Shown here in pieces: positions 1 through 64,000 of a DNA stretch of 64,000 bases (position 1 is its first letter; every line of letters starts with the position of its first letter). Source of the stretch: Histomonas meleagridis (taxonomy: Eukaryota; Parabasalia; Tritrichomonadida; Dientamoebidae); the NCBI GenBank assembly GCA_020186115.1, contig WSYJ01000173.1, positions 62,001 to 126,000 on the forward strand. Direction: 5' to 3'. A model generated the notes under the pieces. It worked only from the letters and a program-made list of their open reading frames with translations. It was not told the DNA's origin and made no database searches. A program made the position numbers and the translations under genes.

Positions 1-134
1 TAGTGGCAACCAACAAATCACTAATTTGATAGTGGTTAAATATAAACCATTCAAATTCACTTTTTGAGCGTCTTATTTCATAAGAATAAAATACCCTTAA
101 CATGTCACCAAATTTTTCACCAACCGGAAATTGA
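1..134 (+). promoter_or_regulatory. Upstream region of the IBD gene with CACTTTTTGAGCG motif
   Basis: No gene is visible here. Bases 58-70 carry CACTTTTTGAGCG, which recurs at 11694-11706 (one mismatch) and at 47415-47427 on the minus strand. A role as a promoter element is inferred only from recurrence and position. Confidence 0.35.
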
Positions 135-224
135 ATGGAGCAAGTCACTATTTGCCGTTCAAAATCTTTCAATGAACTTTTTGTATGGTTTTGCTGTTTT
201 TTGATTATCTATTCATTTTCCCAA

Positions 225-857
225 ATGTTGAAGAGAACACAAATCAAGTCATATCCAAAGTTCTTCGAGCAACTCTGTCAAGCAGATCAAATTGATTACG
301 TTAATCTTCAAAAAAGCATCATGAGATCTTTTCTTATATCCAAAAATCCAAAAATTTGCGATAACTTTCAAAATGTTTTTGATTTGATCAAAGGATTTGT
401 ACAAAAAGAACCAGAAACACAAAATATAAAATCACTTGTTTGTGGCATTTTTTGGATGAATGATTATATTGTTATCAACACAAGACAGCTTCAATATATC
501 ATTGGTAAGTGTAAGTCATCTATCAACAACGGAATCCAAGCTATAGGATACGTTTTAGTTCCTACAACAGCAGAAATTGCAATTGAGCTTGGCAAAATCT
601 TTCCTTTCTTAAAGAATAACTTTTCTGAAATGAGGCAATGGACAGTACGCAAGCTTCGTACACAAGAAGAAGTTCCTGTTAAAGTTAAGCAAGCTCCAAT
701 TACTGAAAAACTTGATATATTCGATTTTAATCCTTTCAACCTTAATGTTGAAAACGCATACCCGGATGATACAGCTACACTTTCACCTGTTGAAGTTCCA
801 TACATATCAGATCAATTTTTTGTTGACCAAGATCCATTATGGTTTCACTATCACTAA
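225..857 (+). CDS. Initiator-binding (IBD) domain protein, IBP39-like
   Basis: This 210-residue protein resembles the winged-helix DNA-binding domain of the trichomonad initiator-binding protein IBP39, which recognises the TCA(+1)Y(T/A) start element and recruits RNA polymerase II. The core runs from about residue 10 to 145. It includes the stretch around CGIFWMNDYIVINTRQL and the basic helix GKCKSSINNG, typical of this family. The C-terminal 65 residues are acidic and Pro-rich and may contact polymerase. The frame is open from an ATG at 135, but that would add 30 hydrophobic residues. I prefer the ATG at 225 because TCATT (213-217) places a fitting initiator 10 nt upstream. Trichomonads have many IBD paralogues, so this need not be IBP39 itself. 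Confidence 0.72.
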   Translation: MLKRTQIKSYPKFFEQLCQADQIDYVNLQKSIMRSFLISKNPKICDNFQNVFDLIKGFVQKEPETQNIKSLVCGIFWMNDYIVINTRQLQYIIGKCKSSINNGIQAIGYVLVPTTAEIAIELGKIFPFLKNNFSEMRQWTVRKLRTQEEVPVKVKQAPITEKLDIFDFNPFNLNVENAYPDDTATLSPVEVPYISDQFFVDQDPLWFHYH

Positions 858-1108
858 TTATACTATCCAATAATAAATGTTTTTAATATGAACAAATATT
901 GCTTCAATAATTATTTTTTTTTTTTTTTGATTTAAAAATTTTGATGATTTAAAAATTTCAACATCAATTTTGTAATTACCATTTAATTCTTTTTTCGATT
1001 TGTCGTGATAAATAAATTATCATAAGTATCTGCTAGAAATGGTTTTGATCTTCAAATGAGAAGCGCTTTTCATCTTTGGAAACGATCAAAATTGCTTCAA
1101 AAACTGTA

Positions 1109-1615
1109 ATGGAGTACAACAATTCCTTTTCCGAAAAAGACCAAACTTCTTTGAATATCCCTAAATCTCCGCTTGTAGATGCACAAAACGAACTCGAAGA
1201 AAACACAAGTACGTTCAAATTATTCCAGCCATCAAATAATAGCTCAAAAAATCGAAAACAAAAAGGAAAAAAAGAACAAATAAACCTTCCTGAGCTACCT
1301 CAAATTCCATATTCCATTCCAAAACTTGAACTTCCTAACGAGTATATCAATACAAGTTTATTTGATTTAGATTCAATCTCAAGTAATTTGGATAACAACC
1401 TCAAAAACCTTTCAGAAATGTGTCATGATGCACTTCAAAATCTTATAAAACTTGAGGCGAAGTCAAAGAAATGTGTTCATTACTCAAAACTTACAAAAGC
1501 TATTAGTGACTCATCTCTCCAAGAAGCAAATCAAATATATGAAATCTATGATGAGCATAGCTTTAGCTCAATCATCCAGAATTCAGTGAAGGAAATTTTC
1601 AACCTTAAATCCTGA
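1109..1615 (+). CDS. Hypothetical acidic protein
   Basis: This is a 168-residue open frame from ATG 1109; the frame extends upstream only to a TTG. It is rich in Ser, Asn, Lys and Glu. A basic patch (NRKQKGKKEQ) is followed by a Pro/Leu-rich segment (LPELPQIPYSIPKLELP) and a probable helical C-terminal half. I see no known domain, signal peptide or membrane segment. Codon use matches the neighbours and it lies co-directionally 250 bp behind the IBD gene. It is probably a real lineage-specific gene of unknown function. Confidence 0.5.
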   Translation: MEYNNSFSEKDQTSLNIPKSPLVDAQNELEENTSTFKLFQPSNNSSKNRKQKGKKEQINLPELPQIPYSIPKLELPNEYINTSLFDLDSISSNLDNNLKNLSEMCHDALQNLIKLEAKSKKCVHYSKLTKAISDSSLQEANQIYEIYDEHSFSSIIQNSVKEIFNLKS

Positions 1616-1953
1616 AATTCCAGCCCAAAAAGAACGTTAATTTTAACGGTCGCATACCAACATTTTGGCATTTTTTGGAAATTTCTGCCATTATTGACAT
1701 GTTCGTTGTATCTTGTCCAAGTGATACGGTTTAACGTCTTTGTTCAAATAACCGTTAAAAATGGGGTAGCCAACCAGATATAAATTCACTTTTTGTCGTA
1801 TACTAAAAACAAAAATTATTTTACTTTCTTTGCAATAAAATGCGCAACGTTGTTTTTATTTTCTAAATAAGAGTCATTTAAAAAAAAAAATTAAAATTTT
1901 ATTAATTACATTTGATCAAAATTTACATGTTATTTTAACATATTTTAATGGTT
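1616..1953. other. Convergent intergenic region with promoter-like motifs
   Basis: The region lies between two gene 3' ends, yet it carries Myb-like AACGG/CCGTT sites (near 1636, 1725 and 1750) and CACTTTTTG at 1787-1795. I found no tRNA, snRNA hallmark or ORF. Confidence 0.3.
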
Positions 1954-3294
1954 TTACAGAGACATCTGTATCTTCTCATAATTATGGAGAAGAAGTCTAG
2001 TGTCAATATGCCGAAAAATATTGCAAAACATTTGACAAAAACACTGAGTATCATTCACAGGAATAAGATGTAGTTGCTCGTGGCCCAGAACAGAAGCAAT
2101 TGCAATGATTGTTTGTTTAAATTGAGTTAGATTTCCACTGAGTAACATTGCAACAAACATAAGAAGACGATCTTCTTGTGTTCTGCATTTGGCATAAAAG
2201 GAATCGCAATCAGCTTTGAAGAAGTCAAATGAATCAACTCCATGATCATTTATTACCTCAAATGTTGAAGGTGAAAGATTTAAAAGTGTTGCACGTACGC
2301 ACATAAAGTCTTTTTTAGGATCGTATTTGTCCTTAGAGATAATAGTCCATGCATCACGAACATATTTAAAGAGGAAAACTTCAGTTTGGTCGAACGTTAA
2401 TTTTGAACCGTCGACGAATTTGAATCCATTTTCATCGGCGTCGTCGGTTAGGAATGCTTGAAAAATTGTTTTAACCATTGATATGAATTGGGATGTTGGT
2501 GGAAATTCCCCAAAGTAATGTGTGAACATTGTCATAGAAAGGTTGAAAAACAATTTCTTATGATACTCTGTTTTGAGATGAGGTTTTTGAATCCATTTCT
2601 CAATACATGCAACAAATTCTCTTAGCTTAAAGTGATGTCTCCATTGCCCTTCTGTGGTAGACTCCCATTGCTTTTTAAGTTGTGCATAATCTGAATCAAA
2701 ATTTGGATCTGGATTAATGATTTTTTGTAATAACAATGGATACAAAACTTTTGGAATTTCAGTTGTAGAGAGTTTGATTGTTGATAAATTCATGGTTTCA
2801 ATATCTTCTTTTGTTAATGTTTTCATTGAACAATTTGGAATATTAGCATCTATTGTCCATAACATAAACGCATCAACGGGTCTTTGGTGGACATTTATTG
2901 AAGGTTGATATTTGGTATGTTTAAACAAATCTAAAAACTTTGAAATATTATTTGAATTATTTTTGGGTATATCCTTTAGCCAAAATGTTCTCCCATCGTC
3001 GATTGGTTCGAGGTTAAAATGCTTATTTAAAAATTGAATAATTAGATCAATATCCTTGTTGTTTTTCAAAAGAAAAAACCTATCTTGACCAGAGACATGA
3101 AAAGCAATTTTTGTTGGGTTATCTTTAAATAACTGAAATGTGCTGTTTGAAGTTAGAATATCAGTACAAAGAACAGATTCATCATCATTGCATCTTAATA
3201 TAATAGCATCATTTTCTTTTAGCAGCCGTAGTTTCACACTAAGTTTTGAATTTTCATCAAGTAGAATTACAGCATCTAAACTTAAGTTTTGCAT
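1954..3294 (-). CDS. Putative degenerate TBC (Rab-GAP)-like protein
   Basis: The protein has 446 residues and starts with an ATG. The first ~95 residues look like a PH/GRAM-type beta domain (strand-rich, ending in FFLLKNNKDIDLIIQFL). From about residue 200 the pattern YAQLKKQW...RHHFKLREFVACIEKW matches the opening of TBC domains of the TBC1D15/Gyp7 type. Later segments fit the TBC helices only weakly. The catalytic arginine motif (IxxDxxR) and glutamine motif (YxQ) are not recognisable, so a GAP activity is doubtful. The assignment is by eye from pattern and could be wrong; the safe description is a large helical protein with a PH-like N-terminus. It converges on the IBD-side genes and is followed tail-to-head by the IQ-motif gene. 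Confidence 0.4.
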   Translation of the reverse strand: MQNLSLDAVILLDENSKLSVKLRLLKENDAIILRCNDDESVLCTDILTSNSTFQLFKDNPTKIAFHVSGQDRFFLLKNNKDIDLIIQFLNKHFNLEPIDDGRTFWLKDIPKNNSNNISKFLDLFKHTKYQPSINVHQRPVDAFMLWTIDANIPNCSMKTLTKEDIETMNLSTIKLSTTEIPKVLYPLLLQKIINPDPNFDSDYAQLKKQWESTTEGQWRHHFKLREFVACIEKWIQKPHLKTEYHKKLFFNLSMTMFTHYFGEFPPTSQFISMVKTIFQAFLTDDADENGFKFVDGSKLTFDQTEVFLFKYVRDAWTIISKDKYDPKKDFMCVRATLLNLSPSTFEVINDHGVDSFDFFKADCDSFYAKCRTQEDRLLMFVAMLLSGNLTQFKQTIIAIASVLGHEQLHLIPVNDTQCFCQMFCNIFRHIDTRLLLHNYEKIQMSL

Positions 3295-3416
3295 TTTTTG
3301 AAGATTTCACATGACATGTCTTAGATTTTTAATTTTTGCCTTTTCGAAGAAAATTTTGTTAAAACTATACGCGAACAATTTTAGGCTAAAAATTGGCATT
3401 ATGTTGAGAAACATAT

Positions 3417-3923
3417 TTATTCAAATTGAATTGAAAGAATGTCATTGATCAATTGTTTCCTTATTTGTCTGTCTGCTTCATTTCGACCATTTGATGGGCG
3501 AACGATCATAGCCATTCCAAATTTGATTTTGTCGGATTTCTTTCCATACTTTTTGGCACGCCAAAATCTTTGAATCATAACAGCACAGAAGGATGGGTAG
3601 CAATCAAAAAATTTGTCAATACACTTCACAAGTGTTTTGGAATAGGACTCAATGTTAAACCCTCCACCAAATTGAAGAAGTCCAATTTGTGCAATAATAG
3701 AACGTACTTGTGCAACATTCTTCAAGAATGGATCTTGAGATAAAAGAGATGGAACAAGTGGATCATTAGATGGCTTATCGAACAAGTCCTTGAAAAGATA
3801 TGTTGTTGACTCATCACAAACTGGTAGTGGTGTGAGGCAAGACAAGCTGTTTTCGTTAATATCAGGGAAATCGCCAAAAAGAGAAGGAACAACTTCTCCC
3901 ATTTCTTCTTCTTCTTCCATCAT
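3417..3923 (-). CDS. Small acidic protein with IQ-like motif
   Basis: This protein has 168 residues. The longer open frame begins at a TTG; the first ATGs are two in tandem (MMEEEEEMGE) at 3923, which I take as the start. The N-terminal half is acidic. Near residue 125 lies AVMIQRFWRAKKYGKK, which fits the IQ calmodulin-binding pattern (IQxxxR...K). Calmodulin or a myosin-light-chain-like partner is therefore possible. I recognise no other domain. The basic C-terminus contains RPSNGRNEADRQIRK. It lies in the same direction as, and 122 bp upstream of, the TBC-like gene. Confidence 0.5.
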   Translation of the reverse strand: MMEEEEEMGEVVPSLFGDFPDINENSLSCLTPLPVCDESTTYLFKDLFDKPSNDPLVPSLLSQDPFLKNVAQVRSIIAQIGLLQFGGGFNIESYSKTLVKCIDKFFDCYPSFCAVMIQRFWRAKKYGKKSDKIKFGMAMIVRPSNGRNEADRQIRKQLINDILSIQFE

Positions 3924-4273
3924 TTCAAAGAATAGCTTGTCAAAGTGTAAAACCGCCAAATGCCACACAAAATTGGTGGTTATGACAATGAAAACTAGCT
4001 GGCCACATTTCAATGCGTTACTTCATTTAAAAATATTTTTTGTTTACAAAACTGTTTTTAATCCATGAAAAAATAACCACTGTATATCGTGGATATACAA
4101 AAATAAACTATTTGGAAAACCAAGGTCATTTCCAAGGCATTCCTTTTAAACATGAGAAAAATGCATACAGAAAAATATTTTTTGAAAAAATTCATATCCA
4201 CTAATTGAATTAATTCATGTTAAAAAATGTAATTTAATGGATAAAAATTGATGGTTATTATAATCAGTTTAAT

Positions 4274-4552
4274 TTACTTTGCTTGAGCTTCACGGAGACG
4301 TTTGATTGCTGCACGAGCAGTGAGAGCAGCTGGTGTTGATGGAATATAAGCGCCACCTGTTGTAGCCTTACCACATTTCTGGCATTTCCAAATTCCTACA
4401 ACTGTTCTTCTGACGGATGTTTTTCCACAAAATGGACATGGGTACTTCTTACGTTGTGAAATTTCTATCTTCTTGATTGTCTTACGAAGGGAAGCACCAT
4501 AGCGAACGCCATATTTACCAACAATTCCTACTTTCTTTGTTCTGCGAGCCAT
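4274..4552 (-). CDS. RPL37A: 60S ribosomal protein eL43 (L37A)
   Basis: This is a 92-residue large-subunit ribosomal protein. The N-terminus [19 protein letters not shown] is nearly invariant in eL43. The C4 zinc ribbon is complete, with CPFC and CQKC separated by the usual spacing, and the C-terminus [13 protein letters not shown] is also typical. The open frame extends 7 codons upstream to a TTG; the family start is the ATG at 4552. The leader contains TCCTTTTCTTTAAA just before the ATG, similar to the uS10 leader (CCTTCCTTTAACAA). It is divergent from the gene at 4668, with 115 bp between the starts. Confidence 0.95.
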
Positions 4553-4667
4553 TTTAAAGAAAAGGATGGCCAAGCCGTTTTTGCAATTGAAATATTCTAT
4601 CGTTGTTACCCAAGGTTACCCCGCCATAAATGTAAAGTATTTAAATCTAAAAAACTTTTGTTGCAGA

Positions 4668-6962
4668 ATGGATTTCTTGAAAAAATGTTGGAATGAACAA
4701 TTGGAACCAGAAATCTTTCTCGATGAAATAAACAGAAGGAGAGAAAAAAACTTTCAAAAAAATGTTTTTAAAAATCTCTTATCATTATGTGGAGAAAAAA
4801 ACTTACCAAATTATTTGTTCATCCAATACCTACTGAAAATATGCGAATCAAAGCCGAAAATATTTATGGAAGCTTTCAGTGAAATAGATGATTTAAATCA
4901 AAAAGGAATTTTAAGACTTTTATGTGAAGTTGAAGAAAATTTTTTCAGTAGTCTAGAAATCAACTCCGATGTTTCTGCTAGAATCGTAGTTAATATTATT
5001 AGAATTTGTGTTACAAATGTTGAAGATGAAGATTTAGCAAAAAGAGCTCTTTCAAATTTATCTCTTTTCCCTTACTTTGCTGTTCTTATTGCATCAGCTC
5101 GAATGTATTTTTATAATGAAATTGTTGAACTTCGTCCATATTTTAGGAAAATTGTTCCTGTTCAATTTGATTTTGAAGCCTCACTTACATTTCCTATCGA
5201 ACTTATAGATGATGCCATTATGTTGGATGATTTTGGTGATCCTGATCTTTTTCCACGCCATGAAATAATCTCATTTTTTGTTACAAATACAAATATATCA
5301 TTACATGGATTTATTTCACAAAAAGTATTTTATAAGCTTTACTTATGCTTAGTTTCAGATTTTATCTCAAGTCAATCACTTCAAAGAGCTTTTGTCATTA
5401 CAAATTCATTTGTTCAAATAATACGTTGCAACGATAGGAACTTTCTGAACGATACAACAGCGGTTTTATTTTCATCGGAAGATGTCAGAAATTTATTCCA
5501 AAAAATCAAAGAAAATGATTGTATTACTGATGAACCATATTCATTTATAGGTACTCCAGAAGATTTAAATGAAGTTGAACAACTTTTAATTGAGATTCCA
5601 TATACTGGTATTGATCAAACGAATATAATTCAATCCATATATGCACATCCAGCATTATCATCATCATTTATACGATTAATAAAAGAACGAATGAATCCAG
5701 ATAATGAATTACAATCTGAACATTATGCAAAACAAATGTTATCTGTCTATATTGATTTAACATGGTTTCTAATTGAACAAGGAACATTTTTCACATTTAT
5801 TACTCATACGCTTGAAATCTCAATGGGAATAAGGGATGCAGATTGTTTTTATTCTGTTTGGATATTACCATTAACATTATTACGATATGCATATGGTAAT
5901 TCATCACAAACAATTCGAGATCAAATTATTTCATATATCGAAAATTATAAAATGGAATATATTTATTTTTTAAAGAGTTTATTACAAATAGATTGTGATG
6001 ATGAAGAAATACCTCAAACAGATTATACTGATGGAACTCTTGCAATGGAACCTGCTATGACTCTTTATCAATTATTAAGAAATGAAATTAATGTCGACGA
6101 TATACTTCAAAATATTAATGAAAGAATTTATCTTTGGGTTCCTATTTTAATTTGGGCTTTTAAATCAGAAGAATCTAAAAAAGTAAATAGTGTAAAACAT
6201 CCAAATTCACCTTTGATTAACTTCTTGTTCCATAGCGTAATGTTAAAATCGACAAACCCTGTAAGAGGTTGGAGATATGCTATGGGTGAAACTGATTATC
6301 AAATAATAACACTTTTTAGACCTGAAAACGTTTCCGCTATAAAGCAAACAATTTTTGAACAGTTTAACGTTCTCTCACGGCCCTCCCCAATTGATGCAGG
6401 TCAACTTGCGAAAATTTTAACAACATGGCGTGCGTGGGCAACAATTTTCTCATTTAATGAACTTTTGAAAGTTATATTAAGTCAGCTCGTTTGGAAAACA
6501 GTTCATAGATTAGTTCCTAGAGAAGAAAATAATCTTTTTCAATCTGTTGCTTATATTTTATCAATAATGATAAACGAAGAAAAGGATTTGATCAACGTTG
6601 CAATTGATATGATTCTAGATACTGCACGTAATAACATTGTGACTTTAATTAGTGGAGTTGGAATTGCTGGTTTGTGCTTAATTCTAATACTAACATTCGA
6701 TGGACCTTGGGAAGAAGTGTATAAACGAGTGTTACAGTTTTGCATCGAATCACTTGAAACTGATGAATTATTACAACAAACCAAAACTATTTTTTCTTTA
6801 ACCTTTATCCGAAAATCTTTTATAATTCCACGTTTGCGGAGCATTGTAACATCTGATGAAGTGTTTGATGCTCTACAGAAAGTTGATGATTGGAAAGCAA
6901 TGATTGACTTCTGTATTTCGAGGCATCAATTCATTTCAGATCAAAATAATGTATTTAAATAA
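4668..6962 (+). CDS. Large helical-repeat protein, unknown function
   Basis: This is a 764-residue protein, almost wholly helical with Leu/Ile spacing like HEAT or ARM repeats. It has no signal peptide. A hydrophobic stretch near residue 680-700 (ISGVGIAGLCLILILTF) could be a buried helix or a membrane segment. Large scaffolds such as Mediator, nuclear-transport or Integrator subunits have this general look, but I cannot name it. An ATG at 4566 would make the gene overlap the eL43 leader, and 34 atypical residues would precede MDFLKKCWNEQLEPE. I therefore chose 4668. TATCGTTGTTACCC lies in the shared divergent promoter. Confidence 0.65.
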   Translation: MDFLKKCWNEQLEPEIFLDEINRRREKNFQKNVFKNLLSLCGEKNLPNYLFIQYLLKICESKPKIFMEAFSEIDDLNQKGILRLLCEVEENFFSSLEINSDVSARIVVNIIRICVTNVEDEDLAKRALSNLSLFPYFAVLIASARMYFYNEIVELRPYFRKIVPVQFDFEASLTFPIELIDDAIMLDDFGDPDLFPRHEIISFFVTNTNISLHGFISQKVFYKLYLCLVSDFISSQSLQRAFVITNSFVQIIRCNDRNFLNDTTAVLFSSEDVRNLFQKIKENDCITDEPYSFIGTPEDLNEVEQLLIEIPYTGIDQTNIIQSIYAHPALSSSFIRLIKERMNPDNELQSEHYAKQMLSVYIDLTWFLIEQGTFFTFITHTLEISMGIRDADCFYSVWILPLTLLRYAYGNSSQTIRDQIISYIENYKMEYIYFLKSLLQIDCDDEEIPQTDYTDGTLAMEPAMTLYQLLRNEINVDDILQNINERIYLWVPILIWAFKSEESKKVNSVKHPNSPLINFLFHSVMLKSTNPVRGWRYAMGETDYQIITLFRPENVSAIKQTIFEQFNVLSRPSPIDAGQLAKILTTWRAWATIFSFNELLKVILSQLVWKTVHRLVPREENNLFQSVAYILSIMINEEKDLINVAIDMILDTARNNIVTLISGVGIAGLCLILILTFDGPWEEVYKRVLQFCIESLETDELLQQTKTIFSLTFIRKSFIIPRLRSIVTSDEVFDALQKVDDWKAMIDFCISRHQFISDQNNVFK

Positions 6963-7090
6963 TTATTTTGCCTTTTTTTTTTTTTTGTTTGTTAACAAAT
7001 TATTACATATTTTTCTTCATTTAATTTTTAAGGTATCAAAAAGGCACTTAAAGTTTAGCACTTTTGTTCTAACTTGTGACCAAAAATTTA

Positions 7091-7633
7091 ATGAATGTGA
7101 ATTACATTCAATCAAATTATTTTTACCATCCTAAAAAAGAAGACATTGTAGTTGGAATAATTGATAGAAGGCAAAATGAAGATTGGCTTGTAAATATTGG
7201 ATATTCACACAATGCATTATTACCTCAACTTGCTTTTGATGGTGCTACCAAAAAAACATGTCCAAAATTCAATCCAGGAGAAATGGTTGCTGCTTATGTT
7301 GAAGAAGTTCCAGAATCGGGCGAAATATTATTAAATTGTATACCAAGAACGAATGCAGAAAGACTTGGTGCACTTGTTGGTGGCTCTCTTCTAAGGTGTA
7401 ATCCCAAGGCAATACAAATGATCACAGAATTAAAATTACTTGAAAAAATTACTCAAGTACCAATTCGTGTTGTTTTTGGTATGAATGGTAGAATCTTTAT
7501 TGATGCTAGTACTGCAGAAATATCAGAAAGGCTTGTATTTGCTTTGATGGTAGCATTCGATAATCCAGATAATATAGTAGAAACTTATGAAAATCAACTA
7601 GCTCTCATCAAATTCCCTACAACAAACAATTAG
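7091..7633 (+). CDS. RRP40: Exosome subunit Rrp40-like (S1 and KH domains)
   Basis: This 180-residue protein matches the S1-KH part of Rrp40/EXOSC3, an RNA-binding cap subunit of the exosome that feeds RNA to the 3'-5' exonuclease. Diagnostic segments are YFYHPKKEDIVVGIID at the S1 entry, LAFDGATKKTCPKF in the S1 domain and VVFGMNGRIFID in the KH domain, which corresponds to FGMNGRIWV of Rrp40. The family is usually about 230-275 residues and has an N-terminal domain of 70-80 residues before S1. Here the frame is closed just upstream and that domain is missing. No splice signals are obvious between 6963 and 7090, so this seems a truncated form. The frame opens at a GTG; the first ATG is 7091. 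Confidence 0.8.
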   Translation: MNVNYIQSNYFYHPKKEDIVVGIIDRRQNEDWLVNIGYSHNALLPQLAFDGATKKTCPKFNPGEMVAAYVEEVPESGEILLNCIPRTNAERLGALVGGSLLRCNPKAIQMITELKLLEKITQVPIRVVFGMNGRIFIDASTAEISERLVFALMVAFDNPDNIVETYENQLALIKFPTTNN

Positions 7634-7815
7634 AGTACCTTGTTTTTTACACAAAAATAAAAATTAATTCTTAATAAATTCACAAATTAAACAAATTGTT
7701 TTTTTCCATTACTTACGTAAAATTTTTCTTATTGTTGATCTGCATTTTTAATATTTTTTGTTCTAATGAAGAAATTTATTACAACAAAATATTTTGTCAC
7801 TTTTTTGGTACCAAA

Positions 7816-9438
7816 ATGTCGTCGCTTCCAGATGGAAATCTCCGTAATTCACCAGTTTTAGTTTCTGCATTTAATCCACAAACAAATCAATATCAACAAA
7901 TTGGTAAAACCATTGTTGCTGCTATTCGTAAAAGCGGAAATATTATAATATTAGTTATGGGTCCTAATCGTCAAGCCATATCAATGTGTCCAGCTACACC
8001 ACAAATAAACTGGGTCATTCAAAATGATGTATATTGTTCTTATGTTGATTCCCGTAATGCACGTTTTCTTCTTTTATTTGACAATGCACAAGAATGTCAA
8101 CTTTTTACTGCAATTGCACTTTCTGCCAAGCTTGCACAATCACCAGAACCTATTTGTATAGTTCAATCTGATGGTCCCTTAATGAATGGATCAGATCGAT
8201 TAAATGTTAAATATCGCTGTTATGACTTTACCCAACCAAAGATTGAAGCTCCTATTATGCAAGAAGACAATTTTGAGATCTCATCTACTGATTCCACCCC
8301 ACTTACCACCATCATCAAAAGTGGACATTTTGGATCTAAGTTTATAGTACAATATCCAAACAACGTCATAGCCATAGTTGAGTCCATTTATGAGAAGAAA
8401 GAGCTCCCATCCATTACATCTTCGACACCACAATCTGAATCACCCAAATCCGACTCTCCCAAACCCAAACCAAAGAAGCCAAAGACACCAAATCCCGAAC
8501 CCCCAGCTCCACAACCCCAATCCCAGCCTCCAACACCACAACCTTCGCAATCATCACCACAAATTCCACCACAACAAACATCCATTCAGCCAACTGAGCC
8601 ACCACAGCAACAGCCAATGTACGATTCCCAGCTCGAATCCATCCGTAACGAGATGCAAGCCAAGTTCACCGAACTCTCGCAAATGATCGCTTCACTCCGC
8701 CGCACGCAAGTCGGCTACTCCAACATACCTCTTTCCTCGGATATATTGGTCAGTTCTGTTCAGCGCCTTCTTCACGAGAACCAAGTCAAGGATGTTCTCA
8801 TTTCCGAGAAACAAGAGCTCATTAACTTATTACGCGAACGACATTCGGACACACGCGAACGCGATGCGCTTCGTATCCAATTAGCGGAACTTAGTTCAAA
8901 GCTTTCTGCGCAGCGTCAGTTGACACAACAAAAGCGCGACCAAAAGGAGAAACTGAACAAACAAATCGAAGAACTTCGCGAGCAAATCGAAAAGGCGAAA
9001 ATCGATTCCGAGAAACGACTTAGCGAACTAAATCTTCAACTCGAAGAGGAGAAACAAAAGCAATTCCAAGAGTTGGAGCAACAACGTAAGCAACTTGAAT
9101 GGAACGCGAAGAATGCCGAAGAAGAAGTAAACAAAATCAAAGCCGAATATCAACGAGCGCTTGACGAGAACAAAATGCTGAAGCAAAAGGCGTCGAAGGA
9201 TATGTCGAAAGAACTCGAGAAGATGAAGAAGGCAATGCCTGTGCTGATGCAGAGAACTATAAAGCAAATGGTGTCCGGCGTGTACCAAATGATAAGGGAT
9301 AACTTCGACGAGGAAACGGAATACGACGGATTGACTGTGATGAAGGCGATACGAAACGCGTTGCAGGCACAAACAAACGAAATGTTGGAACAAATCGACC
9401 CACAAGATGACGACGAGGAAGAAGAAGATGAAGAATGA
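7816..9438 (+). CDS. FKBP15/WAFL-like protein
   Basis: The protein has 540 residues. Residues 1-105 look like the WH1-like N-terminal domain of FKBP15: LVSAFNPQTNQYQQIGK, then the CSYVDSRNARFLLLFDNAQE segment. Residues 110-200 occupy the place of the FKBP domain and keep SDGPLMNGSDRLNVKY, but later PPIase residues are not visible, so isomerase activity is unlikely. A Pro/Gln-rich linker (about 205-270) follows, then VSSVQRLLHENQVKDVL and a long coiled coil. The end MQRTIKQMVSGVYQMIRDNF, followed by an acidic tail, mirrors the FKBP15 C-terminus. In animals FKBP15 links endosomes to actin. The order of parts makes this a good match despite low identity. The frame opens at a TTG; ATG 7816 follows GGTACCAAA. 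Confidence 0.7.
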   Translation: MSSLPDGNLRNSPVLVSAFNPQTNQYQQIGKTIVAAIRKSGNIIILVMGPNRQAISMCPATPQINWVIQNDVYCSYVDSRNARFLLLFDNAQECQLFTAIALSAKLAQSPEPICIVQSDGPLMNGSDRLNVKYRCYDFTQPKIEAPIMQEDNFEISSTDSTPLTTIIKSGHFGSKFIVQYPNNVIAIVESIYEKKELPSITSSTPQSESPKSDSPKPKPKKPKTPNPEPPAPQPQSQPPTPQPSQSSPQIPPQQTSIQPTEPPQQQPMYDSQLESIRNEMQAKFTELSQMIASLRRTQVGYSNIPLSSDILVSSVQRLLHENQVKDVLISEKQELINLLRERHSDTRERDALRIQLAELSSKLSAQRQLTQQKRDQKEKLNKQIEELREQIEKAKIDSEKRLSELNLQLEEEKQKQFQELEQQRKQLEWNAKNAEEEVNKIKAEYQRALDENKMLKQKASKDMSKELEKMKKAMPVLMQRTIKQMVSGVYQMIRDNFDEETEYDGLTVMKAIRNALQAQTNEMLEQIDPQDDDEEEEDEE

Positions 9439-9630
9439 ATTCTTTCGATTCGTAATTTTATAATATGTTAACGAAATGAATAATGAGAAATCAATAAATA
9501 AAAATTATTTTGCTCAGAGTTGTTGTGAATGAAATTCTTGATTAAAACGTCAGTTGTTAACAATATAATTTACGTAGGAAGAGAAAACAAATCCAATGAA
9601 ATAAAAAGACGTTTAAAGTTGTGGTTTTTT

Positions 9631-10242
9631 ATGCAAGAAAGAAAGTTTCCGGCCAGTAAAGAAATTGAGCTCCGAAGACCACAAATTCTTTTTGTTGGAG
9701 ATATGGCCATTGGCAAAACATGTTTTTTGCTTCGGCTGACTGAAGGCAAATTCATGATTATTAACGAAGCAGTGACTCCTGATTGTTATGAATTCAACAT
9801 TATGTACGAAAATATTCCATATGCTATTCGTGGATATGAATTTGCCATAATACCAGGTTATGGACAATTTGATCCATTCACAATTTACCAAATAGATGTT
9901 ATAATATTTTGTTTTTCACTTGTTTCTCTAAACTCTTTTCAAAATATTCGCGACGTATATCTTAAAGATAACCCAAAAATGAAGAGAAGACCTTGTATTT
10001 TGATTGGGTTAAAAAGTGATCTTCGCGATGAAAATAATCAAGAAGATCATAACATAGTTCCAACTTCACGTGGAGAAGAACTTAAAAATATTATTGGTGC
10101 ATATGAATATATTGAATGTTCTTCTTTGACTGGTAAAAACATTTCAAAAGTATTACCAGCCGTACTTCGAATCATTGCATCTAAGGATTATGTACCTCCT
10201 TCATATAATGATGAAAGTGAACGAAAATGTGTAATAAACTAA
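9631..10242 (+). CDS. Divergent Rho/Ras-like small GTPase with CAAX end
   Basis: This is a 203-residue GTPase-fold protein. The P-loop GDMAIGKT is intact. Switch II is abnormal: IIPGYGQFD replaces DTAGQE, although a Gln remains. The base-recognition motif is LKSDLRD instead of TKxD/NKxD, and G5 is CSSLTGKN, close to Rho proteins. The C-terminus CVIN fits a CAAX prenylation box, so membrane attachment is expected. An upstream in-frame ATG at 9529 would add 34 residues rich in hydrophobic and basic side chains; I prefer ATG 9631 because it gives a normal GTPase N-terminus. Nucleotide binding is probable, but normal GTP hydrolysis is uncertain. Confidence 0.75.
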   Translation: MQERKFPASKEIELRRPQILFVGDMAIGKTCFLLRLTEGKFMIINEAVTPDCYEFNIMYENIPYAIRGYEFAIIPGYGQFDPFTIYQIDVIIFCFSLVSLNSFQNIRDVYLKDNPKMKRRPCILIGLKSDLRDENNQEDHNIVPTSRGEELKNIIGAYEYIECSSLTGKNISKVLPAVLRIIASKDYVPPSYNDESERKCVIN

Positions 10243-10470
10243 ATATCATAAATCTAAGTCATTAATTTAAATAATTTTCATTCATGAACTTGAAGTTAAG
10301 TCAAAATGAAAAAGTATTTTTTAATATTTTAATCATTTAAAGACATTAATGACAATAGCAATGCAAATGAAATAAATTTTTATATATTTTTATTGAAACT
10401 AATGACCAATTGTTCAAATGTTCAACACATATTGAAAAACGAAATAAATAAAAACATTTGGCATTGACAT

Positions 10471-11073
10471 TCAGCAGCACGCATCTTCTTTTGTTTCTTT
10501 TTCTGGAAGTTTTCTTTCAGTTGAAAAAATTTTTTTCTCACAAATAAGTTGAAAAACATTTTCGAATAACAATTCAACATTTTCGCCTGTACGCGCAGAA
10601 GTAAAATATGTTTTCAAATCCATAGGATCTGTATAATCTAATGCATCACCTGTCGATACGCAAGAACCATCATTTTTATATAAATCAATTTTGTTACCTA
10701 CAATGAATTTAATTGGGTCTTTCTCATCTGCACGCTCATCAACTTCTTTAAGCCACTCTCCTATGTTATTAAATGAATTTTTATTTGTAACATCATAAAC
10801 ACAAATAAAAGCTTGAACGCCTTTATAGTAAAGTGGTATGAGAGATCTATACTTTTCATCCCCTGCTGTATCGAATATGCTAATGCTAACTTTAGTGTTA
10901 TTATAATCATATTTGCAAGAAACAGTTTTTACCCCAATACTTGTTTCATATTTGTCATTAAATTTTGAATACACAAAACTGTTGATTAGGGATGTCTTAC
11001 CTACGTAAGAATCACCAATGAAGACAATCCTAGCTCGAAATTCGGGTGCTTCAACTTCATCATCTTGAATCAT
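10471..11073 (-). CDS. Rab-family small GTPase
   Basis: This is a 200-residue Rab. It has the P-loop GDSYVGKT (20-27), effector-side SIGVKTV, DTAG at 68-71, GNKID (126-130) and a SART-type G5 (TSARTGEN). It ends in CC for double geranylgeranylation, so it should act in vesicle traffic. The key switch II glutamine is replaced: the sequence reads DTAGDEKYRS where Rabs have DTAGQE. That change usually lowers intrinsic and GAP-stimulated hydrolysis in Rabs. It starts at ATG 11073. A TCACA initiator-like site lies 10 nt upstream, preceded by GCTTTTTGAA. Confidence 0.9.
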   Translation of the reverse strand: MIQDDEVEAPEFRARIVFIGDSYVGKTSLINSFVYSKFNDKYETSIGVKTVSCKYDYNNTKVSISIFDTAGDEKYRSLIPLYYKGVQAFICVYDVTNKNSFNNIGEWLKEVDERADEKDPIKFIVGNKIDLYKNDGSCVSTGDALDYTDPMDLKTYFTSARTGENVELLFENVFQLICEKKIFSTERKLPEKETKEDACC

Positions 11074-11974
11074 TTTTTTCTGTGATATTCAAAAAGCTTT
11101 CAATTTTTTGGTTTGACAATTTTGCTTAAAACATAATTTTCTCAAAAATTAATGAAAATTTTCTCCTTTATCAAAAATAAAAAAATTAAACCATATAATA
11201 TTGAAATGATATCTTGAAAATTTAATTTTTATTAATATCTTATCTCAAAAAATATTAAAATTTACAAAAATCAAATTTTAAAACCTAAGATTGTCAAATG
11301 TATTCGTTTAAGTATTTATTTAATTTGGATATTTTCATGTTGATATTTATTATTTTTGCGATGTTTTTAAAGTTATCTTTGTACACTTATATTCTTTTTT
11401 TTTTTTCGATTAAGTATTTATTAAATAGATTCCTTTTGATGAATAAAAAATAGAATATTTTTGATATTTTCTTTTCTTTTCGAAAAATTAATTTTATTAC
11501 ATTCTTTTTTGATTCTTTTTTGTCAATACAATTTTTACGTTGATATTATATTATTATTCTCAAAAATTCAAAATATACTATATTTTAAAAAAAATATACA
11601 TGTTCAAGAGCAGTTGAAACTATAAAGTCGATTGTTTTCAATGAAAGCGCATTCAAAATTCAATGAAAACCTATTGTTAATTGCATTGAATGAAACTTTT
11701 TGAGCGTTATTCCTTCAAAAGTCCGTTCGATATGCCAATAAATATCATTTTCTCTCATTTTTTAGGCTTTCCGGTAATTGAAATGAAATAATATGACGTC
11801 ACTTTTTAATTTGAACATTATGTTTCAGCTTTGTGAAAATATTCCGATTGCTAAATCAACAAAACATTTCTAAACGAAAGTCATACAAATGAACTGGCAA
11901 AAAGGCGGCGCGGTTGAAGATTTCTGTATCGTTCTTGACTGATTTATTAGCAAGTTCCTCAAGTTTTCTCGCAA
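11074..11974. other. Long AT-rich intergenic region
   Basis: No ORF or RNA gene is visible. Several T-runs occur. AACTTTTTGAGCG at 11694-11706 is a copy of the recurrent upstream motif, about 270 bp before the BspA-like gene. Confidence 0.5.
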
Positions 11975-13621
11975 ATGTGTTCTATTGTTTTATCCATGCA
12001 CATCTTTTGCTTATTACAAATCTTTCCAAATTCAGGTAGAAAGATTTTTAGTGATCAATTATCTATTTCTCAAACTCTCAAACACACTCCTTACCTTACT
12101 TTGGAATCCAAAGGGTATACATATTTACCATTCTCAACCTATAACAATGAGAGTGTATCCATTAAAGAATCAAGTTTTATTATGATAAAAGCGAATGAAT
12201 CGAATATCATTACAGAAGAATATCAGCATCATTTCTCTTTACTAAAGTTGCCGGTATCATATGTTAAACATTATTTTAGATTCTTCCCTTTGGTATTTAA
12301 TCATTTTTCAATAAAAGCTCATTTACCAATTTCATTAAATAACTTCATGAAGAAAATGTTCAAATTCAATGAAACTGTTCAAGTTCTAATTTATAACTTT
12401 TTTATTTTGGGATTTTTTTTATTATATGAAATCAAATTTTTTAGGAATAAATTGAAAACAAACGAAAAGAAAAAACATAAAAATGTTTTAATTTTTGTAA
12501 TGTTTTTCATGAATTCTTATCAAATATTTCATGAACATAATTCAACACTTTTAATCATAAATACAAATGAATTTGAAGATATTAATGAATATCAAGATAA
12601 CACGAAATTTATAATTATCAGTGAAAATATTTATACAATTCCAGGTGGTTCATTTTCAGAATGGCCTTCAGTTGTTTCAGTTAATTTTGGTAATTCTATA
12701 TCAGACATTGGGAATTATGTGTTTTCTTTATGTTCTAATTTAGAAACGATTATTTTTGGAGAAAATGTTACAACAATTGGAGGTTCAGCATTTTCATCAT
12801 GTTCATCAATCAAAAACATTACAATTCCAAATTCAGTCACAACAATTGGTGGTTCATCATTTTCATTATGTTCTAATTTAACGATATTAACACTTGGCTA
12901 TGGAATCAAAGAAATTGGAAATTCAGCATTTGGGAATTGTTATAGTCTTCGATGCATTTATTATTATGGAGATTCAGAACCAAGTATTGGAGAAAGTGCA
13001 TTTTTTAATGTTTCAACAAGTGTTATCACATATTCAACATACATTGGAAGTAAATTTGGAAATTTAGATGTTGCCAAAGAGAACACAGAAGGAACATGCG
13101 AACCACTTCCAACACGTTCATTTAGTCAGTCGAATACATTTACTGAATCACTTCAAAGTGATATTTCATTATCATTTTCATATACATTAACAATTACATT
13201 ATCAATTACACATTCATTAACTATTTATGAAACACAAACGAAAACATTTTCATTATATATAAACAATTCGGCATTTTCATATATTGAAACAGAATTTATT
13301 TATTACAGTTATACAGTTGTTATTTATTCGACTTATTATAATTATTATTCCAATTTCTTTACAATGTTTCATACTTCCAATGAAAATTCGCCAAATGGAA
13401 TTACGACAAATGTTTTGATTGGAATTATTTGCGGATCATTTGCATTTGTTTTGATCATTGTTGGAATTGTTATATTTTTAGTGAGAAGTAATAATAAGAA
13501 AGAAAAATCGATTTCAAAGTTACAGTTTAAGGATACAACAACATCAAGTACAAAGCAAATCGAAGAAGTAAATAGTTTAGTTGAAGATATTGTGAAAGAA
13601 GATGAAGACAATTGGCTATGA
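11975..13621 (+). CDS. BspA-like leucine-rich repeat membrane protein, copy A
   Basis: This 548-residue protein is of the trichomonad BspA-like (LRR_5) family, thought to be surface adhesins. Residues 1-170 are unique and contain two hydrophobic segments (near 135-155 and 168-182). LRRs follow at about 220-350, with the usual IGxxAFxxCxxL pattern (IGNYVFSLCSNLETI, IGGSAFSSCSSIKNI, IGGSSFSLCSNLTIL, IGNSAFGNCYSLRCI). A Ser/Thr-rich stretch, a transmembrane helix (LIGIICGSFAFVLIIVGIVI) and a short charged cytosolic tail complete it. Nucleotides 12492-13369 appear identical to 14983-15938 in copy B apart from one 78-nt gap; both ends are unrelated. The long N-terminus before the LRRs is unusual, so a start nearer MFFMNSYQIF remains possible. 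Confidence 0.75.
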   Translation: MCSIVLSMHIFCLLQIFPNSGRKIFSDQLSISQTLKHTPYLTLESKGYTYLPFSTYNNESVSIKESSFIMIKANESNIITEEYQHHFSLLKLPVSYVKHYFRFFPLVFNHFSIKAHLPISLNNFMKKMFKFNETVQVLIYNFFILGFFLLYEIKFFRNKLKTNEKKKHKNVLIFVMFFMNSYQIFHEHNSTLLIINTNEFEDINEYQDNTKFIIISENIYTIPGGSFSEWPSVVSVNFGNSISDIGNYVFSLCSNLETIIFGENVTTIGGSAFSSCSSIKNITIPNSVTTIGGSSFSLCSNLTILTLGYGIKEIGNSAFGNCYSLRCIYYYGDSEPSIGESAFFNVSTSVITYSTYIGSKFGNLDVAKENTEGTCEPLPTRSFSQSNTFTESLQSDISLSFSYTLTITLSITHSLTIYETQTKTFSLYINNSAFSYIETEFIYYSYTVVIYSTYYNYYSNFFTMFHTSNENSPNGITTNVLIGIICGSFAFVLIIVGIVIFLVRSNNKKEKSISKLQFKDTTTSSTKQIEEVNSLVEDIVKEDEDNWL

Positions 13622-14339
13622 ATAAACTGTGTAATGATAAATATTTTTGTTTTATTTATATATAAAATTATTTTGTTGTTATACAAAATAAAATGTAATC
13701 ATATTAACGATGATGTCATTCTGACTTTTTAATGTTTTCATAATAAAAAAATTTAATTTTGAAGTGTTTAAGTAGTATCACTGACTTTATATATAACAAG
13801 GCAAATATTGTTGAATAAATGATCAATGATTTCAAATTATGCTTTAACTTCTATTAAATGTTGACTCTTTTGAATGAACATTACTCGGATACATTATCCT
13901 TAAAAGCAAAATATCTTGTTTAAATCAAAGATACATTGAAAGGGATTATGTACATGAAGAGCTTCTTATGTAATATGTTTATTTTAAATAATGAAGGGAC
14001 TTTAAATCATCAAATGAAAGAATTCTCAATGCTTTAAAGAAAGATGAAATTTTATCATGATGGAATCAATTTTAACAAGTGAACGGCACATCAAATTAGA
14101 GCATAAATCCAACTCTATCACATATATTCATTATGTTATTTAAAAGTGTCTTCATAATGTTATAAAGTCGTTTCTTTGATTGTCTTTTTAAAAAATCGAT
14201 TCAAATATCTCAAAATCGATTTGAAAAACTTCAATTAAACAACAGGTTTTTTAATGTTTAACCGTGAGATTTTAAACTTTTGTGAAAGCCGATATATATA
14301 TATTTGGTGGAGGGCCCGAAATATATTACAAGCTGAAAC
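13622..14339. other. Intergenic region between BspA-like copies
   Basis: The region is AT-rich and I see no gene. A TATATATATATTT run lies about 50 bp before the copy B start. Confidence 0.5.
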
Positions 14340-16214
14340 ATGAAAATCTTTCTTTTGTTCAGCATTTCGATCATGGCAAAACGATTAATAACCGATATAA
14401 AGCTTATTACACCTTATATCATTCAAAAAGAAATATTACAAATACAAAATGACAAAAGAAAAGAAGGATTGACTTACCAATGTGATAGAGAAGTTTCAGT
14501 TAATGAAATTATGATCAAAAAATTCAAAAGATTTAATAATAATTATAAAGTTTTGATAAAGGTATTTTCTTTAAATTCAAGGCTTAACAATAAATCAGCA
14601 ACAATTGTACATCATGATTTTAATAACAAACAAAAATTTCCACAATCATATTTTTCAAACATTTTGAAAAAATACTTTAAAATCGATATATTTGTCAAAA
14701 ATGGAATATTTATGAGAACTTTTAACAAATCTTATGAAGATATATCTTCGATTAAACGCGAATCTTCACGTTTTTTGATGATGCAAAACGATATCGAAGT
14801 CGGACCAAATATTTTAAATGTTTTACTTCAGTTAACCATCATTTTTTCAATGATATTTTCGGTTATTTATATGAAATTTTATCAGAAAAATACAATTTCG
14901 GTTCAGAAAATATTGACGACCAAATATGTATTGGAAGTAAAAGAAAAGAAAAAAATTGAAAATATTTTTGTTTTTATTTCTGTTTTTGTAATGTTTTTCA
15001 TGAATTCTTATCAAATATTTCATGAACATAATTCAACACTTTTAATCATAAATACAAATGAATTTGAAGATATTAATGAATATCAAGATAACACGAAATT
15101 TATAATTATCAGTGAAAATATTTATACAATTCCAGGTGGTTCATTTTCAGAATGGCCTTCAGTTGTTTCAGTTAATTTTGGTAATTCTATATCAGACATT
15201 GGGAATTATGTGTTTTCTTTATGTTCTAATTTAGAAACGATTATTTTTGGAGAAAATGTTACAACAATTGGAGGTTCAGCATTTTCATCATGTTCATCAA
15301 TCAAAAACATTACAATTCCAAATTCAGTCACAACAATTGGTGGTTCATCATTTTCATTATGTTCTAATTTAACGATATTAACACTTGGCTATGGAATCAA
15401 AGAAATTGGAAATTCAGCATTTGGGAATTGTTATAGTCTTCGATGCATTTATTATTATGGAGATTCAGAACCAAGTATTGGAGAAAGTGCATTTTTTAAT
15501 GTTTCAACAAGTGTTATCACATATTCAACATACATTGGAAGTAAATTTGGAAATTTAGATGTTGCCAAAGAGAACACAGAAGGAACATGCGAACCACTTC
15601 CAACACGTTCATTTAGTCAGTCGAATACATTTACTGAATCAAATATATATGCACAAACAGATTCAATTCCATTCTCAGAATTATGTTCAATTAGTCAGTC
15701 GAACACATTTACTTCATCACTTCAAAGTGATATTTCATTATCATTTTCATATACATTAACAATTACATTATCAATTACACATTCATTAACTATTTATGAA
15801 ACACAAACGAAAACATTTTCATTATATATAAACAATTCGGCATTTTCATATATTGAAACAGAATTTATTTATTACAGTTATACAGTTGTTATTTATTCGA
15901 CTTATTATAATTATTATTCCAATTTCTTTACAATGTTTTACACTGATAATAATAATCAAAACAATGATAATAAAACAACAATTATTATCATTTCTGTTTG
16001 TGTAATTGTGATAGTAATAGCTATTATCATATCATTAATTATATTATTGAAACATATTAGAAATAAAAAAGAAGTAATTTATGAAAATGATAAATCAGAA
16101 CATAATGAAAATGAAACAACGAATACATTTACTACGGGAATAAGTAATATAACTATTGAAGAAGATCCATTCGCGGAAGATTTCCGAGAAGAAAAATTTA
16201 TTGAACAAATATAA
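14340..16214 (+). CDS. BspA-like leucine-rich repeat membrane protein, copy B
   Basis: The protein has 624 residues. Residues 1-215 are unlike copy A in sequence but have the same plan: basic, with two hydrophobic segments (near 158-175 and 208-222) before the LRR block. The LRR core matches copy A residue for residue. Copy B has 26 extra residues in the Ser/Thr-rich stretch, between two copies of a SQSNTFT repeat. The C-terminal part differs again: a new transmembrane helix (IIIISVCVIVIVIAIIISLI) and a tail ending in acidic residues. The shared core with distinct ends suggests recent gene conversion or domain shuffling. Surface location is inferred from the family and topology. Confidence 0.75.
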   Translation: MKIFLLFSISIMAKRLITDIKLITPYIIQKEILQIQNDKRKEGLTYQCDREVSVNEIMIKKFKRFNNNYKVLIKVFSLNSRLNNKSATIVHHDFNNKQKFPQSYFSNILKKYFKIDIFVKNGIFMRTFNKSYEDISSIKRESSRFLMMQNDIEVGPNILNVLLQLTIIFSMIFSVIYMKFYQKNTISVQKILTTKYVLEVKEKKKIENIFVFISVFVMFFMNSYQIFHEHNSTLLIINTNEFEDINEYQDNTKFIIISENIYTIPGGSFSEWPSVVSVNFGNSISDIGNYVFSLCSNLETIIFGENVTTIGGSAFSSCSSIKNITIPNSVTTIGGSSFSLCSNLTILTLGYGIKEIGNSAFGNCYSLRCIYYYGDSEPSIGESAFFNVSTSVITYSTYIGSKFGNLDVAKENTEGTCEPLPTRSFSQSNTFTESNIYAQTDSIPFSELCSISQSNTFTSSLQSDISLSFSYTLTITLSITHSLTIYETQTKTFSLYINNSAFSYIETEFIYYSYTVVIYSTYYNYYSNFFTMFYTDNNNQNNDNKTTIIIISVCVIVIVIAIIISLIILLKHIRNKKEVIYENDKSEHNENETTNTFTTGISNITIEEDPFAEDFREEKFIEQI

Positions 16215-16953
16215 TTATCAATAAAAATACGATTTTTATGAATATTTGATATTGTATACAATGATAAGCCTAAATATAATCAAATCCTATGAAAAAAAAT
16301 ATTAGCATGAAGCATAACATATATATATATAATGAGGTAATTCAAAAATATATGGTTCATTCACATTACAAACTATAACTTTCACACTTACATATAATTA
16401 ACATAGAACTCATTATAAATCATTTAAAGAAACAAGTTCCAATGGTAAAAGAATTTATTCAAATGTAAAGAGTAAGGTGAAAGTAATAATAAATCAAGAA
16501 GTAAATCCAAAAAATGAGAAAAAGCATTCAAATTCATAATTTTTTTAAATTCAAAATTCTCTATAACAAATTCTGATTATATATCATATTTACTGATAGT
16601 CACATGTAAAAAACATTATAATTCGTTAAAAAGCATGAATAATGTTTTATCAAGCTATTGTTAAACAAATACATCACATCAAAATTGGTTTGTCTCTATG
16701 AGCATATCTCTCCCCAAGATGAAAAACACCAATCAAAACATAAAAATAGAAAAACATTCAAACAAATAATTCTCTACATCGAATTATGGTCATATTTCAT
16801 CTTTGCTGAAAGTCACATGTCAAAAACATTATAATTCGCTAACAAGAAAATTCTTCATCAACTTATGTCTAAACAAACACAGCGAAATTTGTTTTCCTCT
16901 GAGATCAGCGGAAGATGAAAAACACCAATAAAAACGTTCAAATTAATAATTAT
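16215..16953. repeat. Imperfect tandem duplication in intergenic DNA
   Basis: Two diverged copies of a ~200-bp unit lie at about 16512-16746 and 16747-16950. Both contain GTCACATGT(a/c)AAAAACATTA followed later by GATGAAAAACACCAAT. The second runs into the 3' end of the RalGAP-like gene. No ORF is visible. Confidence 0.6.
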
Positions 16954-19900
16954 TTATTCGATTTCCCAATTCTCTGCAATCCTAAACAACAAATTCTGAT
17001 CAAATTTTTCCTCGCACATTGTTTTGAACTTTGTTCTGCACATCAAATTCGTTCTCATGTTCTTACACGGCAGCAGCTGCTCGAACGTCACTGCCAGCAA
17101 GAACACAATCGACTTCGCGGACATTACCATCGGCTCGACGATCGGCAGTTTGATGTTGTTCACTTTCTCCATCAAACTGACGGAGTACAACGCCTCGAAA
17201 ATGGGCGTAACGACGAAAACGATTTTGTTCTTGAGCTCCTGTTGCGGCTTCAGCTGGAACTTTGTCTCGTTGAACAAAATTATGACATTTGATTTATCCT
17301 TCAAATCGAATATTGCGTTCGATTCTTCTTTTTCTGCGGCCATTTCAGGTGCTATGAACCCAACTAAGTGATTAACTGTTTGAATTGTTGGTATTTTACA
17401 TCTAAGATTTGGCAAATTTAATCGTTTCGAATTTGTTTCATCTATATCAATTAAATTACCAATTCGTTGTATAAATTTGTATAATGATTCTGTCATCACA
17501 TAATTGTTAGTGATATTAATATCATTTGACATAATGTGTAAAATCGGTATCGGCAAAACCGTCGGCACTTCTTTTTGATCGAAGCCGTTTATAACCGACT
17601 TGCAATCGGATACTTTATGAAACCGTATTTTCCTTGAATTATTTGAATCGAGTAACCCCGTTGTAATCAAGAAATCAATTAGTTTTGATCGTTTCGATTC
17701 AAATTTCAAGTTTGGAATATTGAAATTCATTTCACTCCAATTATTCCATTTTGTTGTTTCTTCTACAAATTGTTTAGCGAATGATTCATTTGAATTTTTA
17801 AGGTATTCTTCATCGATAGGTTTAATTTGTGGGGATTTCAAACCGATTTTAATTTTCGGTTCATTAATTTTTTGATTTTTAATTTCATCTGTTTTATTAA
17901 TTAAATTATTATCGAAACTTTTAATGTTATTCAGTAATTTAACTTTGACGATTGATTTACCGAAGTTTCCTCTAATTATTAAAACCAATTTTTTGTTATT
18001 TTCGATTGAAGTAATTAAAATCAAGTCATCGATCGTGAAACAATTTAATTTATAATTATCTTTGAACTTTTCGATTATCTCTTTTTCATTTATTTTCTCG
18101 TTAACTATTTTCCCTGTCATGAAAAGTATTTGTGTACAATATATTAAATATTTAATGTAATTATGTCTTGAATTGAACCAATGTTTTTTCTCTTTAACGT
18201 TTAATAAGTTTTTATTTAAGCAATTAATCAAATCGAAATAAGCGTTTACGTTATTTTTGTTTTTAGTGAATTGTTTCGGATTAAATTTAATGAACGAATA
18301 AAACATTTGTAATATTACAATGATTAAATTATTATTATCTTCTTCATCAACTTTAATCTCTATAAAGTTATTAACAATTTGTGACAATAAATTTTTTGAA
18401 GAAATTTCTTCAATTAAATTATTATTATTATTATATCTTATCAAAACACTGATAAATATTATTATCACTAATAACTTCGTAATGTCTTTGTTCGATTTAA
18501 TTAAATTAGAAATCAAATCAATGGAAATTACATCTTTAAAACTATTACAAAAACATAATAACTCAAAAATGTCAATCGAATCTTTCGTGTAATTCCATAT
18601 CGATGTGAATCCTTCTTTTATGTTTTTGTTCTCATCTTTACATATTTCAATCGCTGATATAAATCCATTTGTCATTGAGTTACATAATAAATCTGATAAA
18701 TATAACTTAAATGGTTCAATTGAAATTAAATATAAATTATTGATTTGTAACTTGGCTAAAAATGGTGCAATTTTTGAGCCTGTAACTAATACTAAATTAG
18801 AATACGCTAAAAAAGATGTGAACACTAATGGATGTTTCTCATTAACAAATAATAATATGGAAGTAATTAATCCAATTATAATTTCATTCAAATCAGCTAC
18901 ATCTAAGTTTTTGATAATGCTGAATAAAGTATTCAAATTGATGGAAACCGCCGGATCAAAAACTGGATCCTCTATCGTAGGGAAGAACGATAGGTATTTG
19001 CCAAATAAACTTATGAAAACTGATGCGTCATATTTCGCAACAAAAAGTTTCGACTTGGATGCTGATATCGCAACGTTAACAAGTAAATTAGAAATGTCAT
19101 ATAACATTGATATGTATTTGGTAAAATTATCGGGAACATTCGCTGCAGATTTATAATTTAATGATTTTAATGTATGATAAAATATAAGTGGTAACTTACT
19201 AGAAGAAATCAATTCATTAGGAATAAATGGTATAATAGGTTCATTAAACGTGTTTTCATCAGCTACATTATATGCAACTTTTAACAATTTACTAAATGTC
19301 TTTAATATGACTTTGCACCAAAAGACTGTAAACTCATTTGTAACACTCCACTGAGCTGAAAACGCAAAAATTTTCGTCCATATTCGTTCGTAAGGATATG
19401 GATACATATATAAAGCACCGAATAAACATTCAAGAAATTTAGAACGTAATGAAATAAGGCTTTTGTTGGTGGATCCCTTTGGATTTGGCGTGTTCATTAA
19501 GGAATCTGTGATGCCAACAAGAATTTGAATTAATGTAATCCAAGTTTCCCGATTGAGATTTTTAACATCAATGATAATTGAAACATAAATATCAACTATC
19601 GAAAATAAATAGTCTAAATATTCTTTGTTTTTAGATTCTGGAAATGTATATAAAAATGGTTGTGAAATTTGACAACATATTTTCGCAACACAACAATTTT
19701 TAAAGTCTGGATTAAAAAATTCATGAGAAAGGAGATTCTTTGTAAAAGTAATTGCTTTCTTATGATTTTGTAATTGTTCTGGTGGAAGTGATAAAGCTGC
19801 AGCAAGTACTTCAATTAAGAAAGAAACTTTCTCTGGTGTATCTGATATTTGAGTAAAATCTGCACTTGAAATAAAATCTAAATATAGTAATGCCGTCTTC

Positions 19901-20004
19901 TCAATGATTTCTTCAGGATATACTGAAAGAACATAACTTTTGGGATTATCTCGATATATACCTTTTTCGATAATTGAAGGAAGAATGAAAGACTTTTGAT
20001 TCAT
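16954..20004 (-). CDS. RalGAP/tuberin-like protein with C-terminal Rap-GAP-type domain
   Basis: The protein has 1016 residues and starts at an ATG. The first ~800 residues are helical and repeat-like, with Asn/Lys-rich loops. The C-terminal ~180 residues resemble the Rap/Ral-GAP domain of tuberin and RalGAP alpha: FIQRIGNLI, then HLVGFIAPE, then NVIILFNET (equivalent to VHIVWSEH), and finally KIVFVVTPIFEALYSVSLM. The helix that normally carries the catalytic asparagine thumb is replaced by a charged stretch (MAAEKEESNAIFDL), so activity is uncertain. These proteins regulate Rheb or Ral-type GTPases. The match is by eye and moderate. A plain ARM-like scaffold is the alternative. Confidence 0.55.
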   Translation of the reverse strand: MNQKSFILPSIIEKGIYRDNPKSYVLSVYPEEIIEKTALLYLDFISSADFTQISDTPEKVSFLIEVLAAALSLPPEQLQNHKKAITFTKNLLSHEFFNPDFKNCCVAKICCQISQPFLYTFPESKNKEYLDYLFSIVDIYVSIIIDVKNLNRETWITLIQILVGITDSLMNTPNPKGSTNKSLISLRSKFLECLFGALYMYPYPYERIWTKIFAFSAQWSVTNEFTVFWCKVILKTFSKLLKVAYNVADENTFNEPIIPFIPNELISSSKLPLIFYHTLKSLNYKSAANVPDNFTKYISMLYDISNLLVNVAISASKSKLFVAKYDASVFISLFGKYLSFFPTIEDPVFDPAVSINLNTLFSIIKNLDVADLNEIIIGLITSILLFVNEKHPLVFTSFLAYSNLVLVTGSKIAPFLAKLQINNLYLISIEPFKLYLSDLLCNSMTNGFISAIEICKDENKNIKEGFTSIWNYTKDSIDIFELLCFCNSFKDVISIDLISNLIKSNKDITKLLVIIIFISVLIRYNNNNNLIEEISSKNLLSQIVNNFIEIKVDEEDNNNLIIVILQMFYSFIKFNPKQFTKNKNNVNAYFDLINCLNKNLLNVKEKKHWFNSRHNYIKYLIYCTQILFMTGKIVNEKINEKEIIEKFKDNYKLNCFTIDDLILITSIENNKKLVLIIRGNFGKSIVKVKLLNNIKSFDNNLINKTDEIKNQKINEPKIKIGLKSPQIKPIDEEYLKNSNESFAKQFVEETTKWNNWSEMNFNIPNLKFESKRSKLIDFLITTGLLDSNNSRKIRFHKVSDCKSVINGFDQKEVPTVLPIPILHIMSNDINITNNYVMTESLYKFIQRIGNLIDIDETNSKRLNLPNLRCKIPTIQTVNHLVGFIAPEMAAEKEESNAIFDLKDKSNVIILFNETKFQLKPQQELKNKIVFVVTPIFEALYSVSLMEKVNNIKLPIVEPMVMSAKSIVFLLAVTFEQLLPCKNMRTNLMCRTKFKTMCEEKFDQNLLFRIAENWEIE

Positions 20005-20475
20005 TGTGAAGTTTAACGTATCCCAATTTTAAAAGTGTCACTAACCGCTCAGCTCACAAAACAGCGGTTGTTTGTATTCAAGTAACGGCTTTGCATAGAA
20101 AAAGTGAAAAATCGAAACCAAAATAAAATATGTCCATTTTACGCAGAACCTTACATATCGTCCAAACAACACTCTTTTTATGTTGACAACTTACAGCAGA
20201 AAGCTTTTTGCTAATTAATAGACTTGAAAAGATTTTTGTACGTAAATCCGATCAGTTCAATATATCCTAGCAAGCCCAAATGTCTGTTTTTTCGTCTAAA
20301 TTTTTTGTTACGTTATTTTTCCATTGGAATATTCGACATAACAAAAGTAAAGTGAATTTGCAAATTAAATTTCTTTTTCTAAAATTTGGTTAAAGCACAT
20401 CTATCATAACAAAAACGATTTACAACAAATTTTTATTTACATTATTTCCCACTAAAACAATAATTACAATAATTT
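20005..20475. other. Intergenic region upstream of the RalGAP-like gene
   Basis: AACCGCT and AGCGGTT form an inverted repeat near 20045-20070, with AACGG-like sites beside it. This may be the promoter of the minus-strand gene. No ORF is seen. Confidence 0.35.
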
Positions 20476-21321
20476 TTAAAGTAGTGATTCCTCCGAAGGC
20501 TGTATGATGAACTCTACATAGATATCATTGCCTGAAACATTACTACTTTTTATTGCCTGTTGTACAGCTACCATTCCATTGCTCTTAAATTTGAAATTTG
20601 TCTCATTTGAAATAGACATTGCTTTGAGCATTGGTGTTAAGGACGAAACAGGATAATGAGCAACGAGCTTTTCTTGTAAATCGAGTCTAATGCGTTTCAA
20701 GATTGGTTGTGAAAATAACATAATTGACTCAACAGCTCCATATGCACCTTCAGCACGAACACCAAAGGTTTTCTCGTCTGGGTCAATAGACATTGATATA
20801 CCAACAGATTTGTTTTTTTGTTCGTTTGGAAATCGAAACATTTCACGTGCATTTGCTGAGGCTATTTGGAACTGTGCAACTTCTGGTGAATCAAGTGATG
20901 AGAATGCATCTGAAAGATTTGGTTGATTACTTTGATCAGCCGGATAATGAATTGTCCGAATTGAACATTCTGTTAAAGATCCTCTATCATGAATTTGAAT
21001 TATCAATTCTGAGTCTGCTACTTTGAATTCTATTGTTGATGCTGTTTCGGTAAATACGCTTAAACAATAAGCCAATGAAGTTAAGTTAATATGAAAATCA
21101 TATGCGTTTTCAGTAAGTAATGCATATTGTCTAAACATCGAAGCACCTAGAAGAACATTTGCTTGTAAAACGCCAACATCTTCAGTTAAGAATAATATTC
21201 CATTTCTTGAAACATTTACAGAACATGATTGATTTTCTGGTTGCTTCCAAGCAATTGCAATTAGTGATTGGGCAATGGCTTTTGGCGAGTCTGATGTACA
21301 CGAGAAAACGAATTCAGTCAT
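20476..21321 (-). CDS. RAD1: DNA-damage checkpoint clamp subunit Rad1
   Basis: This is a 281-residue member of the PCNA fold, matching Rad1 of the Rad9-Rad1-Hus1 clamp that signals DNA damage. Matching segments are SRNGILFLTEDVGVLQANVLL (like KNGIKVTVENAKCVQANAFI in human Rad1), FHINLTSLAYCLSVF (like FRINLTVLLDCLSIF) and the C-terminal FIIQPSEE. The length is typical (about 280). The frame has an ATG six codons upstream at 21339. I prefer 21321 because TTCACT, a fitting initiator, lies 6 nt before it. The other clamp subunits are not in this window. Confidence 0.8.
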   Translation of the reverse strand: MTEFVFSCTSDSPKAIAQSLIAIAWKQPENQSCSVNVSRNGILFLTEDVGVLQANVLLGASMFRQYALLTENAYDFHINLTSLAYCLSVFTETASTIEFKVADSELIIQIHDRGSLTECSIRTIHYPADQSNQPNLSDAFSSLDSPEVAQFQIASANAREMFRFPNEQKNKSVGISMSIDPDEKTFGVRAEGAYGAVESIMLFSQPILKRIRLDLQEKLVAHYPVSSLTPMLKAMSISNETNFKFKSNGMVAVQQAIKSSNVSGNDIYVEFIIQPSEESLL

Positions 21322-21497
21322 TCGAGTGAAGTCACACATTTTTTCTATCGTTGTTCACTGGTGAAATCTTCTGAGAGTTCACTGATGAAAATGTGTTTCG
21401 TCATTATCATTTGTTGTAATATGTTTTGGCTTTAAATATATCAAAAAAGAAGTTTTATTAACAAACAATTGTTTACAATAAAAAATGGATTGACTAA

Positions 21498-21722
21498 TTA
21501 ATGACCAAACTCTTCATCAGGTATGTATGGGTGTGAATATTCAATCATTCTATCTATTAGGTCAGCATGAGTAATGAACATTCGACGACAACAAAATCTA
21601 TTTATTCCAAGTTGCTGAAGAGCATCAGCAACCGAAACACCATTTCTAAGGAGGTCACAATATGGTGCCCATTTGTTAGCAATCATACGACCACACGAAA
21701 AACAACGAATTGGAATAAGCAT
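21498..21722 (-). CDS. RPB10: RNA polymerase subunit RPB10 (ABC10-beta)
   Basis: This is a 74-residue subunit shared by RNA polymerases I, II and III. The hallmark is complete: MLIPIRCFSCGRMIANKW at the start, then CCRRM, giving the CX2C...CC zinc site that anchors the assembly platform. The length is normal (about 65-75). It starts at ATG 21722. It lies between Rad1 and a divergent tRNA gene. Confidence 0.95.
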   Translation of the reverse strand: MLIPIRCFSCGRMIANKWAPYCDLLRNGVSVADALQQLGINRFCCRRMFITHADLIDRMIEYSHPYIPDEEFGH

Positions 21723-21812
21723 TTTTTGAATTCAAACAAACATTGTGAAAATGAGGGGTGATCATAAATTTGAATATAAATCTTATATGATATAATAACA
21801 TTTTTAATGAAT

Positions 21813-21884
21813 TCCGATATCGTTCATCGGTTAGGATATGTGGTTTTCATCCACGGGAGCGGGGTTCGACTCCCCGTATCGGAA
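21813..21884 (+). tRNA. tRNA-Glu (anticodon UUC)
   Basis: A full cloverleaf is visible. The 7-bp acceptor stem is TCCGATA with TATCGGA, and the discriminator is A. The anticodon loop TTTTCAT gives anticodon TTC at 21846-21848, closed by TGTGG and CCACG. The T-arm is CGGGGTTCGACTCCCCG. There is no intron. A TTTTTT run after 21888 fits a Pol III terminator. Confidence 0.95.
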
Positions 21885-21887
21885 TAA

Positions 21888-21901
21888 ATTTTTTATTTTT
21901 T
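21888..21901 (+). terminator. Pol III T-run terminator of tRNA-Glu
   Basis: The runs ATTTTTTATTTTTTT begin four bases after the tRNA 3' end, as expected for RNA polymerase III termination. Confidence 0.7.
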
Positions 21902-22151
21902 TAAGCACTAATTTTCGTTGGTTGGTGATAACAGTTCTTGAGTTAGGTGTGAAAGATTTTGGAGTTGCAGGCTGCAACTAAGATAATATCCGCTCAAAAC
22001 TAAACAAGCAACAAAAAAAATAAAATATTTGTAAAAGATAAATTAAAAAACATCAGCAACGTATCTATTTGTCTTGGCTTTAGGTGAAAAACGATCTCAT
22101 AGGGCTTGGTATATATTTTTTTTTTGATATTTAATTTTAATGATGAATTGC

Positions 22152-22631
22152 TTATTCGCAATTGGCTGTCTTTGTACTTAAAATAATTGAGACAATGAAA
22201 CCATAAAGACCAAGAACTTCACCGAAAATGAGAATAAGCATAGCTCCCATGATCAAACGTGGTTGTTCAGCCATAGCACGAGCAGCAGCATCACCAGCAA
22301 CACCAATGCACATACCTGAAGCAAGACCTGTTAAGGCAACTGAGAGACCGCCAGCTAGATTTGCATAACCTCTGAAAAGTGGATATGGTGGTCTAACGCT
22401 TGGTGCAATAATAACTGCAGTAACTAAACCATAAATACCGACGATACCAGCCATAATAATTGGCATTAAACCACGATAGATGAATTCAGGATGCATTGAA
22501 CAAACAGCGAAAACGCCAATAGCTGATTTGGCAGTACCATAACCAGAACCAATAGCTGTGAAGGCAAGAGCAATAGCGACTCCGAGGAAGGAGAAAAATG
22601 TAGCGACAACTGGGCAGTCTTCGTTACTCAT
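22152..22631 (-). CDS. V-type ATPase proteolipid subunit c
   Basis: The protein has 159 residues and four transmembrane helices, the usual size. It forms the proton-carrying ring of the V-ATPase that acidifies internal compartments. The essential glutamate lies in helix 4 (LILIFGEVLGLYG). The glycine-rich helices (AIGSGYGTAKSAIGV, GMCIGVAGDAAARA) are classic. The start is ATG 22631. TCATA lies four bases upstream, so the leader would be only a few nucleotides. TAACGATATC, a Myb-type site, lies about 60 bp upstream. Confidence 0.96.
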   Translation of the reverse strand: MSNEDCPVVATFFSFLGVAIALAFTAIGSGYGTAKSAIGVFAVCSMHPEFIYRGLMPIIMAGIVGIYGLVTAVIIAPSVRPPYPLFRGYANLAGGLSVALTGLASGMCIGVAGDAAARAMAEQPRLIMGAMLILIFGEVLGLYGFIVSIILSTKTANCE

Positions 22632-23248
22632 TTATGATCACACTTTCGGTTTCTATGAAAAATTGCAGTTACTTATCGTTACCAACTTTTTAACGATATC
22701 ATTGTTATAATCGATTATAACAATGTAAAACATTCAAACGTTCATTTTGTTTCTAACGTTTCAGCAGGAAATCTCTCTTCGCATTTTCTCTTTCATTTTA
22801 ATTGGACAAATTTCCATTTTTATTTAAAACATAACAATCAAAGAAATGTTCAGTAAAGCAGGAGAAATAATCCTGTTGATGGATGTCTAAACATAATGAT
22901 GTTTATTGGAGAATAGCAGTAATTGTTGAAGGAGTTGTAATATTGGAAACAAGTTCAGAAGAAATTCAAATATTGTTATCAAAACTCAATTACACGATAA
23001 ATTGTGATGAAATACAATCAAAGTGAAAATATTATGTTGATAAAAATATCATTTTTTATTCTCATGAAAATTGCATTAAATTGTAATAATGACAACTTAT
23101 AAAAAGTAATACTTAAATGCATTAAGAACATTATCAGCTCTATTACATTTATATTTTCTTATTTTACAAAAACATAATTTGGAATTGAATGTGATTTTGT
23201 AACAAATTTTTGCTTGAACAGAAGAATCGTTTAAATGTTTTTATTAAT
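22632..23248. other. Intergenic region; promoter of the V-ATPase gene and a possible small ORF
   Basis: TTTAACGATATC near 22690 is a candidate Myb-type element for the minus-strand gene. A 47-codon ORF is listed separately. Nothing else is recognisable. Confidence 0.4.
22883..23026 (+). CDS. Possible small ORF, 47 residues
   Basis: An ATG-to-TGA frame encodes 47 residues, with a hydrophobic centre (WRIAVIVEGVVILE) and an acidic end. I do not recognise it. It is short enough to arise by chance, and no clear initiator precedes it. It may be a gene relic. Confidence 0.18.
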   Translation: MSKHNDVYWRIAVIVEGVVILETSSEEIQILLSKLNYTINCDEIQSK

Positions 23249-24709
23249 TCAGCTTATTATACATTTTGAATCCTTTTGCTTTTCGTTATCATTATTTGGC
23301 ATTTTTCTTTCTGATAATTTTACCAAATACTTTTTTATCATTTCTTCGAACATTACATTTATTCCATCTCCAGTTACAGCGCTTGTTTCGAAGTATTCGA
23401 CTTCATTTGATAGTTCCATCGCTTTTCTTCTTCCTTCTTCAAAAGAAATTCTTCTTTGCTCGGCAGGAATATCGCTCATATTCCCACACAAACAAATCAT
23501 TGCGTCTTTATTATCCTCAACAGCCATTTGATAAAATTCTTTAACACTTTCGAATGAATTTTCATTATATTCATTCCAATTCCCAAGAGAAAAAACAATA
23601 ATTACTATATTTGCACTGCGACAATAGAATCTAGTCAAATGTCGAAATACTTTTATGCCAGATGTATCCCAAATTTTAATATTTATCGTGAAATCATTGA
23701 CTTCAATCGTTTTTGTTAAAGAATTCGAAATTGCAGACATTTCAGTGTCATAAGGGATTTCCAGAAATCGCTTTATGATATCTGTTTTCCCTACTGCGTA
23801 ATCGCCAATAATTGTAACATTAACATCGATCTCTTTGGGAATAACTGTTGGCGCGTCATATGGATTCCTTCCATGTATAACAGTATGGTTCATTTCGAAA
23901 TTAAGATATCTTTTATCAACATATAATTCAAGATTTGACTTAACGATTGGATAATTAAGGATGTCATTGATATTTGGGCGATTTGATGGATTAATAGATA
24001 ACATTGACTTCACAAGATTTTGTATGTCTTGACTATATATGGATGGAATCGGTTCAAAATCGCCTTTCGACACTGACGCATTGATTGCTTCGAAAGTTTT
24101 ACCAGAAAATGGAGGCTTGAGACAACAAAGTTCATAAAGAATACATCCCAATGACCATATGTCGGCTTTAGAACCATATGGCTCGCCTGAGAATACTTCT
24201 GGTGATGAATATCCAGGAGTTCCACATTTTGTCGCACATAATTCATAAGTATTTTCAAGTGGTCGAGCAATCCCAAAGTCTCCTAACTTAATTGTTCCAT
24301 CCTTCATAAGAAATACGTTTTGTGGTTTAAGGTCACGATGAAGGATTTTCCGGTCATGTATGTACTTAATAGCAAATGCAAGTTGGATGAAGTCATGAAG
24401 AATTTCATCTTCTGAGAATTCTTTTCTATTGTTTTTAAAACATCGAATTTTTTGAGATAAATCACCTCCGTCTGCATATTCCATAACAATATAAAGATAT
24501 TCTTTTTCCCAGAAACCATCAACATATTTAACAATATTTGGATGATTCATACTTTTTAGAATTTCTGCTTCTTTGATATTTTCGATTGGTTTCATTGGCA
24601 TATACATTTTTTTGATAACAAACTTTTCCTTTGATGATTTACGCTCTGCAAGGATAGCCTCGCCGAAAGTTCCTCTTCCAAGTACTTTAATTGTTTCGTA
24701 CTTTTTCAT
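23249..24709 (-). CDS. NEK-type protein kinase fused to a Ras-like GTPase with CAAX end
   Basis: The protein has 486 residues in one uninterrupted frame. Residues 4-260 are a complete Ser/Thr kinase of the NEK type: glycine loop GRGTFGEA (11-18), Lys33, HRDLKPQN (124-131), DFG (144-146) and DIWSLGC (183-189). Residues 296-465 are a Ras/Rab-like GTPase: GDYAVGKT (302-309), WDTSG (347-351, normally DTAGQ), GNMSD (409-413, normally NKxD) and ETSAVTGDG (441-449). The last four residues, CIIS (483-486), form a prenylation box. Kinase motifs are intact, so it should be active and membrane-bound. The GTPase lacks the catalytic Gln. Both domains are co-linear with no break, so this is a real fusion, not two genes. 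Confidence 0.9.
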   Translation of the reverse strand: MKKYETIKVLGRGTFGEAILAERKSSKEKFVIKKMYMPMKPIENIKEAEILKSMNHPNIVKYVDGFWEKEYLYIVMEYADGGDLSQKIRCFKNNRKEFSEDEILHDFIQLAFAIKYIHDRKILHRDLKPQNVFLMKDGTIKLGDFGIARPLENTYELCATKCGTPGYSSPEVFSGEPYGSKADIWSLGCILYELCCLKPPFSGKTFEAINASVSKGDFEPIPSIYSQDIQNLVKSMLSINPSNRPNINDILNYPIVKSNLELYVDKRYLNFEMNHTVIHGRNPYDAPTVIPKEIDVNVTIIGDYAVGKTDIIKRFLEIPYDTEMSAISNSLTKTIEVNDFTINIKIWDTSGIKVFRHLTRFYCRSANIVIIVFSLGNWNEYNENSFESVKEFYQMAVEDNKDAMICLCGNMSDIPAEQRRISFEEGRRKAMELSNEVEYFETSAVTGDGINVMFEEMIKKYLVKLSERKMPNNDNEKQKDSKCIIS

Positions 24710-25006
24710 CTGGATGTTAACATACGTTTATTTGGCATTTTTAATTTGTAATGTAAAGTTGTTAATTTCCAAAATTGTTTATAAAAAGTGTCATTGAAAC
24801 CGTTTAAAATGAATTCAAAAAGTCCGACGATAAAGTTGGGTTATCATTGTTAGATAACCGAAGCAAAATATTATTAATGTATAAAAAAGTTTTGGGTTAA
24901 TAATATTTGATATAGATAATTTTATTTGAATGAAATACTATTCAGAAAACCAATATTATAACCGTTTCCCCAACAAATCCTGGGTAATTTTATGATTTAT
25001 CAAAAA
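24710..25006. promoter_or_regulatory. Upstream region of the NEK-Ras gene
   Basis: On the minus strand GGACTTTTTGAATTC lies about 115 bp before the start, another example of the ACTTTTTGA motif. No gene is visible. Confidence 0.3.
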
Positions 25007-26495
25007 CTACATATTATTAATTAGTTTAACTATTTCTTTGTAACCTCTTCTAGATGCATAAAAATGTGCTGTTTTAAACAAATTAAATAATTTCCGAATA
25101 TTCTTTTCAAATTTTAAATTATTAAAATAAGTTCTAAATAAAACAAATATATATCTGACGCATTAATGTCAATTCCTTTTTGTTCAAGAAGTAACTTAAC
25201 GATTTCTGTATGACCACATTTTGATGCATAAATAAGTGCTGTTCTAAATTTTTTATATAATTTCTAAATATTATTTTCAAATTTTAAATTATTAAAATAA
25301 ATTCTAAATAAAACGATTAAATATCTTTAAAATTAACATTGATTCCTTCTTGTTCAAGAAGTAATTTAACTATTTCTGTATAACCTTTTTCGGACGCAAT
25401 CAGAAGTGCTGTTCTAAATAATTTAAATAATTTCCAAATATTATTTTGAAATATAAAATTATTAAAATAAATATCTATAGCATTAATAGCAATTCCTTTT
25501 TGTTTAAGAAGTAATTTAACTATTTCTATATTACCATTTTCAGATGCCCAAATAAGTGCAGTTCGAAATATTTATAATAATTTTCAAATATTATTTTGAA
25601 ATCCAAAATTATTAAAATAAATTTTAAATAAAATTAAAAAATACCTTTAACATTAACATCAATTCCTTCGTGTTCAAGAAGTAATTTAACTATTTCTACA
25701 TGACTTTTTTCAGATGCTAAAATAAGTGCTGTGTTAAATATTTATAATAATTTCCAAATATTATTTTGAAATATAAAATTATTAAAATAAGTTCTAAATA
25801 AAATGAATAAATATCTTTTGCATTAATATCAATACCTTTTTGTTCAAGAAGTAATTTAATTATTTCTATATAACCATTTAAAGATGCACATATAATTGGA
25901 GTCAAATATTTTTTATATAATTTCCAAATTTTGTTTTGAAATATCAAAAGATCAAAACTAACTTTCAACAAAATAAACAAATATCTTTTACATTAATATC
26001 AATTCCTTTTTGTTCTAGAAGTAATTTAACTATTTCTATGTTCCCGTTTATAGATGCAAGTGTAAGTACTGAATCAAATTATTTAAAGAATTTCCAAATA
26101 TTATATCGAAATATTAATTCATTATAATAAATTTTAAACAAAACGAACAAACATTTTTAGGGTTAATATCAATTCCTTTTTGCTCGAGAAGTAATTTAAC
26201 TATTTTTATATAACCATATTCGGATGCATACATAAGTGCTGTACAAAATAATTTGAACAATTTCTAAATATTATTTTGAAACATTAAATCATTACAATAA
26301 ACACCAAATAAAACACATAAATATCTTTAATATTAATATTAATTCCTTTTTGTTCTAGAAGTAATTTAACTATTTTTGTATAACCACATTCGGATGCACA
26401 AATAAGTGCTGTTTTAAATAATTCCAAAAAATTCCAAATATTATATTATAATATCAAATTACCAAAGTAAACATCGACGAAAACAAATGAACATC
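25007..26495 (-). repeat. Interrupted ankyrin array: nine repeats with 87-nt inserts
   Basis: Nine ankyrin repeats (each TALxxAS...EIVKLLLEQKGIDINAKD) continue the N-terminal DUF3447 frame, but each is separated by a conserved AT-rich insert. The repeat starts (first C of CACTT or its equivalent) fall at 26408, 26238, 26068, 25898, 25728, 25558, 25408, 25238 and 25068. The spacing is therefore 170 nt, with a single 150. The inserts share TTTCAAAATAATATTTGGAA followed by ATTATTTAAATTATTT. They hold stops in the frames needed for translation and have no consistent GT-AG ends. The last repeat ends in a natural in-frame stop at 25007-25009 (KEIVKLINNM, then TAG). Confidence 0.85.
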
Positions 26496-27671
26496 TTTAG
26501 CATTAATACCAATTTTATAATGATTCATAATATATATAATAAGTTCAACATTTCCTGATTCTACTGATTTTACCAAAATATCACTGGTAATTTTATTGTT
26601 TTGGAGAAAATGTTTAACAAGATATAAGTTTCCAGTTCTTGCTGATTCATTAATAATAGAATCATTAATTCGTAATCCTTCTTCGATCAAAAACGAAAGG
26701 ATTTCATAATTACCAAAATCAATACATAAGATCCCAAAATCATCATTAATATTAAGTGGATCTTTTCTTCGTGTTCTTTTTTGTGATTTTTGTAATGGAT
26801 TTTTTTCTAATTTATTGTCATAAACATATTTAAACACATCATTTTTATGGAATTTAATTGCAGTTTCATATGCACCTTCAAATGATATATTGTTTTGTTC
26901 ACATAAATGAATTATCTCTATATTTCCCCCTGCAATTGCATATTTACCAGTATTTCCGACTTTTGCTCCATTCATAAGTAAATATTTAAAACATTTAACT
27001 GATCCAAAAAATGCTGCATAATCAATTAATGTAACAACATTTTTCTTATTAACAAATGAATATCTTTCATAAAGTGATGGTTTGATTGTTTGATTAAAAT
27101 TAAATTCTGTTTGTGATGATAATTTTTGAAGTTTTTCTATTTCATCATTTCGAATTATTTTTGAGATTTCATTTGGATTATCGCCTTCTTCAACATATTT
27201 CTTATGAAGTTCCCAATCATTCTTTGATAGTTCATCAAAAGCTGAAAAGAATTCATCGTAAAAATGTGGTTTATCATGTGAATTCTTTATCCTTTTGATT
27301 TCTTCTTCAGTCTTAAATTGAGAAAAATATAAAGTATTTAAATTGTCGACAAGAGCTGAATCAATTAAACCTTTTTCAATCATGTTTTGAAGAAGAAAAT
27401 ATGATTCTGCTGTTTCTAATTGGAGCAAATATTTACTAAATATATCAACTAATTTGTCATTTTGCTTTTTTAATGATAATAAATATTGTATACATACGTT
27501 TTTATTAGATGTTTTCGATATAAACATTGAATATAATAATCTTGATATAAGAAAATTAAATGAGAATGGATAATCAGAATCAAACATGTTCATAACTGCT
27601 TGTGAAGATGATTCAATATTTTCAGCATTAACTCCAATGAAAATTTGTTCCAATTTTTTCACAAATTCCAT
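26454..27671 (-). CDS. DUF3447/ankyrin protein, N-terminal domain
   Basis: The uninterrupted part has 405 residues from ATG 27671. Residues 1-150 are the helical N-terminal region typical of trichomonad DUF3447 proteins. Then come DWELHKKYVEEGDNPNEISKIIRNDE and YAAFFGSVKCFKYLLMNGAK, which start ankyrin-like repeats. The frame runs on through GINAKD, then 10 residues of the first insert (VHLFSSMFTL), and stops. Beyond that lie nine more ankyrin repeats on the same strand, each after an 87-nt type insert, ending in a proper stop at 25007. The full gene is therefore probably 25007-27671, if the inserts are removed from the RNA. An initiator-like TCATT lies 14 nt before the ATG. Its substrate or partner is unknown; ankyrin repeats bind proteins. 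Confidence 0.75.
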   Translation of the reverse strand: MEFVKKLEQIFIGVNAENIESSSQAVMNMFDSDYPFSFNFLISRLLYSMFISKTSNKNVCIQYLLSLKKQNDKLVDIFSKYLLQLETAESYFLLQNMIEKGLIDSALVDNLNTLYFSQFKTEEEIKRIKNSHDKPHFYDEFFSAFDELSKNDWELHKKYVEEGDNPNEISKIIRNDEIEKLQKLSSQTEFNFNQTIKPSLYERYSFVNKKNVVTLIDYAAFFGSVKCFKYLLMNGAKVGNTGKYAIAGGNIEIIHLCEQNNISFEGAYETAIKFHKNDVFKYVYDNKLEKNPLQKSQKRTRRKDPLNINDDFGILCIDFGNYEILSFLIEEGLRINDSIINESARTGNLYLVKHFLQNNKITSDILVKSVESGNVELIIYIMNHYKIGINAKDVHLFSSMFTLVI

Positions 27672-28031
27672 CCAAGCAAAAAAATGAACTCACAGTTGAA
27701 GCTAACGATACTTTTTATATAAAATATACAAATTTTTGTTTAGCACAACAAATTAGAATTCTCCTAATGACTATCAAAGATTTTTTCTAATTTAATTTCT
27801 AATTTACTTCTATGAAGAAATCTTATTAAAAAAGTCATGTGAACATTGAATTAGATCACCGATACATGTATAAAAAAAGATTTTGTGTCAACTGGCTTGT
27901 ATAATATATTATAACTGTTTCATTTATACGTTGATTAAAAGGTATTCTAAGATGATTTTTATTAAATTTATTTCTTGATACATTTATAGACCGAGAAGAA
28001 CAAAATTCAATAAAGGAGCTCGTCACGTTCT
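27672..28031. other. Intergenic region
   Basis: On the minus strand AAAAGTATCGTTAGC lies about 30 bp upstream of the ankyrin gene start, a Myb-type (TAACGATA) site. No gene is visible. Confidence 0.4.
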
Positions 28032-29183
28032 TCATTCGTTTCCAGACAAATGATCAACTGCAAGTTGAAACTGAAGTGAGAATTTAGATTTGGAAAGAGG
28101 GAACAAAACGTTCGCCTCAACGGTTTTGCCATAAATTTGAGAAAAACCGCCAATGCCTATCGTTATATTTGAATCTTTGTTTGAGAGTCCAACAAACCCA
28201 TGAAGCTTTGCAAACGAAACCTTTTTGAGCTCCACCTCTTGCTCCAAACTTATTTTCCAAAATGACATGCAATTGGTAAGATTATCAGATTTGCATAACC
28301 AATTGGGAAGAGTTATGGGAGCCTTATGACATGACTTAATAACTGTAAATTGTTCATTTCGTGGAACTTTTTGAGGTGAAAGAATCAGCCCAACATCAAA
28401 ATTAAAATTAGTCATATCAAATAATCTAATCTTTATTTGCGATTTTGAAACAGTCATTGGAATTGTATTTGCTCTTTGCTGAATTAGGCCAAATTGGAAA
28501 AATGCTTTTTGAGCAAAATAAATATATTTATTGATATGAGAATTATATTTAATAATAGTATTGAGATATGGCTTTATATAAAAGTAAGACTTTCTGTTTT
28601 CTTGTGGTGTGACTGTTTTTATACCAATTGCTCCCTTTTTGTTTGAATCTGATGATAAGCATGAAAATTGAAAAATATTTGTAATGAGGTGTATTCCATT
28701 AGGCAAGGAAGACCTTAAATGAGAAGTTTTCAGTGTTACAAAAGGAAAAATATTTTTGTTTGAAAAATTTGGGTATTTGATTAAAGGTTTTTTGTACTTT
28801 GCTATTATATCAAAATCTCGTGAAAAATATGATCTTATCTGAATATCAAGATCATGTTCATTTCTTGTGTGACCAAATGAAATTTGAAATCCGAATTTTT
28901 TGAATGTTGGAGATAATTTTAGAGGGAGAAATCCATCTTTCTCATTAATTTGTGTATGAATAGATGTAAAAGGAGAAAAGAAGAAATTTCTTTTCCTTAA
29001 TATTTTACAATTATCTATAAAAGGCATTGAGTTAATGCGACATTTTAAACTTTGAAGGATATCATATTCATCTGTAACCGAAATTTTCTTTTCTCTTGTT
29101 TGTTTAATAAAATGAGAAAACTGATCTTTTGGGAACCAATCAGGGATTTGTTTGAAGTTGACCTTGCTCGTTGGGATCCCCAT
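28032..29183 (-). CDS. Unknown protein, possible beta-barrel
   Basis: The protein has 383 residues from ATG 29183. It has no helical membrane segment, but many short alternating hydrophobic/polar stretches read as amphipathic beta strands, for example FGFQISFGHTRNEHDLDIQIRS and TIGIGGFSQIYGKTVEANVLF. It ends with KSKFSLQFQLAVDH, which resembles a beta-signal used for insertion of outer-membrane barrels. In trichomonads such proteins sit in the hydrogenosomal outer membrane (Tom40- or Sam50-like). I cannot match it to a specific family, so the barrel idea is inference. Its start is 96 bp from the divergent uS10 gene. Confidence 0.35.
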   Translation of the reverse strand: MGIPTSKVNFKQIPDWFPKDQFSHFIKQTREKKISVTDEYDILQSLKCRINSMPFIDNCKILRKRNFFFSPFTSIHTQINEKDGFLPLKLSPTFKKFGFQISFGHTRNEHDLDIQIRSYFSRDFDIIAKYKKPLIKYPNFSNKNIFPFVTLKTSHLRSSLPNGIHLITNIFQFSCLSSDSNKKGAIGIKTVTPQENRKSYFYIKPYLNTIIKYNSHINKYIYFAQKAFFQFGLIQQRANTIPMTVSKSQIKIRLFDMTNFNFDVGLILSPQKVPRNEQFTVIKSCHKAPITLPNWLCKSDNLTNCMSFWKISLEQEVELKKVSFAKLHGFVGLSNKDSNITIGIGGFSQIYGKTVEANVLFPLSKSKFSLQFQLAVDHLSGNE

Positions 29184-29279
29184 TTACTGCCAAAACAGAT
29201 TTGACCGCTTTTTGCCAGCAAGATGTGTAAACGGTCGAAATTGGAATTTCACAGTGTCTGTTTGGCCTTCCTTTAACAA

Positions 29280-29642
29280 ATGAGCTTACCAACAGGAGAC
29301 GAAAAGAAAGAAACAACACAGGTTCAAAATACACAGCGTATTCGCCTTACAATCACATCTTCAAAACTTCCAAATCTTCAAAAGGTTTGCAATAACTTGG
29401 TTCAAAAATTAAAGGCTGAACATCTTAAAGTTCGTGGTCCAATTCCAATGCCACGTCGCCGCCTTAGGATTACCACACGTCGTGCACCATGTGGTAATGG
29501 TACAGAAACATATGATCATTTAGAACTCCGTATATATAAGAGAGTTATTGACTTTGTTGGAACACCTGCAGCTGTCAAACAAGTCACACAAATTGGACTC
29601 GAACCAGAAGTACACGTTGAAGTTTCTGTCATAACAGAGTAA
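29280..29642 (+). CDS. RPS20: 40S ribosomal protein uS10 (S20)
   Basis: This is a 120-residue small-subunit ribosomal protein. Conserved segments are RIRLTITSSKLPNLQKVC, VRGPIPMPRRRLRITTRRAP and HLELRIYKRVIDF. Length and start agree with the family. The leader CCTTCCTTTAACAA before the ATG resembles that of eL43. It is followed 101 bp downstream by the co-directional KRTCAP2 gene. Confidence 0.96.
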   Translation: MSLPTGDEKKETTQVQNTQRIRLTITSSKLPNLQKVCNNLVQKLKAEHLKVRGPIPMPRRRLRITTRRAPCGNGTETYDHLELRIYKRVIDFVGTPAAVKQVTQIGLEPEVHVEVSVITE

Positions 29643-29743
29643 AAAACCTTTGAGATTTATTTTATATTTATTCACAAGCCGATTAAAAACAATTCAAACC
29701 AATGTAATCCATTCAATTCTTCTTTCTGGTTTTTTCAGTCTAT

Positions 29744-30142
29744 ATGAACGCGCCAACAATTGAATCATCGAGAAAACTTTCAGGCATTTGTGCAGCTGTT
29801 CTTTCAGTTCTTATGGTTGCTCTTCGCAAAGTTTTCAGAATGAAGGCTGAAGCAACATTTCTTGGAGGATTTTTCGGAGCAATTCTTTTCTTTTTCCTTA
29901 TAATTTTTATTGGAAATACTAAAGCTAATCGTGGGAACAATAAGATTGGATGGATTGAACTTGCACTATGTGAAATTATTGCATTGATAGTTTCATTTAT
30001 TGTACATCCTGTTTGTATCACAACATGCATTTTGTTTAGTATTCCTGTTGTTGTTTACGTAAAATGGGCGGCTACAAAATTATCCAAGACTTCTACAATT
30101 TCATCAACAAACAAAGCTTCCAAAAAGAAAAAGCAAAACTAA
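29744..30142 (+). CDS. KRTCAP2: KRTCAP2-like oligosaccharyltransferase subunit
   Basis: This is a 132-residue membrane protein with about four hydrophobic helices. It matches KRTCAP2 (KCP2), an accessory subunit of the ER oligosaccharyltransferase. The GGFFGAILFFF segment corresponds to GGLLGSGLFVF, and HPVCITTCILFSIPVVVYV corresponds to HRVCVTTCFIFSMVGLYYI. The basic tail KKKKQN also matches. The length is near the family's 136. The start is ATG 29744, just after TTTTTTCAGTCTAT. Confidence 0.82.
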   Translation: MNAPTIESSRKLSGICAAVLSVLMVALRKVFRMKAEATFLGGFFGAILFFFLIIFIGNTKANRGNNKIGWIELALCEIIALIVSFIVHPVCITTCILFSIPVVVYVKWAATKLSKTSTISSTNKASKKKKQN

Positions 30143-30345
30143 ATAAATCAGAGTTATTGTCCTAATTTACTTGTGTAAGAAATAGCTTTTCATGTTTGGA
30201 GATTTAAAAAAAGGACATTTTTTAAACGTTTTCCAATCTAAACGTTCTTAACGATAACGAATTCAATACTTTAAATGGTCGAATATTTAAATTGAATCAT
30301 TAAATGCTCAACCAAAAAATGCCTTCATAAGATCATTTTTTTATT
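30143..30345 (+). promoter_or_regulatory. HSP70 upstream region
   Basis: Bases 30227-30260 hold AAACGTT twice and TTAACGATAACG, Myb-type sites. TCATT lies 11 nt before the HSP70 ATG and fits the trichomonad initiator. Confidence 0.45.
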
Positions 30346-32289
30346 ATGTCAGCTATAGGTATTGATTTAGGTACAACATACAGTTGCGTTGGTGTTTTCA
30401 GACACAATCGTGTTGATATTATAGCGAATGATATGGGTAATCGTACAACACCGTCTTATGTTGCATTTACAGAAGACGAACGACTTGTTGGTGATGCCGC
30501 AAAGAATCAAGCAGCCATGAATCCAACAAACACAGTCTTTGATGCTAAACGCATGATAGGACGTAAGTTTAGTGATCCAGTTGTTCAAAAAGATATGCAA
30601 CATTGGCCATTCAAAGTTGTACGTGGAGAAGCAGATCGTCCAAGGATTCAAGTTCAATGGAAAGGCGAAACAAAACAATTTTATCCAGAAGAAATCTCAG
30701 CAATGGTTTTAGGCAAAATGAAGGAAATCGCCGAAAGCCAACTTTCCAACAAAGTTACTGATGCTGTTGTTACAGTTCCAGCATATTTCAATGATGGCCA
30801 ACGTCAAGCCACAAAAGATGCTGGTGTTATTGCAGGATTAAATGTATTACGTATTATTAATGAACCAACAGCCGCCGCAATTGCATTTGGTCTAAATGAG
30901 AAATCCGATAAAGAGCGTCATGTTTTAATATTTGATCTTGGCGGCGGTACATTTGATGTTTCATTACTTGATATCGATGGCGGCATGTTCGAAGTGCGTG
31001 CCACAGCAGGCGATACACATCTTGGCGGAGAAGACTTTGATAATCGTATGGTTAATTACTTTGCAGATCGATTCCAAAAGAAGTTCAAGTGTGATTTAAG
31101 GCAATCGCCACGTGCATTACGTACATTACGAACAGCATGCGAACGAGCTAAGCGAACATTATCCACAGCCACATCCGCATCCATTGTTTGCGATTCATTA
31201 TATGAAGGTCACGACTTTATGGATAACATTTCACGTGCAATGTTCGAGAACTTAAATGATGAATTATTCAGATCGACGATGACACCAGTTGCACAAGTAT
31301 TAAGGGATGCGAACATGTCCAAGTCCGATGTCACCGATATAGTTTTAGTCGGAGGTTCATCGCGTATTCCACGTGTTCAACAATTGTTACAAGACTTCTT
31401 CAATGGCAAACAGCCATGCCGTGGTGTTGATCCAGATGAAGCAGTTGCATACGGTGCAGCAGTGCAAGCGGCAATTATCAAAGGCGATACATCAGACACA
31501 GTGAAAGATATTTTGTTGTTAGATGTTGCACCACTTTCATTAGGTATCGAAACAGCGGGCGGAATGATGACAGTGCTCATTCCACGTAACACGACAATTC
31601 CAGCGAAGAAGTCAAATGTCTTCACGACCTTCTCAGATAATCAGCCCGCAGTTACAATCAAAGTTTATGAAGGAGAACGTTCGCGAACATGCGACAACAA
31701 TTTACTCGGCACATTTGATTTAACAGGTATTCCGCCAGCACCACGCGGCGTACCACAGATTGAAGTTACATTCGATGTTAACGCGGATGGTATTATGAAC
31801 GTTTCGGCACAAGATAAGTCGACAGGTAACGTGAAGAAGATCACGATTAAGAATGAGAAAGGACGTCTTTCACAAGCAGATATCGACAAAATGGTTGCAG
31901 ACGCAGAGAAGTACAAAGCGCAAGATGAAGAAGTGCGTAAGAAAGTGGAAGCGAAGAATGCACTCGAAGGATACTGCTTCGGCGTACGCAACTCATTAAA
32001 TCAAGAGCAGTTCGCTAACGCATTGTCACAATCAGATAAGGACACAATCAATAGAGAAATCAATGACACGCTCGCATGGATCGACGCTAACCAAGACGCA
32101 GACGTCGCGACATTCGAAGCGAAGCAGAAGGAACTCGAAGGCAAACTGATGCCAATTATGCAAGCGGCTTATCAACATGCGGCAGGCGGCGCACAAGGCG
32201 GAATGCCAGGCGCGAACATGCAAGGAGGAAGTGGACCATCAGCAAATAGTGGACACTCATCAGGACCACGTGTTGAAGAAGTTGATTAA
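30346..32289 (+). CDS. Cytosolic HSP70
   Basis: This is a 647-residue ATP-dependent chaperone. It has [14 protein letters not shown] at the start, [30 protein letters not shown], the linker [13 protein letters not shown] and a full lid domain. [12 protein letters not shown]-like tail ends in EEVD, which binds TPR co-chaperones and marks the cytosolic form. Length is typical. The codon use is more GC-rich than the neighbours in the second half, as expected for a highly expressed gene. A divergent, lidless HSP70 lies 4 kb downstream. Confidence 0.97.
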
Positions 32290-32617
32290 ATCAATAAAAT
32301 GTAATTACAATGAATAATTTTGCCTAATTTGAATTTATTAACAACATTAATTAAGTGTATAGGAAAGCAATAAAATTTGTTTTTAAGATTTAAAAAATTA
32401 TAAAGTCCATTCCTATAAAATCAATAAAAGAGTTCTTGAAACATAAATATGATCAAGCAACGTAACAGGAAATAAAAACAATATATCATTTGCAATGTAA
32501 TACAGTAAATAATTTAACATATAAAAATGTTGTTTGACATTAAGATTAAAAAAGATTTTTATTTGTTTCAATAATTTGATATTTCAAAATAATATTGTGA
32601 TTTTATTAATCAAAAAA
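32290..32617. other. Intergenic region after HSP70
   Basis: AATAAA-type strings follow the HSP70 stop. Nothing else is recognisable. Confidence 0.5.
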
Positions 32618-33600
32618 ATGTTACATTAATTGATAATGCACATTCTTTGGATCAATCAAATGTTCTAAATATTTGCTTATAAATGGTGCAAATGTATTAA
32701 ATATAGGTGAGTATGCTATTGCAGGTGGAAATGAAAAATCATTCATTTATGTGAACAAAATCATATCTTTGAATATCTTTATGAGAAAAATTTAAAAGAA
32801 AAACAAAATCAATTTACATTATAATCACTAGTGATGAATCTTATTATTCTTATGATGATTATAATGATATAATTACAAAATTATGTGAATTAAGAAAGAA
32901 ATGTATAACATATCATCCTAATTTTGTTCATTTTTGCTTGAAGAAGGAATGAGCATTAATGATGATTTTTTTTAATGAATCAGCAAATATTGGAAATATA
33001 TTTATTACAAAACAATATTAATTTATTCTGCATCAAGAAATTTTGAACTTGTAAAATATATTCTTGAACTAAAAACTATTGATCTAATGCAATAGATATT
33101 TATTTTCTTAATTTGAAATATATTTTGTCAATTTGATATCAAAATAATGTTTGGAAATTAATTTAAACATATAAAATAGCACTTATGAAAGTATCTGATA
33201 AAAGGATGATAAAATAGTTTAAAATTCTTCTTGAACAGAGAGAAATTAATGTTAATGCTAAAGATATTTATTTGTGTTATTTAGAATTGGCTTTAATGAT
33301 GATCTATTTCAAAACAATATTTGGAAATTACTTTTAATTTTTAACACTGCACTTATACATGCAACTGAACAAGGCCACACAAAAATAGATAAATTACTTC
33401 TTATACGAAAAAGGAGTCGATCTCAATGCAAAAAATATTTTATTTGGTTTTATATTATTGTATATTATTAATTTAAAATTTGAAAATAATATAAGGAAAT
33501 TATTTTAGATATTTTAAATAACACTTATTTAGGTATCTCAAAATGGCTATACAGAAATTGACAAATTACTTCAAGAAGAAATTCTCATGAATACGAAGAA
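32618..33600 (+). pseudogene. Decayed DUF3447/ankyrin gene
   Basis: Traces of the DUF3447 family are clear but broken. TTACATTAATTGATAATGCA and a stretch resembling LLINGA...YAIAGGNE, with frame changes, are followed by three or four ankyrin pieces (for example ALIHATEQGHTKIDKLLL at 33340-33410). These are separated by the same type of insert as in the two larger arrays, including TTTCAAAACAATATTTGGAA near 33307. Several stops and small indels remove any long frame. It shows that the inserts are older than this decay. Confidence 0.7.
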
Positions 33601-33812
33601 ACTCCTCCAAATGTCACCACTTTTAGCATAACAAATTTGTTGCTTACGTAATAAATAATTTACATTATTTCTTCAACTCTTAAAGTACGTGCTTTAATTA
33701 TTTGTATTCATTCCAAACAATTTAATCTCATCATAACACAAATTTCTTGTTTTCCTAAATGCAGAAGATCTGATAAAAATTTTTATACAAAAAAAACATA
33801 AAAAAACAATTC

Positions 33813-35981
33813 TTAAGACCGTGATACGTACGCCTGACCAGACACTCCTATTTTCGCCCATCTCTGGGATCCCCATGGCATTGGCTGATTATTATCTGAT
33901 TTATAGAATTCAAATTCGTTAATCTCAAGTTCTGGAAATAGTTGCAAAGCTAATTGTCTATCAACTTCCCATAAGCTCTGGATGAACCCTTGACTAGCGG
34001 TCTTATTAACTTTGAAAGGCTCTGTGATAATTAGTCTAATTTTATCATCAAATATGCAATCAGAAAATGCCTCTGTTATTAGTGAATCCGTATCAAACAC
34101 AGGAACCATCGCTTGAGCAGGCTCTTTTATTATATTCATCACATCCGCTTGCTCAAGTTTTGTTGGATTTTGACACGCCGATAGACAAATATTATGCCAA
34201 ACGATACACAAAAGTGACAATTTGTTTCTATCGTTTATGTTTTCAATCAAATTTTTGACTTTTGAAATGATCAACTTAGAAAACATCGTGTTACTTGCAA
34301 AGTGATTGATAAACTCCGAAGAATACGTCGTCATAAGAATAAACCGTGTAACAGCTCTTGGGTTTTCACTAATCGATTTGAAGATTTCAACTTTTTTATC
34401 TAATGGGATTTTATCAAAAATTTTTGACAAATATTCTAAATGAAGAAGAGAAAGATAAGCTTCACTTTGAAGGGTGAATAGTAAAATGTTGATGAAGAGA
34501 GATTGTTGTTGATTATCGTTGATGTCAATTTTCATAATGTTATTACAGATTAAGTTAACTGCTGGGATAAAAAGGGTTGTCTGCCTTGCCTCGTTTGCGA
34601 ACTTCATCATATCTAACAGGGGAACTTTTGCTGATATAATATTAAGTGCATTTTTTGTAGCCAAAGATTGGGAGAAAAGGACCTTCTTTGTCATCTCGCA
34701 AGCCACTTGTGGGGACCCAGCGATATCGTCAGCGCATTCAAGAAGTAATGCAGCAAATGCAGGATCAATAGGTGAAATTGAATATAATTGTTTTAATGAC
34801 ATAATCTTATATCCAAACCAATGTGAATAAACATGTGCAAGTGCAGATGTTCCATGACATAAAAGTAAGTTAAGCGCTTGTTGAAATGAATTTCTGAGTT
34901 TTTGATTGCGCACTTTTATGATAAGCATTGAAAAAAATTGAATTAAAATTTCTCTGTTTGAAAAAACAAAGACTTTGAGCAATGGAAGCTCAACAGATGT
35001 CATTAAACATGTTATAATGGATGCAAATAAGACCTGGGTTTGAAGGTTCGAGTTTTTAAGAAATGTTTTGATAAGATCTGGAAATTGACAAAAGCCAAAT
35101 AATAAAGAATCGATACCAATGCAACCACTAAGACTAAGACGATGAAGAGGAACAAGGGTATTGAAGCTTGGTGATTCATAAAAAGATTTGATTGCAAGAT
35201 ATGCAAATTTGTAGAATCGGAAGGATCCAAAAACATCTTTATCTTCAAACGAACTTTCAAATGAAAGCAAGTATGAGTTGGAAAATGGAATTGATGAAAA
35301 TGGAACATCTATAAATAATATGGATTCTGGAATGTTTTTGATAAGGTAAATAAACAGTTTGAAAAAGTTGTCTGTTAACATGTCCTGTTGAATGAAATGT
35401 TCAGTTAGTTGGGAAAGTTGGCTTGACAAAGATTTACAGATTTGATTAGTTAAAATACCATCTTGTAAAAGATCATGTAGATATTGATCTGCATCAGAAC
35501 AATTAAAACTATTCATAAGGTGATGAATTAACATGCAAGTTTTGCAAAACTTTGAATCAGACTTTGAATCATTTGGAATTAAAATCGGGTTTTTCACGAT
35601 AATTGAGGCTAAAACAGAAGGAGCAAGCACCTCTAAATCAACAACCAATGCAGGGGTAAAAGGTTGAATAATGTCTTGAGTGTAACTTGGCATCACTTCA
35701 ATTAATTTCATGAGGACTTCTTGATATTTTTGTTGATGTCCCTTAGATGTACCGAACTTCTTACTTGTCAGCCGGTAAATTAAAACTTTAAGAACTTGAA
35801 AATGTGATATCGGTGTCGGAATCAAAAGATAATGCTGAAGTATTGGGAATTGCTGTAAATAATCTTCCAATTCAATAGAACTAGCATTGGATTTGTTACT
35901 GTTTTGTAAAGCCTCAAAATCAATGTCAGTTAAAACAAGATAAGGCTGGAACAAAACAAAAGTGTAGAAAGATACAAACAA
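33813..35981 (-). CDS. Helical-repeat protein, start unresolved
   Basis: The open frame encodes 722 residues but begins at a TTG; stops lie just upstream. The first in-frame ATG is about residue 91 (MKLIEVMPSYTQ, at 35711). Residues before it look like genuine protein (DIDFEALQNSNKSNASSIELEDYLQQF), so an upstream exon, or a sequence error hiding the true start, is likely. TTTTGTTCCAG near 35953 could be a 3' splice site. The protein is Leu-rich and helical, of ARM/HEAT character, and ends in PWGSQRWAKIGVSGQAYVSRS. I do not recognise it. Confidence 0.55.
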   Translation of the reverse strand: MFVSFYTFVLFQPYLVLTDIDFEALQNSNKSNASSIELEDYLQQFPILQHYLLIPTPISHFQVLKVLIYRLTSKKFGTSKGHQQKYQEVLMKLIEVMPSYTQDIIQPFTPALVVDLEVLAPSVLASIIVKNPILIPNDSKSDSKFCKTCMLIHHLMNSFNCSDADQYLHDLLQDGILTNQICKSLSSQLSQLTEHFIQQDMLTDNFFKLFIYLIKNIPESILFIDVPFSSIPFSNSYLLSFESSFEDKDVFGSFRFYKFAYLAIKSFYESPSFNTLVPLHRLSLSGCIGIDSLLFGFCQFPDLIKTFLKNSNLQTQVLFASIITCLMTSVELPLLKVFVFSNREILIQFFSMLIIKVRNQKLRNSFQQALNLLLCHGTSALAHVYSHWFGYKIMSLKQLYSISPIDPAFAALLLECADDIAGSPQVACEMTKKVLFSQSLATKNALNIISAKVPLLDMMKFANEARQTTLFIPAVNLICNNIMKIDINDNQQQSLFINILLFTLQSEAYLSLLHLEYLSKIFDKIPLDKKVEIFKSISENPRAVTRFILMTTYSSEFINHFASNTMFSKLIISKVKNLIENINDRNKLSLLCIVWHNICLSACQNPTKLEQADVMNIIKEPAQAMVPVFDTDSLITEAFSDCIFDDKIRLIITEPFKVNKTASQGFIQSLWEVDRQLALQLFPELEINEFEFYKSDNNQPMPWGSQRWAKIGVSGQAYVSRS

Positions 35982-36444
35982 ACCTTTTCAATATTTTTAT
36001 CTGTTTATTAAAATATTTTTTGTTATCTTAGCCACACATATTGAAAATATTCCATTGAGATCAAATAAAATAGAAAGTGTATATACATGTCACATAATCG
36101 AGATGCTTAAATATTTTCGCTAAAAATAATATTCATAATAAAATATAACATGATTCATTTTGAATGATGGTTAAATAATTTATCGATAATATATTTTCAT
36201 TTTGAAATGTACAGCGTACTCGAAATTTCAAAATTTTTGACTTCTTTTTAATAATCTGTTTTAATACTCTTCTTTCTCATAACAAGATAAAACACGAAAG
36301 TGTGATCGTCTTTGTTTCAATTTTGAACCAATCATATTTCAGAAATAGTAGACCATTGGTATAACGATTATATCCCTTTGAAAATAATGCAGCTTTTCTG
36401 TTTTGGAGTGGCATTTTTTGACTTAATTATCAAGCGGCGCCATA
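35982..36444. other. Divergent intergenic region
   Basis: This region may hold a missing first exon of the minus-strand gene. ATAACGATTATATCC (near 36360) and CATTTTTTGACTTAATT (near 36413) precede the HSP70-like gene. Confidence 0.35.
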
Positions 36445-38010
36445 ATGCGAAAGCAAACCCCCCGAAGATATGTACTCGGCATTGATCTTGGAACTACATA
36501 TAGTAGTGTAGGCGTATTTACAGGAAATGAAGTTGAGATACTTTCGGATAATTTTAAAGAAAAATCAATTCCATCAGTTGTAACATTTACAGAGAATTCT
36601 GAAATACATGCAGGAACTTTAGCAAAAGAAGAAGCAGTCAGAAACTTGGATTCTACGGTATATGATTCTAAACGTATGATTGGTCATAAATATTCAGATG
36701 AAGTTATTCAGAAAGGAATAAAAACATGGCCATTCAAAGTCATTCGTGGGTGTGAAGATATTCCAAAAATCCAGTGCCGATATGACAGATTTAGAAAACA
36801 ATTTTTACCAGAAGAAATTTCATCTTTTATTCTTAAAGAGCTAAAAAGCATAGCAGATGACTTTTATTCAGCTGATATTAGAGAAGCTATTATTACTGTA
36901 CCAGCAGATTTCAATACCCAACAGCGCTTATTAACCTACAAGGCAGGCGAGTTAGCAGGCCTTAAAGTCTTACGCGTTGTCGATGAACCAACAGCTGCGG
37001 CTATTGCATATGGTATGAATGAAAATGTTGAGAACAAAAGAACAATTCTTGTATTCGACTTTGGTGGAGGTACTTTAGATGTTTCTCTACTTGAAGCCAA
37101 CAAAGATAAAATCTACAACGACGAACAAGTTCTTGGATGTAAGGTTATTGCAACTTCTGGAGATTCAAATCTTGGTGGTCAAGATTTTGACAACAATCTC
37201 CTTAACTACCTAGCTGAGAAATTCAAGGAAATAAATCACTGTGATTTTCGTGAAGATCGAAGAGCACGACTTGTAATGAAAAATAAATGTGAGGTTGCAA
37301 AGAAAACACTTTCAAACAAAAAAAATGCCACGATTTTAGTCCCGGGGTTGTATAATGGTTTGGACTTCCAGTACGAAATTCCGCCAGAAGTATTTGATGA
37401 AATAAATTCAAATCTTTTTGATCGTATTCTGGCGCCCGTTAAGAAAGTTATTGATTTTGCTAAAATTCCAAAATCATCAATTGAATACATATTAGTCGGA
37501 GGTTCATCACGTCTTCCAACTGTCCAAAAGATCCTTAGAGACTTCTTTGATGGAAGAGGACCTTCACGATTTAAGAATCCAAACATTGGTTTAGAATATG
37601 CTGTTGTCTATGGAGCTGCATATGTAGGCTATGACATGACTAACAGTAGTCATTCCATTATTCGAATTGAATCTACATTACCACATTCATTAGGTGTTGA
37701 AGTCCATGGCGGAAAAATGGAAAAGATCCTACACCAGAACTGTCCAATTCCCACACGAAAAGTTGATGAATATACCACTGCATCGGACTATCAGAAGGAA
37801 GTTCGAGTTAAGATATATTCGGGCGAAAGTGAAATAGCAAGTGAAAACAGTTATCTTGGCGATATTGTTCTCTCAGGAATCACAATAGCCGAAAAATCTA
37901 AGCCAGTAATCGAAATAACTTTTGAAGTAACACATGAAGGAATACTGAAAGTGTACACAAAGGATAAAAAAACTAACGCCCAAAAAGATGTTGAAGTAAA
38001 GTATACCTAA
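36445..38010 (+). CDS. Divergent HSP70 lacking the lid domain
   Basis: The protein has 521 residues. The ATPase domain is recognisable in full: [41 protein letters not shown] and VGGSSRLPTVQKIL. The substrate-binding beta part continues to GILKVYTKDKKTNAQKDVEVKYT, where the frame stops. The helical lid (about 110 residues) and the EEVD tail are absent. The interdomain linker is altered (SIIRIESTLPHSLGVEV instead of DLLLLDVxPLSLGIE), which usually matters for allostery. No frame downstream encodes a lid, so this is not a simple frameshift. It may be a specialised chaperone or nucleotide-exchange-type relative. Confidence 0.88.
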   Translation: MRKQTPRRYVLGIDLGTTYSSVGVFTGNEVEILSDNFKEKSIPSVVTFTENSEIHAGTLAKEEAVRNLDSTVYDSKRMIGHKYSDEVIQKGIKTWPFKVIRGCEDIPKIQCRYDRFRKQFLPEEISSFILKELKSIADDFYSADIREAIITVPADFNTQQRLLTYKAGELAGLKVLRVVDEPTAAAIAYGMNENVENKRTILVFDFGGGTLDVSLLEANKDKIYNDEQVLGCKVIATSGDSNLGGQDFDNNLLNYLAEKFKEINHCDFREDRRARLVMKNKCEVAKKTLSNKKNATILVPGLYNGLDFQYEIPPEVFDEINSNLFDRILAPVKKVIDFAKIPKSSIEYILVGGSSRLPTVQKILRDFFDGRGPSRFKNPNIGLEYAVVYGAAYVGYDMTNSSHSIIRIESTLPHSLGVEVHGGKMEKILHQNCPIPTRKVDEYTTASDYQKEVRVKIYSGESEIASENSYLGDIVLSGITIAEKSKPVIEITFEVTHEGILKVYTKDKKTNAQKDVEVKYT

Positions 38011-38526
38011 ATAAGTATTAATAAAAAGTTTTTAGAAAATGTTTTACTTGTGAATATATTTTTGATTTACATAACATTACACATTTGATATAACTGCATA
38101 CACATTACAAACATTTTACTTGTTGATTTCGTTCCTCTTTTCCAACATAACCTTTCCAAAAGTTTTTAATTTTTATCAAATTTATAACTTACCGAAAATC
38201 ATAGATCAGACAAAAAAGATGAAAAAACATTACATCGACATTAAAAATTGACACACAATACATATTTCAATTTATCAAATATTTGATCTGCTTTGGCAAT
38301 GTAGCGAAATTCAACTATTTATGAAATGACGATGTACATGCCGACTGAGATCGAACAAGCAGCCTGTGCGTTGTGCGGTTCTTTCGTTCTCTTTCATTTA
38401 TTGTTGGGATTTTTACTCAAACTTTTTGAACCAAAAATTTTGTGTGAAGTAATTGAACACTTTACGACACAATTGAATCGTTAACAAAAAATTGACGTCA
38501 AAGACTTTTTAGTAAGTCTAAAACGT
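38011..38526. other. Convergent intergenic region
   Basis: This region lies between two gene 3' ends. A 52-codon ORF (38326-38484) sits in a more GC-rich patch and is listed separately. Confidence 0.4.
38326..38484 (+). CDS. Possible small membrane protein, 52 residues
   Basis: An ATG-to-TAA frame starts MTMYMPTEIEQAACALCG, followed by a hydrophobic stretch (SFVLFHLLLGFLLKLF) and a polar end. A start cluster, an acidic N-terminus and one membrane helix would suit a small membrane protein. The patch is less AT-rich than its surroundings, which favours coding. No homologue comes to mind. Confidence 0.3.
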   Translation: MTMYMPTEIEQAACALCGSFVLFHLLLGFLLKLFEPKILCEVIEHFTTQLNR

Positions 38527-39108
38527 TTATATGGCTGCAACAACAGTTGCAACTGTTCCAGCAACTTTGACAACCTTTGTTACGGTCTTGACGATCTTCT
38601 TAAGGGAGAATTTGTTTTCGTCTTCTGAATCTTGAACAAGTGCATAGTATGTTTCAACTTCTTCATCATCGTTTGTGATTTCGTCGATAACATCAACAAC
38701 CTTCTTTGTCTTGTCAACAACATCCTTAACCTTCTTGACGATCTTCTTGATGGAGAACTTGTTTTCATCTTCTGCATCTGGGACGATTTCGTAGTAAACT
38801 TCTTCTTCTTCTTCATCGTTTGTGATTTCGTCTATAACATCAACAACCTTCTTTGTCTTGTCAACAACATCCTTAACTTTAGAAATAATTTTCTTGATCT
38901 TGAATTTGTTTTCGCTTTCTGGGTCTTGAATGAGGACATATGAGAAGTCATCATCATCATTTGTAGTTATTTTCTTGATTGGTTTTGTGAAATTACCGAA
39001 ATGGTGTCTCTTGTGGCGAAATTCTGGGAACTTCTTGTGTGGCATCATTGGCTTACGGGTAACATTTGGAAGCCTGATTGAACGCAAAGCGAGCAATGCA
39101 AATAACAT
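38527..39108 (-). CDS. Secreted protein with basic helices between acidic spacers
   Basis: The protein has 193 residues from ATG 39108. The first ~13 residues (MLFALLALRS) suggest a signal peptide. A His/Arg/Lys-rich stretch follows. Then come three repeats of about 48 residues at 57-104, 105-152 and 153-193. Each opens with a Tyr-containing acidic part and NKF(S/K)(I/L)KKI, then a Lys/Val-rich amphipathic helix (KKVKDVVDKTKKVVDVIDE), then a run such as NDEEEEE. The last repeat ends in a hydrophobic cationic tail (KTVTKVVKVAGTVATVVAAI). The layout resembles precursors in which acidic spacers neutralise cationic membrane-active helices, but no processing site is certain. Function is unknown. 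CCACTTTTTGAATTCC lies about 115 bp upstream. Confidence 0.6.
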   Translation of the reverse strand: MLFALLALRSIRLPNVTRKPMMPHKKFPEFRHKRHHFGNFTKPIKKITTNDDDDFSYVLIQDPESENKFKIKKIISKVKDVVDKTKKVVDVIDEITNDEEEEEVYYEIVPDAEDENKFSIKKIVKKVKDVVDKTKKVVDVIDEITNDDEEVETYYALVQDSEDENKFSLKKIVKTVTKVVKVAGTVATVVAAI

Positions 39109-40072
39109 TTTGGCAATTTGACATTTTCATTCTTTTGAAATGAATCCGTTTGAATGAAAACACAATAAAGTATTCAATAAACCGTTAGATGTTCTTCAGT
39201 CCTCTCGATTATCGGAATTCAAAAAGTGGGTGTAAACATTCAAAAAGTAAAGGAAAACATGTTTTATGAGGTCAATAGAATTTAAAATTTCAGCCTGCCA
39301 AATGTAAATCTACATAACCGTTATATGAAAACATAATTATCTTGTTAATAACTAATTTATCATTATATTCTAGCCATTATTCAAAATATAATAAATAAAT
39401 CCATTATTAATTTTCGATGTATTAAGCTATAATATTTGTTGAAGCCGAAAATGATAATTTTTTTGATGAAAAGAAAAAACAGTTATTCCACAATCATCAA
39501 ACTTTTTGAAACGCCGGTGACTTGTTGTAGATCACTGTAACCAGTGAAGTGAGATCGTAAACATAACATCTAAAAAAGAGTGTAAACATTTTAACAACAA
39601 TTCAGAAACAAAGCACAATAAAAAATAGCAACTTTTTTATGATCGGCACTTATGTGCATGTTATGAAAAACACATTGGATCGAATTCAATATGCAAGCGT
39701 ATTCAAATTGTTGCATCAATATCTTCAGGATCGCTCCACGTAATCTGAATATACATTATTTTCGTTTTGTTTTTTTTATCTAATAAATTATTAAATAAGG
39801 CGTTATATAAAATTATTTATTTTTTTTATATTTGCATAAAATGTCATTTATATATTGAAAAAAAATTACTTTAAATTTATCACATTAAGAAATAGGATAT
39901 CAGACATTTTTTTACAATGATGAAATATATAAAAAAAAAAACTTTCTACTTAATTTGGATTTCAGCTATTTCATTAAACCTAGTGAGGCTTGGATTTATA
40001 TATAAATTTGCATAATTTATTAGCCCGCCATTTAAATAAACGGTTTCATATTACGTTATTTGGTGCTCACAA
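39109..40072. other. Long divergent intergenic region
   Basis: No ORF or tRNA is seen. It has a hairpin TCACTG-TAAC-CAGTGA (39532-39547), GTGTAAACATT twice (near 39230 and 39580), and CACTTTTTGAA in minus orientation near 39221-39231. TCACA four bases before the 40073 ATG fits an initiator. Confidence 0.4.
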
Positions 40073-41252
40073 ATGTCAAGAGAGCAAAGCCAAAGCAGTT
40101 TTTCTACAGATGATATGGAAGAACTTCGAAAGGAAGCCTCTAGCCGTAAATCGTTGTCATTTATTGAAGATGATAAATTACAACCTTTCCATGATTATTT
40201 ATGGGAACTTAAAGAAAAGTTTCTTGAAGACGATGAATACATTGAAGCCAAAGATGCATCGGAGCTAATGGAAAGATGCAAAATTGAAATTCAACATCGA
40301 AGTTCGAACTCAAATTCAATGGGTTCAAGATCACAATCAAAAGCAAATGATTCAGTCACGAATCAAATGGTTCAAGAGTATGTATTTTTTCAATTCCAAA
40401 AATGATAATATTAATAATTATTTTTTTTTTGGAATTAATTTTATTCAATAACTAACACATAGATATTCCAAAAAGATACAAGAACACGATGAAACTACAA
40501 AGCAAAAATATTCCAAACTTCAAGAGAAACATAAACATGAACTTGAAGAATTTGAAAAAGAATGGGAAGAAAATATGCCTGATAAATATAGACGTCCATC
40601 ACGAAAACTCATTGAACTTCGGCAAACAGCACATAATCTTGCGTTATGTGGGAATTTTGATGAAGCTCAAGAGCGCAAAGTCGAAGCTGAAAATCTTGAA
40701 ATAAAAGAAACAGAAGAAGCTCAAAAGCGCCTTAATAAAGAATATTCGATTGCAAAGAACAAACTCATTAGAAAACAAGCAGAAGAAGTTCGCGCATTCC
40801 AAGAAAATGCACAACAGCAAAGAGATATTCTTATCTCGAAGAAGCACGTTGCAGAACAGGCATCAAATAACCGTAAAAATGTATTGAATCTAAAACCGTC
40901 ACAGAAATCGCGCCTAACATCTTCGTTAAGATCAAGCGGATCTCCAACTCGCCCAATTGTAACAAGAAGATCACATAATAGAAATATTGAAAAGAAGCTC
41001 CCACCTTTGAGGCCACCAAAGGAAGAAGCACAACAAAATAATAAGACAAATAGTCAATTCAAAGATCCGAAAAAACAACAAAAACATAAGCCAATAGAAG
41101 AAGAACATACCAACATGGAATCTGACAAAAAAGATGAAGAATTAGAGTTAAAGCCTCTTGTGATTGAAACAAATCAAAACGAAAATGAAGAAAATGAAAA
41201 TGAAAGTAATAACGAACAAGAAGTACAAACTCCGAAAAGCGAAAGTGAATAA
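40073..41252 (+). CDS. Spliced coiled-coil protein (two exons)
   Basis: Exon 1 is 40073-40377 and exon 2 is 40463-41252, giving 364 residues. The intron (40378-40462, 85 nt) starts GTATGT and ends ACTAACACATAG, the trichomonad branch-acceptor block. Joining restores one frame: exon 1 ends in GA and exon 2 supplies A, then TAT TCC AAA. Without splicing, exon 1 stops soon after the junction. The protein is charged and helical: an N-terminal region around HDYLWELKEKFLEDDEY, then a coiled coil with YRRPSRKLIELRQTAHNLAL and FDEAQERKVEAE, a pattern common in trichomonad coiled-coil proteins. A basic, Ser/Pro-rich part and an acidic tail follow. Probable cytoskeletal role; not recognised further. 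Confidence 0.85.
40378..40462 (+). other. Spliceosomal intron, 85 nt
   Basis: The 5' end is GTATGT and the 3' end is ACTAACACATAG, one base from the ACTAACACACAG block known in Trichomonas introns. The interior is AT-rich with stops. Removal joins two frames exactly. Confidence 0.92.
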
Positions 41253-41381
41253 GTGTGTTCAAAACAGTAGTTATAAGGTGAATAAATTAAAATTATTAGA
41301 TAAAATTTTATTTAACATTGTGATCAGAAAAAACTGTACATACATTCTACAAGGCGATTGAAAAAAAACATCGAAAAGCAT

Positions 41382-41786
41382 TTAATTTTTCTCGATTAAT
41401 CGGATATTTGGATGTTTTTGGCTTTCAGCATATGAATTATTAATTTCTCTGACATCTATGTGAAACCCACCAGTAATGTACCCAGAAATATGAATAGGAA
41501 CATTTAAACCTGAAGTATGAAATAAAATTATATCATTTTCTCCAAACTTCAAATCCAATGATGTACTTTCGTAGGTATTTAAAATGAATGTTACTAGTAA
41601 AAAATCTGCATTATTATTAACTTTAGCGAAAAGAGATAACTTTCCTTCATCAGGACGAATATCATCTTGTCCAACGCAAGCCGTCGTCAAATAACATTCA
41701 GTACCTTGTGGCACTTCTACATAACATTTTGTTTCTGGATTAACGATTGCAGACCAAAATGAAGTAAATTCGTCCGGAAATTCCAT
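41382..41786 (-). CDS. Nucleoplasmin-like domain protein (HD2/FKBP39 type)
   Basis: This 134-residue protein resembles the nucleoplasmin-like domain at the N-terminus of plant HD2 histone deacetylase-like proteins and of nuclear FKBPs. The start has EFTSFWSAIVNPETKCYVEV, matching the FWGVEVKPG opening. Then come LTTACVGQDD, LSLFAKV, LDLKFGENDIILFH and ISGYITGG, which follow the strand order up to the FxGY segment. These domains assemble as pentamers and bind histones. The usual acidic tract is missing and the protein ends with KHPNIRLIEKN. The match is by pattern, so moderate confidence. It lies tail-to-tail with the spliced gene. Confidence 0.6.
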   Translation of the reverse strand: MEFPDEFTSFWSAIVNPETKCYVEVPQGTECYLTTACVGQDDIRPDEGKLSLFAKVNNNADFLLVTFILNTYESTSLDLKFGENDIILFHTSGLNVPIHISGYITGGFHIDVREINNSYAESQKHPNIRLIEKN

Positions 41787-41960
41787 CTAACCAAAGTAAG
41801 TCAATTTCAAAAAAAATTTTCATTTCTCGAGAAAATTCAAGATGAACAAAAGATTAAATCCACACCCAAACAAAAATATTTTTCATGCAAATTCATATTT
41901 AGAAGCAAAGATTGGGATTTATTATTTCATATGATTTCATTCCAAAATACACAAATATAT

Positions 41961-43556
41961 TTATTCTTCTTGGAATAAAGTATAAAGCCAATTCGCTTGT
42001 TGCATAACTCCTTCATCAGCAACTAATTTGTTTGAATAATTCTTAAATTCTTGGACCAACTTATTAAATAAATCAGGACTTTTTTCTTTAATTCGATCCA
42101 AATCTGCCTTCAACGATAATATCTTCTTTCTCTTATTTTCTAATCCCTGAAGATATTCAGGTGGTATTATTGGGTTAATTACAGAAGCGGTTTTTTCCCA
42201 ATTGAATACAACCGAAAACAGACTGAACCGTTCGGGTGCCATCTTCTCGAATTGGGACACCCCGAGGGACCCCATCACAATTGGGTCACCCCAGAAATTG
42301 AGTTGCGGATTAATTCCAATTGAAAGAATGTCAAGCCCAAACTTTGTATAGAGGGCGTTATAAGGGGCCAAAGTAATACGGGTACAGTTTCCAGTAAGGA
42401 GTGGCTTTGTGTTAGTAAGAAGATATGAAGTACAACGAGTACATGCATCAAGATGAACCATACGAGATGCAGCAATGACCTTATTATTAAGTCCATATGA
42501 CATATGAACACATGTAGCTGCTCCAACAAATACAGTGGAGTCCTTACAATTGCTAATGAAAACACATGAAACTGGTCCACAAATATAAATTGTGGAATGA
42601 CGACAATCATGGATAAAAACTTCACATGGAGAAGAAGGATCAACAAATTCATAGTGTTGAGACCTCTTTTCGATGAGAATCGGCTTATCGAGAATAATTG
42701 TTTGATCAGTTTCTAGATCTTGAACAGCACGAGGAGGTGAAGGACGGTACGCTACTGGTGACGTAAAGGCTGTATCTCGGAGATCGGACTCTTTTAGTAT
42801 GCTAAGTAACGCGTATACAAGATGTTCAAATTTAGCAGTGGACTCTATTTCACAATCTTGGAGGAGGTCCAAGGCAACAATGAGGTCAGAAAACCTGTGG
42901 TTGTAGCTTGGGCCTATCCATGCAATAATTAAAAATGATAATGATTGGAGATGAATCTTCGTTAAACCCTTTGGAGCATATAACTGTAAGAACTGTGGAA
43001 ATTCTTTGAGGAAATACCTTAACATAAGTTGTAACGGTGAATGTTCTTGTCGAGATTTTAATGGTGACTTTAATGTCATAACACGAGTAACAGAAGTATC
43101 AGACGCAGAAAGTCTAGAGCTCATGGGCGATAACTTTGGGATTGACTTTGATGGGAATGCTTCCAAATTTGATATTTCAGATACACCTCTGAATTTTTTC
43201 TTGACAAGTAAAGCAAACAAGAAACAAAGCATATCAGTAACCCTTAGTGTATGTGATGGTAAGCATGATGGATCTGCAAGATATAATTGAGATTGAAGAA
43301 GAGCTTCATTTGCATCTTTTGTTATGAAGCATGTAAGGGTAGAGTATATTGCTTGGACTTGATTTTCATTAAACTTGAAGATTTGTGATACTGTATCCTT
43401 AAATTTTTTGAATGGAAGAATATCTGTTAAATCTTCGAAATTTTGTGCAAAGCGTCTAATTTTCTCCAGAGATATTTCGGTTGTGCAAAATGTTGGGATT
43501 GCAGCAAGTTCAAATACTTCCCAGTTCAGGCAAAGCTTAGAAGAAAGCTCAGACAT
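41961..43556 (-). CDS. TBCCD1: TBCC domain-containing protein 1 (TBCCD1)
   Basis: This 531-residue protein matches TBCCD1, a relative of tubulin cofactor C and RP2 that positions the centrosome or basal body. The C-terminal half has the beta-helix C-CAP ladder: VFIHDCRHSTIYICGPVSCV, FISNCKDSTVFVGAA and LDACTRCTSYLL. The helical N-terminal half and overall length (about 530-560) agree. The frame opens at a GTG 36 codons upstream; ATG 43556 (MSELSSKLCLNWEVFEL) is the sensible start and leaves a 111-bp divergent promoter with the peptidase gene. The coding text ACTAACACAAAG inside the gene is not an intron because the frame runs through it. Confidence 0.85.
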   Translation of the reverse strand: MSELSSKLCLNWEVFELAAIPTFCTTEISLEKIRRFAQNFEDLTDILPFKKFKDTVSQIFKFNENQVQAIYSTLTCFITKDANEALLQSQLYLADPSCLPSHTLRVTDMLCFLFALLVKKKFRGVSEISNLEAFPSKSIPKLSPMSSRLSASDTSVTRVMTLKSPLKSRQEHSPLQLMLRYFLKEFPQFLQLYAPKGLTKIHLQSLSFLIIAWIGPSYNHRFSDLIVALDLLQDCEIESTAKFEHLVYALLSILKESDLRDTAFTSPVAYRPSPPRAVQDLETDQTIILDKPILIEKRSQHYEFVDPSSPCEVFIHDCRHSTIYICGPVSCVFISNCKDSTVFVGAATCVHMSYGLNNKVIAASRMVHLDACTRCTSYLLTNTKPLLTGNCTRITLAPYNALYTKFGLDILSIGINPQLNFWGDPIVMGSLGVSQFEKMAPERFSLFSVVFNWEKTASVINPIIPPEYLQGLENKRKKILSLKADLDRIKEKSPDLFNKLVQEFKNYSNKLVADEGVMQQANWLYTLFQEE

Positions 43557-43667
43557 GATTTGAGAACTGCCAAATTTGTTAGAATAATTCAGCGGTTTTG
43601 TAAATATTTGAAAAACTGGGATGTGATGTACGTTAATAATCTGTATCGTCTTCAAAAATGCCACAAA

Positions 43668-44279
43668 ATGAAAGTTTTAGTCACTGGTTTTGAGCCATTT
43701 GGAGGAGAAAAAATGAACCCTGCTTTAGAAGCAGTAAAATTACTTCCAGGTGAAATTGCAGGTGCTGAAATCATTAAATTAGAAGTTCCCGTAGTTTTTT
43801 CAAGATCTACAACTGTAATAGAAAAAGCTATAAATCAATATAAACCAGATATAATAATTAGTGTAGGACAAGCTGGTGGATATTCTCATATTGCTGTTGA
43901 AAGAGTTGCTGTTAATATCGCACAAGCTTCAATTCCAGATAACGATGGTGAACAGCCAAATGGAACGCCCTTAAGAGAGGATGGAGAGATGGCATATAAT
44001 GCCACAGTTCCAGTTGATGCCATGATTCAAAATGTGATTGATCACAAAATCCCATGTCGTGTTTCATTTTCAGCAGGAACTTATGTATGTAACGCACTTA
44101 TGTACAATGTTTTGTACATTTTAAATAAGCAATATCCAAAATCTCGTGCTGGTTTTATTCATGTTCCATTTTCAACTGAACAAGTAGAAAATAGACCAGG
44201 AAAGGTACCATCAATGCCTTTAGATACAATTACCAATGCTATTAAATATTGTATAGAAGCAGCAGTTTTGAATAATTAA
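43668..44279 (+). CDS. Pyroglutamyl peptidase I (family C15)
   Basis: This is a 203-residue cysteine peptidase that removes N-terminal pyroglutamate from peptides in the cytosol. It has VLVTGFEPFGG at the start and the full catalytic triad: Glu79 (in VERVAVN), Cys141 (SFSAGTYVCNALMY) and His165 (AGFIHVPF). The length is typical for the family (about 200-215). The frame is open for 75 codons upstream, but those are antisense to TBCCD1; ATG 43668 is the family start. Confidence 0.95.
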   Translation: MKVLVTGFEPFGGEKMNPALEAVKLLPGEIAGAEIIKLEVPVVFSRSTTVIEKAINQYKPDIIISVGQAGGYSHIAVERVAVNIAQASIPDNDGEQPNGTPLREDGEMAYNATVPVDAMIQNVIDHKIPCRVSFSAGTYVCNALMYNVLYILNKQYPKSRAGFIHVPFSTEQVENRPGKVPSMPLDTITNAIKYCIEAAVLNN

Positions 44280-44580
44280 ATCGAATGACTTTTTTATTTC
44301 CCACAAATTTTTTTTGAACACCGGATCATGAAGCTCTCTCTTAAAAATGGAAAAAAAATATTAAAAATTTTTATATAATTTAAATTTGCTAATAATGGTG
44401 GATCATTTTTAGTATAAAAATCTAATAAAATTACAACTATTGTAAACTTCATTGTATCATGACTAAATATAATTAAATATATATACAGCAGCATGTTGAA
44501 AAAAAGCTTGTTCTTCAGAAACGACCGTTTATATAAACAAATGTGAGGTGAAGCTCTGACACTTTTTAAAATACATAATT
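44280..44580. promoter_or_regulatory. Upstream region of the plus-strand ankyrin gene
   Basis: GACACTTTTTAAAATAC lies about 18 bp before the point where the ankyrin frame begins. No ATG is found in frame here. Confidence 0.3.
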
Positions 44581-45816
44581 GTGAATTTGAAATCTACTCA
44601 AATAACATATCAAATTCTTTTAGACCTTGAAACAATTATATTTAATTTAGATCAAGAAAACCTAGGATTATCTGTTGGATCAATATTTCAACTTTTGTCA
44701 ACACCTACATGTTTCCCAAAATCGATTATTTATATGATACCAAGATATTTTTATTCATCTTTTATATCACAACATTTAGATGTTAACTTATTACTTGATT
44801 ACCTAATAAAAATTGAAGAAAACGACGAAATAGTCCCTTCAGTAATTGATCTTTTTATAAATAATCTCATCAATTCAATTTCAGAAGAGTCACATTATGT
44901 TCTTGTAAAAATGCTTGAACGAAATTTAATTAATTCGTATACCTTTAAAAATATTCAAGATAAATATTTATGGCGTTATAAAAATAATGAAAAAAACAAA
45001 TTTTCTTCTCTTCTTATCAGAAATTATGAAGAATTTTCAAGGAATGATTTTGAACTTCATAAGAAATATGTTGAAGAAGGAGTTAATTTAGATGAAATCT
45101 CAAAAATAATTCGAAATGATGATATAGAAAAACTTCAAGAAAAATCATCACAACCAAATTTTGATATTAATCATATAATTGAACCATCACTTTATGAAAG
45201 ATGTTCATTTATAAATAAAGATAATGTTACATTAATTGATTATGCAGCATTTTTTTCAGCAGTAAAATGTTTTAAATATTTACTTATGAATGGTGCAAAA
45301 GTAAATAATACAGGCAAATATGCAATTGCAGGTGGAAATGAAGAAATTATTCATTTATGTGAACAAAATCATTCATCTTTTGAAGATGCATATGAAACAG
45401 CAATTCAATATCATCAAAATGAAATCTTTAAATATCTTTATGAAAATAAAATTAATGAAATAGAAGATTTATCAAATCTAGGAATTGAGTGTATTAAATA
45501 TGATAATTATATTCTTTTTTCATTTTTAGAAGAAAAAGGAATGAAAATAAACGAACAAATAGCAAAAATGTCAGCAGAAAATGGTAATGCGTTTATCATA
45601 AAAACATTTACAGAAACTCATCAAACTCCAAATTATTTTTTACCGAATTTAATAAAACAAGGAAATATCGAAATAATTAAATTACTTCTTGAACAAGAAG
45701 GAATTGATATTAATGCCACATGTATTTATTTGTTTTATTTAATATTTATTTTAATAATTTTTTATTTCAAAATAATATTTAGAAATTATTCAAATTATTT
45801 CAAACAGCACTTATAG
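44581..45816 (+). CDS. DUF3447/ankyrin protein, N-terminal domain, no ATG at the expected start
   Basis: The open frame has 411 codons and is a paralogue of the minus-strand gene at 26454-27671. Shared segments are DFELHKKYVEEGVNLDEISKIIRNDD, LYERCSFINKDNVTLIDYAAF, CFKYLLMNGAKV and GKYAIAGGNEEIIHLCEQN. The frame begins with GTG (GTGAATTTG) where the paralogue has ATGGAATTTG, so the start codon seems lost. The first in-frame ATG is 44734 (residue 52). The frame ends inside the first insert; eight or nine more ankyrin pieces follow to 47358. It may be a pseudogene, or translation may begin downstream. Confidence 0.65.
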   Translation: MNLKSTQITYQILLDLETIIFNLDQENLGLSVGSIFQLLSTPTCFPKSIIYMIPRYFYSSFISQHLDVNLLLDYLIKIEENDEIVPSVIDLFINNLINSISEESHYVLVKMLERNLINSYTFKNIQDKYLWRYKNNEKNKFSSLLIRNYEEFSRNDFELHKKYVEEGVNLDEISKIIRNDDIEKLQEKSSQPNFDINHIIEPSLYERCSFINKDNVTLIDYAAFFSAVKCFKYLLMNGAKVNNTGKYAIAGGNEEIIHLCEQNHSSFEDAYETAIQYHQNEIFKYLYENKINEIEDLSNLGIECIKYDNYILFSFLEEKGMKINEQIAKMSAENGNAFIIKTFTETHQTPNYFLPNLIKQGNIEIIKLLLEQEGIDINATCIYLFYLIFILIIFYFKIIFRNYSNYFKQHL

Positions 45817-47358
45817 AAGCATCTTCATATGGTTATACAGAAATCGTTAAATTGCTTCTTGAACAAAAGGAAATTGATATCAATGTTATAGGTATTTATT
45901 TGTATTATTTAATATTTGTTTTGATAATTTTCTATTTCAAAATAATATTCAGAAATTATTTAAATTATTTCAAACAGCACTAATAGTTGCATCTATGAAA
46001 GGTTATACAGAAATAGTTAAATTACTTCTTGAACAAAAAGGAATTGATATTAATGTTATCGACATTTATTTGTTTTATTTAGTTTTTATTTTAATAATTT
46101 TATATTTCAAAAAAACATTTGAAAATTATTTAAAATATTTAATACAGCACTTATTTGGGCATCTGATAAAGGATATATCGAAATAGCTAAATTACTTCTT
46201 GAACAAGAAGGAATTGATATTAATTCAAAAGAAATTTATATATTTTATTTAGAATTTGTTTTAATAATATCATATTTCAAAATAATATTTGGAAATTATT
46301 TAAATTATTTCAAACAGCGCTTATGATTGCATCTGATAAAGGTCATATAGAATTAGTTAAATTACTTCTTGAACAAGAAGGAATTGATATTAATGCTAAA
46401 GATAATATTTCTATTAATAATTTGAAATTTCAAAATAATATTTGGAAATTATTTATATTTTTTAAAACAGCACTTATGTTAGCAACTGATAATCATCGTA
46501 CAGAAATCGTCAAATTACTTCTTGAACAAGAAGGAATTGATATTAATTCAAAAGATATTTATTCGTTTTGTTTATTATTTATTTTAATAATTTGAAATTT
46601 CAAAATAATATTTGGAAATCATTTAAATTATTTAGTACAGCACTTATATGGGCATCTGATAGAGGTTATACAGATATAGTTAAATTACTTCTTGAACAAG
46701 AAGGAATTAATATTAATGTTAAAGGTAATTATTTATTTTATTTAGAATTTATTTTAACAATTTAAAATTTGAAAATAATATTTGGAAATCATTTAAATTA
46801 TTTAGTACAGCACTTATATGGGCATCTGATAGAGGTTATACAGATATAGTTAAATTACTTCTTGAACAAAAAGGAATTGATGTTAATGCTAAAGATATTT
46901 ATTTGCTTTAAATAAAATTCGTTTTGGTGATTTTATATTTCAAAATAATATTTGGAAATTATTTAAATTATTTCAGACTCCACTTATTTGTGCGGTTCAA
47001 GCCAATAAAATAGAAGCAATTAAATTACTTCTTGAACATAAAAGAACCAAAGTTAATGCTAAAGATATTTATTTGTTTTGTTCAATATTTGTTTTAATAA
47101 TTTTATATTTCAAAATAATATTATATTATACACCACTTATGTATGCGGTTGAAAATAGACAAGCAGAGATAGTTAAATTATTACTTGAACAAGACAATAT
47201 AAAGACTAAAACTGGATTATTTGTATCAAACTATTTTTTCAAAATTAATTAAATTTTTTCTGTCATTACTTGATACGGCAACTTCTAATGGATCCACAGA
47301 AATTGTTGAATTACTTCAATACCACGATTCACAAGAAAAGCAATGTTTTATTGAATAA
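45717..47358 (+). repeat. Interrupted ankyrin array: repeats with 87-nt inserts
   Basis: Repeat starts (first C of CACTT or its equivalent) lie at 45808, 45978, 46148, 46318, 46471, 46641, 46811, 46981 and 47134. The spacing is 170 nt except for two units of 153. Each ankyrin piece (such as ALIWASDKGYIEIAKLLLEQ) is intact. The insert between them carries the same core as the minus-strand array, 20 kb away. The last piece (ATSNGSTEIVELLQYHDSQ) is diverged and ends in TAA at 47356-47358. Units starting 46641 and 46811 are almost identical, showing recent duplication. Confidence 0.85.
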
Positions 47359-47608
47359 AATTTATCAAAAATGAATTTCAAAGGTGCACTTTTCGATCGG
47401 CTTTGATAGAATTACGCTCAAAAAGTGTAATGAAATCCCATACAAAAACGCATCGTTGTATAGAAAGTTATATCGTAAAACTTTTTGTTTTATCGTTTTT
47501 AATTCAAAAAGTGAAATTTGAAACTTTTTTTTATTTTTAATTTGGGATAAACCTTTTTCACCTCATTTTGTCCAATAAATTTAAATTTATTACTAAATAA
47601 TTTTTTAT
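47359..47608. other. Convergent intergenic region with clustered promoter-like motifs
   Basis: It contains CACTTTTTGAGCG (minus, 47415-47427), AAAACTTTTTG (plus, near 47477-47487), CACTTTTTGAATT (minus, 47501-47513) and two TATCGT strings. No ORF is visible, and both flanking genes end here. Confidence 0.35.
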
Positions 47609-50600
47609 TTATTTGTTACCGAATAATTTATTTTCATAATATATGACACTGTTACAATAAGACTTTACCATATCCACATTCACATTCGATGCAATATCAT
47701 TAATATATTTCAAGATCATTCTAATGATATTATCAAACGAAGCGTTTGGATCTGTTTGACAGTATCTAATGAACTCTTCACTAAACTCAGAATTCGTACC
47801 AATGATTTCTTCGAACATATAAGAAAACTGGATTAAGTCATTTCTAATAGTTCCTGATACTAAACCATAATCAGATATCATTGGGAATCTTTGTGAATTC
47901 AGCATTACATTTGAACATTTCAAGTTACCATGAATTATATTAAACCGATGCAAAAACCGTAAACCAAAAGCGACGCCGATCAAATTTATGACTTTTTGAG
48001 TGCTATTCAATTTGCTTAACGAATCCTTTAACGATCCCTCGATTCTATACATTGAATACAACACATTTGAATTGCTGAAATTGAAGTCGCAACCGTAATA
48101 TTTCAATACGCACGGATGAAGTAACTTTGCCAAATACAAAATCTGGTTTCTCAATCCTTGTGTAACGTTATTCAAAAACTTCGCCGATAAAATCAAACCG
48201 TTTTCCTTATGGTAAATTCGAAAAGTTTTCCCAAGGATACCATTTCCTATTTGGTTTGTCACAACGAAGTTATTTATGCTAAAGTCAGTCAAGTTTTGAT
48301 TTAAGAAGTAATTCAACCCCAAATGTTTCAACGGCAAATTATTACAAATGATAAATGAATGTTGTGAACCAGAAATTATATCATTCGGTGTCAAATCGTT
48401 AAAGAATTTGATACTTTTTGGTAAATTTTCGGCATTAGTTTCATCGAACAAAAACAATTGATGTAATTTATTTGATCCGCAACCGAACACTCTGTTATCT
48501 TTTGTAATGAACAAACTGAAATCCTTACCCAATGCCATTGTTTCTATTTTCAAGGAACTTAAGAACTTACATTCTTCGAAATTAATATTAAATATTGTTT
48601 CTGTTCCAAGTTGCAAGTTATTATTTTCTCCGCACATAAACACTTGTCCACCATTCGTTAACACAGCTATATGTTGATAATAACCGAATACGTAATTACA
48701 AATATAATTTGATAATTCATTGATCAGTTGAATTTTATCATCGACAATTTTATATGCTTTTCCGTCAATAGTTATTACGATAGTTAAGTTCATATTTGAT
48801 GCTACGTCATATACTTTACAAGGGAATTTATATTTTTGTACTTGTGTATTAGTTACGTTCATATATAAATCTCCATTTGAATCAATAGCACAAAATGTTT
48901 TAGCACTTGTTGAAAGATAAATAATTTTTGTTGGTAATTTAAATATTTGAGGTTGCGAAGAATATATTGAACAATATATTAATTCATTATTTGTTGTTAA
49001 GTATAAAGTATAATTATCACCACATTTAACATTTTGGATTATATAATTTTCGAATTCTATTTTTACGTAATCATTAAATATTTTATTTTTGTTTGTTCCA
49101 ATTTTATTTTTATTATCATCACCGATCACCAAAATTGTATTATTTTTATATAAAAACACTGAATGATTATTACCTGCAGTAATATTTAATATATTATCAT
49201 AATTAATTGGCATTAAATAAGGTTTATCTTTAATTTCATTATTACATATTTGTTTATAAGTATTATCACCACATCCATAAACTTTGACATTTGAATCATT
49301 ACTGAAATAATATTTATCATTTTTATCGACGTTAATTACATGTGCATTACGTATTGTTGTTGATATAAATGTATTAATATCATTAAATGTTTTGACTTCT
49401 TCTTTAGGTATATATTGATTTATTATATTTGTATTATAAGTTACAAATCGTTTTAATGTATTAATATTATTTATCATGAAAATAGTTTTAGTACTAAAAC
49501 TAATTATATTATTAACTTTAGCTTTCAATTGTATAGTTTTCGATGAATTATCATAACATGGTAATAATTGTCCATTACTATTTGAACCTAATGCATACAT
49601 TTTATTATCTTCTGTTAACAAAATAACAAAATTTTGTCCAAAATGTATTTCTTTAAATGTATCATTCGAATATCGAATTTCAAAGAAATAATCCGAACTA
49701 ATTAATTCGTTTTTATATGGTAATTTATCTTCTGTCCAACCAGTAATGAAAGCTTTTCCATTTTCAGTGATGAAACCTAAATGTTTATATAGTCCAAATA
49801 CTCTTTTGATGGGAATTTCGGTGAAATTTTTGAACTTTTGAAATGAACTATAATTCTTTGATATATAACATTCACCTTTTTCAGTTAATACAAATGTATA
49901 ATTCTTCGAAAATGAAATATCTATAGGTCTTTCAGGGAAGTTAAACTTAAAAGTCGATTTTCCTTTAAATAAATGTATTTCTCCATTTAAATCAATACAA
50001 CAAGGATTTAATGGTGAACCAGAAATATATACAACAGGTGACTTAAACTTAATGAAATAAGGTTCATAATTACAATCAATTGAACATAACATTAATGATC
50101 CATCAGATAATAAATATAATGAATAATTATCTCCACAAAAAACTCGTTTAATTGTTCGATTATTTAATTTGTCGAATTTTATTTCTGTTAAGTTTTCATA
50201 TCTTTTTCTTTCTTTTGTACCAATTTGAAAGTTTGTATCATCACCGATTACATATATTAAATTCTTTTTATAGATTAATATTAAATGATTTAATCCTAAT
50301 CCAATGGATTTAATATCAATTGGTGTTATGTCTAATGTTAAATTATCAGAAAATATTAAATTCGGTTTTGTGATTTCATTCATAAATTTAAGTTCATGTT
50401 GGAAAATGGCTCTATAACTTAAAAGTTTCTCATTAAAATATGTGAATAAGTTTTTGATTTCATTTAAGTTCAAATCTTTCATTAACATTTTGAGTTTGTT
50501 TCGAATGGTTTCACAATTCGATGGTAATATTTGTAAATCGATTTGATTTTCATATTGTTCTCTTCCGAAATTCTTTTGAATAATTTTCACATATTTTTGC

Positions 50601-52828
50601 GTGTCGATAATTGGATTCTTTTGATTAAGAAATATTAACACAAATTTATACCGTTTGTTATTAATTGGTACAAATTTACTTAAGTTATTCATAATGTTAA
50701 TGTCATTGTCATTGAGAAAGATAAATGAGATTTCACTGGCCCCAATTGTGAAATATGAGAGTTTGGAGACATTATTGTTCTCTTCGTGTGTGTTTAATAT
50801 TGTTAACGCTTTGTCTTTGTCATAACTTAAACTAATTGGATATTGTGAATTATCTTCAAATTCAGTATCAAAGATTTCGTCAATTAATTTGTCATTGTCT
50901 TGAAATGATATACATGAAATTATCGCTGTTTCTAATGATTCACCAAAATGTTTGAGTTTCTGTGATAACTTTGGCTCTTTATTACACACTTTAAGATATA
51001 CTAATGGTGTGGAGATCGAGTCATATTTCCTTAAAAACGATTTAACTCGGAACTTTCGTGGATTTTTATCAATGAAATCTGTTACTCCAAAATATCGCAT
51101 CGCTTGATGTGGAATTTTGAATGTGTTTCCGATAACAATCGTATCGTTTTCACCAGTGATAACCGTCGATGGTTTGAAGTCCGTTAATTTAAACATTTTC
51201 GGCGTTTTAACTTTTGATGTTTTTTTATCATATAATAATTGATTAGAATTGTTCTTGCCATAACAAACAAGTAACCGATCTTTGTTTATCATTAAGACGA
51301 ATTTGGACCCAATACCAATATTAATGATATCATTTTGTGTTAAAAATAATTTGTTTTTGGAATTATAGATTTTTGATGTTCCATCTCTTTCGATAAAACC
51401 AAAATATTTCTCATATCCAAATAATCTCCAAAGTTGATATTTGGCATTAATAACATGATTCGTGGCTATTTTATCTTCGATTTTGAATAATGCACCATCA
51501 ATACCTAAAGCATAAATTGTTTTACCACAACAAACAGCATCATAAATAACGACCGGTATTGAGATAATTTCATCTAAATTATTAAAATATGTATGAAGTT
51601 GTCCACTTTGATCAATACCAATTAACGTCTTCGAGTCACTTTTGATGTAAACCATTGGAATCGGTGGATGAAATTCAATTCCGCCGCTTTTATAAGTTTC
51701 TGGTGAATGTAATAATACATTTCCATTACTTAATAAATAGGCAGTAAAGTTATGCCCACAAGTAACCATTTTTACATTTAAATGTGTGATTTTGATTTCG
51801 ATGATTTCTTCAAAAAAGATTTTTCGCGCATCACCTATTTGTGATTCACGATTGTTACCATATGCAAAAAGACCTCGTGTTGATGCTATAACAAAATGTT
51901 CATATCCAATTGACATACTAATGATGTTTGTCACTTTTTGGGGGACCGTTAAGTCCTTATCAGAAAATCGAAGCGCAAATCCATAGTTAATGTTAAAAGA
52001 TGAGATCTTTTCTTTGGGTATTTGAATTATACGATTCCATGTGCTTGCTGCTACATTAAAACTAAATGGTTTAGTTTCAACAAGATCTAATGATAAGAAT
52101 CCTGGTGAGATCCCAAGAGATCTAAAGATTTCGATGAGAAAAACTTTTTCAAACGGTGGGATTTCAAGTTGCTGTGAATATTCTTCCCAGATTTCTTTGA
52201 TATCCCATAAAATTTGCATTTCAATATTAGAATCATTGAATTTGTTTTCAACTACAATGAATGAAATTTCAAATTTTTTGGATGTTCCACAAAACAATTC
52301 CAAAATAACACCATCGAGTAATGTTTTTAATTGTTCATAATAAAGAAGTGAATCAACTTCTTCAGGAGTGACAAGGAAAATTGTTTTTTCACAAAATGAA
52401 AGGCCAAAGTTAGCTGCTAAAAGTGAGTTATAGTTGTTATAATAAATGCTATCATATGATATAAACAAAATCTGAGTGGTACGTAAAACGGAAAGATAGC
52501 TTAAGTTTTGCCTTTCTGCATATGGTGTAGCAAACAATCGATTTAACGCGAGTGCTTTTTCACGATTTGAAACTCCATATATAAAAAGAGTATGCAAACT
52601 CTTTGATTTTTTAGGTTTGCTAAAAGCATGCATAGTTGAACCAATTATTGATCTGTTACCATCGATGAATTGCTTGATGCAATCAGTGGACATTTGTGCA
52701 ATTGCAGCTGTTGGAATTGAATAGTTTACCATGCTGAATTTTTTTTTGACACTATTTGAACTGTAGAAACGCATGACATTGTCACTTTTTTCTCTCAGAA
52801 ATTTACCACAAATCACATGTGTTTGCAT
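47609..52828 (-). CDS. Giant RCC1-repeat protein with C-terminal pseudokinase
   Basis: The protein has 1739 residues. Residues ~45-250 form an alpha/beta region around LFIYGVSNREKALALNRLF that hints at a degenerate GTPase. RCC1-like propeller motifs then recur: GNNRESQIG, GKNNSNQLL, GDDTNFQIG, GSNSNGQLL, GCGDNTYKQI, GDDNKNKIG, GENNNLQLG and GSNKLHQLF. This allows two or more propellers. The last ~220 residues are a kinase fold with a glycine loop (GNGILGKTF) and a Lys (LSAKFL). The catalytic HRD loop reads HGNLKCSN and DFG reads DYG. The catalytic Asp is therefore Asn, which predicts a pseudokinase. The frame's first codon is GTG at 52831; ATG follows at 52828, and ATG 52732 (MVNYSIPTAAIAQ) is another option. 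Confidence 0.8.
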   Translation of the reverse strand: MQTHVICGKFLREKSDNVMRFYSSNSVKKKFSMVNYSIPTAAIAQMSTDCIKQFIDGNRSIIGSTMHAFSKPKKSKSLHTLFIYGVSNREKALALNRLFATPYAERQNLSYLSVLRTTQILFISYDSIYYNNYNSLLAANFGLSFCEKTIFLVTPEEVDSLLYYEQLKTLLDGVILELFCGTSKKFEISFIVVENKFNDSNIEMQILWDIKEIWEEYSQQLEIPPFEKVFLIEIFRSLGISPGFLSLDLVETKPFSFNVAASTWNRIIQIPKEKISSFNINYGFALRFSDKDLTVPQKVTNIISMSIGYEHFVIASTRGLFAYGNNRESQIGDARKIFFEEIIEIKITHLNVKMVTCGHNFTAYLLSNGNVLLHSPETYKSGGIEFHPPIPMVYIKSDSKTLIGIDQSGQLHTYFNNLDEIISIPVVIYDAVCCGKTIYALGIDGALFKIEDKIATNHVINAKYQLWRLFGYEKYFGFIERDGTSKIYNSKNKLFLTQNDIINIGIGSKFVLMINKDRLLVCYGKNNSNQLLYDKKTSKVKTPKMFKLTDFKPSTVITGENDTIVIGNTFKIPHQAMRYFGVTDFIDKNPRKFRVKSFLRKYDSISTPLVYLKVCNKEPKLSQKLKHFGESLETAIISCISFQDNDKLIDEIFDTEFEDNSQYPISLSYDKDKALTILNTHEENNNVSKLSYFTIGASEISFIFLNDNDINIMNNLSKFVPINNKRYKFVLIFLNQKNPIIDTQKYVKIIQKNFGREQYENQIDLQILPSNCETIRNKLKMLMKDLNLNEIKNLFTYFNEKLLSYRAIFQHELKFMNEITKPNLIFSDNLTLDITPIDIKSIGLGLNHLILIYKKNLIYVIGDDTNFQIGTKERKRYENLTEIKFDKLNNRTIKRVFCGDNYSLYLLSDGSLMLCSIDCNYEPYFIKFKSPVVYISGSPLNPCCIDLNGEIHLFKGKSTFKFNFPERPIDISFSKNYTFVLTEKGECYISKNYSSFQKFKNFTEIPIKRVFGLYKHLGFITENGKAFITGWTEDKLPYKNELISSDYFFEIRYSNDTFKEIHFGQNFVILLTEDNKMYALGSNSNGQLLPCYDNSSKTIQLKAKVNNIISFSTKTIFMINNINTLKRFVTYNTNIINQYIPKEEVKTFNDINTFISTTIRNAHVINVDKNDKYYFSNDSNVKVYGCGDNTYKQICNNEIKDKPYLMPINYDNILNITAGNNHSVFLYKNNTILVIGDDNKNKIGTNKNKIFNDYVKIEFENYIIQNVKCGDNYTLYLTTNNELIYCSIYSSQPQIFKLPTKIIYLSTSAKTFCAIDSNGDLYMNVTNTQVQKYKFPCKVYDVASNMNLTIVITIDGKAYKIVDDKIQLINELSNYICNYVFGYYQHIAVLTNGGQVFMCGENNNLQLGTETIFNINFEECKFLSSLKIETMALGKDFSLFITKDNRVFGCGSNKLHQLFLFDETNAENLPKSIKFFNDLTPNDIISGSQHSFIICNNLPLKHLGLNYFLNQNLTDFSINNFVVTNQIGNGILGKTFRIYHKENGLILSAKFLNNVTQGLRNQILYLAKLLHPCVLKYYGCDFNFSNSNVLYSMYRIEGSLKDSLSKLNSTQKVINLIGVAFGLRFLHRFNIIHGNLKCSNVMLNSQRFPMISDYGLVSGTIRNDLIQFSYMFEEIIGTNSEFSEEFIRYCQTDPNASFDNIIRMILKYINDIASNVNVDMVKSYCNSVIYYENKLFGNK

Positions 52829-53191
52829 CACTTTTTACTCAAGAATAAATAAGATCCAGAATACATTCATAAAGTTACAAATAAGTTTTTAATATGATTA
52901 ACGATGATTACAACAAAGAATTTGAAATATTTATACATATAAAACTCTTTCGTTATATTTGTATGTAGCTATATTAACAAAAAATTAGAACAAACGATTG
53001 AGAATATTTGATTTTTATTCAATAAAATTTATATTTTAAAACAATACACAACTACTTCTTTGTCTAAAGAGGGAACCCATAAAAAGCTAAATTTCATAAT
53101 GAAGATTAATATTTTTTTTCTACCTTTTAATTTTCATGAAAATAATTATATATTTAATTATACCATTTAGAATTTTTTTATAATATATTAC
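52829..53191. other. Upstream region of the RCC1-pseudokinase gene
   Basis: ATTAACGATGATTAC near 52898 resembles the Myb-type site. Otherwise AT-rich with no gene. Confidence 0.35.
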
Positions 53192-53379
53192 ACAGCATTT
53201 ATCGTTGCATCGAAAAATGGACACACAGAAATAGTTAAATCACTTCTAGAAAAAGAAAGTATTGACGCTAATATTAAAAATATCTGATTATTTAATTCAA
53301 ATTCATTTATATTTGGGATATGATTAAATTATTTCTAACAGCACTTGAATTGGCATCTCCAAATAAAAACATTATATAA
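53192..53379 (+). pseudogene. Ankyrin fragment with insert
   Basis: One ankyrin repeat (TAFIVASKNGHTEIVKSLL) is followed by a shrunken insert and a second partial repeat (TALELASPNKN). There is no N-terminal domain. It is a relic of the DUF3447/ankyrin family, between two unrelated genes. Confidence 0.6.
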
Positions 53380-53443
53380 TAATTTTATTTGACAATTTAT
53401 TTACAATAACTTTTATTAAAACATATAAAATTTTTATTAATTT

Positions 53444-55867
53444 TCATGGAATTACATCATCAAACAGAAACACAGTGTCGTGTATACTTCTCGAACTTTG
53501 TTCATTTACCACCGCATCGCCGAACAGCTGTCTAAACTTCAAATGGTTTTCAGTCCATTTTATCGACAAAAACGCGATGTACACTTTGTGTCCACTTCCG
53601 CTTATATCCATTTCATAATTTATTTTATTATTGTAACCCTTTAACATGAACTTTGGGTTATTATATTTATTACAGTTTACCAAATCCGAAGTTTTATTTA
53701 CGCAACCATTACAAATTATATTTATATATATTCCAATGAAATCATTTGGAACATTTATATCGAAAACGACTTTATTATTATTAATTCGTGTTATTTTATA
53801 ATTATCTTTATTAGGCTTATCATAGTTATATATGTTATCATTGTCATTTAAATAGAAAATCGGACCATTCGTTTGTAATGGAATTTCTTTCGTTTCATAA
53901 TATTCGACGTTTGTGTTTTTAGTAAAAAGTTTTAAGTAATTTATTACCGTGTCTTTAGGTGTAGCTGGTTTAAAGAAATGTTCAGAAGTATTATCGGAAT
54001 AAATATAATTGATAAATCCGCCGCGTAAACAATAGTCTTTCGAATATGGATATGGACTTAATAAGAAAAAGAATAAGATGAATATACAAATGATTATCGG
54101 AGTTAAATATTTCTTAACAAATATCATAAACTTCGACTTCTCTTCTTGGTTGGTATTACTACTGTTGATGTTATATGGAGTTTCTAATAAACTTAGATCT
54201 GTTGTGGTTGAAAAAGTATCGTCTTTTTTAGCTTCTTGAAGAACTGCTAAGTTTAAGGATGAAAAACCAATAAATGTCGAATGGATAAAATAGATGACAA
54301 AAACAAATAAATCTCCAACAATACCTTTTTGTCTTGACGTAAATTGTATAGCGGTCAAGTAAAGCATTGAAAATAGTAACGATGTTGTAAACAATTGAAT
54401 TACGTATATCGTCCAACGCAAAATTTCATATCTCCAAATGAAAAATATAATTTGTTCAATTGTTATAAAGAAAAATACTAATGTCGTATCAAGCATAATT
54501 GTTGCTAACATTATTACGCAATCATAAATTAAACGAATTGAAGACCATTCTTCAACTTCAAATAAATATTGTCCAATTAAAAATAATGACAAACCATAAA
54601 ACAAAATTAAAATCGTATAAAGTAATTCACTACTTGCATAAGCATTAGATGAACATGCATAAACCATACAAGCAGTTACAACATAAATTACCAAAATGCT
54701 CATCAAAATTATGGCACTTTTGCCTAAATCTTTGAAAAAGGACTTGATGCGATCTTTTTCAATGTAAATAATCAAAGCCAAAGAAATGACAAAAAAGATT
54801 GGAACAAGAACATAGAGTGCGATGTTAGGCATAATTATAGTGAGTGGTGCTATACCATAACTTGCTACATTCTTTTCGTTCATCGGTTTATACTTTAAAA
54901 TGAAATCTAAAAGTTGATTTCCGGCCATTTCAAGATCTAAACTATTTGTTATACTATCATATTTCGTATGATAATGTGTACCATGTCCTAAAAATACAGC
55001 CATGGCACCAGTATATCCGGCTTTATCAAATACAGAACAATCACTGTTTGAAGTTGTAACTCCGGCATTAAATAAATCATTGAAAAAAGTGGCACTTATC
55101 GTGCCGCGCACTTTTTGATATGTTCTTTGTGTTGAATATGAACTCGGCCCTTTGGTAACTAATGCTAATGGTGAAGAACTACCCATTGACTCAAGGTTAA
55201 GATAATTATATGTTTCATTTGGATGAAGTTTGACAAAATTACGAGCTCCTTCAAGACCAAATTCTTCACTGCCATCAAATAAGAAATAAACAGGAGAATT
55301 AAGATTATTTTGATGTCGTAATAAAGCTTCAACACATCCTTCCATGGTAGCTACATGAATTGCATCATCATATGCAGTACCTCCTGATTCTAAAGCATGA
55401 CCATCAAAATGGGCACATACAAGTAATGGCTTGTTGTTTTTATTGTCATTTTTAGGAATTAATTTAACCAGAATATTCGTTACGTTTTTCATTGAAATAC
55501 CAATTGAATCATATTTTGAAATATCGGTAACTTCTTTAGTAATACTAACATCAATATTTGAATTATTCTTTGGAATTGCAATCAGCTTATCATAAAGACG
55601 ATTTAAGAAGTTCCAATATTCATTAGTAAAAACATGTCTATGAGTTTTTACCATATCTCTCCAAAATTCGTATGTGTTTTTTGTATCGAAGTCAGTGTCA
55701 GGGTACATTTTTACCAATCTTCCAGAAGCTATCCTAACATAAAAAATAAAAACTAGAACACCAACAATATAAGCAGCAATAAACTTAAAAATAGAGAATT
55801 TAACAGTCAGTTTTGCCGTGAGCTTTTGAGGGATTATATACGACTTAATCTTTGCAAAGTCAACCAT
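53444..55867 (-). CDS. M28-family membrane metallopeptidase (ERMP1/Fxna-like)
   Basis: This 807-residue protein has one N-terminal membrane helix (FIAAYIVGVLVFIFYV), a luminal M28 zinc peptidase domain, several further membrane helices and a C-terminal soluble region. The zinc-site residues are visible: AHFDGH, TAYDDAIH, GSEEFG, LNLESMG and HYHTKYD. The order matches ER aminopeptidase-like ERMP1 proteins, and the length (about 800-900) fits. The open frame reaches a TTG at 55981; ATG 55867 (MVDFAKIKSYIIPQK) gives a normal N-terminus. The gene lies 110 bp behind the stop of the co-directional ARM-like gene. Confidence 0.85.
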   Translation of the reverse strand: MVDFAKIKSYIIPQKLTAKLTVKFSIFKFIAAYIVGVLVFIFYVRIASGRLVKMYPDTDFDTKNTYEFWRDMVKTHRHVFTNEYWNFLNRLYDKLIAIPKNNSNIDVSITKEVTDISKYDSIGISMKNVTNILVKLIPKNDNKNNKPLLVCAHFDGHALESGGTAYDDAIHVATMEGCVEALLRHQNNLNSPVYFLFDGSEEFGLEGARNFVKLHPNETYNYLNLESMGSSSPLALVTKGPSSYSTQRTYQKVRGTISATFFNDLFNAGVTTSNSDCSVFDKAGYTGAMAVFLGHGTHYHTKYDSITNSLDLEMAGNQLLDFILKYKPMNEKNVASYGIAPLTIIMPNIALYVLVPIFFVISLALIIYIEKDRIKSFFKDLGKSAIILMSILVIYVVTACMVYACSSNAYASSELLYTILILFYGLSLFLIGQYLFEVEEWSSIRLIYDCVIMLATIMLDTTLVFFFITIEQIIFFIWRYEILRWTIYVIQLFTTSLLFSMLYLTAIQFTSRQKGIVGDLFVFVIYFIHSTFIGFSSLNLAVLQEAKKDDTFSTTTDLSLLETPYNINSSNTNQEEKSKFMIFVKKYLTPIIICIFILFFFLLSPYPYSKDYCLRGGFINYIYSDNTSEHFFKPATPKDTVINYLKLFTKNTNVEYYETKEIPLQTNGPIFYLNDNDNIYNYDKPNKDNYKITRINNNKVVFDINVPNDFIGIYINIICNGCVNKTSDLVNCNKYNNPKFMLKGYNNKINYEMDISGSGHKVYIAFLSIKWTENHLKFRQLFGDAVVNEQSSRSIHDTVFLFDDVIP

Positions 55868-55977
55868 TTCCTTTTTAAAAAAAAAATCTGAGAACGTTAA
55901 AAAAATACTCAAATAAATTTTTGAATGATATTCTTTACAACAAAAATTTTTAATACAAAAAGCGGACATCCGTACGA

Positions 55978-57159
55978 TCAAAAGTCATTGAATTCGAAAT
56001 GCTCTTCTTGTGCCAATGGAGATGAAATAGGTTCAATGATCTGTTCATATTTTCGTATGACACTTTCCTTGCCATATTCTCGGGTTATGAGCTCTTTCAT
56101 TATTCTGACCTCGTTTCTCATGACATTGTTGAATTCTTCATTATTTTGTAATAAAGAATTTAACGATCGATCATATTCACACGTCTCACGGATCTTCTGA
56201 AGAATGTTATACGCAAATGCATGTGAAATTCGACTGTTTGTAGTTTTCAATAAATCAGCATAAAATGGAACAAATGAATCCACAAAAGATTCTTGGAATT
56301 CGTTACTTCTAATGCCAATGATCACAACGTTTTGGACTGCCTTTAACGAAACAGTGTTATTTGGGAATTCAATCACAATGTTTTTCAAATTTCTAAATAA
56401 AAGATCGACGTCAATGTTTTGTAATGACTTTGGAAAATATCTTATGAGCTTTGCGATGAAGTTAATCGCATGCTCTTGAAATGGGTAAAATATTTCACAT
56501 GCATTATCAATAGCACAAATTGCATTATCGAACAATTCGATAAAATCTTTGACGTTTGTTGGGAGACATAACTCTGATATCAATTCCCATTGTGAATTTA
56601 ACACATGTGGAATATCATAATCTCGTAAATCAAATGCGACATGAATCACTGAAGGTTTCATACATTGACTAGCTAAAACATCGTTTTGTAAACATAAAGT
56701 TAATAATTTGTATAAACATGAAAGCTTTTCATCTGATGATTGAATTATATGATATTCATTAATAAGTTGAACAATTTTTTCTACAAATTTTGATGACTCC
56801 AAATAAAGATGAATAGGAGCTAACTCCTCATTGTTCTCCAACACTCGCTTCAATAATAAGCTAACTGCGTAATTATCTGAGAATTTGATGAACTTGTTGA
56901 AGAATGAAAACGCATCGCCGATAGATTCGGGGTACACCAATAAAACCGTTTCGCAAAGTTCGGCAAACAACGATAGCTGTCGATCAGTCACGTCTTCGTC
57001 CTTGGACAAAATTCTCTGGTAATTCTTCAAAAAAAAGTTCGAATCGGAGGCAGCTTCAAGAAGTGACACATTGTTAAGATGAAATAAAGATAAAGCTTCT
57101 AACGATAAAATATAATCTGTACCAAAAAGAATCAGATCAAGAAGTTCATCAACATTCAT
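55978..57159 (-). CDS. ARM-like helical protein, unknown
   Basis: This 393-residue, wholly helical protein has repeat-like Leu spacing and ends in an acidic, Phe-rich tail (QEEHFEFNDF). No signal peptide or membrane helix is seen. Its general look is like regulatory ARM proteins such as SAPS/PP6 or PP4 subunits, but no diagnostic motif supports a name. The frame extends upstream to a TTG; ATG 57159 (MNVDELLDLILFG) is chosen. Confidence 0.55.
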   Translation of the reverse strand: MNVDELLDLILFGTDYILSLEALSLFHLNNVSLLEAASDSNFFLKNYQRILSKDEDVTDRQLSLFAELCETVLLVYPESIGDAFSFFNKFIKFSDNYAVSLLLKRVLENNEELAPIHLYLESSKFVEKIVQLINEYHIIQSSDEKLSCLYKLLTLCLQNDVLASQCMKPSVIHVAFDLRDYDIPHVLNSQWELISELCLPTNVKDFIELFDNAICAIDNACEIFYPFQEHAINFIAKLIRYFPKSLQNIDVDLLFRNLKNIVIEFPNNTVSLKAVQNVVIIGIRSNEFQESFVDSFVPFYADLLKTTNSRISHAFAYNILQKIRETCEYDRSLNSLLQNNEEFNNVMRNEVRIMKELITREYGKESVIRKYEQIIEPISSPLAQEEHFEFNDF

Positions 57160-57188
57160 GACAGCGCTGAAGTTAGAAAACAAAAATA

Positions 57189-57387
57189 CTATTTCGTAAA
57201 GAGTTTATCTTTTTTTTCAATAAACTTATGGAATAATGGATTTCGAAGAATTTCATCTAATGAAATTGATCCTTGAATTAGACGCTCACGAAGAGATGGT
57301 TGATTATTTGAACATCTAGAATTAGAAAATAAATATACAGCATACGAAAAAATGTTTTAGGTTCCCCGCGGGGAACTGCTCGCTCAT
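57189..57387 (-). CDS. Possible short spliced gene or gene remnant
   Basis: A frame ending at 57189 encodes a protein-like stretch (NNQPSLRERLIQGSISLDEI, then LRNPLFHKFIEKKDKLFTK) but has no ATG. Upstream is an ATG at 57387 (ATGAGCGAGCAG), then GTATGC at 57345 and TTCTAATTCTAG ending at 57316. This could be a 30-nt intron. However, joining these sites leaves the frame off by one or two bases, so either a base is wrong in the GC-rich palindrome or the gene is decayed. Confidence 0.25.
57361..57376. repeat. Perfect 16-bp GC-rich palindrome
   Basis: GTTCCCCGCGGGGAAC is self-complementary over all 16 bases and stands out in AT-rich DNA. It lies in the putative first exon of the small gene. Confidence 0.8.
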
Positions 57388-57838
57388 TTTGAATCGTTAT
57401 TCGGCCAGAAGCAAGAAAAAGGCGCCTTGAGAGAACGTTTAGGAAATATGACGTTACGTAACTTCAGTCGAAATTGTTAAATTGATCAAACTTTTTTCCC
57501 TAAAAGCATCACATCCATAAAATACCTTATGTCTCGAGTTAAAAATAGTGTTTTTACATTCAATTAAAATAAAAATTGTTATTTATAAAAAAGATGCAAC
57601 ATAGCTATCCTTCTAACCATATGTCTTATTTCATTTCAATCACGCGAAACACTTTTAAGTTTATTTAAAAAAAAGGTAAGAAATTTATTAATTTACATAA
57701 AAAGATCCTCAGAATCAAAAGTGCACAAGTGTATTTACTGAGAAGATATTTATTGCTGAATTAAAAATAGTAAAAATATTTTGGGTATCAAATTTATAAT
57801 TCCAAAATGATTTTTTTCAATATCAAACTTTTAATGAT
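57388..57838. other. Intergenic region
   Basis: AACGTTTAGG and GACGTTACGTAAC near 57437-57463 are palindromic, promoter-like strings. No gene is seen. Confidence 0.35.
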
Positions 57839-58261
57839 CTAATTTTGTTCTCTAGGTTCTGATTGAGCTAAAAGAGATGCTGCAATAGAATCCATAGTTG
57901 CTTTGGCATTATTCGAAACAAAAAGAATTCCTGATTGATCTTTAATCAGCCATCCAATTTGTTTAAACTTACGAATACATTGAAATCTTGCATTCCGCGC
58001 AAGACTTTTCTCTATTTCTGTGGAAGTTTTATTTCTTGACTTTTCAACGCGAAGACAACTTTCAAAACTAGGATGAAGATAAAATTGATGAACAATTGTA
58101 GCTGCTTGTTTAAACCACCAACTTTGAATTAATTCTTTTTGTTCTGGTAAAAGAATTGCCTTATCAAAAGGACTTGAAAATTGACCGGATGCTTTTAAAA
58201 AAGATGCAAGAGCTTGAATGAACTCACGCACGGGAACATCTCGCACCGTTCCCAATGTCAT
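57839..58261 (-). CDS. RPS19: 40S ribosomal protein eS19-like
   Basis: This 140-residue protein matches eS19 in order: TVRDVPVREFIQALASFLKA at the start, WWFKQAATIVHQFYLHP (WFYTRAASTARHLYLR in the family), IEKSLARNARFQCIRKFKQI and the end VSNNAKATMDSIAASLL. The length is typical. The central glycine/tyrosine loop (GVGxxxKxYGG) is replaced by SFESCLRVEKSRNKTS, so it is a divergent form. A paralogue or the main copy elsewhere cannot be excluded. Confidence 0.75.
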   Translation of the reverse strand: MTLGTVRDVPVREFIQALASFLKASGQFSSPFDKAILLPEQKELIQSWWFKQAATIVHQFYLHPSFESCLRVEKSRNKTSTEIEKSLARNARFQCIRKFKQIGWLIKDQSGILFVSNNAKATMDSIAASLLAQSEPREQN

Positions 58262-58680
58262 TCTCGAAGAAGAGTTTCAGCTGGAAAAATGAACGACCAG
58301 CGGTTTTTTGAAAAAACTTTTTGTTTAATGTAAAGTTATCAAACACAAGTTTTAAAATTTTGTAAAATGGCAAAAAATGATTTCCCACGCAGTCAATATT
58401 TTAACAAATGCTGTGAAATTGGTGAAAACCGTTGGAATTGGATTATGAAAATAAATAAATTTTATTTCTCATTCTATGATAAAATTCATTTTAAAAATAT
58501 GAATAAAATATGATCGCATTGGCATATTGGCTTGAAGTTTGTATTTGTTACGATATTTTAAAATTTGATTCAATTGCAACATTTTGTTGTTTTTAATTCA
58601 GGTATACTTGATATATACCAGAGGCAAAACATTCGAATAAAAACTGATTCAAATTAATTTGGTACCTCAAAACATTTAAA
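58262..58680. other. Intergenic region
   Basis: On the minus strand TTCATTTTTCCAGC is about 30 nt before the eS19-like start. Nothing else is recognised. Confidence 0.4.
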
Positions 58681-59120
58681 ACAGCATTTATGAAAGCATA
58701 TATCAATAATCTTGAAATTCTACTGGTAACAAAAGATTTAAGAAAACCACTCCATGTCAGTGCTGATGAAGATTAATTAATTATTGATTATGTTGAATAA
58801 TTAAAACAACTTGAAAGTAAAGAAAAGGAAATTTATAAAATAAATTCACAACGAAGTAATTAATTTATTTATACAATATCTTTTATCCCATGAATCACAA
58901 GAACCAAACTACATTGAACAAATGTTTGAATTTGAATATGTTAATCCATAAAATTGTAAATTTAAGATTGCCTAATCCAATTTACAGATATTTTTATGAA
59001 AACATTATAACTCTCGAAAAAGATGATTGGGAACTTCATAAGCAATATATTAAAGAAGGGCATAATCCATATGAAATTGCAAAAGTAATTCAAAATGATG
59101 AAGCAAAAATTAAAAAGTAA
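58681..59120 (+). pseudogene. Fragments of a DUF3447/ankyrin gene
   Basis: An ankyrin-like piece (TAFMKAYINNLEILL) at 58681 precedes a 76-codon frame (58890-59120). Its end, DDWELHKQYIKEGHNPYEIAKVIQND, matches the DUF3447 N-terminal domain of the other two genes. The order is reversed relative to a normal gene and both parts are cut short, so this is a relic. Confidence 0.6.
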
Positions 59121-59211
59121 AATACTTTCGACAGTGATTAAAATAAGTGTTTCAAACATAAAATATTAAATACAAATAATTTATAATGTTTATTCACAAA
59201 AAATATTTTAT

Positions 59212-60831
59212 TCAAACATTTTTTCTTTTTCTTTTTTCTCGTTCCGCTTCGTAAATTTTTTCTTTTTCTTCTTCGATTCTTTTAACTTCTTTAAGTTTTT
59301 CCTCATAAACATCCAAAGTCTTAAAGAAATATTCCAAAATTTTGACAATTTTCTTCTTCTTTTCTTCTAAATCCGATTTTTTGGTTTTGATTTCGTTTTC
59401 CAAATTTTTGATTTTTTCTTTTTCTTCAATAAAATCAGTTTTGTTATTTTCAAGATTTTCATCGATTAAATTTTTTTCTTCGATCAGCTCCGATTTTTCG
59501 CTTTTTAACTCTTTAATCTTTTGGTATAAGTCCATTCTTTGGTTTAATAGCAAAAATTGCTTTTCTTCGTTTTCGCCCATTTCTGAATATTTATTTACAC
59601 TTTTCCGTTGATATTTGTTTATCGAGCCAAGTTTCTTCCTTAGCTCCGAAAGGTTATAATTATTCGATTGAATTTGAGATTCAATTTCTTCGACTTTTGA
59701 ATGAAGTGATGATACTGATTTAACTCCGAATTTTCGTTCAAATTCTAAATGCTGCGCTTTCAATGTGCTAATTGTGGTGTTTATACCATCAAGTTCTCTA
59801 TAAGACTCGTTGATAAGCTTACTGATGCGAGAAATTGAGAACGATAGCTCCTTGCTTTTTTGAATGGAAGATGATCGTTCTTGGCGACGTTTAGAATAAT
59901 CAGTATTCAAATTATTGATAGTGTTTTGAGCGGTTTCTATTTCTTTGTTAAGTTTACTTATCTCCTGTTCGAAAAAGCTGACGCGAGAATCCAAATCCTT
60001 TTTATCAGGGCGTTCTAATTTGCCAAGCTGTGTAAGTTGGTCATTTAAAGAGTCAATAAGTTGCTGGCTATCGGGTGATAATGGCAGGCGATTTTTTGAA
60101 TTGTTAGATATTATTATCTTTTGCTCTAAGATGGGTATAGGTCCTTCACGGAAATAACGAACTCGATCATCATTGGATTCAAAACGTGGTGGAGCCCTCC
60201 AAACAAATGATTGCTTGTTGGTTCTTTGATTCCGATAGGAATCTTCTCTTTGTTGATTTCGATAATTTCCCTTTCCACGGTTGTAATTGCGATTGTAAGG
60301 TTTATATTGACGTTGGTAGTTATTTCTATTATAATTATTATTTCGATAATAATTATTTGATTTATTATTATTGTTGGTTGTGTTGTGACTTTCACTAGAA
60401 ACAGGTTGTTGAGGTTTAATTGGCGCTTCAACTTTTTGTTCTTCTGGAATATCTGTTTTAGTTTCTTCGTGTTTTACAGGCTCATTAAATGTTAGCTGAG
60501 ACCAAGGAGAAGCTTTCTTGATCTCTGGTTCTTCATTGTTTTCATTTATTTTGATTTCTTTTGGTGGATCTTCAGATTGATTATTTTGAATTATTTCATT
60601 CTTTTGTAAAACCTGATTATTTTCTTCAGCTGCGTTTGCTTCTTTTTGCACCTTTTGTTCCATAGCGAGTTTTTCTAATCTTTGTTGTCTTCTCTTTTCT
60701 CTCCGATTAGCATTTTTTGGTTTGTCTTTTTTCAACCAATTTTCTAACTCTTCTTGGCTCATCGCAGATAGTCTTTTTTTAAGTCTTTCATCAATATCAT
60801 CAGGGATCTGATAATTAAAATTTTTATTCAT
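59212..60831 (-). CDS. Bfr1-like coiled-coil protein
   Basis: The protein has 539 residues. The first 170 are charged (RREKRRQQRLEKL), then comes an Asn/Tyr/Arg-rich tract (about 150-210) of the kind found in RNA-binding proteins. From about residue 260 on it is a long coiled coil starting LERPDKKDLDSRVSFFEQEI and containing FGVKSVSSLHSKVEEIESQI followed by ELRKKLGSINKYQRK. This order resembles Bfr1, which associates with mRNPs and ER-bound ribosomes. Coiled coils mimic each other, so confidence is moderate. The frame opens at a GTG; ATG 60831 is preferred, though ATG 60876 is also possible. Confidence 0.55.
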   Translation of the reverse strand: MNKNFNYQIPDDIDERLKKRLSAMSQEELENWLKKDKPKNANRREKRRQQRLEKLAMEQKVQKEANAAEENNQVLQKNEIIQNNQSEDPPKEIKINENNEEPEIKKASPWSQLTFNEPVKHEETKTDIPEEQKVEAPIKPQQPVSSESHNTTNNNNKSNNYYRNNNYNRNNYQRQYKPYNRNYNRGKGNYRNQQREDSYRNQRTNKQSFVWRAPPRFESNDDRVRYFREGPIPILEQKIIISNNSKNRLPLSPDSQQLIDSLNDQLTQLGKLERPDKKDLDSRVSFFEQEISKLNKEIETAQNTINNLNTDYSKRRQERSSSIQKSKELSFSISRISKLINESYRELDGINTTISTLKAQHLEFERKFGVKSVSSLHSKVEEIESQIQSNNYNLSELRKKLGSINKYQRKSVNKYSEMGENEEKQFLLLNQRMDLYQKIKELKSEKSELIEEKNLIDENLENNKTDFIEEKEKIKNLENEIKTKKSDLEEKKKKIVKILEYFFKTLDVYEEKLKEVKRIEEEKEKIYEAEREKRKRKNV

Positions 60832-61410
60832 GATTGTTGAAGTCAGCGAACGTTTTTTGAAATTTATTAACCGCATTTTCACATCATATTTCTTTCAAAA
60901 TGCCACTTTTCTCGTAAATAAACAAACCTTATTCTTAACTTTATTGAAAACTGATAGTAAAATAAGAAAGTTTCGAAACATAGTCAATATATCAAAATTT
61001 AGAAAATATTCATGAATCAACACCTAGGATATGATTTAGTGAGATGTTTTAATTATCATAGACTATGACAAAAATTAATCTTTTGAATGTTCTTTAAAAA
61101 GATATCAATTCTTCGTTCAATAACCCATAGCAAAAGAACTTATGGAAAATTTTAGCTAAGATTTAGAGGAGCCTTATGCCAAACCATGCGATAAATGCAA
61201 AAATTATTTACCATTTATTCAACAAAAGAACGTTTAAATATAAACTTGTTAAATTTGGATCAAAATTGTTCACCATTGAAACTAGTTCTCATACCCCTTT
61301 GAAAATTCTTAAAAAATTATGAACAGTTTATGTGTAAATTCTGAGCAGCTATCGCAAACCATCTCAAAGTCAAAACTCTTTTGTTAAATTGGATCTCTCG
61401 TTTTTTAAAA
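60832..61410. other. Intergenic region
   Basis: AT-rich with no RNA gene or ORF that I can support. Confidence 0.45.
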
Positions 61411-62166
61411 ATGTTTTTGTTATTGACGAAGATATCTAATACACTTAGAAAAACACCTACTAGATATATTATATGTCGTATATATGAAATCAGATTACTT
61501 TGTTCAATGTTCAATTTAAAAAACATTTGTTGCAAATTTGAAAATATTCAATTTGTACTTTCCAAATGCTCCAACAAACTTTACTATAACACAAAAAATC
61601 TCAAGTTTATATTGCTTAAAATATTTTTTTGTATCATTTCTTCATCATTTATTCAAACAATTTTTGATGTCGCCTTCATGATTGTTTCTTTATTATACAG
61701 AACCAAAACTAATTTGATAAAATTAATTTCTCAGAGTATTAATTATAATAAAAAATTTAGTTTAAAAATTCTCTATTTTTCAGTATTTATTTTCTTTTTT
61801 ATTCATTCACATGAAGAATATAATTCAACAACGCAAACACTGATGATATCTAATTCCCAAGAATTCAAGGATATAAATAAGTATAAAGAGAATACATCAC
61901 ATCTCATTATTGAAGGGGAAATTAAAGAAATTGGATTCACTACTTTCTACAATTGGACAGTTTTAGTTAAGGTTGAAATTAGTAATTCAGTCAAAGCAAT
62001 TGAGACTTATTCATTTGCTAATTGTTCTCATTTGGAAACCATATCAATAGGAGATAACGTTACAACTATTGGAAGTGGTGCTTTTCGATGCTGTTCTTCA
62101 TTAGTAAATGTCATAATTCCAAATTTGGTTACATATGCAAAATTATTATTTTTTTTTTCACAATGA
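61411..62166 (+). CDS. Truncated BspA-like protein, copy C
   Basis: This frame has 251 residues from ATG 61411 (the frame extends to a TTG at 61381). It has the same plan as copies A and B: a basic N-terminal region with two hydrophobic segments (FILLKIFFCIISSSF... and ILYFSVFIFFFIHS), then EYNSTTQTLMISNSQEFKDI, related to HNSTLLIINTNEFEDI. Two to three LRRs follow (IETYSFANCSHLETI, IGSGAFRCCSSLVNV). It then stops after NLVTYAKLLFFFSQ. The rest of the LRR block, the Ser/Thr stretch and the C-terminal membrane helix are absent. It is diverged from A and B and is probably a truncated gene or pseudogene. Confidence 0.6.
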   Translation: MFLLLTKISNTLRKTPTRYIICRIYEIRLLCSMFNLKNICCKFENIQFVLSKCSNKLYYNTKNLKFILLKIFFCIISSSFIQTIFDVAFMIVSLLYRTKTNLIKLISQSINYNKKFSLKILYFSVFIFFFIHSHEEYNSTTQTLMISNSQEFKDINKYKENTSHLIIEGEIKEIGFTTFYNWTVLVKVEISNSVKAIETYSFANCSHLETISIGDNVTTIGSGAFRCCSSLVNVIIPNLVTYAKLLFFFSQ

Positions 62167-62885
62167 AATATGAAAGTTATTTTATTTATTTTATCAATAA
62201 ATATTTCATGAGGTAGTGCTTATTTAAAACGGACACAAGTTTAATATTATTAAATTCATATTTAAACTAACTCATTAAAACTTAAAATAATAATAAAAAT
62301 TTCAAATGTCTTCTGAGAAATTCTTAAGAAAATATGTCTTCTTTATCATAGTGATTCTTCTAACATTTTATCATAATAACAACTTAATTTAAAACAAAAT
62401 ATTTAGATATACGCTTAAAAATATATTTTAATCCTAAAGTCATTTTATCCTTTTGTTCACTCTATAAAAAAATTTATTTGTTATTCAAATTTTGTAACTT
62501 CAAATATGTTTATCTTAACGTATTATTTACGATGTAAACCATAGAAAAATTGGCTTCAATTTTATGAAAATCGCTGAACAAACTTGAATTACATGTTTTC
62601 AAGTAAATGAGGCCATCAATTCACAGTAAATCCACCACAGATATTAAAGTTTATGCGATGTACGATCAATGTTAAATTATTGCTACAAATGTCAATAAAA
62701 AGAGATAATTTTTTTTGGAATTGAACAGCCGAGTAAATCCTGAAAAAGCTTTTTGTAAAAGTTTTGAAATATTGATATAAACCTCTAAAAAATTCTGAGA
62801 CTTTTGAGTTTTATCTTCGTTCAAATTTCAAAGATGGTTAAAACAACGTCTCGTTTGAATTCAGCCCGATCGTCAAATAAGGGGA
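62167..62885. other. Intergenic region upstream of the CK1-type kinase
   Basis: GAAAAAGCTTTTTGTAAAAG near 62740 contains the palindrome AAAAAGCTTTTT. An out-of-frame ATG at 62834 precedes the kinase ATG. No other gene is visible. Confidence 0.4.
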
Positions 62886-64000
62886 ATGGAGAACGAAAAC
62901 AAAGTTCTTCCCCGTAATACACATATAAACAAATATATCATCGCCAAGCATATAGGCCACGGTGGCTATGGTGAGGTTTACATTGTTTACCATAAGAATT
63001 CAAGCGGACCTTATGCAATGAAAGTTGAATTGAAAAATGCTAAGAAACGAGGTCTTGCTGAAGAAATCCATTTCCTCAAACGTATACAAGGAACTTCACA
63101 TTTTCCAAAATACATTACCTCGGGTGAAACAAATGAAGTTTATTACTTTGTCATGGAATTACTTGGCCCATCTACATCTTCACTTCGACATATCCTTCCT
63201 AACCAAAAGTACTCTAAATTTACGGCTACGTTTCTGGCAAGAGAGATGCTTAAATGTATCGAATGTTTTCATTCCCAAGGATATGTTCATCGTGACATCA
63301 AACCAGGTAATTTCCTTATCAGACCAAATCGTGAACATCCAATATGTCTTATAGATTTTGGACTCTCTCGGCGTTTTATTAATCGTACTACAGGAGAACC
63401 ACTTCCAGAGCGTCCCGAGCCCGGATTTGTTGGGACGTGTTCATTTGCCTCCATATATGCCCATGAAGGGCGAGATTTAGGCCGTCGAGACGATATCTTT
63501 TCATGGTTATATACTGTTGTCGAATTAGTTGATCATCGACTTCCATGGCCCGGCAGTAAAGATCGAGATCGAACCATTGAGCTTAAGCACAACATTCAAG
63601 TTCCAGTTTTATTCCATAATCTTCCGAAACAATTTCAGAAGATATATCTCAAGACCATGGACCTCGGATTTGCTGATGCACCTGACTACCAACTGTACTA
63701 CAATCTTATGGACCGCGCTATTCAAGATTTAGGCGGCGAGAATCAACATTTAGATTGGGAACATATCGCCCCGAATGTCATCAAAACAGTGTCCAGCATC
63801 TCGTTAGACATGGGTCCGTTGCCGAATGAAGTTGATTCGTCGGGTAACGAGTCTGCGAACAAAGATCAAGAAATCATTGAAGATGAAGCGAACTCACAAC
63901 TTGTTCCAATTGGCTCCAAAGTCAGTTTCACCGAAATCCCGACCAACAACGACGCTGAAATTCGCCTTACTCCGAATTCTTCGTTCAGATTTAGCGCACG
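62886..64000 (+). CDS. CK1/TTBK-type protein kinase, partial at window edge
   Basis: The frame is open from ATG 62886 to the window end (371 codons, no stop reached). The kinase domain is complete: GHGGYGEVY loop, Lys in YAMKVE, HRDIKPGNFL and DFGLSRRF. GTCSFASIYAHEGRDLGRRDD replaces the APE segment, which is diagnostic of the CK1 superfamily. The plain SIN/TTBK-like arrangement fits tau-tubulin-kinase relatives, which are numerous in trichomonads. Catalytic residues are intact. After about residue 290 the sequence is acidic and low in structure. The 3' end lies outside this window. Confidence 0.93.
   Translation, partial: MENENKVLPRNTHINKYIIAKHIGHGGYGEVYIVYHKNSSGPYAMKVELKNAKKRGLAEEIHFLKRIQGTSHFPKYITSGETNEVYYFVMELLGPSTSSLRHILPNQKYSKFTATFLAREMLKCIECFHSQGYVHRDIKPGNFLIRPNREHPICLIDFGLSRRFINRTTGEPLPERPEPGFVGTCSFASIYAHEGRDLGRRDDIFSWLYTVVELVDHRLPWPGSKDRDRTIELKHNIQVPVLFHNLPKQFQKIYLKTMDLGFADAPDYQLYYNLMDRAIQDLGGENQHLDWEHIAPNVIKTVSSISLDMGPLPNEVDSSGNESANKDQEIIEDEANSQLVPIGSKVSFTEIPTNNDAEIRLTPNSSFRFSA

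What the first reader, a model, noticed from the sequence alone, without database searches (positions are those of the whole stretch)
25007..27671. Conserved 87-nt non-coding inserts split every ankyrin repeat (minus-strand gene)
After the DUF3447 domain the gene holds nine ankyrin repeats at a strict 170-nt period, whereas a 33-residue repeat needs 99 nt. Each repeat is followed by an AT-rich insert at the same codon (just after NAKD). The inserts share TTTCAAAATAATATTTGGAA. The insert at 26239-26325 has stops in both the incoming and the outgoing frame, so simple frameshifting cannot cross it. Yet all ankyrin pieces are intact, and the last ends in a natural stop. There are no GT-AG ends and no ACTAACACACAG block, unlike the true intron at 40378. 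Options are an unusual excised element, non-canonical introns, or a gene family kept alike by homogenisation after decay.
Basis: partly seen in the sequence, partly recalled or inferred. Interest (0 to 1): 0.9.

Follow-up and report, generated by a model that had tools for sequence, protein, structure and literature searches.

The report
Untranslated 17-nt elements between ankyrin-loop codons
In a poultry parasite's large family of ankyrin genes, repeats have about four neighbouring codons that are each preceded by a 17-letter AT-rich stretch; the codons look kept for protein while the stretches do not look translated, so the cell probably skips or cuts out dozens of them per gene by an unknown route.

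Summary
The extra DNA in each ankyrin repeat is not one 71-87-nt insert. It is a chain of 17-nt AT-rich elements, normally four, each followed by one 3-nt codon: 4 x (17+3) = 80 nt between the N-A-K-D and T-A-L codons. The four codons spell the ankyrin turn x-x-Gly-x and are under coding selection: 0 stops in 664 (34 expected), and genome-wide 441 TAY against 0 TAA/TAG at one of them. The 17-mers carry stops at about shuffled frequency, so they do not look translated. Length 17 is the sharp mode. Chains of 1-8 elements occur, as do copies lacking exactly one 17-mer. Contig lengths identify the genome as Histomonas meleagridis. A core of the chain has about 5,100 places, hence an inferred >20,000 elements. 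Dead arrays are unlikely: 7 of 284 ankyrin pieces have a stop (128 simulated). No GT-AG ends, no branch motif and no matched take-off/landing codons were found. My best guess is RNA-level removal as tiny, non-canonical introns; ribosomal bypassing is the main rival. No RNA data could be examined.

The parts
26493..27671 (-). N-terminal part: uninterrupted open frame with DUF3447 and ankyrin matches, up to the first N-A-K-D codons
   Evidence: ORF; Pfam (DUF3447 E 8.4e-13); 98 of 107 listed rows (the query itself included) have no stop, most about 50-56% identical
26413..26492 (-). loop 1: four 17-nt elements, each followed by one sense triplet
26323..26412 (-). ankyrin piece 1 (90 nt, T-A-L to N-x-K-D)
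26243..26322 (-). loop 2 (4 elements + 4 triplets); stops in both flanking frames
26153..26242 (-). ankyrin piece 2
26073..26152 (-). loop 3 (4+4)
25983..26072 (-). ankyrin piece 3
25903..25982 (-). loop 4 (4+4)
25813..25902 (-). ankyrin piece 4
25733..25812 (-). loop 5 (4+4)
25643..25732 (-). ankyrin piece 5
25563..25642 (-). loop 6 (4+4)
25473..25562 (-). ankyrin piece 6
25413..25472 (-). loop 7 (60 nt: 3 elements + 3 triplets)
25323..25412 (-). ankyrin piece 7
25243..25322 (-). loop 8 (4+4)
25153..25242 (-). ankyrin piece 8
25073..25152 (-). loop 9 (4+4)
   Evidence: read
25007..25072 (-). last, partial ankyrin piece ending in TAG
   Evidence: read
45724..47129 (+). second array of the same kind in a plus-strand paralogue: nine loops (80,80,80,80,63,80,80,80,63 nt); the 63-nt loop at 46404-46466 lacks exactly element 1, the one at 47067-47129 the last element
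32540..33560 (+). third, visibly decayed array: broken N-terminal part, a stop in its one scored ankyrin piece, off-length elements (contrast case; approximate borders)

Best explanation
Shown by sequence statistics: in this ankyrin family the loop between N-A-K-D and T-A-L is a chain of [17-nt AT-rich element + one codon]; the codons are selected as protein-coding, and the 17-mers show no comparable avoidance of stops in any frame. Inferred: the 17-mers are removed one by one from the RNA, as tiny non-canonical introns of near-fixed length with ends R(T)TT...ATTT, leaving single codons as 3-nt exons. Every exonic bit is a multiple of 3, so a wrong pairing of ends would only shorten the loop and never shift the frame; this may explain why chains of 1 to 8 elements are tolerated. 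The chains probably grew by duplication of 20-nt (element + codon) and 170-nt (repeat) units.
For: Codons: 0 stops in 664 triplets against 34.3 expected from column frequencies, 0 of 732 with tandem-type chains, 0 in the 97 exact-match rows against 15.4 by column shuffles. Genome-wide, triplet 2 is TAA/TAG 0 times and TAY 441 times (14.4 expected at the neutral rate of copies with the same exact flanks, 37.2 at the rate of all sampled loops); triplet 4 is TAA/TAG 1 time in 1,585. Triplet 3 is Gly in 133 of 166: GGA 125, GGG 6, GGT 2. Of 51 element-free matches to the same flanks elsewhere in the genome, 23 have a Gly codon there (counted by eye; 19 of the other 28 are copies of one unrelated repeat). 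Elements: stops near shuffled frequency. Pieces: 7 of 284 with a stop against 128 simulated. Length: with lengths 12-22 left free, 703 of 939 parsed elements are 17 nt; shuffled loops are flat, 74 of 898. 211 of 225 loops fit 17m+3c. Precise absence of one 17-mer beside an intact codon (all nine 63-nt loops: seven lack element 1, two the last, by eye) is what intron loss looks like. Element ends vary less than interiors (0.155 against 0.231). No element-sized gap was found inside ankyrin pieces.
Against: No transcript was examined, so removal at the RNA level is inference. GT...AG occurs in 0 of 732 elements. Single-codon exons between 17-nt introns have no precedent that I know of. 14 of 225 loops do not fit 17m+3c, and they are not concentrated in arrays that carry stops (odd lengths in 10 of 27 arrays without a stop, 0 of 5 with one), so exact length is not proven essential. 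Expected stop counts treat copies as independent, although many are related; only tries a rate that allows for this. Contexts of the genome-wide places were checked only in the sampled stretches.
Confidence: 0.5

Rival explanations
1. Ribosomal bypassing: the mRNA keeps the elements and the ribosome jumps 17 nt after each loop codon.
For: Explains untranslated elements, selected codons and near-fixed length. Many short frame-breaking inserts (81 places) are bypassed in Magnusiomyces mitochondria (PMC5009743, passages).
Against: The take-off codon equals the last 3 nt of the element in 7 of 732 units, so there is no matched landing codon, although matched codons are missing in some Magnusiomyces cases too. 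Take-off codons vary freely. 35 successive jumps in the window gene would need near-perfect efficiency.
Confidence: 0.17
2. Ribosomal frameshifting: the elements are translated with one shift each.
For: 722 of 732 units can be crossed by one -1 shift at some position. Against shuffles, element 2 has fewer uncrossable copies (1 against 5.3 +- 1.3) and element 4 slightly fewer stops in frames 0 and 2 (22 against 29.0 +- 2.5; 26 against 33.9 +- 2.7).
Against: Summed over the four elements, uncrossable copies equal the shuffled value (10 against 10.6 in 664), with elements 1 and 3 above it (6 against 2.8; 2 against 0.3). Stops are common in the elements: element 2 has one in the outgoing frame in 150 of 166 copies, element 3 in the incoming frame in 138 of 166, so no common shift site exists; no fixed position works for more than 545 of 732.
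Confidence: 0.04
3. Homogenised pseudogene arrays: the genes died when the elements arrived and look intact only by gene conversion.
For: The family is huge and tandem; some arrays, such as window 32.5-33.6 kb, are decayed. Eleven of all 331 pieces carry a stop.
Against: Elements vary as much as six four-fold sites of the pieces (0.195 against a mean of 0.196, range 0.095-0.346), yet codons and pieces in the same copies avoid stops. Two limited patterns for element-free loops found no copy that I recognise as a master of this family. The N-terminal frame has no stop in 98 of 107 listed rows, though these are the best-scoring of 2,430 candidates.
Confidence: 0.1
4. One conventional large insert or intron (about 71-80 nt) per repeat.
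For: 170-nt period with a 99-102-nt repeat.
Against: The three inner triplets would be removed too, yet they avoid stops (0 of 498 against 22.7) and carry the ankyrin Gly. Chains of 20, 40, 60 ... 160 nt are not explained.
Confidence: 0.04
5. DNA-level excision: an expressed, element-free version of the genes arises by programmed DNA deletion.
For: Precise 17-nt losses exist.
Against: No element-free copy recognised in the assembly with two limited patterns; no such process is known to me in parabasalids (recalled).
Confidence: 0.05

Closest known systems
Tiny spliceosomal introns of Stentor coeruleus (15-16 nt)
   Same: AU-rich, very short, almost invariant length
   Different: Most Stentor introns are GU...AG with a branch A at a fixed place (PMC9505925, passages); here 17 nt, R..TT ends, and single-codon exons between them
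Type B introns of Trichomonas vaginalis and T. stableri (23-28 nt)
   Same: Parabasalid, uniformly short, T-rich
   Different: GT/AG plus an extended CTAAC..AG motif and one or two per gene (PMC12316389, passages); here no such motif and 35 elements in one gene
byp elements of Magnusiomyces mitochondria and T4 gene 60 bypassing
   Same: Short frame-breaking inserts inside otherwise intact genes
   Different: Mitochondrial or phage; [quoted passage not shown] not matched here, nuclear, codon-spaced, repeated thousands of times
Exon-per-repeat genes (repeat arrays with an intron in every repeat; recalled)
   Same: Insert at the same place of every protein repeat, spread by unit duplication
   Different: There one intron per repeat; here each loop codon has its own element

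Membership tests
Spliceosomal intron | GT...AG ends | tested here: not met
   0 of 732 elements
Spliceosomal intron | Trichomonad branch/3' motif (CTAAC...AG) | tested here: not met
   Absent from the element profiles; individual elements were not scanned one by one
Spliceosomal intron | Absent from mature mRNA | not testable with these tools
   No RNA reads available
Tiny fixed-length intron (Stentor-like) | Sharp length mode | tested here: met
   17 nt in 703 of 939 free parses, flat control
Tiny fixed-length intron (Stentor-like) | Conserved ends | tested here: met
   Ends 0.155 against interior 0.231 heterozygosity; but the ends are not GT/AG
[quoted passage not shown]
   7 of 732
Translational bypass element | Element kept in mRNA, absent from protein | not testable with these tools
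   No RNA or protein data available
Programmed frameshift | Inserted sequence open along the shifted path more than by chance | tested here: not met
   Total 10 uncrossable of 664 against 10.6 shuffled; classes deviate both ways, element 2 favourably
Ankyrin repeat | x-x-G-x turn before T-A-L and a 30-residue piece | tested here: met
   Triplet 3 Gly 133 of 166; pieces. Pfam was run on the N-terminal parts only

The most novel reading that the evidence does not exclude
A nuclear gene family whose coding sequence is interrupted codon by codon: more than 20,000 17-nt elements, each removed singly from RNA by a non-GT-AG route, leaving single-codon exons. Because every exonic bit is a whole number of codons, loop length could even vary between messages of one gene without breaking the frame.
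Probability: 0.4. Interest if true: 0.97.

Novelty: categorically new. Interest (0 to 1): 0.92.

Why it matters
If the elements are spliced, they are near the lower size limit of any intron, lack the usual splice-site rules, and sit around exons of one codon, which would force a rethink of what a splicing machine must recognise. If they are skipped by the ribosome, it would be mass use of bypassing in a nuclear gene family. Either way, a very large gene family of a sequenced parasite may have been annotated only up to its first loops.

Tried and rejected
Rejected: a single 71-nt insert with ends at the flanking ATTT repeats (does not explain triplets 1-3); GT-AG inside the insert (frame and 3' end do not fit, and T codons are ACA or ACT alike); an open frame running into the next piece as evidence of coding (open in 82 of 123 loops, but element stops lie near shuffled levels); other chains in the window (by eye none outside the three arrays among the hits); the core in viral contigs (0 hits). 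Elements inside ankyrin pieces: half-piece spacing is normal in 256 of 258 (two 1-nt indels); third-piece spacing is 30 in 305 of 308 and, for the later junction, 30 in 261 and 27 (one codon fewer) in 47 of 312; no step of +17. An element lying inside a block would escape these tests. The exact T. vaginalis motif ACTAACACACAG is not enriched in this genome (3 places, 2 in the reversed control). Linking off-length elements to damaged arrays gave no association. My length-free parser mis-segments some loops because ATTT recurs; 6 of its 865 triplets were stops, and I did not separate parsing errors from true lesions.

Sampling: 225 loops from the window plus 40 fetched stretches. The first 20 stretches were chosen for many core matches, so they favour well-kept arrays; the other 20 follow the best N-terminal matches. 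Pieces scoring 20-35 (47 of 331, 4 with a stop) were left out of the 284. The 664-triplet count uses the 166 loops of exactly 80 nt; other lengths were left out of that count, and 68 triplets from chosen loci with 20n-nt chains were added for 732. The 17m+3c test allows at most two codons more than elements.

Not in print: searches of the held library (seen as listings) and passages of PMC8529796, PMC10063853, PMC12316389, PMC9505925, PMC5009743 and PMC6250841 gave no report of such elements; no whole paper was read, and subscription papers, among them the 2017 transcriptome paper, were not seen.

Full report
What organism. The genome (43.28 Mb, 121 contigs) holds contigs of 3,384,422 and 673,467 bases. 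These equal the largest contig and the N50 in the Histomonas meleagridis virulent-strain paper (PMC8529796, Table 1 seen as a passage). A named H. meleagridis protein has the same longest contig. The paper gives 43,414,808 bases in 187 contigs, so the held copy is a somewhat smaller set. The paper reports 573-638 introns, and 'ankyrin' occurs 0 times in its text.

The gene. The minus-strand N-terminal frame is open and matches DUF3447 and ankyrin. A search with it listed 107 rows, the query itself included, from 104 scored candidates out of 2,430 first-look candidates. Nearly all are 50-56% identical to the query; 98 of 107 rows have no stop, and three genes appear as two rows each. These are the best-scoring copies, so the share of intact genes in the whole family may be lower.

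The anatomy. In 325 kb (window plus 40 stretches) I found 331 ankyrin pieces of 90 nt, 284 of them with good scores. The step between pieces is 170 nt in 175 cases; others are 110, 130, 150, 190, 210, 230 and 250 (20-nt steps), or 153, 173, 167 and so on. The 80-nt loop splits as 17+3 four times: consensus ATTTATTTGTTTTATTT-xxx, ATTTATTTTAATAATTT-xxx, ATTTCAAAATAATATTT-GGA, AATTATTTAAATTATTT-xxx. Other subfamilies carry chains of ATATGTTTTAATAATTT-xxx; across all types the loops hold one to eight elements. All nine 63-nt loops lack one element exactly with its codon kept: seven lack element 1, two the last (read by eye). Of 225 loops, 211 fit 17m+3c.

The codons are coding. In 166 loops of 80 nt, 0 of 664 triplets are stops, where column frequencies predict 3.7 + 14.8 + 4.2 + 11.6 (shuffles agree). 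Triplet 3 is glycine in 133 of 166, with three synonymous codons. Triplet 1 is K/N/E/D in 127, triplet 2 D/Y/N in 86, triplet 4 N/K/D/E in 105 of 166. Element-free matches to the same flanks elsewhere in the genome have a Gly codon in that place in 23 of 51 cases; 19 of the other 28 are copies of one unrelated repeat (by eye; no family search was made on them). Genome-wide exact counts give 441 TAY and 0 TAA/TAG for triplet 2. Even at the low rate of T-to-A/G change in sampled copies with the same exact flanks, 14.4 would be expected. For triplet 4 it is 1 in 1,585. TGA was not counted genome-wide.

The elements do not look coding. Stops occur in the elements' frames close to column shuffles, with deviations of up to about 3 standard deviations in both directions: for example fewer in element 4 frames 0 and 2, more in element 2 frame 1 and element 3 frame 0. 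This is nothing like the complete absence in the triplets. The number of elements that no single -1 shift can cross is 10 of 664, against 10.6 shuffled (10 of 732 with the tandem type). Element columns vary about as much as six four-fold sites in the pieces (0.195 against a mean of 0.196, range 0.095-0.346), with ends (0.155) more constant than interiors (0.231). So the elements drift nearly freely apart from their ends, while codons beside them in the same copies are guarded. Selection has therefore probably acted on the codons since the elements were in place. This is the main argument against dead arrays, together with 7 stop-bearing pieces of 284 where 128 are simulated (the simulation treats differences as independent). 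The decayed array at 32.5-33.6 kb shows what loss of selection looks like.

Length. A parser that scores only the two ends and lets the length run from 12 to 22 nt returns 17 nt in 703 of 939 elements; shuffled loops give a flat distribution (74 of 898 at 17). Fourteen loops do not fit 17m+3c. They do not cluster in arrays with stops, so small length errors may be tolerated. I found no element-sized gap inside ankyrin pieces.

How common. The core around the Gly codon has 5,171 places; allowing for about 1% double counts in the sample (2 of 177) this is about 5,100. In the sample 174 of 177 places lie next to an ankyrin piece. At four elements per loop this means more than 20,000 elements; that product is an inference. 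The tandem type adds 1,726 + 963 places, though its reversed control is also high (224 + 97), because the pattern is AT-rich, and their surroundings were not examined.

A probable second lineage. Proteins from unnamed short contigs (P0001-P0013 other than P0011) share 36-53% identity with the query. I searched two of these twelve in the genome: P0001 is at best 66% identical over its whole length and 71% over a part, P0009 51% over nearly its whole length and 57% over a part. So those two are not from this assembly. Several frames stop right after N-A-K-D-I. P0009 reads through a loop of 63 nt: by hand, its residues fit codon, 17 nt, codon, 17 nt, Gly codon, 17 nt, codon before T-A-L (no computing call). 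I cannot tell whether those contigs are DNA or RNA; if RNA, they would show retained elements.

Mechanism. Shown by statistics: codons kept, elements not translated in any consistent way. Not shown: at which step they are dropped. I favour RNA-level removal because lost elements leave precise joints and because a narrow size with conserved ends is the mark of tiny introns elsewhere. The ends are not GT-AG (0 of 732), and single-codon exons are unheard of to me. Bypassing lacks matched codons (7 of 732). All exonic bits are whole codons, so mispaired ends would only shorten the loop.

Verdict. A real and very strange feature, robust at the level of sequence statistics. The mechanism is open and testable with existing RNA data.

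Noticed in passing
window 32540-33560 (+): Decayed third copy of the family with a broken N-terminal part, an in-frame stop in its scored ankyrin piece and off-length elements; useful as a contrast to intact arrays.
   Followed up: partly
window 23249-24709 (-): One frame looks like a NEK-type protein kinase joined to a Ras/Rab-like GTPase domain (my reading of the residues, no family search).
   Followed up: no
window 11975-16214 (+): Two neighbouring BspA-like leucine-rich repeat genes with near-identical central parts, a recent duplication (family name is my reading).
   Followed up: no
whole genome: The exact T. vaginalis 3' intron motif ACTAACACACAG has only 3 places, 2 for the reversed control, so this species may use variants such as ACTAACACATAG (window 40451-40462).
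   Followed up: partly
window 38527-39108 (-): Small protein with about two 147-nt repeats rich in acidic residues and lysine-valine motifs.
   Followed up: no
window 47609-52828 (-): 1739-aa frame that looks like RCC1-type repeats followed by a kinase-like domain (my reading, no family search).
   Followed up: no
P0009 (protein of a probable second lineage): Carries the same 17+3 chain, readable because 63 nt is a multiple of three.
   Followed up: partly
L037, L044 and other loci: A subfamily uses near-identical tandem 20-nt units (ATATGTTTTAATAATTT + codon) in place of the four distinct elements, which suggests how chains grow.
   Followed up: partly
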